From NCBI GenBank assembly GCA_023475265.1, contig JAMCWE010000207.1:1-33642 (forward strand): a stretch of DNA of 33,642 nt. Direction: 5' to 3'. Source of the stretch: Bacteroidota bacterium (lineage in GTDB: Bacteria; Bacteroidota; Ignavibacteria; Ignavibacteriales; Ignavibacteriaceae). Made by a program: the position numbers and the translations under genes. This document shows, one piece after another, positions 1 through 33,642 of this stretch (position 1 is its first letter; every line of letters starts with the position of its first letter). The notes beneath the pieces were generated by a model that worked only from the letters and a program-made list of their open reading frames with translations, had not been told where the DNA came from and ran no database searches.

Positions 1-1
1 T

Positions 2-562
2 TTGTCTATGACTTCAAATGATTGGATTTTATGGATTGATGCCGATGAAGTAATTACTCCCGAACTCTCCGTTGAATTAAACGAGTTTAAAAATTCGAAT
101 CCAAAATTGTCTGCTTATTCAATTCCACGGATGGCAAATTTTTTAGGAAGATGGATAAAGCACAGCGGCTGGTATCCCGGAAGAGTTACAAGATTATTTA
201 ATAAAAATTTTGCTTCCTTCAGTGAAAATCATGTTCATGAAGAATTAATTATCAACGGAAACGTTGGCCAACTTAATCATGATATTTTGCATTATACTGA
301 TCCATCAATAAAACATTATTTTAATAAATTTAATTCTTATACTTCCTTAGCAGCCGAAGAATTAAGAATGAATGGGAAACAATTTAAGCTGACAGATATT
401 TTATTGCGACCGTTTTTCATATTTGTAAAAATGTATATTATCAAGCTTGGTTTTCTTGATGGACTACAAGGTTTTATGCTTGCTATGTTTTCTTCCGCAT
501 ATGTTTTTACAAAATATTGTAAATTTTGGGAACTAAAAAACAATCATCAAAATGATAAATGA
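2..562 (+). CDS. Glycosyltransferase family 2, C-terminal part (truncated by window start)
   Basis: This is the C-terminal 186 residues of a glycosyltransferase. The first codon in the window is TTG and the frame is open to the edge, so the true start lies upstream. The segment opens with WILWIDADEVITPEL, which matches the Asp-x-Asp-Glu metal/nucleotide-sugar region of GT2 enzymes. It continues with a GWYPGRVTRLFNK block and a VHEEL motif typical of the WaaE/KdtX-like group that adds a sugar to lipopolysaccharide core. The C-terminus has a hydrophobic, membrane-associating stretch (about residues 135-170). A role in surface glycan synthesis is inferred from the family. The acceptor and sugar cannot be told from this fragment. 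It is 60 bp upstream of nadK on the same strand. Confidence 0.8.
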   Translation: MSMTSNDWILWIDADEVITPELSVELNEFKNSNPKLSAYSIPRMANFLGRWIKHSGWYPGRVTRLFNKNFASFSENHVHEELIINGNVGQLNHDILHYTDPSIKHYFNKFNSYTSLAAEELRMNGKQFKLTDILLRPFFIFVKMYIIKLGFLDGLQGFMLAMFSSAYVFTKYCKFWELKNNHQNDK

Positions 563-622
563 TTTTGTTGAAAATATTTTTATGAAGGCATTACCACATT
601 TAATTTTCAGTGGATTATAAGA

Positions 623-1519
623 ATGATAATCGGAATTATTGCAAATATTACCAAACCAAAAGTTTTTGATGTTGTATCGGAACTTATCAAAAAATTAAAA
701 GCTAGCAGGATTGATTATCTTCTTGGAGATTCTCTTTATGAAAATAGAAATCTGCTAAAAGTAAAAGTTAATAAGCCAAACTTTGCAAAAAACGATAAGC
801 TTTGTTTAAAATCCGATATGATAGTTTCAATCGGCGGCGACGGAACAATGCTTGCAAGCGCCTTCAAAGCTCACCAATATGACAAACCTGTACTTGGAAT
901 TAATCTCGGTAAACTTGGTTTCTTAGCAGAAGCAAACATAAACCAGATGGATGAGTTTATCGAAGAAATTAAAAAAGGAAAATATAAAATTGAAAAGAGA
1001 ATGGTTATTGAAACCGATTGCTGCGGACACAAAGTTGAAAAGCTTTATGCTATAAATGATATTGTAATTGATAAAGGCGGCTGGCCCAAGATGATCGATT
1101 TAACAATCGAAGTCGACAAAGAATATGTAACTACTTTTGCTGCTGATGGATTAATAATTGCAACTCCAACCGGTTCAACTGGATATTCAATCTCAACCGG
1201 CGGACCGATTGTAACTCCTGCAGCTGATGTAATAACCTTAGCACCAATATCGCCGCATAGTTTAACCATTCGCCCAATAGTTTTTTCCGGCAATCAGACT
1301 ATTAAAGTTAAAGCAACATCATTATTTAAAGAGATTCACGTTAACTGCGATGGGCAAAGGGTTTTTGCATTTCCACCGCCGCTGGAACTAAACATTAAGA
1401 AATGCGAAAGACCATTAAAACTTGTTCATACATCTTTATCTAATTATTATGAGACTTTGAGAAACAAACTTTTGTGGGGAATTGATCTAAGAAAAAATAT
1501 TCTTAACAATCGGGAATGA
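623..1519 (+). CDS. nadK: NAD kinase
   Basis: Phosphorylates NAD to NADP in the cytosol and is the sole route to NADP in most bacteria. The 298-residue length is normal for the family. The diagnostic GGDGT motif is at residues 71-75, preceded by a hydrophobic strand (MIVSI). The second conserved block, TPTGSTGY, is at 181-188, followed by STGGPIV. The ND pair at 145-146 sits where the family has its NE/ND nucleotide-contact residues. The ATG at 623 is the first in frame and begins directly with the beta strand MIIGIIAN. The stop codon overlaps the start of the next gene in an ATGA arrangement, which suggests translational coupling. Confidence 0.95.
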   Translation: MIIGIIANITKPKVFDVVSELIKKLKASRIDYLLGDSLYENRNLLKVKVNKPNFAKNDKLCLKSDMIVSIGGDGTMLASAFKAHQYDKPVLGINLGKLGFLAEANINQMDEFIEEIKKGKYKIEKRMVIETDCCGHKVEKLYAINDIVIDKGGWPKMIDLTIEVDKEYVTTFAADGLIIATPTGSTGYSISTGGPIVTPAADVITLAPISPHSLTIRPIVFSGNQTIKVKATSLFKEIHVNCDGQRVFAFPPPLELNIKKCERPLKLVHTSLSNYYETLRNKLLWGIDLRKNILNNRE

Positions 1520-2055
1520 TTATGAAATTGAAGATATGTGTTTTATTATTTTTTATGATAGGAATAACCACGATGGCGCAAACAAATGATTCAAATGTAA
1601 CTGCAGCAAAAGACACGCTGGTAAAAGATCCGTTATCTCAGCAGCCAATGCTTTTAGGATATTGTTCTAGACAAGCTTTTCAGGATACAAGTTTTTCCTG
1701 GTGGTTTAATTCTGTTTACGATATGTATGAAGTTGATTCTGCTTCTGCTGAAATGTTAAAAGATAAATTGAATGACATCAGCATAACTATCGTAATGGGA
1801 ACTTGGTGCAGCGACAGCAGAAGAGAAGTTCCCAAACTATTTAAAATTCTTGATCAACTAAAATTTCCTTCAGATAAGATTTCAATAATCACTGTGGGAA
1901 GGGATAGGAAAGGGCGCGGCAATGAAACCGGGAATCTTAAAATCGAATTAGTTCCAACCATAATATTTTATAGAAATGGTTCTGAGATAGGAAGGATAGT
2001 TGAATCACCCAAAATTAGCTTAGAAAAAGATATGCTGAAAATTTTGGAAGGTTAG
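1516..2055 (+). CDS. Exported thioredoxin-fold protein with a single active-site cysteine
   Basis: A 179-residue protein with an N-terminal signal peptide (hydrophobic LLFFMIGITT, cleavage plausible after MAQ near residue 21), so it is probably periplasmic or a surface protein. The thioredoxin fold is indicated by TIVMGTWCSDSRREVPKLF at about 92-110 and by a cis-proline loop LVPTIIFYRNG at about 146-156. The usual CxxC is CSDS here: Cys98 is present but the second cysteine is Ser101. A disulfide oxidoreductase cycle is therefore unlikely. A monothiol, peroxidase-like or binding role is more plausible, but the function is unknown. It overlaps nadK by 4 bp. Met3 (1522) is an alternative start. 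Confidence 0.8.
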   Translation: MIMKLKICVLLFFMIGITTMAQTNDSNVTAAKDTLVKDPLSQQPMLLGYCSRQAFQDTSFSWWFNSVYDMYEVDSASAEMLKDKLNDISITIVMGTWCSDSRREVPKLFKILDQLKFPSDKISIITVGRDRKGRGNETGNLKIELVPTIIFYRNGSEIGRIVESPKISLEKDMLKILEG

Positions 2056-2067
2056 AATTTTATTGTA

Positions 2068-2089
2068 GGGATTTGAATTCACAAATCCC
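2068..2089. terminator. Hairpin between converging genes
   Basis: Perfect 8-bp inverted repeat GGGATTTG / CAAATCCC around a 6-nt loop. It lies in the 50-bp gap between the converging thioredoxin-like gene and the aminomutase gene. An A-rich run follows on the plus strand and there is only a weak T-rich run on the minus side, so bidirectional termination is plausible but not strong. It is preceded by ATTGTAG, as is the hairpin at 10437-10460. Confidence 0.55.
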
Positions 2090-2105
2090 CACATAAAAAA
2101 TAATT

Positions 2106-3260
2106 TTAGTTTTCCACTTCTTCTAAAACCGGCATTTCGATCCTGGTAAATTCTAGTTCTTTCACTTTAGTCTTCTGACTCTTCCCATTCTTACCAAACT
2201 TACTTCCAGGATTTAATTTATCGTTATAGTTTTTATATGAGAAAATTTTATTCTGATAATTTCGGAGTATAATTTTGTCTTCATCATGATGAACAACATA
2301 GTTAGGAAGCAAAGGTATCTTTCCACCACCGCCGGGTGCATCGATGACGAAATGTGGAATTGCTAGTCCGCTTGTATGGCCGCGAAGATTTTCAATTATG
2401 TTCAATCCTGTTTCAATTGAAGTTCTAAAATGATTTGCACCTTTAGTTTCATCAGCCATATACATATAGTAAGGACGAACCCGGATTCTCAACAACTTCT
2501 GCATTAATTCTTTCACAACTGCCGGATCATCATTAACGCCCTTCATCAAAACCATTTGATTACCAACCGGAACGCCTGCATCAGCAAGCATCTCGCAAGC
2601 TTTTGAACTTTCCGGTGTAATTTCCCAAGGATGATTGAAATGAGTATTAAGATAGATAGGATGATATTTCTTCAGCATATTACAAAGCTGAGGTGTAATC
2701 CGGTGCGGTAAAACGCAAGGCATCTTTGAACCAAGTCGAATAATTTCAATATGAGGAATCGATCGTATACGCTGAAGAATTTTTTCCAGCATTGTATCGG
2801 TCAGCATCAATGGATCACCGCCGGACATAATTACATCACGAATTTCGGTATGTGCTTCGAGATATTTAAAGGCACTTTCTAATCCTTTCATAGAAATTTT
2901 TTCGTAGTCACCAACTTTTCTTTTCCGTGTACAGAAACGGCAGTACAAACCGCACTGGCTGGTAACAAGAAATAGAGCTCTATCAGGATAGCGGTGAGTA
3001 ATATTTGGAACGGGGCTCATCGCATCTTCCATTAATGGATCTTCTTCTGCGTCAAAATCCTCAAGCTCAGCTTTATCCGGAACGCATTGACGCCAAATTG
3101 GATCGCCAGGTGATCGGATTAAACTGAGATAGTAAGGATTTATTCTTGCCTGAAAAAATTCATCCAGATCTTCTGCAACTTTGCGGTCAATATTAAATTT
3201 TTCCACAAGTTCATCAACAGTATGAACACTGTCTCTGACCATTTGCTGCCACAGTTCCAT
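2106..3260 (-). CDS. kamA: Lysine 2,3-aminomutase (radical SAM, PLP)
   Basis: A radical-SAM, PLP-dependent aminomutase expected to convert L-lysine to L-beta-lysine. The [4Fe-4S] motif is SQCGLYCRFC with Cys103, Cys107 and Cys110. The SAM-binding GGDP is at 147-150. The PLP lysine lies in DAPGGGGK (Lys314). Asp270 (in PYYMYMAD) and Asp307 (in FVIDAPG) have the same spacing as Asp293 and Asp330 of the clostridial enzyme, which bind the lysine side-chain amine. The glutamate mutases replace them with Lys and Asn, so lysine is the likely substrate. The C-terminal cysteines that bind structural zinc in the clostridial enzyme are absent. It is the last gene of a four-gene operon, 20 bp after the GNAT gene. 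An AGAGG ribosome site lies 8 nt before the ATG. An EF-P-modifying role (EpmB) is an alternative, but no EpmA partner is in the window. Confidence 0.9.
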   Translation of the reverse strand: MELWQQMVRDSVHTVDELVEKFNIDRKVAEDLDEFFQARINPYYLSLIRSPGDPIWRQCVPDKAELEDFDAEEDPLMEDAMSPVPNITHRYPDRALFLVTSQCGLYCRFCTRKRKVGDYEKISMKGLESAFKYLEAHTEIRDVIMSGGDPLMLTDTMLEKILQRIRSIPHIEIIRLGSKMPCVLPHRITPQLCNMLKKYHPIYLNTHFNHPWEITPESSKACEMLADAGVPVGNQMVLMKGVNDDPAVVKELMQKLLRIRVRPYYMYMADETKGANHFRTSIETGLNIIENLRGHTSGLAIPHFVIDAPGGGGKIPLLPNYVVHHDEDKIILRNYQNKIFSYKNYNDKLNPGSKFGKNGKSQKTKVKELEFTRIEMPVLEEVEN

Positions 3261-3280
3261 GACTTAGCCTCTAATTGTTG

Positions 3281-3754
3281 TTAATTACTAAAATATCTTC
3301 CGAAAACAACCAAGTGGTCGCCGACAGAATAAAAATCATTTATCTGCGCCACTATTGAAAAGTTATTTCTCAAATAAAAACTTCTAGTTTTTGAATAACT
3401 CTCTTTGGAAGATGTTTCGGCTAAAAACCATCTTCCATTATTTTCTTTAACAAAATTTTCTGCGTGTTCGAGTAATCTTTTTCCAATACCTTTAATTTCG
3501 GATTCCGGATCAGCGGCTATCCAATACAAATCAAAAACGCCGTCGGTTAAAGGCCTTTTACCTGTACAATAATAACCCAAAATCTTTTCATTATTTTCAT
3601 AAACGAATATATGATAATCTGTTTGTGCAGAATTATAAGCTGCAATATTTACCAACTCCATAGCAACTTCAACTTCAGTTTCTGAAAAAGTTGAAATTCT
3701 TTTTAAAATATTTTCAATGGCATTCACATCAGCCTGCTTTAATCTGCGAATCAT
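3281..3754 (-). CDS. GNAT-family N-acetyltransferase
   Basis: A 157-residue single-domain GNAT protein. The acetyl-CoA pyrophosphate-binding motif A is seen as IKGIGKRLLEHAENF (about residues 88-102), after a DLYWIAADPE strand. A C-terminal SFYLRNNFSIVAQI segment matches motif B. The substrate is unknown. It starts inside the end of the upstream ATP-grasp gene (26-bp overlap) and is followed 20 bp later by lysine 2,3-aminomutase. This invites comparison with beta-lysine N-acetylation, but it is much shorter than AblB-type beta-lysine acetyltransferases and need not be one. Its ATG is formed by the last A of a run of nine A residues. Confidence 0.8.
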   Translation of the reverse strand: MIRRLKQADVNAIENILKRISTFSETEVEVAMELVNIAAYNSAQTDYHIFVYENNEKILGYYCTGKRPLTDGVFDLYWIAADPESEIKGIGKRLLEHAENFVKENNGRWFLAETSSKESYSKTRSFYLRNNFSIVAQINDFYSVGDHLVVFGRYFSN

Positions 3755-4805
3755 TTTTTTTTCTACCTAATGCAAACTCTGCAATTGTTAAAAGTAAATC
3801 TGAATAAGATATTCCTGCCGCTGCTGCAGCTCTGACAAAGCCGGAATCCGTTGATATATCCGGATTTGGATTAACTTCAATAACATAAGGAAAATTATTT
3901 CTGTCCAATCGAATATCTACGCGTGCATAATCTCTGCAATTCATTGCTTCAAAAGCTTGAAGAGCCGTATCTTCAACTTTCTTTTTTGTGTTCTCATCCA
4001 ATACGGCAGGGCAAATTGGTTTTGTATGTTCGTAATAAATACTGTTCTCCATCCATTTGCCGTCATAAGTAACAATCTTTGGTAATCCGTCAGGCAAAGT
4101 GCTGAATTCAATTTCTGAAATTGGAAGTGCTTTATTCCCAAGAATTGCCACGTTCAATTCTCGTCCATTAATATATTCTTCAACTATTACTTCCTGCTTA
4201 TAAGTTTTTTGTAAGAAGTTTAATTGCTTAAGAAAATCTTCAAAATTATTTACTACCGAAAATTCAGAAATGCCAATGCTCGCATCTTCATTAAGCAATT
4301 TTAGAATTACCGGGAAATTTAAACCGAATTCCGGTTCAGAAATTTTTTGTGAATACGATATTGTAAGTGAGTTTGGAGTAGCAATGTTGTGTGAGCGTAA
4401 AATATTTTTAGCTCTTTCCTTGTTTAAACAATTTCCTAAGCACGATGGTAGGTTTCCTGTAAAATCATAATTAAGCAATTGGAAAAGTCCAGCCATGCAA
4501 TATTCATAAGTAGAAATTCCTTCAATTGACTCTACAAAATTAAATATTACATCAGGCGAAAATTCATTGATTGAGGAAATAGCACATTCGATATTTTTAT
4601 CAACCGCTAATGATTTTACGGTTGTAAAATTATCAAGCAAACTTTTTTCGATTTTTATTATTTCTTTTGAGAAAGCTGTTTCGGAAAGATCGTTTGGGGA
4701 ATAGCCAGCCTCAACGGGTTCGTTAGCTTGCGGCTTACCGTTGTAGATTGTGAAGATGCTAACAGGCGAATTATAACAAATCAGAATTTTTGCATTCTTC
4801 TTCAT
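3729..4805 (-). CDS. ATP-grasp ligase B (D-Ala-D-Ala ligase-like)
   Basis: A 358-residue ATP-grasp enzyme of the D-alanine-D-alanine ligase fold, expected to join a carboxylate (via acyl phosphate) to an amine. It shows the ATP-grasp order: LNFPVILKLLNEDASIGISE (the Ddl serine loop has become EDASIG), VEEYINGRELNVAILG, then DIRLD and the metal-binding IEVNPNPDIS. The usual EVN-x-xPG end has Asp in place of Gly, so substrate handling probably differs from true Ddl. It overlaps ligase A by 4 bp (ATGA) and the GNAT gene by 26 bp. It is clearly paralogous to ligase A but divergent from it. A peptidoglycan role is unlikely given the pairing and context. The natural substrates are unknown. Confidence 0.8.
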   Translation of the reverse strand: MKKNAKILICYNSPVSIFTIYNGKPQANEPVEAGYSPNDLSETAFSKEIIKIEKSLLDNFTTVKSLAVDKNIECAISSINEFSPDVIFNFVESIEGISTYEYCMAGLFQLLNYDFTGNLPSCLGNCLNKERAKNILRSHNIATPNSLTISYSQKISEPEFGLNFPVILKLLNEDASIGISEFSVVNNFEDFLKQLNFLQKTYKQEVIVEEYINGRELNVAILGNKALPISEIEFSTLPDGLPKIVTYDGKWMENSIYYEHTKPICPAVLDENTKKKVEDTALQAFEAMNCRDYARVDIRLDRNNFPYVIEVNPNPDISTDSGFVRAAAAAGISYSDLLLTIAEFALGRKKNDSQIKAG

Positions 4806-5872
4806 ATCAAATTATATCTTTTGGCAGCAACATAAAGAACTTTATTTATCATCTCGTCGTAATTTAAACCTTTAGTTCGCGCAGCTTTCGGGAAACATGA
4901 ATTCTCTTCTGGATTAGGAAGTATTCCCGGCAACGGATTTACTTCAATTATATTCGGTTCATTATTCGCATCGAGCCTAACATCGATTCGGCTCCAGTCT
5001 TTGCATCTAAGAACATTATAAGTTCTCAATACAGTTTCACTGATTTTTTTCTCAAGCGCTGAATCGATCTTAGCTGGACAAGAAAAAACATCAAGCGGAT
5101 TTTCTTTTGTATCTAAAATCCACTTTGCCTCGTATGAATAAATAGGAATAAAATCTTTTGGAAATTCATTGTAACTGATTTCAACTATTGGTAAAACTTC
5201 TGCTTCGCTTCCGTTTCCTATGATCGCTACAGTAAATTCTCTTCCCGGCAAAAACTCTTCCACCAACGCCGCTTGGTTATATTCAATTAGTATTCTTTCA
5301 ACTTCTTTAATTAAGTCTTTTTGATCTTTAACAAACGAACTGGAAAATATTCCTTTGCTTGATCCTTCTGAGATCGGCTTTACAATCAGCGGGAAATTTA
5401 AATTAATTTCTTTGGCTTGTTCTAAACTATCAACTAAAATAAATTTTGCATTCGGAATTTTGTAATATGATAAAATTTCTTTTGTTCTTGCTTTATCAAG
5501 ACAAGTAGCCAGCGTCAACGGGTCTGAACCTGTATAAGGTAATTGAAGCATGTCTAATATAGATGGTATCTGTGCTTCTCTGCTCACTCCATTGAAGCCT
5601 TCGGCAATATTAAAAACTATATCCGGATTTATTTCTTTTAGTTTTGTGAACGCAGAGTGATCGGCTTCCACTAATGTTACGTTATGAAAACATTCAATAG
5701 CATGTTTAACTGCATTTATAGTATCCCACGTATCCCATTCAGCATAGGTGTCAATAGATTTTTGCGGCTGAGTTTGTTGTGTATTTAAATTTGGGGGTAC
5801 TTCTTCGAGGAAAGTTTGACTTTCTGGTTTGACATTAAAAGTTAATGCAACGTTCAATCTAAAATTGAACAA
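4802..5872 (-). CDS. ATP-grasp ligase A (D-Ala-D-Ala ligase-like)
   Basis: First gene of the operon with ligase B, GNAT and kamA. It is a 356-residue ATP-grasp ligase of the Ddl fold. Visible elements are NFPLIVKPISEGSSKGIFSS (ATP-binding lysine and an EGSSKG serine loop close to Ddl's EGSSVG), VEEFLPGREFTVAIIG, IDVRLD and the Mg-binding IIEVNPLPGILP. The active site is better conserved than in ligase B, so it is probably active. There is no in-frame ATG near the 5' end. The assigned start is TTG at 5872, but the clear AAGGAG site (5890-5895) is 17 nt away. It is only 5 nt from an in-frame ATT at 5884, while TTG at 5857 gives the N-terminus closest to the family. The exact start is uncertain. 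Confidence 0.8.
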   Translation of the reverse strand: MFNFRLNVALTFNVKPESQTFLEEVPPNLNTQQTQPQKSIDTYAEWDTWDTINAVKHAIECFHNVTLVEADHSAFTKLKEINPDIVFNIAEGFNGVSREAQIPSILDMLQLPYTGSDPLTLATCLDKARTKEILSYYKIPNAKFILVDSLEQAKEINLNFPLIVKPISEGSSKGIFSSSFVKDQKDLIKEVERILIEYNQAALVEEFLPGREFTVAIIGNGSEAEVLPIVEISYNEFPKDFIPIYSYEAKWILDTKENPLDVFSCPAKIDSALEKKISETVLRTYNVLRCKDWSRIDVRLDANNEPNIIEVNPLPGILPNPEENSCFPKAARTKGLNYDEMINKVLYVAAKRYNLI

Positions 5873-5889
5873 TGAAGATAAAATATTTT

Positions 5890-5895
5890 CTCCTT
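5890..5895 (-). promoter_or_regulatory. Shine-Dalgarno site AAGGAG before ligase A
   Basis: AAGGAG on the minus strand (ctcctt on the plus strand). It sits 17 nt before the TTG at 5872 and 5 nt before an in-frame ATT at 5884. It is the only good ribosome site near the operon start and makes the start codon choice ambiguous between a distant TTG and a rare ATT. Confidence 0.55.
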
Positions 5896-6153
5896 AGAAA
5901 ATTTTTGTAGCAAATATAATTAATAAAAAATCTAAGTCAAGATTTTTTTATCACTCAGAAAATTTTTTTCGAAAACTTTTTTCGATTTTTTTTCTGATCA
6001 TAAAAATTTTTAAAAACTTTTTTTAAAATTCCAACAAAAAAAAATTTTCTCACGACAAATTTATAACAAAAAAAAATCATAAATCAAATTTTCTAAGCTC
6101 GATAAGAAAAATTTTTTAAAATATCTCTTTAAAAGTGCCATTGAAAAAATTTT
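5896..6153. other. Gene-free A/T-tract-rich spacer between recG and the ligase operon
   Basis: About 260 bp with no credible ORF and very few G or C bases. It is made of repeated oligo-A and oligo-T runs of 5-9 bases, often as AAAATTTTT junctions, that recur at short intervals. It must hold the promoter of the downstream minus-strand operon and the 3' end of recG. No clear G+C-rich terminator stem or consensus promoter could be picked out. Such phased A/T tracts are known to bend DNA and to attract nucleoid proteins; that role here is inference. Confidence 0.6.
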
Positions 6154-8394
6154 TCAGGCAATCTTTGCGTAACGAAGACTTGATGAATAATGTTCGATGA
6201 GATTTTTTCTGACAGCAAGATTGGTTTCATTCTGCAGGTGAGGATCTTTTTCGATAAGCTCAAATGCTTTCTTCTTTGCGAACTGAATTACATCAGCATC
6301 TTCGACTAAGTTTGCATGCTTAAGCTCCGGAAAACCGCTCTGCTGCGTGCCGAAAATGTCCCCCGGTCCTCTTAACTTTAAATCCATTTCAGCAATTTTA
6401 AACCCATCGGAGTATTTTACCATTGATTGCATCCTTACTGAAGATTTATATTTTTCAAGCTGGACAGGAGAAAGATATTCAAGATCAAATTGAAATTTAT
6501 CCTGTCTTGCTGCGAATTCATCTTTCGTAATGAGAATACAGTAAGCAGTTTTGTTGCTTCTGCCAACTCTGCCACGCAATTGATGAAGCTGAGATAATCC
6601 GAAACGATGCGCATCATTGATCAGAATTATATTTGCGTCGGGAATGTCTATGCCGACTTCAATTACTGTTGTTGCGATGAGCACATCAAACTTTTTTGCT
6701 AGGAACAACATCATTACTTCTTCTTTTTCCTGCCAGGACATTCTTCCGTGAATCAATCCAACATTAATATTTTTGAAATATGTTTCTTTAAGTTCGTCAT
6801 AAAATGTTTGGGCAGCTTTTAATTCAAGCTTCTCTGATTCTTCAACTAACGGGTAAACTATAAATGATTGATATCCATCTTTCATTTTATCAATTATGAA
6901 TTTATAAATTTCAGGAAGCTTGCTGTCACCTCGTAAAATAGTTTTGATCGGCTTTCTATTCTTTGGCATTTCATCTATTACTGAAATATCTAAATCACCG
7001 TAAACAGTCATTGATAATGTTCTTGGAATCGGCGTAGCACTCATGACGATTACATCCGGAGTTATTCCTTTGCTCATCAGGCTTGCTCTTTGTGCTACAC
7101 CGAATCGATGCTGCTCATCAACTATAACGAGACCAAGATTATTAAACTTAACTTTTCCTTCAAACAAAGCGTGAGTTCCAATAATTATGTCGGCTTCGTT
7201 TAGCTTTATATCCTGCAGATTTTTTTCTTTCAATGATTTCTTTTGTCCTCCCAAAAGTAAACTAACTTTAATCTCCTTCCCGCCTTGACTCACCAAAGGC
7301 GAGGCAGGCTCTTTATGAGCAACCGAAAGCCTATTCATCAATCTTGAAATATTTTTTGCATGCTGGTCAGCAAGAATTTCTGTAGGTGCCATCATAACAG
7401 CCTGGAATCCATTATCAACAGCAATCAGCATTGCAATGAGTGCAACGATTGTCTTGCCGCTTCCAACATCTCCTTGAAGCAGACGGTTCATCGGGAGCGG
7501 TTCTTCCATGTCTTTTCTAATTTCACTTAATACTTTTAATTGAGATTTTGTCAATTCAAATGGAAGTGTTTTCAGAAAATTATGGACAAGATTTGTTTTT
7601 ACTTTCAGTGAGTGACCGGATAGCTGGGACTTATAATTGTGATTTCTTAGAGCAACAAGCAATTCAAGATAAAATAATTCTTCAAACTTGAACCGGGCAA
7701 TTGCCGAATTTAATTTTTCTTTACTCGAGGGGAAGTGAAAATTCTTAACTGCTTCAACAAGGTTGAGAAAATTATTTTCGACTAAGATTTCCTCCGGCAA
7801 AGTTTCTTCAAGATTATCAGCATAACTTTCTACTGCATGGCTTATAATTCTTCTTAAGCTTAAATCTCCGATGTTCGTCGTTTTTAATTCTTTCGGAATA
7901 CGGTAGAAAGGGATAATCTTTCCGGTGTTGATGAAACTGTTAGATTCTTCTTCGGAAATTTTATCAAAATCCGGATGAGTAAATTGAAGATTACCGTATT
8001 TTGAAAGAGCAGGCTTACCGGAAACGGCGAAAATATTTCCTTCTTCAAAAACCGATTCAAAATATTTTATTCCCTGGAACCATACACATTCAAAAAATCC
8101 TGTAGAATCTCTGAACTGAACTTTCAACAATCCCTTCCTCCCGAAGTTCAACTTTTCTTTATCGACTACTTTCCCGATCACTGTTAATTCGCCTGCAAAT
8201 CCATTCATCAAATAGCCGTATGCTTTGGCAGCGGTTAGTGTTGTCGTTCTATCGAGATGACGAGTAGGAAAATAAAATAAAAGATCTTTGATTGTTACTA
8301 TTCCAACTTTTCTAAATGCTTCTGCGCGCTTCGGACCAACCGATTTTAAATATTGAATCGACTCGTTTAATATTTTTTCTTTTTCAGTTTTCAT
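6154..8394 (-). CDS. recG: ATP-dependent DNA helicase RecG
   Basis: A branched-DNA helicase that remodels stalled forks and Holliday junctions. The N-terminal wedge/OB domain is recognisable (SVGPKRAEAFRKVGI, then an FFECVWFQGIKYF strand region). Helicase motifs follow: Walker A LLQGDVGSGKT (about residue 310), MAPTEILADQH, Walker B DEQHRFGV, MSATPIPRTLSM, then the second RecA domain with GLIHGRM, TTVIEVGIDIPDAN and QLRGRVGRS, and the RecG tail LRGPGDIFGTQQSG. The ATG at 8394 is preferred because the eight extra residues from the ATG at 8418 are hydrophobic and not family-like. Neither has a clear ribosome site. An unusual insertion of about 17 residues (HKEPASPLVSQGG region) lies between helicase motifs Ia and Ib. 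The gene diverges from dgt. Confidence 0.95.
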   Translation of the reverse strand: MKTEKEKILNESIQYLKSVGPKRAEAFRKVGIVTIKDLLFYFPTRHLDRTTTLTAAKAYGYLMNGFAGELTVIGKVVDKEKLNFGRKGLLKVQFRDSTGFFECVWFQGIKYFESVFEEGNIFAVSGKPALSKYGNLQFTHPDFDKISEEESNSFINTGKIIPFYRIPKELKTTNIGDLSLRRIISHAVESYADNLEETLPEEILVENNFLNLVEAVKNFHFPSSKEKLNSAIARFKFEELFYLELLVALRNHNYKSQLSGHSLKVKTNLVHNFLKTLPFELTKSQLKVLSEIRKDMEEPLPMNRLLQGDVGSGKTIVALIAMLIAVDNGFQAVMMAPTEILADQHAKNISRLMNRLSVAHKEPASPLVSQGGKEIKVSLLLGGQKKSLKEKNLQDIKLNEADIIIGTHALFEGKVKFNNLGLVIVDEQHRFGVAQRASLMSKGITPDVIVMSATPIPRTLSMTVYGDLDISVIDEMPKNRKPIKTILRGDSKLPEIYKFIIDKMKDGYQSFIVYPLVEESEKLELKAAQTFYDELKETYFKNINVGLIHGRMSWQEKEEVMMLFLAKKFDVLIATTVIEVGIDIPDANIILINDAHRFGLSQLHQLRGRVGRSNKTAYCILITKDEFAARQDKFQFDLEYLSPVQLEKYKSSVRMQSMVKYSDGFKIAEMDLKLRGPGDIFGTQQSGFPELKHANLVEDADVIQFAKKKAFELIEKDPHLQNETNLAVRKNLIEHYSSSLRYAKIA
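7262..7325 (-). repeat. GC-rich palindromic insertion inside recG
   Basis: This in-frame segment encodes roughly VAHKEPASPLVSQGGKE, which is not expected in RecG at this place. It contains a 6-bp inverted repeat CGCCTT / AAGGCG (7281-7301) with a 9-nt loop. The stem continues past one mismatch and stands out as G+C rich in an AT-rich gene. It resembles a protein-coding palindromic repeat element that inserted without breaking the frame. Confidence 0.5.
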
Positions 8395-8441
8395 TGCAAT
8401 GAAAAATATATCAAGCATTTAGAAATTACAATAAGATAGAA

Positions 8442-8470
8442 GTTCAAATTATTCTTTACTAAATTTGAAC
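8442..8470. promoter_or_regulatory. Inverted repeat in the recG/dgt divergent promoter region
   Basis: Perfect 9-bp arms GTTCAAATT and AATTTGAAC separated by 11 bp. They lie in the short stretch between the divergent recG and dgt starts. The arm centres are about two helical turns (20 bp) apart, as expected for a dimeric repressor operator. The right arm also spans the TTG at 8465, so an RNA hairpin acting on dgt is an alternative reading. Confidence 0.45.
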
Positions 8471-8486
8471 TCGTTTATCAAAAACC

Positions 8487-8493
8487 AAGGTGA
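8487..8493 (+). promoter_or_regulatory. Shine-Dalgarno site AAGGTGA that sets the dgt start
   Basis: AAGG lies 7 nt before the TTG at 8498, a standard spacing. No comparable site precedes the earlier in-frame TTG at 8465. Starting at 8498 gives an N-terminus (LEWTKLLS, with TTG read as Met) that matches the usual dGTPase start. Confidence 0.55.
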
Positions 8494-8497
8494 CAAA

Positions 8498-9868
8498 TTG
8501 GAATGGACAAAACTTCTTTCAAGAAAATTAATTTGTGATGAAAAATCTTTTCAACAAAATTTACACGACGGAAGAAGTCCGTTCCAAAGAGACTTTGACC
8601 GGATTGTTTTCTCGTCGGCATTTAGAAGATTACAGGATAAGACTCAGGTTTTTCCTTTGCCCGAAAATGATTTTGTTCATACAAGGTTAACTCACAGCTT
8701 TGAAGTTTCTTGCGTGGGAAGATCGTTAGGAACTTTAGTCGGCTCAACAATCATCGAAAGGAATAATGAATTAAAAAAAGAATACTCGCATTTCCATTTT
8801 GGTGAAATTGTTGCCGCCGCTTGCCTTGCTCATGATATTGGCAATCCGCCTTTCGGCCATTCAGGTGAAGATGCAATTGCGGAATATTTTAAACATGGCG
8901 GTGGTAAACAATTTAAAGCCGGGCTAACCGAACTCCAGTGGAATGATTTTACAAAGTTCGAAGGCAATGCACAAGGATTCAGAATAATGACCAAACTTCA
9001 GAATCCAAAAATAAAAGGTGGGTTAAGATTAACTTGCGCAGTCTTGAGTGCATTCACAAAATATCCGAAAGAATCTTTCCAGGCTGACACAAAAATAATT
9101 CCTTCGGGAAAAAATAAATTGTACAAAAAATTCGGGTTCTTTCAATCTGAAAAAGATTTATTCGTTGAGACTGCTGACGAAACCGGGCTTGAAAAACGCA
9201 GCATCGAAAAAAATTATATATGGCGGCATCGTCATCCGCTAACTTTTCTTGTGGAAGCAGCGGACGATATTTGTTACCGCATTATGGATCTTGAAGATGG
9301 TTTCCGTTTAGGATTGCTTTCCTTTAAGGACACCGAAGAACTTTTACTTCCGTTTATAAAAGGGAAAAAATTAAATTCATATAAAGAACGGGATGAGAAT
9401 GATAAAGTCGGTTATCTTCGTGCGAAGTCTATTAACTCCGTTATTGAAAACATCGCTGAAGTTTTTTTAGACAACGAGAAAAATATTTTGAGCGGTAAGC
9501 TTGAGAAAGATCTAGTTTCAATTATTCTAACCGGAGACTTGCTGGAGAAGATTAAAGAAATTTCAATCGATAAAATTTATTCATATAAAAGTGTAATCGA
9601 AAGAGAAGCTGCAGGATATGAAGTTCTCGGCGGACTGCTAGATTCTTTTATTCAAGCAGTAAATGATGCAGCAGAAGGAAGGTCAACGCCAAAAGGAAAA
9701 ACTTTACTTAAGCTTTTGCCAAAACAATTTTTAGGGAAAGATGCAAAGCCTGATGATGATCTGTATGTTCGTCTTTTAAAAATTACCGATTTTGTTTCCG
9801 GCATGACGGACTCTTATGCAGTTTCACTTTATAGAAAGATAAAAGGAATTTCTTTGCCGGGGAGATGA
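8498..9868 (+). CDS. dgt: Deoxyguanosinetriphosphate triphosphohydrolase (dGTPase), HD domain
   Basis: Hydrolyses dGTP (or dNTPs) to the deoxynucleoside and triphosphate, helping set dNTP pools. The metal-binding HD domain is clear: HTRLTHS near residue 61, LAHDIGNPPFGHSGED near residues 110-125 (His-Asp pair plus following His), and EAADDICYRIMDLEDG further on. The early block DGRSPFQRDFDRIVFSSAFRRLQDKTQVF is also typical. The 456-residue length fits the E. coli-like long form better than the short type. The start is TTG at 8498, chosen from the AAGGTGA site. The frame is open back to a TTG at 8465. It is the only plus-strand gene after nadK and its partner. The 3' end runs into the 21-bp tandem array. 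Confidence 0.92.
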   Translation: MEWTKLLSRKLICDEKSFQQNLHDGRSPFQRDFDRIVFSSAFRRLQDKTQVFPLPENDFVHTRLTHSFEVSCVGRSLGTLVGSTIIERNNELKKEYSHFHFGEIVAAACLAHDIGNPPFGHSGEDAIAEYFKHGGGKQFKAGLTELQWNDFTKFEGNAQGFRIMTKLQNPKIKGGLRLTCAVLSAFTKYPKESFQADTKIIPSGKNKLYKKFGFFQSEKDLFVETADETGLEKRSIEKNYIWRHRHPLTFLVEAADDICYRIMDLEDGFRLGLLSFKDTEELLLPFIKGKKLNSYKERDENDKVGYLRAKSINSVIENIAEVFLDNEKNILSGKLEKDLVSIILTGDLLEKIKEISIDKIYSYKSVIEREAAGYEVLGGLLDSFIQAVNDAAEGRSTPKGKTLLKLLPKQFLGKDAKPDDDLYVRLLKITDFVSGMTDSYAVSLYRKIKGISLPGR

Positions 9869-9872
9869 GAGA

Positions 9873-10408
9873 CGTGAGATCTTTAATGGATTACATGTCC
9901 GATGAAATTATTCTTAAAGCCTGCAATACATGCTTCTTTGGCGCGAACATAAACTTCATGTAAGATGAAATTAATTTCAGGCTGAGAAAAAGCTGTTGCA
10001 AGTAAATAGAAACATTCTTACGGACACTGGAAACTAATTACAAGTTCGGCAAAACATATTACTAGCAGAAGTAATTTTACTCCAAGCCTGGTAAAGTTTA
10101 TTCCAAGTAAGTTGAGTTAGCTGAAAGCCGGATGAAATCACCTACAAGCACGTCGAAATTAGCTCCAAGTTTGATGAGCTTGATTGCAAGTAAATCGAAA
10201 CCAATTCCAAGTAATCCTGGTATACTATAAGTTTGGTAAAATAAGCTGCAAGCATGTCTAAATTCATTCCACGTTCGGTGAAATTAGCTCCAAGTTGGCA
10301 GGATTTGCTGCAAGTTGGGCTAAGTCTATCGCAAGTACGACGAAATTGGCTTTGGGTATGGTAAACATGCTGCAAGTTCGTCAAAATGGGCTGAAAGCGA
10401 AGAAAACT
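9873..10408. repeat. Degenerate tandem array, 20-21 bp period, about 25 units
   Basis: A gene-free stretch between converging genes, made end to end of degenerate copies of a unit whose best-conserved part is AAATTAGCTNCAAGT followed by about 6 variable bases. The CAAG-like core recurs near 9894, 9915, 9936, 9957, 9978, 9999, 10041, 10083, 10104, 10124, 10145, 10166, 10187, 10208, 10228, 10249, 10270, 10291, 10311, 10332, 10373 and 10394. Steps are 21 bp with occasional 20 bp (mean about 20.8, two helical turns). The 20-bp steps break any reading frame, so it is not coding. There are no unique spacers, so it is not a CRISPR. Confidence 0.85.
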
Positions 10409-10436
10409 CTAAAAAGTATTAAAAGTTATGAATTGT

Positions 10437-10460
10437 AGAGACGCTCAGTCGAGCGTCTCT
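10437..10460. terminator. Perfect 10-bp hairpin after the secreted-protein gene
   Basis: AGAGACGCTC / GAGCGTCTCT around a 4-nt AGTC loop, 10 bp past the stop of the minus-strand gene. The stem is G+C rich for this genome. No long T run follows on either strand, so it may be a terminator or RNA-stabilising stem, or a copy of a dispersed palindromic repeat. It shares the ATTGTAG lead-in with the hairpin at 2068-2089. Confidence 0.6.
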
Positions 10461-10470
10461 AGGAAAATTA

Positions 10471-13368
10471 TTATTTTAGAAGCAGCATCTTTTTTGTGGA
10501 GATATAATTACCGGAGCGAAGTTGATAAAAGTAAATTCCGCTTGCAAGATAAGATGCATCGAACTTAACCGAATACTTTCCCTTGCTCTGGAATTCATTT
10601 AATAAAGTTGTTACTTCCTGCCCCAGAAAATTATAAATCTTTAACGTAACAAAACAGCTTTGCGGAATTTGATATTCAATCGCAGTAGTTGGATTAAAGG
10701 GATTCGGATAGTTTTGTTCAAGCAAATAAGAATCCGGTTCAGTCAATCTTTTTACGTGAGTAATGACAGTATTATTTCTTACTGCAAATCTGAAAACATC
10801 ATTCGAAGCAATTTCTTTATAAGTAATAACATGCAAAGTATCGCCAGCATGCGGCAGATTAGAATTACTAAAATTAAATTCTATTTGATAAGATGTAGTT
10901 GGTCCTGAAGCTTCCTGTGGTTGTAAAATAATTGATTGAGATGGTTTCCATCTTGACAAATTTTGAGTACTTAAATTAACAAAGGCAATATATTGAGCTG
11001 GATATTTTCCACCGGTTATATTATAGATATGAAATGGAGTAATAACTTTAACATTATTTATGTTGGTGCTTGCGGTGTCTCCCGGAAAAATATAGTTGCT
11101 GTTGAGATTTGTATCCATATTATTAAAAGCAATTATCCAATCCTGCGGAACAGCAACTTTCGGATTACCTGCAATAGGTGGAAAAGTTATTTTGGCAGTT
11201 GAATCTAAATCACTTCTATTAAATTTTGATTCGTCATAATTAATTCCTGTTGGAATATCGTTCACGGTTAATTTTATTCCATCAAATTCCGGAGTTGATA
11301 TTCCTTGCTGTAAAAAGTAATCGCTTAAAACCACTTTCCCATTATTTACATCCTTTATAGACATTGTCTTTTGAGCAGGATTGCTAGCATTAAAAGTCAA
11401 TTCATAAGTATCAGTGGTTATTTGGGATGTATCTATTTCCTGCAAATAAAAAGTCGGCGTAGAATTCCCGGATAAATGGATAAAGTTATTGGTAACATAT
11501 GAATTCTCTGAATAATTAATACTGAAGGGACCTGCTACCAAAGAGGAATCCAGTACCCCATCGGATGCAGTAACCTTAAGGTAATAATTATTCGCATTGG
11601 GAACGGAGCTGACATCCCATGCAAATGAATTTATACCGGTTGAATAATTACTTTTAGAAATTTCGGTAAATGGTCCACTCTGATTAGTTGAATATTCCAA
11701 ATCAATACTTAGCTGATTATTGTCGGCATCTTCTGCAAGCCAGGGAATGCTAATAGTTTTTTGTGCAATTACCGAATTTACAAACGGAATATTTAATTCA
11801 AGTTCCGGCTGCGCATCACCGGGATTATTAACTGTAAATTTGGCGGATGAAATATTGTAATAATACTGGCTCATTCTAAAAGGATTATAAGAGACCAGCC
11901 TTAATAAATAATTTACACCATCTTTATAATTAACAGTATTCCACATATAAGATGAATCAATGGGAATATCCCAAGCAGCCGGGTACCAACTACTGCCGCG
12001 GTCAGATGAATATTCTATTAAAAGCTTTGCGTTAACATCCGTTCCGCTATATTTCCAGGTCACGGGTACATCACCGCTGAACGCTCCTGAATTTTGTGAA
12101 GTAAGCTCTATCTTATAATTATTATTTCCGCCGCTTCCGCCAATTTGATTTCCTATGCCGGGCCAGTTATGATCGAAGTACATTGTTACAGCATCGTTTT
12201 TCATATCTTGAAAATCATTTGAGAAGAATATGACTAATTCAATTTCTTTGGTTTCACCAGCCGCAAGACTAAAAGAACCTGTTCCAAAATTTATAATATT
12301 ATCACCTGGTTGAGTATATAGAGTGCTTGATGTGTCTATTCCCCCGGATAACCAGTTCCACATTAATGCGCTGTTATTAGGAACATTGGGTAATGAATTT
12401 GTATATGGTGCGGTATGAAAAGAAGTTAAATCTTTATTATCCGGAGTATTTAAAAACTTAAAGCTCATATATCCCGGATGTTTTCCACCCATTCCCAAGC
12501 CATCGTTATCCCATAAATATATCGTGTTTTTGGCAAAGTAATTATTGACATCTCCTGCCGGTCCATTTGGACCAATAAGATGGACCCTATCATCTGAATA
12601 ATCATTATATCCCCCAATATGCGGATCGCCTTGAAAGCCGAAATAAACTTCACTCAGGTTTTTTTGACTAACATTCGTGATTTTATATTTAATTAATAAT
12701 GCATCTTTTAAAGAGCCGCCAAATTCATATACGCGAACTTCAGCTTTTAATCCCAATCCTCTTTTTGTTGTATCTCCTGGAAACGGATAATATGGAAACT
12801 TAGCATTTGAAAAATCATCCATAACATAATACGCTTCGTTCAAACTTGTATAAACACTATCACCATACGGCCAGGATGTCCAACTGCTTGGCCATGAAGC
12901 GGGATTATTTTTTGTAGCAATTTCATTCTGATTCGGATTAGCATAACCTGAATCAGGCAGCCAACCCCATTTAACACTTCCATCTGGCGAGTAAGTTCCT
13001 TGAGAAGGCAGTACAAAAGAATCGTCTGTTATCCTTAATGTATCTCCGTTATCGTTTATAACTTTTGCAGCAACAATGGGACCGAATTCAAACATATAGC
13101 CCAACCCATTCCAAACCATATCTGCAACATTTCCCAAATAATTTGGTTTACTAAATGAGCCGTAATTAAAAAACACGGTCTTTACATTATTTGAATCCAA
13201 AATAACCTGTTTAATTGCTGATTGTTCTCCTTGCGGTAATGGTTGTGCAAAAACAATTATTGGAAGAAAAAAAACAATTGAGCAAATTAAACTCAATTTA
13301 ATCTTTGCTTGGCTAAAAGAAATAAAATGAAATCTAACAAAAGTATTGAATGATAATTTGGAGAGCAT
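10471..13368 (-). CDS. Large secreted protein with type IX secretion C-terminal sorting domain
   Basis: A 965-residue exported protein. The N-terminus is a long signal peptide (basic start, hydrophobic LSLICSIVFFLPIIVFA, then QPLPQ near residue 43). The last 85 or so residues form a type A sorting domain: YLLEQNYPNPFNPTTAIEYQ, LKIYNFLGQEV, SGIYFYQLRSG and a basic KKMLLLK end. This marks it for type IX secretion across the outer membrane. The body is beta-rich, with segments resembling Ig/fibronectin-like modules around residues 430-640 (for example VTWKYSGTDVNAKLLIEYSSD and IPWLAEDADNNQLSIDLEYS). No catalytic motif was recognised, and the function is unknown. It appears to be transcribed alone. 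A GGGGG ribosome-site-like run precedes the ATG by 8 nt. Confidence 0.85.
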   Translation of the reverse strand: MLSKLSFNTFVRFHFISFSQAKIKLSLICSIVFFLPIIVFAQPLPQGEQSAIKQVILDSNNVKTVFFNYGSFSKPNYLGNVADMVWNGLGYMFEFGPIVAAKVINDNGDTLRITDDSFVLPSQGTYSPDGSVKWGWLPDSGYANPNQNEIATKNNPASWPSSWTSWPYGDSVYTSLNEAYYVMDDFSNAKFPYYPFPGDTTKRGLGLKAEVRVYEFGGSLKDALLIKYKITNVSQKNLSEVYFGFQGDPHIGGYNDYSDDRVHLIGPNGPAGDVNNYFAKNTIYLWDNDGLGMGGKHPGYMSFKFLNTPDNKDLTSFHTAPYTNSLPNVPNNSALMWNWLSGGIDTSSTLYTQPGDNIINFGTGSFSLAAGETKEIELVIFFSNDFQDMKNDAVTMYFDHNWPGIGNQIGGSGGNNNYKIELTSQNSGAFSGDVPVTWKYSGTDVNAKLLIEYSSDRGSSWYPAAWDIPIDSSYMWNTVNYKDGVNYLLRLVSYNPFRMSQYYYNISSAKFTVNNPGDAQPELELNIPFVNSVIAQKTISIPWLAEDADNNQLSIDLEYSTNQSGPFTEISKSNYSTGINSFAWDVSSVPNANNYYLKVTASDGVLDSSLVAGPFSINYSENSYVTNNFIHLSGNSTPTFYLQEIDTSQITTDTYELTFNASNPAQKTMSIKDVNNGKVVLSDYFLQQGISTPEFDGIKLTVNDIPTGINYDESKFNRSDLDSTAKITFPPIAGNPKVAVPQDWIIAFNNMDTNLNSNYIFPGDTASTNINNVKVITPFHIYNITGGKYPAQYIAFVNLSTQNLSRWKPSQSIILQPQEASGPTTSYQIEFNFSNSNLPHAGDTLHVITYKEIASNDVFRFAVRNNTVITHVKRLTEPDSYLLEQNYPNPFNPTTAIEYQIPQSCFVTLKIYNFLGQEVTTLLNEFQSKGKYSVKFDASYLASGIYFYQLRSGNYISTKKMLLLK

Positions 13369-13513
13369 GGCAAACCCCCGATATTTAGTTTAATAAGTTT
13401 TAAAAAGATTTAATCATCGTATGGCAAAAGATATTCCATAAATTATTTAATTTTTTCTAAAAGAACATAAGTTTTACATTCTAATAATTCAAAAATAATA
13501 TTTGATCACTTGT

Positions 13514-13540
13514 GAATAGTATTCTACCCGTTGACTATTC
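13514..13540 (-). terminator. Possible hairpin at the gpsA 3' end
   Basis: A 7-bp inverted repeat GAATAGT / ACTATTC with a 13-nt loop overlaps the gpsA stop codon. It is AT-rich with a long loop and no strong U tract, so it is only a weak terminator candidate. The remaining part of the gap (13369-13513) must hold the promoter of the secreted-protein gene; no clear consensus was seen. Confidence 0.3.
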
Positions 13541-14534
13541 ATTCCATCTTCATATCGCGGGTCATCAAATCGTTTGTAGCTTTAACGGGATCTTTATCTT
13601 CGAAAAGAATTTTATAAACTTCATCGGTAATCGGCGTTTCTACCTGCAGCTTTTTAGAAAGCTCAGAAGCTGAGCGGCTTGTTTCAACTCCTTCAGCAAC
13701 CATGTCCATTGATTTTAAAACATCTTTTAATTTTTTACCTGCTCCAATTTGTTCGCCGACAAATCGATTACGACTGTGGCGGCTCATGCAGGTTACAATT
13801 AAATCTCCCATGCCTGATAAGCCCGAAAAAGTTTCCGGGCAAGCACCCATTGCAACACCTAAGCGCGCAATCTCCGCAACTCCGCGCGTCATGATGGCAG
13901 CTTTTGTGTTGTCTCCAAACTTGGCTCCGTCAATAATTCCCGCGCCGATAGCAATTACATTTTTGAAAGCGCCGCCTAATTCAACGCCAAGAATATCAGT
14001 TGATGAATAAACTCTAAAATATGAAGTCATAAAGGCAGCTTGAATTGTTTTTGATGTATCGTGATTTTTAGAAGCGGCAACTACTGCGGTTGGAATTCTG
14101 CGGCTGACTTCTTCTGCATGGCTTGGACCTGAAAGCACTCCAATTTGTCCGGCATCCAACGAAGGTACAACATCAATCAGCATTTGGGACATTGTCATCA
14201 AAGATTTTTTTTCAATCCCTTTTGCAACGCTTACAAGTAATGTATCCTTTAAATTTGTTGATCTAATATCTTTAATAACTGAACGCAAAAATTGAGACGG
14301 CACAGCGAGGACAATCATATTTTTCTTGAAAGTGGATTCTTCAAGATCATGAGTAATCTTAATTTCTGATGGAATTTTTATTCCGGGAAGGTAAACTGAA
14401 TTTTCTCTTGTCTTATCTAAAACTTTTACATAATGCTTTTGATATTCCCAAAGGGTTACATCGTGTCCATTATAATGAAGCAGAATAGCCAGGGTCGTTC
14501 CCCAACCGCCTGCCCCTAAGACAGAAATTTTCAT
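13539..14534 (-). CDS. gpsA: Glycerol-3-phosphate dehydrogenase [NAD(P)+]
   Basis: Reduces dihydroxyacetone phosphate to sn-glycerol 3-phosphate, the backbone for phospholipids. The N-terminal Rossmann motif is LGAGGWGTTLA (residues 6-16). VLAVPSQFLR, VSVAKGIE and VLSGPSHAEEV follow in the expected order. The catalytic lysine lies in LGGAFKNVIAIGAGI, and the substrate-binding TRGVAEIARLG and SGMGDLIVTC blocks are present. The 331-residue length is normal. It is 12 bp downstream of plsY in the same direction. The pair supplies glycerol 3-phosphate and then acylates it, so co-transcription makes sense. Confidence 0.96.
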   Translation of the reverse strand: MKISVLGAGGWGTTLAILLHYNGHDVTLWEYQKHYVKVLDKTRENSVYLPGIKIPSEIKITHDLEESTFKKNMIVLAVPSQFLRSVIKDIRSTNLKDTLLVSVAKGIEKKSLMTMSQMLIDVVPSLDAGQIGVLSGPSHAEEVSRRIPTAVVAASKNHDTSKTIQAAFMTSYFRVYSSTDILGVELGGAFKNVIAIGAGIIDGAKFGDNTKAAIMTRGVAEIARLGVAMGACPETFSGLSGMGDLIVTCMSRHSRNRFVGEQIGAGKKLKDVLKSMDMVAEGVETSRSASELSKKLQVETPITDEVYKILFEDKDPVKATNDLMTRDMKME

Positions 14535-14546
14535 TAATTAAAAAAA

Positions 14547-15212
14547 TTATTTTTTCTTTTTAGAAAAACTTACCTTGTGTTCGTTCCCATTTAATAAACG
14601 AACAACATTTTTGCGATGAGTAAAAATAACCAGCAACGATACCGCAATTACAAAAGGTAATAAGGTATTGTAGCTAGGAACATTGACATTAAAAATATTC
14701 TCGCGAATAACTAAAGCTAAAGGAACAACAATAGCTCCAACGATGGAACCAAGAGAAACATACCGGGAGATTGAAACAACAATTATAAATGCGCCGATAG
14801 CGATCAACATGTCAACAGTCGTAATCATTAAAAGCATTCCCAATGCGGTAGCAATTCCTTTGCCTCCTCTGAACCCGGCAAAGACGGTCCAGATATGTCC
14901 GATAACAGCAGAGATACCGGCAATAATTTGAACCAAAGTAAAATCATCAAACGGAGTTGCGTTATTAAAAGGCATTGAGCCATAATGAAGCCTGGCAACA
15001 ACAACAACTGCAAGAACACCTTTCAAAGCATCTAAAATAATAACCAGCACTCCATGTTTCCAGCCGAGCACACGCATAACATTTGTACCGCCTGCGTTGC
15101 CGCTTCCGTAATTTCTAATATCAATTCCCTTAGCTAATTTGGTTACAATTATACTTGTCGGAATAGATCCCACTAGGTAAGAGAGTATTATAATCGTTGC
15201 TAATAAAAACAT
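14547..15212 (-). CDS. plsY: Glycerol-3-phosphate acyltransferase PlsY
   Basis: An integral membrane enzyme that transfers an acyl group from acyl phosphate to glycerol 3-phosphate, the first step to phosphatidic acid. The signature loops are present: YLVGSIPTS near residue 12, GSGNAGGTNVMRVLG at 36-50 and FAGFRGGKGIAT at about 111-122. They are separated by five or so hydrophobic helices. The 221 residues include a basic C-terminal tail (KVSFSKKKK), slightly longer than usual. It precedes gpsA by 12 bp. A 188-bp gap separates it from ispD; that gap holds AT-rich sequence with no gene or clear structure. Confidence 0.95.
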   Translation of the reverse strand: MFLLATIIILSYLVGSIPTSIIVTKLAKGIDIRNYGSGNAGGTNVMRVLGWKHGVLVIILDALKGVLAVVVVARLHYGSMPFNNATPFDDFTLVQIIAGISAVIGHIWTVFAGFRGGKGIATALGMLLMITTVDMLIAIGAFIIVVSISRYVSLGSIVGAIVVPLALVIRENIFNVNVPSYNTLLPFVIAVSLLVIFTHRKNVVRLLNGNEHKVSFSKKKK

Positions 15213-15400
15213 AATTTCAATAACCTTTAAATCATTGAGTTGCTAACCTATAAAGATTAGATTAAAATTTCAATGATAAACAACAATTTCGGGTATTATT
15301 TCCCTTTAATTGTATTTAATCAATTTATTATCGATCTTTTTTCGCATTTATTTAGATGCAACAACCGGGATTACGTTCCTTTTCAATACGAAATAATAGT

Positions 15401-16072
15401 TCAAATTAGTTGCTTAAATAAATCAATGTCCGATTTGGTTGTAATTTTAAAATTAAGAAACGAACCTTCAACCAAATTTATTTTCTTACCGATATTTTTT
15501 ACAAGCATTGATTCGTCTGTGCCGTAAAAATTATTTTCATACGCATTTTCCATTGCGTCCATTAAATCACCATATTTAAATATTTGCGGAGTTTGAACAT
15601 AATAAATTTCTTCCCGGCTTATGTATTCATCAACTATTTTGTTCCCTTTGATAATAGTATCCTTTGCTTTTACACAAACCAAGGCATTACCTTTTTTCTT
15701 CGCTACGGTTATTGCTTCCGTCAAAATTTTTGAAGATAGAAGAGGACGTGCGGCATCGTGAACAACTATTAAATCATTTTTATCTGCCGAAAGAGAAGTT
15801 AGAGCGTTAAAAACTGAATCTTGTCTTTCGTTTCCGCCTTCAACAATTTTATTAATTTTTGCAAGCTTATATTTTGTTTTTATTCTGTTGAGAATAGAAA
15901 AATAAGCTTTGTCAGCGGAAATTATAATTTCGTTTATTAGTTTGTTTTTTTGAAACGTTTCTAATGTATAAACAATTAATTCTTTACCGTTGAACTTTAG
16001 ATATTGCTTCGGAACAGAAAAGCCACTTCTAACGCCTTTACCTCCAGCCGGTATGACTGCAAAGATTTTCAT
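15401..16072 (-). CDS. ispD: 2-C-methyl-D-erythritol 4-phosphate cytidylyltransferase
   Basis: Third step of the MEP isoprenoid pathway: couples CTP to methylerythritol phosphate. The nucleotide-binding motif is VIPAGGKGVRSG (residues 6-17), followed by PKQYLKF. VVHDAARPLLS is the conserved metal/nucleotide block, and VCVKAKDTI and IYYVQTPQIF are the usual later motifs. The 223-residue length is standard. The ATG overlaps the queA stop by 4 bp (ATGA), so the two are translationally coupled although their pathways are unrelated. Confidence 0.95.
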   Translation of the reverse strand: MKIFAVIPAGGKGVRSGFSVPKQYLKFNGKELIVYTLETFQKNKLINEIIISADKAYFSILNRIKTKYKLAKINKIVEGGNERQDSVFNALTSLSADKNDLIVVHDAARPLLSSKILTEAITVAKKKGNALVCVKAKDTIIKGNKIVDEYISREEIYYVQTPQIFKYGDLMDAMENAYENNFYGTDESMLVKNIGKKINLVEGSFLNFKITTKSDIDLFKQLI

Positions 16073-17103
16073 AATATCATCATTGCATCGCCGTAACTAA
16101 GAAATCTAAAATTATCCTTCAAAGCTTTCTTGTATGCTTTCATTACGAACTCAGTTTCTGCAAAAGCGCTGACAAGCATTAACAGAGTTGATTCGGGGGT
16201 ATGAAAATTTGTAATCAATTTATCTGTTATTTTAAAATCATAAGGAGGATAGATAAACTTATCTGTCCAGCCTCTGTTAGGTTTTACAAAACCTTCGGCA
16301 GTAACACTGGTTTCCAAAGCCCGGCAAGTGCTTGTTCCGACCACAATAATATTGTGCTTTGCGTGGATCGCTTTGTTTATTGTTTCGGATGTGTTTGGAG
16401 TAATTTCATAAAATTCGGAATCCATTTTATGTTTTGTTAAGTCTTCAACTTCAACCGGCCTGAATGTTCCCAATCCAATATGGAGAACAACAGGCACAAT
16501 TTGGACTCCTTTCTTTTCAATTTTCTGAAGAAGCTTTGGAGTAAAATGAAGACCAGCAGTTGGTGCGGCTACTGCGCCGTCAACTCGAGCAAATATAGTT
16601 TGATAATCTTCTTTATCAGATTGTTCCGGTTCTCTTTTTATATAAGGCGGCAGTGGAGTTAATCCAATTTTTTCTACTGCTTTATAAACGTTGCCTGGTT
16701 GATTAAATCTAACGGTTCGTCCGCGCGAAGTAGTGTTATCAATTACTTCACACCAAAGTTTATCGTTAAAATAAATTTTATTTCCTATCCTAACTTTACG
16801 TGCCGGATCTACAATAACATCCCAAATACATTCTTCAGCATTTAATTCTCTCAATAAAAATACTTCTATTTTTGCATTGGTCTTTTCTTTTTTGCCATAG
16901 AGCCTTGCTTGAAAAACTTTTGTTTCGTTGACAGCCAGAATATCACCTTTTTCCATATAATCAACGACATCAGAAAAAGTTTGATTTTCTATCTCCTGTG
17001 TCTCTCTATTTAATACCATTAGTTTTGATTTATCTCTTGGTGAGACGGGATATTTAGCAATTGAAGTTTTCGGCAAATTATATTTGAAGTCTGATAATTT
17101 CAT
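16069..17103 (-). CDS. queA: S-adenosylmethionine:tRNA ribosyltransferase-isomerase
   Basis: Transfers and isomerises the ribosyl group of SAM onto preQ1-modified tRNA, giving epoxyqueuosine. Family motifs are clear from the start: DFKYNLPKTSIAKYP, RDKSKLMVLNR, LAVNETKVFQARL, VDGAVAAPTAGLHFT, VVLHIGLGTFRPV and ITNFHTPESTLLMLVSAF. The 344-residue length is typical. The other queuosine genes are not in the window. It is coupled to ispD downstream. Upstream, a hairpin at 17143-17163 separates it from ppdK, so it probably has its own promoter in the 79-bp gap. Confidence 0.96.
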   Translation of the reverse strand: MKLSDFKYNLPKTSIAKYPVSPRDKSKLMVLNRETQEIENQTFSDVVDYMEKGDILAVNETKVFQARLYGKKEKTNAKIEVFLLRELNAEECIWDVIVDPARKVRIGNKIYFNDKLWCEVIDNTTSRGRTVRFNQPGNVYKAVEKIGLTPLPPYIKREPEQSDKEDYQTIFARVDGAVAAPTAGLHFTPKLLQKIEKKGVQIVPVVLHIGLGTFRPVEVEDLTKHKMDSEFYEITPNTSETINKAIHAKHNIIVVGTSTCRALETSVTAEGFVKPNRGWTDKFIYPPYDFKITDKLITNFHTPESTLLMLVSAFAETEFVMKAYKKALKDNFRFLSYGDAMMIL

Positions 17104-17142
17104 TCTTCATTACCTTTTTAAAGTGAATTCTTAATTATCTGA

Positions 17143-17163
17143 AGGGAGATATATTATCTCCCT
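17143..17163 (-). terminator. Hairpin after ppdK
   Basis: Perfect 9-bp inverted repeat AGGGAGATA / TATCTCCCT with a 3-nt loop, 19 bp past the ppdK stop. It has no strong T run after it, but its position and stem quality make it a likely ppdK terminator or 3'-end stabiliser. Confidence 0.6.
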
Positions 17164-17182
17164 CCGAATAAATGTTAATTAA

Positions 17183-19981
17183 TTATTTTTTCTTTCTTGC
17201 AACTACTTTCTTTTTTGAAGATTTTGCAACAGCTTTCTTTGCAGCTGGTTTTGCTGCTTTCATCTCTTTCACAACTGCATGTGCAGCCGCTAATCTGGCA
17301 ATCGGAACGCGGAATGGTGAACAGCTAACATAGTTCAAACCGATGCGATGACAGAACTCAACAGATTTTGGTTCTCCGCCATGTTCGCCGCAAATTCCGA
17401 TTTTAAGATCAGGGCGAGTAGCACGGCCGCGCTCAACCGCAATCTTCATTAATTCACCAATTGCTTCTTGATCAATTGATTGGAATGGATCTTCAGGCAG
17501 AATTTTCTTTTCCAAATAATCCGGCAAGAAACCGCCGATGTCATCTCGTGAAAATCCAAATCCCATTTGAGTTAAGTCGTTTGTTCCGAACGAGAAGAAT
17601 TGTGCAACTTCAGCAATTTTATTTGCAGTCAACGCAGCGCGTGGAATTTCAATCATAGTTCCAGTGAGGTGAGGAATTTTTTTCAATCCGAATTTCTCAC
17701 AAACTTCAGCATGTACCTTATTAACAATATCATATTGATGTTTGATTTCATTAACAGTACAAGTAACTGGAATCATGATTTCAGGAAAAGGTTTCTTTCC
17801 TTCCTTTAATAATTCTGCGGTAGCTTCGAAGATTGCACGAACCTGCATTTCAGTAACTTCGGGATAAGTAATTCCAAGACGAACACCGCGGTGTCCCATC
17901 ATCGGATTATTTTCATGAAGCTTATCTGCGCGTTCATTTAACTCTTCAATAGAAATACCAAGACTTGATGCAAGCTTTTCTCTTTCATCCTGTCTATTAG
18001 GAACAAATTCATGAAGTGGTGGATCAAGTGTTCTGATTGTTACACCGTAACCATCCATAGCTTCCAGCGTTCCTTTGATATCTGATTTAACATGCGGGAA
18101 GAGTTCGTTAACAGCGTTAACTCTTTCAGCTTCGGAACTGGAAAGAATCATCTTGCGAAGCTTAAATAACGGCTCTTCAGAATTTATTCCGTAGAACATA
18201 TGTTCTGTTCTGAACAATCCAATACCTTCTGCACCGAACGCACGCGCCTTTGCTGCATCTTCCGGTGTATCGGCATTCGTCCTAACTTTTAATTTTCTAA
18301 CTTGATCACACAGTTTCATGAAAACCTGGAAGTCAGGATTTTCTTCCGCAGCCTTGATCATAGGTAATTCACCCTGGTAAACAGTTCCTTTTGAACCGTT
18401 GAGTGTAAGCCAATCACCTTCACGAACAGTTACGTCACCGACTGTAAAATATTTTTCAGCATAATTAATTTTAATTGAACCGGCACCAACGATACAGCAT
18501 ATACCCCAACCGCGAGCAACTAAAGCAGCGTGTGAAGTCATTCCGCCGCGTCCAGTTAAGATTGCTTGAGCAGCACGCATACCTTCTATGTCTTCCGGAT
18601 TTGTTTCTTCACGAACGAGAATAACTTTCTTTCCTTCTTTCATCCAAGCAACAGCGTCAACGGCAGAAAAAACCACTTGACCGGTTGCGCCGCCAGGGCC
18701 AGCTGGCAATCCTTTAGCTATTACAGTTGATGATTTTTCTTTAGCCGGATCTATGATCGGGTGAAGTAATTCATCAAGCTGAGAAGGCTGTACCCGCATT
18801 ACCGCATCTTCTTTTGTAATTAATTTTTCTTTGTACATGTCGAGAGCCATTCTAACAGCGGCAGGGCCATTTCTTTTTCCAACGCGGCATTGAAGCATAT
18901 AAAGTCTGCCATCTTGAATTGTAAATTCAATATCAAGCATATCATGATAATGCTTCTCTAATGTACGCTGAATATTGTGAAGCTGTTTATATGTTGTGGG
19001 CATACCTGTTTCAAGTGAAGGGAGATGCGCCGAGTGTTCATTCTTTCCAACTTCATTAATTGGATTGGGAGTTCTAATTCCAGCGACAACATCTTCACCT
19101 TGAGCATTTGGCAGCCACTCACCGTAAAAATAATTTTCTCCGGTTGCTGGGTTACGGGTGAACGCAACACCGGTGGCCGAAGTATCGCCCATATTTCCGA
19201 ACACCATTGACTGAACGTTTACTGCCGTACCCCAATCATCCGGAATGCTTTCGAATCTTCTATATGAGATCGCACGTTTGCCCATCCAGCTTTGGAATAC
19301 TGCTGAAATAGCGCCCCATAATTGTTCCATTGGATCTTCAGGGAAAGGCTTACCAAGAACTTCCTGAACTTTAGCTTTATAAATTTCAATTAATTCTTTT
19401 AGGTCGTCTGCTGTAAGATCGGTATCGTTATGTGCACCGCGTTCATGCTTCATCTTTTCTAATTCTTTTTCAAGCTGATGGCGAACGCCTTTTCCTTCAT
19501 GAGGTTCAATGCCGGCTGCCTTTTCCATAACAACATCTGAGTACATTTGAATTAATCGGCGGTGTGAATCATAAACGAATCGAGGATTACCTGTTTTTGC
19601 AATCAATGCTTCGCGTGTAATATTATTGAGACCAACATTTAAAATTGTTTCCATCATACCTGGCATTGATGCACGAGCACCGGATCGTACCGAAACTAAC
19701 AGCGGATTTTTCCCGTCACCAAAATCAGCACCCATTTCCTTTTCAACTTTTGCAAGAGCAGCTTTAACTTGCTTAGTAAGTTCTTTCGGATATTTCTTAT
19801 TGTTTTTGTAATAAGCCGTGCAAACTTCGGTTGTAATTGTGAACCCTGCCGGAACAGGTAATCCTATATTTACCATTTCAGCCAGGTTAGCGCCCTTTCC
19901 ACCAAGGAGGTTCTTCATATCGGCCTTACCTTCAGCCTTCTTGCCTCCAAAATAATAAACGTATTTTTTTTCTTTTGCCAT
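17183..19981 (-). CDS. ppdK: Pyruvate, phosphate dikinase with a basic Lys/Ala-rich C-terminal tail
   Basis: Interconverts pyruvate + ATP + Pi with phosphoenolpyruvate + AMP + PPi. The N-terminal ATP-grasp part begins KYVYYFGGKKAEGKADMKNLLGGKG, and GARASMPGMMETILN is diagnostic. The phosphohistidine domain has LTGRGGMTSHAALVARG, with the catalytic His near residue 483 and the regulatory Thr two residues before it. The C-terminal PEP/pyruvate barrel has GIGLFRTEHMF, MGHRGVRLGI, SFGTNDLTQM and GICGEHGG. The core is complete. The protein is 932 residues because the usual end (about HAVVKEM) is followed by some 28 residues of AAKPAAKKAVAKSSKKK-type sequence. A GGAGGAA ribosome site precedes the ATG by about 10 nt. 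It appears monocistronic. Confidence 0.96.
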   Translation of the reverse strand: MAKEKKYVYYFGGKKAEGKADMKNLLGGKGANLAEMVNIGLPVPAGFTITTEVCTAYYKNNKKYPKELTKQVKAALAKVEKEMGADFGDGKNPLLVSVRSGARASMPGMMETILNVGLNNITREALIAKTGNPRFVYDSHRRLIQMYSDVVMEKAAGIEPHEGKGVRHQLEKELEKMKHERGAHNDTDLTADDLKELIEIYKAKVQEVLGKPFPEDPMEQLWGAISAVFQSWMGKRAISYRRFESIPDDWGTAVNVQSMVFGNMGDTSATGVAFTRNPATGENYFYGEWLPNAQGEDVVAGIRTPNPINEVGKNEHSAHLPSLETGMPTTYKQLHNIQRTLEKHYHDMLDIEFTIQDGRLYMLQCRVGKRNGPAAVRMALDMYKEKLITKEDAVMRVQPSQLDELLHPIIDPAKEKSSTVIAKGLPAGPGGATGQVVFSAVDAVAWMKEGKKVILVREETNPEDIEGMRAAQAILTGRGGMTSHAALVARGWGICCIVGAGSIKINYAEKYFTVGDVTVREGDWLTLNGSKGTVYQGELPMIKAAEENPDFQVFMKLCDQVRKLKVRTNADTPEDAAKARAFGAEGIGLFRTEHMFYGINSEEPLFKLRKMILSSSEAERVNAVNELFPHVKSDIKGTLEAMDGYGVTIRTLDPPLHEFVPNRQDEREKLASSLGISIEELNERADKLHENNPMMGHRGVRLGITYPEVTEMQVRAIFEATAELLKEGKKPFPEIMIPVTCTVNEIKHQYDIVNKVHAEVCEKFGLKKIPHLTGTMIEIPRAALTANKIAEVAQFFSFGTNDLTQMGFGFSRDDIGGFLPDYLEKKILPEDPFQSIDQEAIGELMKIAVERGRATRPDLKIGICGEHGGEPKSVEFCHRIGLNYVSCSPFRVPIARLAAAHAVVKEMKAAKPAAKKAVAKSSKKKVVARKKK

Positions 19982-20084
19982 TTTATACTATTCCTCCATA
20001 ATTAGTAATCATTTGTATTTTATATTTTCTTTTGTCTGTTTTGAAAGATAGAACAGCAACTATCATTTATTTTTAAATTTCATT

Positions 20085-21128
20085 TTAATTTATTTTGTTA
20101 AGAACAAAAGTTCTAAACTTTTCTATTTCGTCTATTTCAATTTCAATCTTCAAATAATAAATATCGATGTCATCAAGCTCTTTTGTGTACTTTGAAAATT
20201 TCACAGCATCTTTTTCGGTTGTAACAACCGAGTGTGAATTAGTTGAATAAAACTTTTTCCTAATCTTTTGGATTTCTTTCAAAGTATAATTTTTATGATC
20301 TCTAAAAATTATTTGATTCTGCGTATCTACATTTGTTTGTTTCAAAGCATTTATGAAAGAATATGGATTCGCTATTCCAGATACAACCAAGCTTTTTTGT
20401 CCTTCGAATTCTTTTATGCTGTAAACATTTTTTTTCTTAACATCCACGAAACCAATTGATTTATATTGGGCATGAAATGTTTCCGGTTTCATAAAATATT
20501 TTTTCAATTGAAATGGAATATCTTTTTTCTCTGAAAATTTTCGGTTTATAATTACTGCGTCAGCTCTGCTTATTGATTCAAAAGGTTCTCTCATTATTCC
20601 TGTCGGTAATAAGTTCATGTTTGTAATTGATGAATCATAAAGAAAACTTTGTTCACAAAGGAGCAGATTAACATCTCTTTCAATCCATCTATGCTGAAAT
20701 GCGTCATCAAGGACAATTATATTTACGTTGGTTTCCTTAGTCATTCGTTCGGCACCATAAACTCTATCTTCGGAAACTGCTGCTGGAATTTTGCAGTCAA
20801 TTACAGTCTGATATATTTCATCGCCGCATAAATCAACCGAAGTTAAAATTTGCTCATCTTTTGAAACTAAAATATAACCCATAGATCTTCTTCCGTATCC
20901 ACGGCTTAGAACACCAACTTTTTTGCCTTCGTTCTTTAATAGTTTAGACAAATAAATTACCATCGGAGTTTTGCCGGAGCCGCCAACAGTTATATTTCCA
21001 ACCGATATTATTTTTGCAGAAACTTTTTTTGATTGAAATATTTTTTTTTCAAAGAACAAATTTCTTAATCTTATAATTACCGCATAAAACAGTGTTGCCG
21101 GGAATAATATTATTCTTAAAAATTTCAT
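20085..21128 (-). CDS. lpxK: Tetraacyldisaccharide 4'-kinase
   Basis: An inner-membrane kinase that adds the 4'-phosphate of lipid A. The P-loop is GNITVGGSGKTP (residues 44-55), preceded by an N-terminal membrane-anchoring helix (ILFPATLFYAVII). VGVLSRGYGRRS, VVDE-like switch sequence DEIYQTV, and VLDDAFQHRWI (catalytic Asp pair region) are all family blocks. The C-terminal VVTTEKDAVKF is typical. The 347-residue length is normal. It is the last gene of a block with the DUF374 acyltransferase and lpxB. The 100-bp gap after it (to ppdK) holds AT-rich sequence with only a weak 5-bp stem. Confidence 0.95.
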   Translation of the reverse strand: MKFLRIILFPATLFYAVIIRLRNLFFEKKIFQSKKVSAKIISVGNITVGGSGKTPMVIYLSKLLKNEGKKVGVLSRGYGRRSMGYILVSKDEQILTSVDLCGDEIYQTVIDCKIPAAVSEDRVYGAERMTKETNVNIIVLDDAFQHRWIERDVNLLLCEQSFLYDSSITNMNLLPTGIMREPFESISRADAVIINRKFSEKKDIPFQLKKYFMKPETFHAQYKSIGFVDVKKKNVYSIKEFEGQKSLVVSGIANPYSFINALKQTNVDTQNQIIFRDHKNYTLKEIQKIRKKFYSTNSHSVVTTEKDAVKFSKYTKELDDIDIYYLKIEIEIDEIEKFRTFVLNKIN

Positions 21129-21172
21129 TCAACAGTTTTTATATGATTATTGAATTTGCCTAAAATATTTTT

Positions 21173-21829
21173 TCAAAATATGTTCGCTTCTTTTTGCAAT
21201 TCATTTAATTTCATTTCACTATTCGAAATCATTTTTGATGTTTCATTATAACTTAGGTTTCTATCTATAACCATAAAATCGGAAAAAACAACATTAACTT
21301 TTGTGAACAAGCCAGGAATTTCAAATTTGTCCCAGCTCTTCAAAATTCTTTTCCGCTTAATTCCTATTCCAACGAGCACCAGCGGAAGCCCGCTCTTCTT
21401 TGCCGTAATTACTGCGCCGGCTTTCATCTTATGAATTGGGCCTCTCGGACCATCCGGAGTAATGGCAATTGAAGATTTATTTCTGGCATAATCAATCATA
21501 ATGCCGAGAGCTACATTTCCTCCGGTGCTGCTCGATCCTCTAACAACTTCATATTTCCAATGTTTCAAAATCTTAGCTAACAATTCGCCGTCCTTACTTT
21601 TGCTTATCAAAGCAGCAAAGTTTTTTCTTCTATTGATGTACCACGGAAGCAGCATTGTGCCGTGCCAAAATGCCAGCACATAGTTTTTGCCTTCTTTATC
21701 TAGTTCATCAATAACTTTTTTATTTTTCAAAGTTATTCTTAAAGTTTTACAAAGAACATTAACTGCACTTAAAAGGAAATAATTTCCAATAAATCTTAAT
21801 GAATCCTGTTTTAATTTTCTAAGTTTCAT
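21173..21829 (-). CDS. DUF374 lysophospholipid-acyltransferase-like protein
   Basis: A 218-residue acyltransferase of the DUF374 family. The acyltransferase His motif is FWHGTMLLP (residues 54-62), and the second conserved block is AITPDGPRGPIHKMKAG (about 122-138). A hydrophobic N-terminal segment can anchor it to the membrane. It overlaps lpxB by 11 bp and precedes lpxK by 44 bp. It therefore sits in the lipid A assembly order where an acyl-modifying enzyme would make sense. No LpxL/LpxM homologue is seen in the window. Action on lipid A is inference; a glycerophospholipid substrate is possible. Confidence 0.85.
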   Translation of the reverse strand: MKLRKLKQDSLRFIGNYFLLSAVNVLCKTLRITLKNKKVIDELDKEGKNYVLAFWHGTMLLPWYINRRKNFAALISKSKDGELLAKILKHWKYEVVRGSSSTGGNVALGIMIDYARNKSSIAITPDGPRGPIHKMKAGAVITAKKSGLPLVLVGIGIKRKRILKSWDKFEIPGLFTKVNVVFSDFMVIDRNLSYNETSKMISNSEMKLNELQKEANIF

Positions 21830-22970
21830 TCACAATTGCATAAATAGCTTTTGCAGCTCTCTTAGAAGCTCCTTCAGTTCCAAGCTTCTCTTTTATTTTT
21901 CCTAATTTATTTTTTATCATTTGGTAGAGCAGCCCGTCCGAAAGAATTTTTTTACATTCATTATATATCGAAATGCTGTCGGCTTTATCCTGTATTAATT
22001 CCGGCACAACATTTTCTCCGGCAATTATGTTTGCCATTCCTATATTGTCAACCTTAATTAAATTCTTCCCGATTAAATAAGTTAAATAACTTGTTTTGTA
22101 AACGATCACCATCGGCAGTTCAAACAATGCTGCTTCTAAAGTGGATGTACCGGATTTAACGATTCCTATTTTAGAATATTTTAGAAAATCGTAAGTGTAT
22201 CCTTTTACAATTTTATTATTAACTGATCCGGAAATTCTGGTTAACAATTTCTCATCAATATTTGAAGAACAAGCCGTAACAATTTGAAGATTAAACTCCG
22301 CAGCAATTTTTTCTGCTGCCGCAATTGTTTCGGGAAAAATTTTTTCAACTTCCTGGTTTCTACTTCCGGGAAGGATTAATAATACTTCTTTTGACTTATC
22401 CAATTCAAATTTTTTCCAGAGTTCATCCTTAGTTAGAAAATTATAATTCTTTATCCGTTCAAGTAATGGATGACCGACGAACTCAACGTTAACTCCGGCT
22501 TGGTTATAAAGTTCTTCTTCAAATGAAAAAACAACAAGCATCTTTGTAACAAGGTTTTTTATCTTATTTATTCTATCCGAACCCCAAGCCCAAACTTGCG
22601 GGGAGATATAATAAATTATTTTTACTCCAAGCCTTTTAATTTTTTTAGCAATACTTAAATTGAATCCAGGGTAATCAATTAGAACTACGCTTTTAATATT
22701 TTTTTCTTTTATTATTTCCAGCAAATCGTTTCGAACTTTTTTTATGAACGGAATATGTTTCAGCACCTCAACAAATCCGAGGAATGCCATCCGGTTAATA
22801 TGATAATTTATTTTCATGCCGGCATCTTTCATCAAATCACCGCCAATACCAAAGATCTCCAAGCTGCTGTCAAGCTCTTTTAATTCGCGGATCAACGAAG
22901 CCCCGTGAATATCACCTGAAACTTCTCCTGCAATTATCATCAAGTTCTTACTCAAATTTTTTACTAACAT
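21819..22970 (-). CDS. lpxB: Lipid-A-disaccharide synthase
   Basis: A peripheral inner-membrane glycosyltransferase (GT19) that joins lipid X to UDP-diacylglucosamine to form the lipid A disaccharide. Motifs: MIIAGEVSGDIHGASLIREL at residues 11-30, IFGIGGDLM, LIDYPGFNLSIAKK, YYISPQVWAWG, FVGHPLLE, LILPGSRNQEVEKIFP and SGTSTLEAALF. The 383-residue length is normal. It overlaps the DUF374 gene by 11 bp and begins 10 bp after the methyltransferase-like gene, so it is part of a continuous operon. Confidence 0.96.
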   Translation of the reverse strand: MLVKNLSKNLMIIAGEVSGDIHGASLIRELKELDSSLEIFGIGGDLMKDAGMKINYHINRMAFLGFVEVLKHIPFIKKVRNDLLEIIKEKNIKSVVLIDYPGFNLSIAKKIKRLGVKIIYYISPQVWAWGSDRINKIKNLVTKMLVVFSFEEELYNQAGVNVEFVGHPLLERIKNYNFLTKDELWKKFELDKSKEVLLILPGSRNQEVEKIFPETIAAAEKIAAEFNLQIVTACSSNIDEKLLTRISGSVNNKIVKGYTYDFLKYSKIGIVKSGTSTLEAALFELPMVIVYKTSYLTYLIGKNLIKVDNIGMANIIAGENVVPELIQDKADSISIYNECKKILSDGLLYQMIKNKLGKIKEKLGTEGASKRAAKAIYAIVNET

Positions 22971-22980
22971 TTTTATTCTT

Positions 22981-23568
22981 TTAAAATCTTCTGATAAACC
23001 ACAAAAGAAAAATTGTTAAAGAAACGAAAGTGAAAGCCTGCAAAGTTCTCTTTTCTGATTTCAATCCTTCTTTCCAATCGAAAAGCGGCTGCTTTACATC
23101 TTTCGCTTTATATGAAATCAATTTTGGGAAAAAACGAGGGACATTATTTTCATAATCTTCATAACTTTTTCCGTATGCATTTCTTAAATATCCTTCTTCT
23201 TCTTTGACAATAAAATGATATTGAACAACAAAGAAAGCTAACGCCACAATTTGCAAGTATGGAAATATTGCGAACGACATTATTCCGAATCCAAAATACA
23301 TAAGCATGTTGCCCACATAAAGCGGATTGCGAACATGCGCAAACGGCCCGCTGACAATTAAAAAAGTTCCGCCAACGCTTCCGGTTGTTCTTGTTTCGCT
23401 TCCGGCCCAGCTAACTCCCCAGAATCGAATCATCTCTCCGGCAATTGCTATCATGAATCCCAGAATTAAACTCCAGATGTTTGCATCTTCATACAAAAAC
23501 ATCAGAATTAAAAATGGAATTGGTGTATAACTTCTGTATTTAAAAAATTTATTTGCGATGTTTGACAT
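22981..23568 (-). CDS. Isoprenylcysteine/phospholipid methyltransferase-like membrane protein
   Basis: A multi-spanning membrane protein of the ICMT/PEMT-type methyltransferase family, about 195 residues. Four or five hydrophobic helices are visible. The SAM-binding signature is the GPFAHVRNPLYVGNMLMYFG region, followed later by VKEEEGYLRNAYGKSYEDYENNVPRFFP, which has the conserved EE...YG..Y..Y...VPR pattern. The substrate is unknown. A lipid or a membrane-anchored small molecule is likely from family and context (next to lpxB). The ATG at 23568 is chosen because the frame before it (to 23619) covers a hairpin and encodes a poor N-terminus. Confidence 0.8.
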   Translation of the reverse strand: MSNIANKFFKYRSYTPIPFLILMFLYEDANIWSLILGFMIAIAGEMIRFWGVSWAGSETRTTGSVGGTFLIVSGPFAHVRNPLYVGNMLMYFGFGIMSFAIFPYLQIVALAFFVVQYHFIVKEEEGYLRNAYGKSYEDYENNVPRFFPKLISYKAKDVKQPLFDWKEGLKSEKRTLQAFTFVSLTIFLLWFIRRF

Positions 23569-23599
23569 AATTTTTAATCCATTTGGTGTTGATAATAGT

Positions 23600-23618
23600 T
23601 GTTGGCAAGACACCAACA
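23600..23618 (-). terminator. Small intergenic hairpin between HAD and methyltransferase genes
   Basis: A 6-bp inverted repeat TGTTGG / CCAACA with a 7-nt loop, just past the HAD gene stop. It could partly attenuate or process the transcript inside the operon. It also argues for the internal ATG at 23568 as the start of the next gene. Confidence 0.35.
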
Positions 23619-23638
23619 TTCCACCGACAACAACCCAA

Positions 23639-24358
23639 CTACTCCATCATGTAAAGTTCTTTTCTTTTTAATTCGGCTTGATGCCGTTTTTTTAATCTCT
23701 TTTTTTGCCGAAGCTGCTCAAGCTTCGTTATCACTTCGTAAAAATTTTTGAATGGGAAGTATGTTATTCTTTCAGCTTCACAAAATTTTAGTAAATCATC
23801 TTTGGCAAAGATGAAATCACAAAACTGGACTGTGTACTTATCTGAATTCCCATCGCCGATAAATACAGTAAAATCTTCGTCACTGCTATGATTGATAATA
23901 TGATTTCTCTTACAATTCGCAGATGTTGTGCATTGCGAATCTAAAAACGGAAATGACGGAATCAATTTTCCATCTTCGCCGATAGTTAATTTATTAGAAT
24001 AAATTTTAATGTCTTGTAAATTTTCTTTTTCAAATATTTTTTTTATATAATAATCAAAGCCGTCGCTAAGAACGAAGAGTTCGATTTCATTCTGCTTACA
24101 AAAATTTACTATCGAAGGAAATGATTCGTCAATTTCCATCGTAGAAATAAATTCATCGAATTTATTTTTATCAATTTTCCCGGTTGATTCGCATAAAGAC
24201 AGCCAGCATTGTTTAGCTGATATTTTATCGTCCAACAAATCTTCAATTATTTTATCAACTTCTTCCTTATTACCAAACTGTCTAAAAATAGAATCGCCTA
24301 CATCGAGCTTGGTAATCGTTCCGTCAAAGTCTACAAATACTTTAAATTTCTTATCCAT
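23639..24358 (-). CDS. HAD-superfamily phosphatase (MtnX/phosphoserine-phosphatase-like)
   Basis: A 239-residue HAD hydrolase. Motif I is VFVDFDGTIT (nucleophile Asp10, acid/base Asp12). Motif II is FVLSDGFDYYI, with the serine in LSDG. Motif IV is VFIGDGNSDKYTVQFCD. An alpha-helical C1 cap follows motif I (IFRQFGNKEEVDKIIEDLL), placing it in the HAD-IB group with phosphoserine phosphatase and the MtnX methionine-salvage phosphatase. The C-terminus is strongly basic (RQKKRLKKRHQAELKRK). The substrate cannot be assigned; no serine or methionine-salvage genes are near. It starts 8 bp after the secreted-protein gene. Confidence 0.82.
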   Translation of the reverse strand: MDKKFKVFVDFDGTITKLDVGDSIFRQFGNKEEVDKIIEDLLDDKISAKQCWLSLCESTGKIDKNKFDEFISTMEIDESFPSIVNFCKQNEIELFVLSDGFDYYIKKIFEKENLQDIKIYSNKLTIGEDGKLIPSFPFLDSQCTTSANCKRNHIINHSSDEDFTVFIGDGNSDKYTVQFCDFIFAKDDLLKFCEAERITYFPFKNFYEVITKLEQLRQKKRLKKRHQAELKRKELYMME

Positions 24359-24366
24359 TGAAAAAA

Positions 24367-26397
24367 CTAATTTGTAATAACCATTTTTTTAACATCAACA
24401 AAATCGTTTGCCTTGAACCGGTAGAAATAAATTCCCGGTCTTAATCCCGAAGAATGAAAAGTAATTGAATTCTCACCGGCTGGAAATGATTTATCAATTT
24501 CACTTATCTTTTCCACATGATCATCAAAGAACTCTATTGTAACCGGTGATGGATCAGGCAGATAAAAACTGATTGTTGTAGAATCGGAAAAAGGATTTGG
24601 AATATTCTGTGCAACAATTACATCCGACGATGCACCAAAAAAATTAATTCTGCTGATGTTCGATTTCACTTCGTTTCCTTGAACATCGGTTTCAACAACG
24701 CGATAATATAAAGTCCCGGTAACTGTGGGCGAATCAAAATATTCATACTTTGCCGCATTTGTTTTTCCGGCAGAATTTATAGAGCCAATAACATTCCAAT
24801 TTATATTTCCGTTATCCTGTTGTTCGCTTCTTTCAACATCATAGCGGGTAGAACCTCTTTCGTTTGTTGTGTACCATTCTACTTTTATTGAATCGCCGGA
24901 AAGCTGCGTATTAAAATCAACAATTTCCGAAACGTATGTCCCGGTGCTGAAAACTTTCTGTCCGTAAATTTCATTCTTTCCATTTCGCATATTTTTGAAA
25001 ATCGCAATTGCACCGCCGCTTTCATCAGAAACTAAAGTAAGATAACTTTTCAAAGTATTATGATTGGAAGCGACAGCCAAACCAAGAGAATCCCATTTCC
25101 TGCTGCCGTCTTCATTTATTCTTTGAGCATAAATATCCGCATAAGACAAATTTATTCTTCTATCGATCCATGCTAAAATAACGCCGCCTTTTCCATCACC
25201 TACGATCTGCTGACCGAATTGTTCACCGGCTAGTTTTATAACTGGAACTCCGTGTTTGTTCCAGATTGGTTTTCCATTTCTGTTAAATTTCTGAATATAA
25301 ACATCTTTGTCATTGCCTTGTTCATTCGTCCAGCTTAATATTATGGAAGAGTCAGCTTTGTTCACTTCCGGATTAACCTGATTCCCTTTTAATGTTGTAA
25401 CCAATCTACCGCCGCGTGCCCAGATTATTTTTCCTTTACTGTTTACAATTTGATGATAGATTTCTTTTTCTTTTTTTAACGTCTGCCACGCAACATAAAT
25501 TGATTGATCCTCAATTTTTTTCGCTGCATAAGTAATTACATTATGAGATGGACCGGAAACATCAACCGGTTTTTTATCCCAGGTTGCTTTTCCATCAGCG
25601 TTAAAATGCTGACCGAAAATAATACTTTTCCCATTTTGCATTTCAATCCAGAAAACAAAAGCGCCGCCATTTTCATCCGGTATTATATTCGTCATGCTTT
25701 TTCTTTCATGCGATTTGTATAGAACTTCACCGCCGGATTTCAGAAGAGGTTTTCCCTCACTAGATATTTTTTGAATTTCAATTTTATACTCGCCGGTAAT
25801 TTCAGGTTCTTTTGCTATATAAGAAATATATAAATCACCGGATTGATCCGTGCTGACAGAATATTGGCTGATTTCATCATTTGAATTTGTTAATCTTATT
25901 CCGTTATCTGTCCAGCCAAAACTATTGTCATATAAAATTTGTTGAGCAAATAAATCTCCGTTATTTGAATAAGTATAATCTTTCCATAGAACAACTGCGG
26001 CGCCCGGATATTCTTTTGCGCAGACCGGGTTTTCTTCTGCACCGGCTAATTGAGAAATTCTTTTCCCATCGGGTCGAAGACTGATATTTCCATTCACATC
26101 TACATGCGAAAAATAAACTTCGTTCTGAAATCCATTTCTATTATCCTGCCAGACCATGAATGATCCGCCGTTTAAATCACTCACGGCAGAAATATTAACC
26201 GGATCGCGTGTATCAATTACTAATTGCGTATTGACGGAAGGATTATTTATCCATTGAGCAAATGCATTTGCGTACAAACCAAAAAATAAAATTGTGAAAA
26301 TTGCCGCTTGAACTAAAATGCTGTAGTTAAATTGATTTCCGTTAAAAAAAATTTCAAAATAATCGGTGTAATTACGATACAAAATTAAAATCCTCAT
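24367..26397 (-). CDS. Secreted repeat protein with type IX secretion C-terminal sorting domain
   Basis: A 676-residue exported protein. The signal peptide has its hydrophobic core at about residues 29-44 (LVQAAIFTILFFGLYA) and probable cleavage after AFAQ. The body has repeated units of the type GGSFMVWQDNRNG...YFSHVDVNGN, GGAFVFWIEMQNG and GGVILAWIDRRIN...YAQRINEDGSRKW. These are repeats of about 45-60 residues with a W-D/E-R-N core that suggest a beta-propeller. A fibronectin-like segment precedes the end. The last 80 residues are a type A sorting domain (VIVAQNIPNPFSDSTTISFY ... PGIYFYRF ... KKMVITN). Its 5' end overlaps the smc 3' end by 26 bp. The ligand or function is unknown. Confidence 0.82.
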   Translation of the reverse strand: MRILILYRNYTDYFEIFFNGNQFNYSILVQAAIFTILFFGLYANAFAQWINNPSVNTQLVIDTRDPVNISAVSDLNGGSFMVWQDNRNGFQNEVYFSHVDVNGNISLRPDGKRISQLAGAEENPVCAKEYPGAAVVLWKDYTYSNNGDLFAQQILYDNSFGWTDNGIRLTNSNDEISQYSVSTDQSGDLYISYIAKEPEITGEYKIEIQKISSEGKPLLKSGGEVLYKSHERKSMTNIIPDENGGAFVFWIEMQNGKSIIFGQHFNADGKATWDKKPVDVSGPSHNVITYAAKKIEDQSIYVAWQTLKKEKEIYHQIVNSKGKIIWARGGRLVTTLKGNQVNPEVNKADSSIILSWTNEQGNDKDVYIQKFNRNGKPIWNKHGVPVIKLAGEQFGQQIVGDGKGGVILAWIDRRINLSYADIYAQRINEDGSRKWDSLGLAVASNHNTLKSYLTLVSDESGGAIAIFKNMRNGKNEIYGQKVFSTGTYVSEIVDFNTQLSGDSIKVEWYTTNERGSTRYDVERSEQQDNGNINWNVIGSINSAGKTNAAKYEYFDSPTVTGTLYYRVVETDVQGNEVKSNISRINFFGASSDVIVAQNIPNPFSDSTTISFYLPDPSPVTIEFFDDHVEKISEIDKSFPAGENSITFHSSGLRPGIYFYRFKANDFVDVKKMVITN

Positions 26398-28138
26398 TAA
26401 ATCTTACGCTTACTAATTTCGATACTCCTTCTTCCTGCATAGTAACGCCATAAAGAGTATCAGCCGCTTCCATCGTTCTCTTATTATGTGTAACAACAAT
26501 AAATTGTGTGTCGGTGCTGAAGTCATGAATTATTTTTGTGAATCGATCAATGTTTGCGTCATCAAGCGGCGCATCAATTTCATCAAGAATACAAAACGGA
26601 CTTGGTTTCACCAAATAAATTGCAAACAAAAGAGCAATTGCAGTTAAAGTTTTTTCTCCGCCGGAAAGAAGTTCTATTGAAGTTGGGCGTTTGCCTTTCG
26701 GCTTTGCAATAATTTCAATCTTCCCTTCAAGCGGATCAACATTTTCTTCAAGTTTTAGATCTGCTTCATCGCCGGGATTAAAAAGTCCGCGGAAAATATT
26801 TACGAAGTTTGTTTTAATTTTTTCAAACGTATCCATGAACTGAGATTGTGCAGTTGTATTAATTTCTTCAATCGTTTTTACAATATCTTTTTCGGATTCA
26901 AGCAGATCATTCCTTTGCTTAGATAGAAAATCAAACCGCTGCTTCTCTTCCTCAAACTCGGAATATGCAAGAAGATTTATAGGCCCGAGATTTTTTATTT
27001 GCTGCTTAAGCGAATGAACTTCCTCTGTCCGCTGGTTGAAATCAAATATTTCTAAGTCGTCAAAAGTTTTTAACTCAATCGCAATCGAGTAATTCTCTTT
27101 AATATTTTCCTGAAGATTGCTCAACTTCATTCCGATTTCACTCAGCTTAATTTCGCTTGAGTGAATTTCTTCCGAAACAGCTTCGCGATCTTTTCTAAAT
27201 ATATTTTGCTGCTCTTCTTTATCAGAAATTTGCTTTCTTACTTCTCGATAGCGAAAGTCAATTTCTTTTTCTTGTTCGTTTAATTTTACTTTGCCTTGTT
27301 CGAGTTCTTTATATTCAGCATTCTTCTCTTCAATTATATTCTCAAGTGAATTCAATTCTTCATTGGAAGATGAAATATCAAACTCACGTTTGGAAATAGA
27401 TTTTTTAATATTCTCGATTGATTCTTCAGCCCGGTTAATTGAGTTTTCGGTATTCTTCTTTTCGCCGAGCAATCTTTCAAGATCAAGATTTATTTTATTT
27501 TGATTTGCGACTAGGGAGCTATACTCATCATCTAATTTTTTAAATTCTTCATGAAGCTGATTCTGTAATTTTTCCGCTTCGGTTCTTTCGTCTTTCAGAT
27601 TATTCAGCACTTCGCTTAACTTTATTCTGTCGTTATCAAGTCGATTTGAATCCGCAGCAAGTTCATTTATTTCAAATCTGGTTTTTTCAATTTCATCATT
27701 TGCTTTTTTCTTTTCAAATTCGAATTGAGCAATTTGCTTTTCAACATTTGCCAAATCATTTACAAGCAGTCTGCCGCGCTCTGAAAGTACTTTTAAATCA
27801 ATATCGCCGATCTTCTTTTCCAACTCTTCAATTTCTTTTCTTAAACTCTCCAATTCTTTTTCTTTTTGCGGAAATTCATTTTTAAGTTTTTCAAGAAATT
27901 GTTTTCTTCCAAAAAGTGAATCATCCGGCTTAAGCGCTGACCCGGCTTCAACGTTTCCGGTTCTGCTTATCAAATCGCCGTTAGTAGTTGCGAAATTAAA
28001 ATCTTTATATTTTGAAGAAAGCTCAAACGCTGTTTCAAGCGAATCGACAACAGCAGTTTTATCGAGCAGTCTTTCAAAGAATGGTTTCCACTTCTCGTCA
28101 GTCTGGATGAAATTTATCGCCCAGCCAAGAAATAAATG
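26372..28138 (-). CDS. smc: Chromosome segregation protein SMC, C-terminal part (out of frame with N-terminal part)
   Basis: The second half of SMC: the rest of the hinge (sequence from HLFLGWAINFIQ onward, then DSLETAFELSSKYKDFNFATTNG), a long coiled coil, and the C-terminal head. The head contains the ABC signature LLSGGEKTLTAIALLFAI and Walker B PFCILDEIDAPLDDANI, then a D-loop/H-loop region ending VVTHNKRTM. It lies in the -1 frame relative to the N-terminal part, with the join between 28114 and 28163. The first ATG in this frame is at 27973, but homology clearly extends upstream of it, so 27973 is not a natural start. The sum of the parts (about 1,175 residues) equals a normal SMC. Its 3' end overlaps the next gene by 26 bp. 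Confidence 0.85.
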   Translation of the reverse strand, partial: HLFLGWAINFIQTDEKWKPFFERLLDKTAVVDSLETAFELSSKYKDFNFATTNGDLISRTGNVEAGSALKPDDSLFGRKQFLEKLKNEFPQKEKELESLRKEIEELEKKIGDIDLKVLSERGRLLVNDLANVEKQIAQFEFEKKKANDEIEKTRFEINELAADSNRLDNDRIKLSEVLNNLKDERTEAEKLQNQLHEEFKKLDDEYSSLVANQNKINLDLERLLGEKKNTENSINRAEESIENIKKSISKREFDISSSNEELNSLENIIEEKNAEYKELEQGKVKLNEQEKEIDFRYREVRKQISDKEEQQNIFRKDREAVSEEIHSSEIKLSEIGMKLSNLQENIKENYSIAIELKTFDDLEIFDFNQRTEEVHSLKQQIKNLGPINLLAYSEFEEEKQRFDFLSKQRNDLLESEKDIVKTIEEINTTAQSQFMDTFEKIKTNFVNIFRGLFNPGDEADLKLEENVDPLEGKIEIIAKPKGKRPTSIELLSGGEKTLTAIALLFAIYLVKPSPFCILDEIDAPLDDANIDRFTKIIHDFSTDTQFIVVTHNKRTMEAADTLYGVTMQEEGVSKLVSVRFNEDFNFVS

Positions 28139-29982
28139 AACTTGCGAAAACCCTTTTCGTTCTCAAGCTGTTTCGATCTTCTCCCCAATAACCAATCTTG
28201 AATTTTCTCAAACAAGTTTTTGTTTCCGTTGCTTCCCAAACCGGAAATATAAAATGCGGCTTTGCCAATATCGTTTCTTTTTAAATATTCAATTCCGTTT
28301 TTTAAATCATCAATGGTTTCAATTAGAATGTCGTTCAGGTTATTCTTCAGCGAAGCTTCTATCGCTAAACGAAACTCATCCGATGAATTACCGATATGTG
28401 CAAGCAGAGTTTTGTTTCCTTTTGCCCAATCATCATTTTCAATAAGCGCTTTGGCGCCTTTGGAAACGCCTTCTAAGCTGTCAATCAAATTTTGAATTAA
28501 GCCGATCTTATCTCTTAAATTGTTGATTACGCTTTTCTGATCGAGTTCCTTTTCTTTTAAATCGTTTAATTCTTTTTCAAAATTTTCTTTTTCTTTTTGC
28601 TTCTGAAGATAAATAGTTTCTGCTTCTGCAAGCTTATTTTCGGTATCACTTTTTTCTTGTTCAAGCTCAGCAAGATAGCCAACTGTCTTTGCAATATTGT
28701 TTGTTAAAGCTTGAATCTTTTCATTCAGCTTGCCGATTGATGTGTTTTTTCCTTCAAGAGATTTTTCAATATTGGAAAGTTCATTTTCCCTGTTATTTAT
28801 TTCTTTAAATTTATCCAATAAAAGATCTGAATGCGATTTCAGAATATTACTTTTCTCTTCAAGCGTAATCTTATAATCTTCGAGCTGTTTTGAAATAGAT
28901 TTCTTCTCATTCTCTTTTGAAGCAATTCTATTTTGGAAATCTGCGATGTTTTCCGCGCCGTCTTTTATTAATTCTTCAGCTTCATTTAATTGGAAACTTA
29001 ATTCATCTAATTCCTGTTTGTAACGTTCAATATTTTTTCCAAGAGAATTTTTTCTTTCTTCGGCAACCGAAACATGTTTTTGAACATTATAAATTCTTTC
29101 TGTCTGTGCCGAAACTTCCGAGCGTTTGATTTTTAATTGGTATTCAATTTCAGATAAGTTCTGTTTTATTTCTTTAATTTCATCTTCAAGCTTGGCAAGC
29201 TCCGATTCAATTGAGATTTTCTTTTTAAAATTTTCTTCTTTCTTATCTTTGATCTCTGCTTTTTGATTATTGAATAATGCCATCTCTCTTTCGGCAAGAT
29301 CCAATTCAAGTTCACGAAGTGTGGAAGAAATTTTATTGTATTTGTCTGCTCTCTTCGCTTGACGTTCCAAGGAATTAACTTTTTTTTCAACTTCAGCAAC
29401 AATATCATTAACACGAATCAGATCAGCTTTAACTTCATCAAGCTTTCTTAAGGCAAGTCTCCTGCGCAGCTTGTATTTATTAACGCCGGCAGCTTCTTCA
29501 AACAAAACGCGGCGCTCTTCTGCTTTGCTGCTTAGAATCGTCTCAATCATTTTTAATTCAATGACCGAATATGCATTTGCGCCAATGCCGGTATCCATAA
29601 AAAGATTTGTAATGTCTTTTAAGCGGCAAACATTTTTGTTTAACAGATATTCACTCTCGCCGGATCTAAAAATTCTTCTGGTAATTGTAACTTCAGAATA
29701 TTCGGTTGGAAGAATTCCTTTGTTGTTCTGAATTGTTAGAGAAACTTCCGCCATTCCCATCGGCTTTTTATTTGATGTGCCGTTGAAAATAACATTTTCC
29801 ATTTTATCACTTCTAAGAGCGCTGCTTCGCTGTTCACCAAGACACCAGCGAATTGCATCGACAATGTTCGTTTTGCCGCAGCCATTCGGCCCAACAATAG
29901 AAGTTACTCCTTGATTAAAATTAACTTCTGTTTTTTGGGCAAATGATTTGAACCCTAATATTTCAAGCCGTGCTAAATACAA
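28114..29982 (-). CDS. smc: Chromosome segregation protein SMC, N-terminal part (ends early by frameshift)
   Basis: The first half of SMC: Walker A IVGPNGCGKTNIVDAIRWCLGEQ at about residues 31-53, the head continuing through EEAAGVNKYKLRRR, then a long coiled coil and the start of the hinge (LIENDDWAKGNKTLL ... EYLKRNDIGKAAFYISG). It reaches a TAA at 28114 in the hinge after 622 codons, while the adjoining sequence in the -1 frame continues the hinge. Just before the break is G_GGT_TTT in the zero frame (28147-28153), which fits the X_XXY_YYZ pattern of -1 slippery sites. Either translation slips there, a base is missing in this assembly, or the gene is broken. It starts 8 bp after the GH2-like gene. 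Confidence 0.88.
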   Translation of the reverse strand: MYLARLEILGFKSFAQKTEVNFNQGVTSIVGPNGCGKTNIVDAIRWCLGEQRSSALRSDKMENVIFNGTSNKKPMGMAEVSLTIQNNKGILPTEYSEVTITRRIFRSGESEYLLNKNVCRLKDITNLFMDTGIGANAYSVIELKMIETILSSKAEERRVLFEEAAGVNKYKLRRRLALRKLDEVKADLIRVNDIVAEVEKKVNSLERQAKRADKYNKISSTLRELELDLAEREMALFNNQKAEIKDKKEENFKKKISIESELAKLEDEIKEIKQNLSEIEYQLKIKRSEVSAQTERIYNVQKHVSVAEERKNSLGKNIERYKQELDELSFQLNEAEELIKDGAENIADFQNRIASKENEKKSISKQLEDYKITLEEKSNILKSHSDLLLDKFKEINNRENELSNIEKSLEGKNTSIGKLNEKIQALTNNIAKTVGYLAELEQEKSDTENKLAEAETIYLQKQKEKENFEKELNDLKEKELDQKSVINNLRDKIGLIQNLIDSLEGVSKGAKALIENDDWAKGNKTLLAHIGNSSDEFRLAIEASLKNNLNDILIETIDDLKNGIEYLKRNDIGKAAFYISGLGSNGNKNLFEKIQDWLLGRRSKQLENEKGFRKFIYFLAGR

Positions 29983-29990
29983 TTAAGAAG

Positions 29991-32588
29991 CTAACCTAAA
30001 AGTTTATATTGTTTAAAAGTTAATTGAAGATAATCTAACACCGAATTTTTCATTTGGTAATAGAAAATGAATCCGCACAGCAGAACAAGAATGATAATGA
30101 TACTGTAGAAATAAACGCTGCCGGCATTTACATCATAAATAACATAAACGCCCTTCATCAATCTATAAAATACCCAGCCGGCAAAAAATAATAGTCCTAA
30201 GTAGATATATAAATTTACAACTTCAGCACTTAATAAGCGGTAAAGAACTATCCCAACGGGAATTAAAAGTACGAATGGGAGAAAAGACCAAACTACTGAA
30301 AAATATGCGCTCGAAAAAAACACGCGGTTCCTTACAAAGAAGGATGCGATTTTTACAACAACAGCCAAAGCAACGAGTATTATGAAAATTGTTATCGTTA
30401 ACCATATTAAAGCATTTGTAGGATGCCATGATAAATAGCTAAATACTTTTATGATTTTCGAACTGCCGAAAGAAAGCAAGATTTTTTCGAAAACAATATT
30501 TTCTCGAAAATAAAATAGTAAATTGCTTATGGTTAATGCAGTAACCGCCGATACAATTATTGCTAATATGGTTGTATGATATCCTGACATAATTCTAAGA
30601 TCGCGGACATCTGCAAAGAAATTGTATGGCCTTAATAATGCTCTTGATGAGTCTTCTCTAAATTTTTTACCGGAGTTGACAAGCACTCCCATTATGATGG
30701 CCAATATAAGTCCGCTTAAAATAAAGATCATTGGCGCGTCATCTTTTTTGCTGCCGATAGGAATGGTTACCTTTTCAGTATTATGCAGCTTTGAAAAAAT
30801 TACTTTATAACCAATCCTGTTGGTTGATCGATCTTCGCCGCAAATTCCAATTTGATAAATATTATTTTTATTATAACCGGCAACAAGCGACGCATAATCT
30901 CCGCGGTAATCAAACATTGAATTAATAAAATAACCGCTTAACGGATTATTATTAGAGTAGTCAATTAAATCTTCAAAATATTTTGCCTGTGCTTCAAAAG
31001 AATGATCATTTACGTAGCCGTTAGTATTTCCAATATTTACGACATAAGTAGCGCTGCTTATGAAAACGTTCCCTGTTCCTAATTCTGATTGAAGATTTTT
31101 TAGATTATCCGTTTCTTCAGTAATTGATTTGTTAAAAAGTTCTATGCCGTATAAATCAATATTATTTAAAGAAGTAGGATTCAGTTTGCTAAATGAAGCA
31201 TAAGTAAGCTTGTTCGTATTCTTTTTAACAATTGAAGCAAGGGATTTTAACAATGCTATTTGAGGATCCGAATTTGTAATGTAAGAGCTGCCCAAACCAA
31301 TTGCTGCTACAGCAGAATAATTTCTGTATGCCCAAATAAAATTGGAAAGATAATTTTTACATCTGCTTATAAAATTTTGATCTTGCGCTAATTCACCGGG
31401 AACTGAATTTAATGGAAGTTCAATGAAGGCAAGCAAACCATACTTCTCGCATAGTTTCAAATAGTAAGGATGCGGTACCGACTTTGCAAATCGCACACAA
31501 TTAAAGCCAAGTTCTTTGATCGACTTAATATCATTCTCCATCTGATCGTACGTTGCAAGATTCCCATTATCTTGAAACGAAGGAATGTAAGTCACGCCGC
31601 TTAACTGAAATTCATTTCCATTAAGAGTAAGATTGTCTTTGCCGGGTTTCAAAGTATAAATTGCAAGAGACTCCTTCGCTCTATCAATTAAATCACTTCC
31701 GTTCCACAATTCAAAATAAACCATGTAAGACTGCGGATTGGAAGGTGACCACAATGCCGGGGAATTCAATTCAAAAGTTTGCGAAATATTTTTTTCTCTG
31801 TTAGGGATTAATTGAAAAGAATAATCCGGAGATGTTGTAACAGAGTTTCCGCCCGGAGAAACAAATTTTACTTTTAGTACAAATTGATTTTGAGATGCCA
31901 AAGTATCGGTAGAAGTAATGTATTTACTATTATCAATCTTTGTGAAAATATTTATTTTAGCTTTATCAGGACCGGATTCGTAATTAGAAGCTAAGCTTAA
32001 ATCGAATATCGAAACGGTTGGTAGAAGTTTAATATAAACATCTTTAATAATACCGCCGAAATTTTGCGGAAATAAAAATCTCTGTTTTAATGGGATTGTA
32101 TTTTCAGAATCTAATTTATAATAAAGCCGTACTGTTAATAAATTACTTTTTTCGGAGCCAAGGATATCTCTCGGTAAATCGAATTCAAATGGAAATTCGC
32201 CGCCCGAATGTCTATAAATAATTACTCCGTTTACAGAAATATCGGCAGTATAATTCAAACCTAGGAACGCTAATTTTAATTTATGATTATTCAAATCATT
32301 TTTTGAAAGAGAAAAGTGCTTTTCGAAAACTAGTTCTCCGTTTCCTTGAAATATTGAAGGAACGGTTATTTGAACTTTATCTTTTCCTTTAGAATTTGCC
32401 GGATAAACACTCCATTTCCCGTCAAGTGAAATTATTGATCTTGTTGAACCAATATCAAAAAATGATGAATCTGAACTTTTTAGCTGATAATTTGGTAATT
32501 CCTTAAAAACTATCTGGGCTGAAATGGATTGGGTGAGAAAAGCTATTACTATAAGAATAGTAAAGGAGATAAATTTGGGAAATCCCAT
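29991..32588 (-). CDS. GH2-fold pseudo-glycosidase fused to a C-terminal membrane domain
   Basis: About 865 residues from the ATG at 32588, where a signal peptide starts (GFPKFISFTILIVIAFLTQSISAQ). The longer frame to 32654 begins with TTG and is less likely. The periplasmic part has the glycoside hydrolase family 2 order: a jelly-roll sugar-binding domain (SLDGKWSVYP ... LAFLGLNYTADISVNG), an immunoglobulin-like domain and a TIM-barrel (LSGVTYIPSF ... DIKSIKELGFNCVRFAKS ... LCEKYGLLAFIELP). The acid/base motif usually WSLGNE reads IGLGSS, and the nucleophile ISE-Y motif reads ISSATY, so both catalytic glutamates are missing. The C-terminus has six hydrophobic helices, the last five close together like Yip1-type membrane domains. 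It precedes smc by 8 bp. A binding or sensing role is inferred. Confidence 0.78.
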   Translation of the reverse strand: MGFPKFISFTILIVIAFLTQSISAQIVFKELPNYQLKSSDSSFFDIGSTRSIISLDGKWSVYPANSKGKDKVQITVPSIFQGNGELVFEKHFSLSKNDLNNHKLKLAFLGLNYTADISVNGVIIYRHSGGEFPFEFDLPRDILGSEKSNLLTVRLYYKLDSENTIPLKQRFLFPQNFGGIIKDVYIKLLPTVSIFDLSLASNYESGPDKAKINIFTKIDNSKYITSTDTLASQNQFVLKVKFVSPGGNSVTTSPDYSFQLIPNREKNISQTFELNSPALWSPSNPQSYMVYFELWNGSDLIDRAKESLAIYTLKPGKDNLTLNGNEFQLSGVTYIPSFQDNGNLATYDQMENDIKSIKELGFNCVRFAKSVPHPYYLKLCEKYGLLAFIELPLNSVPGELAQDQNFISRCKNYLSNFIWAYRNYSAVAAIGLGSSYITNSDPQIALLKSLASIVKKNTNKLTYASFSKLNPTSLNNIDLYGIELFNKSITEETDNLKNLQSELGTGNVFISSATYVVNIGNTNGYVNDHSFEAQAKYFEDLIDYSNNNPLSGYFINSMFDYRGDYASLVAGYNKNNIYQIGICGEDRSTNRIGYKVIFSKLHNTEKVTIPIGSKKDDAPMIFILSGLILAIIMGVLVNSGKKFREDSSRALLRPYNFFADVRDLRIMSGYHTTILAIIVSAVTALTISNLLFYFRENIVFEKILLSFGSSKIIKVFSYLSWHPTNALIWLTITIFIILVALAVVVKIASFFVRNRVFFSSAYFSVVWSFLPFVLLIPVGIVLYRLLSAEVVNLYIYLGLLFFAGWVFYRLMKGVYVIYDVNAGSVYFYSIIIILVLLCGFIFYYQMKNSVLDYLQLTFKQYKLLG

Positions 32589-32725
32589 CCGTAAATTGTT
32601 CCTATTTGTAATAATTAAACGGCGAAATATACTAAAGAAAGGAGGGGAAATCAATGTTATTTTTGAAGCGGTTTTGAGCTTTTTACATCAAAACCGCCAT
32701 AGATAATTATTTTTAATAAAATAAG

Positions 32726-33481
32726 TTATGCAGATTTTATTATACTTATAAATGAATCTGCTTTTAAGCAAGCACCGCCGACTAATGCGCCATCTATGTC
32801 GTTTTGTGACAGAAGTTCTGCCGCATTGTCAGGTTTTACACTGCCACCATATTGAATTACTAATTTTTCGGCAACGGAGCTTGAATATAAATTCAAAACC
32901 AAATTTCTAATAAAAGCATGAACTTCCTCTGCTTGTTGAGGAGTTGCTGTTTTTCCCGTGCCGATTGCCCAAACAGGTTCGTAAGCAACTATAATTCTAT
33001 CCATTTCATTTGCGGAAATCTCTTTTAATCCTTCGGTAACCTGACGCTTAATGACTTCTTCAGTTACTCCGGATTCTCTTTCTTCCAAAGTTTCACCAAC
33101 GCAGAATATAGGTTTCAATCCGCTTTGCAAAGCTTTCTTAATTTTTTTATTTATTAATTGATCTAATTCACCAAAAATTATTCTTCTTTCAGAATGGCCA
33201 AGAATTACATATTCGCAGCCAACACTTTTTAGCATTTCAGCTGAAATTTCTCCGGTGAATGCGCCATTTTCTTCAAAATACATATTCTGAGCACCAAGTT
33301 TTATAACTGTATTCTTAGCAAGTGATGATGCTTCGCTTAACGATGTGAAAGGCGGACAAATTACAACATCGCTGTTTAATTTTTCATTGCTTAATCCGCT
33401 AATCAGTTTGGTAATAAGATTTTGAGATTCGGATAAATTATTATTCATTTTCCAATTTCCGGCAATAACTTTACGTCGCAT
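32726..33481 (-). CDS. tpiA: Triosephosphate isomerase
   Basis: Interconverts dihydroxyacetone phosphate and glyceraldehyde 3-phosphate in glycolysis and gluconeogenesis. The active-site residues are all visible: Lys11 in GNWKMN, His in VILGHSERR, and Glu in VAYEPVWAIGTGK (phosphate-gripping loop 6 follows). The C-terminal IQYGGSVKPDNAAEL and GALVGGACL complete the phosphate site. The 251-residue length is standard. A GAGG ribosome site lies 7 nt before the ATG. The product links to gpsA, which uses dihydroxyacetone phosphate. It is about 140 bp upstream of the GH2-like gene; that gap has no clear hairpin. Confidence 0.97.
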   Translation of the reverse strand: MRRKVIAGNWKMNNNLSESQNLITKLISGLSNEKLNSDVVICPPFTSLSEASSLAKNTVIKLGAQNMYFEENGAFTGEISAEMLKSVGCEYVILGHSERRIIFGELDQLINKKIKKALQSGLKPIFCVGETLEERESGVTEEVIKRQVTEGLKEISANEMDRIIVAYEPVWAIGTGKTATPQQAEEVHAFIRNLVLNLYSSSVAEKLVIQYGGSVKPDNAAELLSQNDIDGALVGGACLKADSFISIIKSA

Positions 33482-33587
33482 TGTTTCCTCGTTTTAAGAT
33501 TAATAAATTCGGATTCAAAATTACGAAAGAAGAAAGTCTTCATCAATTTTTCTCATTACTTTATTATCTAATCTCGTATTTGAATTG

Positions 33588-33642
33588 TTCCTACCTGTCA
33601 TTTTGCCATCCCTACGGCTCCGTTAGTTATTCCTACCTGTAG
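33588..33642. repeat. Start of a 42-bp-spaced direct repeat at the window edge
   Basis: TTCCTACCTGT occurs at 33588-33598 and again at 33630-33640, 42 bp apart, running into the window edge. The segment between contains a near-palindrome CTACGG-CT-CCGTTAG. It lies in the upstream region of tpiA. Two copies are too few to say whether it is a tandem array, a dispersed repeat or a partial element. Confidence 0.4.

Follow-up and report, generated by a model that had tools for sequence, protein, structure and literature searches.

A recurrent four-gene set with a lysine 2,3-aminomutase-like enzyme and two ATP-grasp ligases points to a pathway for a small beta-lysine-containing compound

Introduction

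Two known systems of beta-lysine metabolism come close to the gene set described here. The route to the osmolyte N-epsilon-acetyl-beta-lysine carries a lysine 2,3-aminomutase (AblA) and an acetyltransferase (AblB) in one operon. In the second system, the beta-lysine of a KamA-family enzyme, EpmB, is joined to something else, as EpmA attaches it to EF-P; among macromolecule-modifying enzymes, RimK acts on ribosomal protein S6 by adding glutamate. GNAT acetyltransferases and ATP-grasp enzymes, sometimes fused, also meet in the synthesis of a peptide-like compatible solute, N-acetylglutaminylglutamine amide, which involves an AsnO-type amidotransferase with a GNAT/ATP-grasp protein. A fourth point of comparison is D-alanine--D-alanine ligase (Ddl). 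The substrate residues of E. coli DdlB include H63 and Y216, and Ser281 in Ddl binds the second amino acid by its carboxylate.

The window analysed here is a stretch of 33,642 nucleotides from a genome of the class Ignavibacteria (Bacteroidota; assembly GCA_023475265.1, contig JAMCWE010000207.1). It carries a putative operon that shares features with all of these systems. Like AblA–AblB, it combines a lysine 2,3-aminomutase-like gene with an acetyltransferase gene; unlike it, the acetyltransferase does not match the AblB model, and the retained set includes two ATP-grasp ligases. These ligases stand in place of the synthetase paralog of EpmB–EpmA, and the KamA is far from EpmB. In contrast to N-acetylglutaminylglutamine amide synthesis, there are two Ddl-type ligases and a supply of beta-lysine, and no amidotransferase was seen among the six proteins scanned (the operon and its downstream neighbours). 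The ligases have the fold and ATP-grasp catalytic residues of Ddl but differ from it in both substrate pockets, in forming separate clades and in the presence of another Ddl in the genome.

Taken on its sequences, the gene set points to a pathway so far undescribed, for a small beta-lysine-containing compound. No description of the module was found in the open literature, as represented mostly by titles and the beginnings of abstracts. The same holds for the titles and abstract beginnings of papers that pair beta-lysine with ATP-grasp enzymes, and for passages of PMC3543383, PMC12316311 and PMC4641369.

Organisation of the operon

Four genes lie on the minus strand, running from 5872 to 2106 in the order ligA-ligB-gnat-kamA, behind two candidate signals:

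4802..5872, minus strand: ligA, Ddl-type ATP-grasp ligase A, first gene (Pfam Dala_Dala_lig_C, E 8e-38)
3729..4805, minus strand: ligB, Ddl-type ATP-grasp ligase B (Dala_Dala_lig_C, E 7e-32)
3281..3754, minus strand: gnat, small GNAT N-acetyltransferase (Pfam Acetyltransf_7, E 2e-10)
2106..3260, minus strand: kamA, lysine 2,3-aminomutase-like radical SAM enzyme, last gene (phmmer to 2a5h, E 5e-123)
5913..5940, minus strand: promoter-like site TTGACT-16-TATATT, best match upstream of ligA (10/12 matches)
5890..5895, minus strand: ribosome-binding-like AAGGAG before ligA (from the sequence)

The tight packing described in the initial annotation was reproduced: ligA and ligB overlap by 4 bp, ligB and gnat overlap by 26 bp, and gnat and kamA are separated by 20 bp.

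Conservation among relatives

This four-gene neighbourhood is retained in the order and class of the window genome, and also in several other phyla. A strong kamA match is present in 50 of the 59 genomes sampled from the order. Strong kamA places from 49 relatives number 51, and 50 of them have all four genes, labelled by the best match of the listed open reading frames; the region of the 51st (L037) is cut by a contig end and starts within ligB. The four genes also stand together at 15 of 16 places in the other families of this class. The association of the four genes is not due to chance.

Elsewhere, the genes are present without being adjacent. The five genomes of one family (f34), and one further genome (G134), have ligA, ligB and kamA at separate places, and in one Thermochlorobacteriaceae genome these three are scattered and the GNAT is also present. 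Two Ignavibacteria-type loci (L184 and L191) have kamA and both ligases with no GNAT match. RecG, NAD kinase and a thioredoxin-like gene border the operon at many loci within the order and class, but no full-length RecG or NAD kinase was seen adjoining the module in the other phyla, and all three genes were rejected as partners.

Distribution across phyla

The module recurs in many distant bacteria and, in part, in archaea. In named genomes, the best 80 of the 559 ligB loci include 57 full modules and another 10 in which kamA stands with both ligases, and the module takes seven arrangements of genes and strands. Within the same best 80, 24 of these 67 fall outside the Ignavibacteria-type loci and have rearranged gene orders. 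This spread is a lower bound, since it rests on the best 80 of 559 relatives.

Two phyla were sampled further, named here after the genomes of L185 (Dehalococcoidia; Chloroflexota) and L233 (Syntrophaceae; Desulfobacterota). In Chloroflexota, 12 of 13 strong loci examined hold the full module, from a sample of 14 of the 17 matches other than G284 itself, with three weak ones omitted. Among 297 genomes of Desulfobacterota, the GNAT was detected in 96, KamA in 166 and both in 91. KamA thus accompanies the GNAT in 91 of 96 genomes, compared with 75 of the 201 that lack the GNAT, and 5 of the 96 have the GNAT without KamA. Of the 91 genomes having both, at least 59 have the two genes within 8 kb of each other, a minimum rather than a rate, as it comes from 60 kamA places picked for apparently sharing the contig of the GNAT. 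Twenty Desulfobacterota regions, chosen as 16 with kamA near the GNAT and four without, comprised 16 of the form kamA-ligA-ligB-gnat (three with a deacetylase gene) and four of the form ligA-ligB-gnat.

The archaeal sets are partial. An ortholog of this GNAT was not found in the two Bathyarchaeota genomes and one Woesearchaeota genome tested, and all three retain kamA and both ligases. One Bathyarchaeota locus carries a different GNAT, and the Woesearchaeota genome is 0.9 Mb in size and possibly incomplete. An MFS protein adjoins the Bathyarchaeota module of L227, with a similar open reading frame at L229.

KamA and its substrate

The window KamA is the single KamA match in its genome at E 0.001. 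Its best NCBIfam model is lysine 2,3-aminomutase (TIGR03820), at 467 bits against a cut-off of 525.4, and it passes the KamA-family subfamily model TIGR00238 (309.6 bits; cut-off 199.2). Of eight other KamAs scanned, only that of a deltaproteobacterial module (L233) passes TIGR03820, at 529.9 bits. The score of the window KamA against the EpmB model TIGR03821 is 234.9 bits, below the cut-off of 369.3.

The CxxxCxxC cysteines, PLP lysine 337, Asp293 and Asp330 (2a5h numbering) are all retained. The earlier observation that KamA keeps both lysine-selecting aspartates is borne out, with Asp270 and Asp307 aligning with Asp293 and Asp330 of the Clostridium enzyme (2a5h). Across 146 aligned rows, D293 is present in 139 (2 Q, 5 gaps), and D330 and K337 in 140 (6 gaps); in this alignment and that of the ligases some genomes were entered twice, and row counts are not species numbers because loci overlap (L039 and L223, for example, cover the same gene places). 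Judging by family and residues, KamA probably converts lysine to beta-lysine. Both aspartates are also present in four KamAs outside any module (L162–L165), and their retention is therefore evidence for lysine, not for module membership.

Module KamAs do not form a single clade. Those of Chloroflexota and the deltaproteobacterial modules sit on separate branches of a tree whose backbone is weakly supported. An exchange of kamA is therefore possible, and a KamA lineage common to all modules is unsupported by the tree. KamA also has other uses, since a ligase match is absent from 38 of 44 KamA genomes in the window's phylum outside its class.

The initial annotation had set the module apart from three known uses of KamA, and none of these is indicated in the window genome and 20 relatives. 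EpmA (TIGR00462) was above its cut-off in 0 of these 21 genomes (controls 2/14), and the pairing of kamA with epmA that had been raised as a contrary outcome was not seen. AblB (TIGR03827) was likewise above its cut-off in 0 of 21 (controls 3/14). Lysine 5,6-aminomutase (PF09043) was matched in one of the 21 (G044), not in the window genome, and in 0 control genomes, so the sensitivity of this search is uncertain. On these counts, EF-P modification, the AblB osmolyte and lysine fermentation were set aside as module roles. EpmA matches below the cut-off occur in all 21 genomes (best 259.9 against 286.9 bits; 114 in the window genome); with frames of about 500 residues, they are taken for lysyl-tRNA synthetase.

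Two ligases with altered pockets

The closest PDB chains of both ligases are D-alanine--D-alanine ligases, and both score below the cut-off of the corresponding model (TIGR01205, 245.65 bits), ligA at 168.3 and ligB at 134.2. The AlphaFold2 model of LigB (pLDDT 90.1) has the Ddl fold, and a fold search with it for clues to the ligase substrates gave only D-alanine ligases among the 50 matches listed (one entry is a D-alanine:D-lactate ligase).

For the residue comparison, rows longer than 420 residues were trimmed to their last 400 and those shorter than 300 were dropped. The ATP- and metal-binding residues K97, K144, E180, E187, K215, R255, D257, E270 and N272 (E. coli DdlB numbering) are invariant in both ligases, except for E270 to D in 1 of 132 ligA rows and 6 of 139 ligB rows. 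The substrate residues of Ddl are replaced: H63 by E in 132/132 ligA and 139/139 ligB rows, and Y216 by W in 123/132 or R in 9/132 ligA rows and by W in 139/139 ligB rows, where A or B was assigned by best match rather than by tree and single odd rows may be mis-sorted. The two ligases also differ from each other. S150, Y210, G276 and S281 are mostly retained in ligA, and ligB has D276 and G282 in 139/139 rows, A or G at 150, and V at 210 in 107/139. The active-site difference noted in the initial annotation thus holds, and the aligned residues predict two distinct pockets, neither of them Ddl-like, with catalytic residues retained.

The ligase tree agrees. Both ligases lie far from E. coli DdlB and the genome's own separate Ddl (L004), which group together, on branches of more than 2 changes per column, and there is no tight grouping with these two peptidoglycan enzymes. 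From bacteria to archaea, 23 of 24 ligA rows form one clade, and the 24th was mis-extracted. The ligB side is not settled because L326_B (wrong frame) and L279_A (the L279 fusion frame entered a second time) are extraction errors; L213_B is placed beside a group of ligA and Ddl. A ligB paralog lies away from kamA, with 12 of 12 such loci lacking kamA, and ligB-type enzymes therefore need not use beta-lysine.

The acetyltransferase and an accessory deacetylase

At E 0.001 the GNAT does not match TIGR03827, the AblB model, and its best NCBIfam match, RimI, is weak (33.6 bits against a cut-off of 86.4). Its profile matches 2r7h (Desulfovibrio DDE_3044; E 9e-47), the closest solved relative, and its structural model (pLDDT 96.7) aligns with 2r7h at a TM of 0.93; RimI-type structures are among the nearest folds. 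The entry 2r7h is labelled a putative D-alanine N-acetyltransferase, a name probably taken from neighbouring Ddl-like genes, and we know of no tested function for it.

In a planctomycete (L279), a ligB–GNAT fusion stands behind kamA and ligA; its 853-residue open reading frame starts in a non-ligA frame, with ligB and GNAT only from residue ~348 onward. Some operons in Chloroflexota and Desulfobacterota add a GNAT–deacetylase fusion. The deacetylase half is closest to acetylpolyamine amidohydrolase but differs from it in being fused to a second GNAT domain, and it is absent from the window operon.

Proposed pathway and alternative explanations

The reading we favour, with somewhat better than even confidence, is that the module makes an acetylated beta-lysine-containing amide via its paired ligases, and that the product is small and intracellular. 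From its family and substrate residues, KamA would convert L-lysine to beta-lysine. The two Ddl-type ligases, with their different pockets, would form successive amide bonds, taking beta-lysine to a short peptide-like compound. The GNAT would acetylate an amine, as a cap or a removable protecting group, and in some lineages the GNAT–deacetylase fusion of the same operon could remove the acetyl group. The compound probably stays inside the cell, as no exporter is seen in the recurring set, and it would most likely act as a solute, either compatible or stress-related, or as a polyamine-like stabiliser. More tentatively, the product may represent a new class of intracellular metabolite, a reversibly acetylated beta-lysine peptide that KamA and two dedicated ATP-grasp ligases make, acting as a polyamine-like or compatible solute in bacteria and archaea of at least five phyla, and possibly an ancient trait of anaerobes.

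A variant of the N-acetyl-beta-lysine osmolyte route is an unlikely alternative. KamA and the GNAT, acting for AblB, would make N-epsilon-acetyl-beta-lysine, mirroring the logic of AblA–AblB, and the ligases would give a second, derived solute or be incidental. Such a replacement is possible given the lack of above-cut-off AblB in the 21 genomes, and a passage of PMC3543383 proposes the AblA–AblB route for Pelobacter carbinolicus after methanogens. The ligases, however, are retained as tightly as the GNAT even where the genes are scattered, one is fused to the GNAT in the planctomycete, and in the three archaeal genomes kamA is accompanied by both ligases but not by this GNAT.

Similarly unlikely is that the ligases join beta-lysine to a macromolecule or carrier protein, which the GNAT modifies further. 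Beta-lysine is a known modification of EF-P, the GNAT is weakly RimI-like in score and has RimI-type folds nearby, and kamA and both ligases persist in the small, perhaps incomplete Woesearchaeota genome. Against this, Ddl-type ligases act on small amino acids, ligA mostly retains the carboxylate-holding Ser281, EpmA is not above its cut-off in the 21 genomes, and no recurrent carrier or target gene adjoins the module in 28 loci outside Ignavibacteria (clustering of open reading frames).

That the module yields a natural product for secretion, for instance an antibiotic or metallophore, is less probable still. Peptide natural product clusters do hold ATP-grasp ligases with a GNAT, and the MFS gene beside the L227 module, with its counterpart at L229, would suit export; but no exporter recurs with the module across phyla in those 28 loci, and the set occurs in most of an order (50/59) and several phyla rather than patchily.

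That the ligases are cell-wall enzymes (for D-Ala-D-Ala or a cross-bridge) with kamA a chance neighbour is highly improbable: their Ddl superfamily membership and closest PDB chains, and the label of 2r7h, would fit, but peptidoglycan ligases are rejected by trees (L004 being the one that groups with E. coli DdlB), by the loss of H63 and Y216 in every row, and by a spread that includes archaea and Chloroflexota carriers that we take to be Dehalogenimonas-like, a group presumably without peptidoglycan, while kamA stays with the ligases across several gene orders.

If the favoured pathway to an acetylated beta-lysine amide is correct, most sampled genomes of the window's order would have a pathway with two dedicated ligases. 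This lysine-to-beta-lysine pathway would also occur in Acidobacteriota, in Dehalogenimonas-like Chloroflexota and in some archaea. Of the Desulfobacterota-type genomes sampled, roughly one in three (96/297) carries its GNAT. The pathway would account for some of the kamA genes that have neither EpmA nor AblB with them, and proteins labelled automatically as D-alanine ligase or D-alanine acetyltransferase would need renaming. As a relative of the GNAT has already been solved from Desulfovibrio (2r7h), a test in organisms that can be cultured may be feasible.

Upstream region

Upstream of ligA lies a gap of 281 bp with 18% G+C. It holds only open reading frames of 21–44 residues, which look low-complexity or overlap neighbours; a ribosomally made (graspetide-type) cluster was rejected on this basis. 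The promoter-like site is weak, since the region has 15 such sites against 15.4 in shuffles, which is no excess. Use of the TTG at 5872 as the ligA start codon is uncertain. It lies 17 bases from the AAGGAG at 5890–5895, and by sequence an in-frame ATT at 5884 stands at a more suitable distance from that motif.

The operon and its conservation

The window is an entire contig (G000:C149) of the genome studied, and on it kamA (lysine 2,3-aminomutase-like), two Ddl-type ATP-grasp ligase genes (ligA, ligB) and a GNAT N-acetyltransferase gene (gnat) are as tightly packed as the initial annotation had described.

Features of the window operon, which lies between recG and a thioredoxin-like gene
5872-4802, minus strand: ligA
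4805-3729, minus strand: ligB, overlapping ligA by 4 bp
3754-3281, minus strand: gnat, overlapping ligB by 26 bp
3260-2106, minus strand: kamA, after a 20-bp gap from gnat
5940-5913, minus strand: promoter-like TTGACT-16-TATATT upstream of ligA, by sequence
5895-5890, minus strand: AAGGAG upstream of ligA

Promoter-like sites are no more frequent in this region than in shuffled sequence. Elsewhere in the window, a gene named smc from its sequence lies in two frames (26372-27973 and 28114-29982, minus strand), with a frame shift near 28130 that is either an assembly error or a real break. Two large proteins (10471-13368 and 24367-26397, minus strand) have C-terminal motifs that may be type IX secretion sorting tails, which they resemble.

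The order Ignavibacteriales carries strong kamA genes in 50 of 59 genomes, the window genome counted. Any kamA match is found in 54 of 59, four of which have only weak ones that resemble other radical SAM genes. The four-gene order was expected to be conserved in related genomes, and the set is complete at 50 of the 51 strong kamA places in 49 relatives (the 51st starts within ligB at a contig end) and at 15 of the 16 loci from further families in this class, the sixteenth being a 3.4-kb contig.

In a phylum-wide survey covering 247 genomes (thresholds E ≤ 1e-35 for ligB and E ≤ 1e-60 for kamA), 38 genomes within the class had a ligase match, 36 of them together with kamA, and none in the class had kamA without a ligase match. 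The two exceptions are G199, whose sole match belongs to the third-paralog group in the tree, and G045, where ligA-ligB run off the contig end. Outside the class, ligase matches occur in nine genomes. Three (G063, G205, G265) have single weak matches in longer frames and no kamA, while five genomes of family f34 and G134 have ligA, ligB and kamA at separate places; five of these six KamAs rank highest among all those outside the class, and a contig end truncates the remaining one. A ligase match is absent from 38 of the 44 kamA genomes outside the class, and KamA therefore has other uses there too.

Distribution across phyla

A ligB profile scan of named genomes gave 559 relatives, of which the best 80 were analysed, with genes at their loci typed by tblastn. 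These 80 derive from Ignavibacteria, Kryptonia-type bacteria, Acidobacteriota including Aminicenantes, Dehalococcoidia, deltaproteobacteria, Planctomycetes, Bathyarchaeota, Woesearchaeota and one Thaumarchaeota record. Among them, kamA, two ligases and GNAT occur together at 57 loci, and kamA with two ligases at another 10; a single locus, at a contig end, shows kamA and ligB, and 12 lack kamA. Sorted by record title, and counting the untitled L197 and L226, 24 of the 67 loci with kamA and two ligases lie outside the Ignavibacteria-type loci. Within the same 80, the order ligA-ligB-gnat-kamA is found at 50 loci, plus one with kamA in two pieces, kamA-ligA-ligB-gnat at five, all Chloroflexota, and ligA-kamA-ligB at four, alongside other orders; four archaeal loci include a strand switch, and full-length recG adjoins the module in Ignavibacteria-type loci only. 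The kamA of Candidatus Chrysopegis kryptomonas (L245 9318-10444) reads as two pieces.

GNAT can also be encoded elsewhere in the genome, as in four deltaproteobacteria (top matches E 6e-28 to 6e-34) and one Thermochlorobacteriaceae genome (E 4e-28). A match is present in 11 of 14 genomes examined, and none was found in two Bathyarchaeota genomes and the Woesearchaeota genome. The protein at L227 5981-7867 (minus strand), next to a Bathyarchaeota module, combines an MFS transporter portion with one resembling cytidylate kinase; a similar ORF lies at L229 1212-3059 (minus strand).

In Chloroflexota, to which the L185 genome belongs, ligB was detected at E ≤ 1e-45 in 18 of 251 genomes. Of the 13 strong loci analysed, 12 have kamA-ligA-ligB-gnat; L273 and a fourteenth, weaker locus have ligB-gnat only. 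In Desulfobacterota, the phylum that includes the L233 genome, the GNAT profile matches 96 of 297 genomes and KamA (E ≤ 1e-80) is found in 166, that is, in 91 of the 96 genomes with GNAT versus 75 of the 201 without it. Sixteen of 20 chosen Desulfobacterota regions have kamA-ligA-ligB-gnat, three of them with a deacetylase gene, and in the remaining four, ligA-ligB-gnat stand together while kamA lies at another place in the genome.

Two ligases and an aminomutase

Alignment of 132 ligA-type and 139 ligB-type rows, in E. coli DdlB numbering, shows that both sets retain the ATP-grasp catalytic residues. Both lack H63, with E in its place, and Y216, replaced by W (R in nine ligA rows). The proposed active-site difference between the two ligases is evident at positions 150, 210 and 276. 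LigA rows mostly retain S150, Y210, G276 and S281, whereas ligB has A or G at 150, V at 210 in 107 of 139 rows, and D276 and G282 in all 139; position 281 is A in 74, S in 55 (window ligB included), T in nine and G in one. With D276 and G282, the ligB pocket may accept a second substrate that differs from the Ddl one and perhaps carries an amine at this position.

In a 51-row tree, 23 of 24 ligA rows, bacterial and archaeal, form one supported clade (98/85), the 24th having been mis-extracted, and ligB rows fall outside it; the two are therefore old paralogs maintained as a pair. Two peptidoglycan Ddl sequences form a long branch (2.36) adjoining the ligA clade. A further ligB-clade ligase, the third in the window genome, adjoins a divergent Peptidase_C39-type gene at L131 (G000:C37:6000-17142; ORFs 6501-7337, minus, and 7437-8498, plus). 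Loci of this type also include L132, flanked on that side by a SIMPL-type gene, L133 and L146-L154. The 12 ligB-paralog loci of the same class serve as a built-in control: by tblastn, all of them lack kamA, GNAT and a second ligase, and they probably represent a different use of ligB-type enzymes.

Window KamA matches lysine 2,3-aminomutase 2a5h (E 5e-123). Its top NCBIfam model is the lysine enzyme, at a score below cut-off and with an alignment that stops at position 365 of 417. The retention of both lysine-selecting aspartates, read initially from the window alone, is upheld by alignment: D293, D330 and K337 are kept in every KamA row covering them, bar two with Q293 (families f18 and f28). 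In two genomes of those families, a Ddl-like ligase gene is directly followed by the KamA-family gene with Gln for Asp293 (L166 4093-7226; L167 3402-7323). The L166 protein has arginine 2,3-aminomutase as its top model, below cut-off, and these pairs are perhaps a parallel system for a different beta-amino acid. One more use of KamA is indicated at L162 and L163 (family f21), where kamA lies downstream of a gene for a B12-binding-domain radical SAM protein and, at L162, of a second radical SAM gene as well. These KamAs branch among module KamAs, and their genomes have no ligase match.

GNAT and an accessory deacetylase

The module GNAT is a distinct family in which W78, ETSS 113-116 and Y142 are invariant (33 rows). 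Its nearest fold relative is 2r7h, followed by RimI-type enzymes and PaiA, a polyamine acetyltransferase. In a planctomycete, kamA and ligA precede a single frame encoding ligB and GNAT. Four Chloroflexota and three Desulfobacterota loci also carry, within the operon, a GNAT-deacetylase fusion of about 575 residues, its frame split in L243 (Chloroflexota).

Examples of GNAT-deacetylase fusions
L185 9498-11237
L330 5972-7708
L317 4000-5718

Desulfobacterota copies are 54-59% identical to the Chloroflexota copy. In all three fusions examined, the GNAT domain is barely above the Pfam cut-off and is followed by a histone-deacetylase-type domain; no PDB relative of the N-terminal part was found by sequence. 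The closest solved relatives of the deacetylase domain are acetylpolyamine amidohydrolases (E 6e-68), and its fusion within the operon suggests that the module pathway can both acetylate and deacetylate a small amine.

Proposed pathway and role

In the proposed pathway, KamA would convert lysine to beta-lysine, two ATP-dependent amide bonds would be made in succession, and an amine would be acetylated, with deacetylation optional. AblA-AblB (N-acetyl-beta-lysine osmolyte synthesis), EpmAB (EF-P beta-lysylation) and lysine fermentation each miss a feature examined here. The pairing of KamA and acetyltransferase resembles AblA-AblB, and that of GNAT and ATP-grasp functions resembles N-acetylglutaminylglutamine synthesis, which combines these two functions. 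Searches of open-access papers turned up no account of KamA together with paired ATP-grasp ligases.

An intracellular small molecule is the favoured product. Comparison of 28 loci outside the Ignavibacteria revealed neither an exporter nor a carrier protein or target that recurs beside the module, and the set is also present in archaea and in Dehalogenimonas-like organisms, which lack peptidoglycan; both points favour this reading. Two-component neighbours would fit a regulated stress metabolite: four deltaproteobacterial loci have such a system next to the module (AtoS/AtoC-like at the single locus scanned), and in L266 (Chloroflexota) genes for a histidine kinase and a response regulator come after the operon, with ORFs of similar size in that place in L267-L272.
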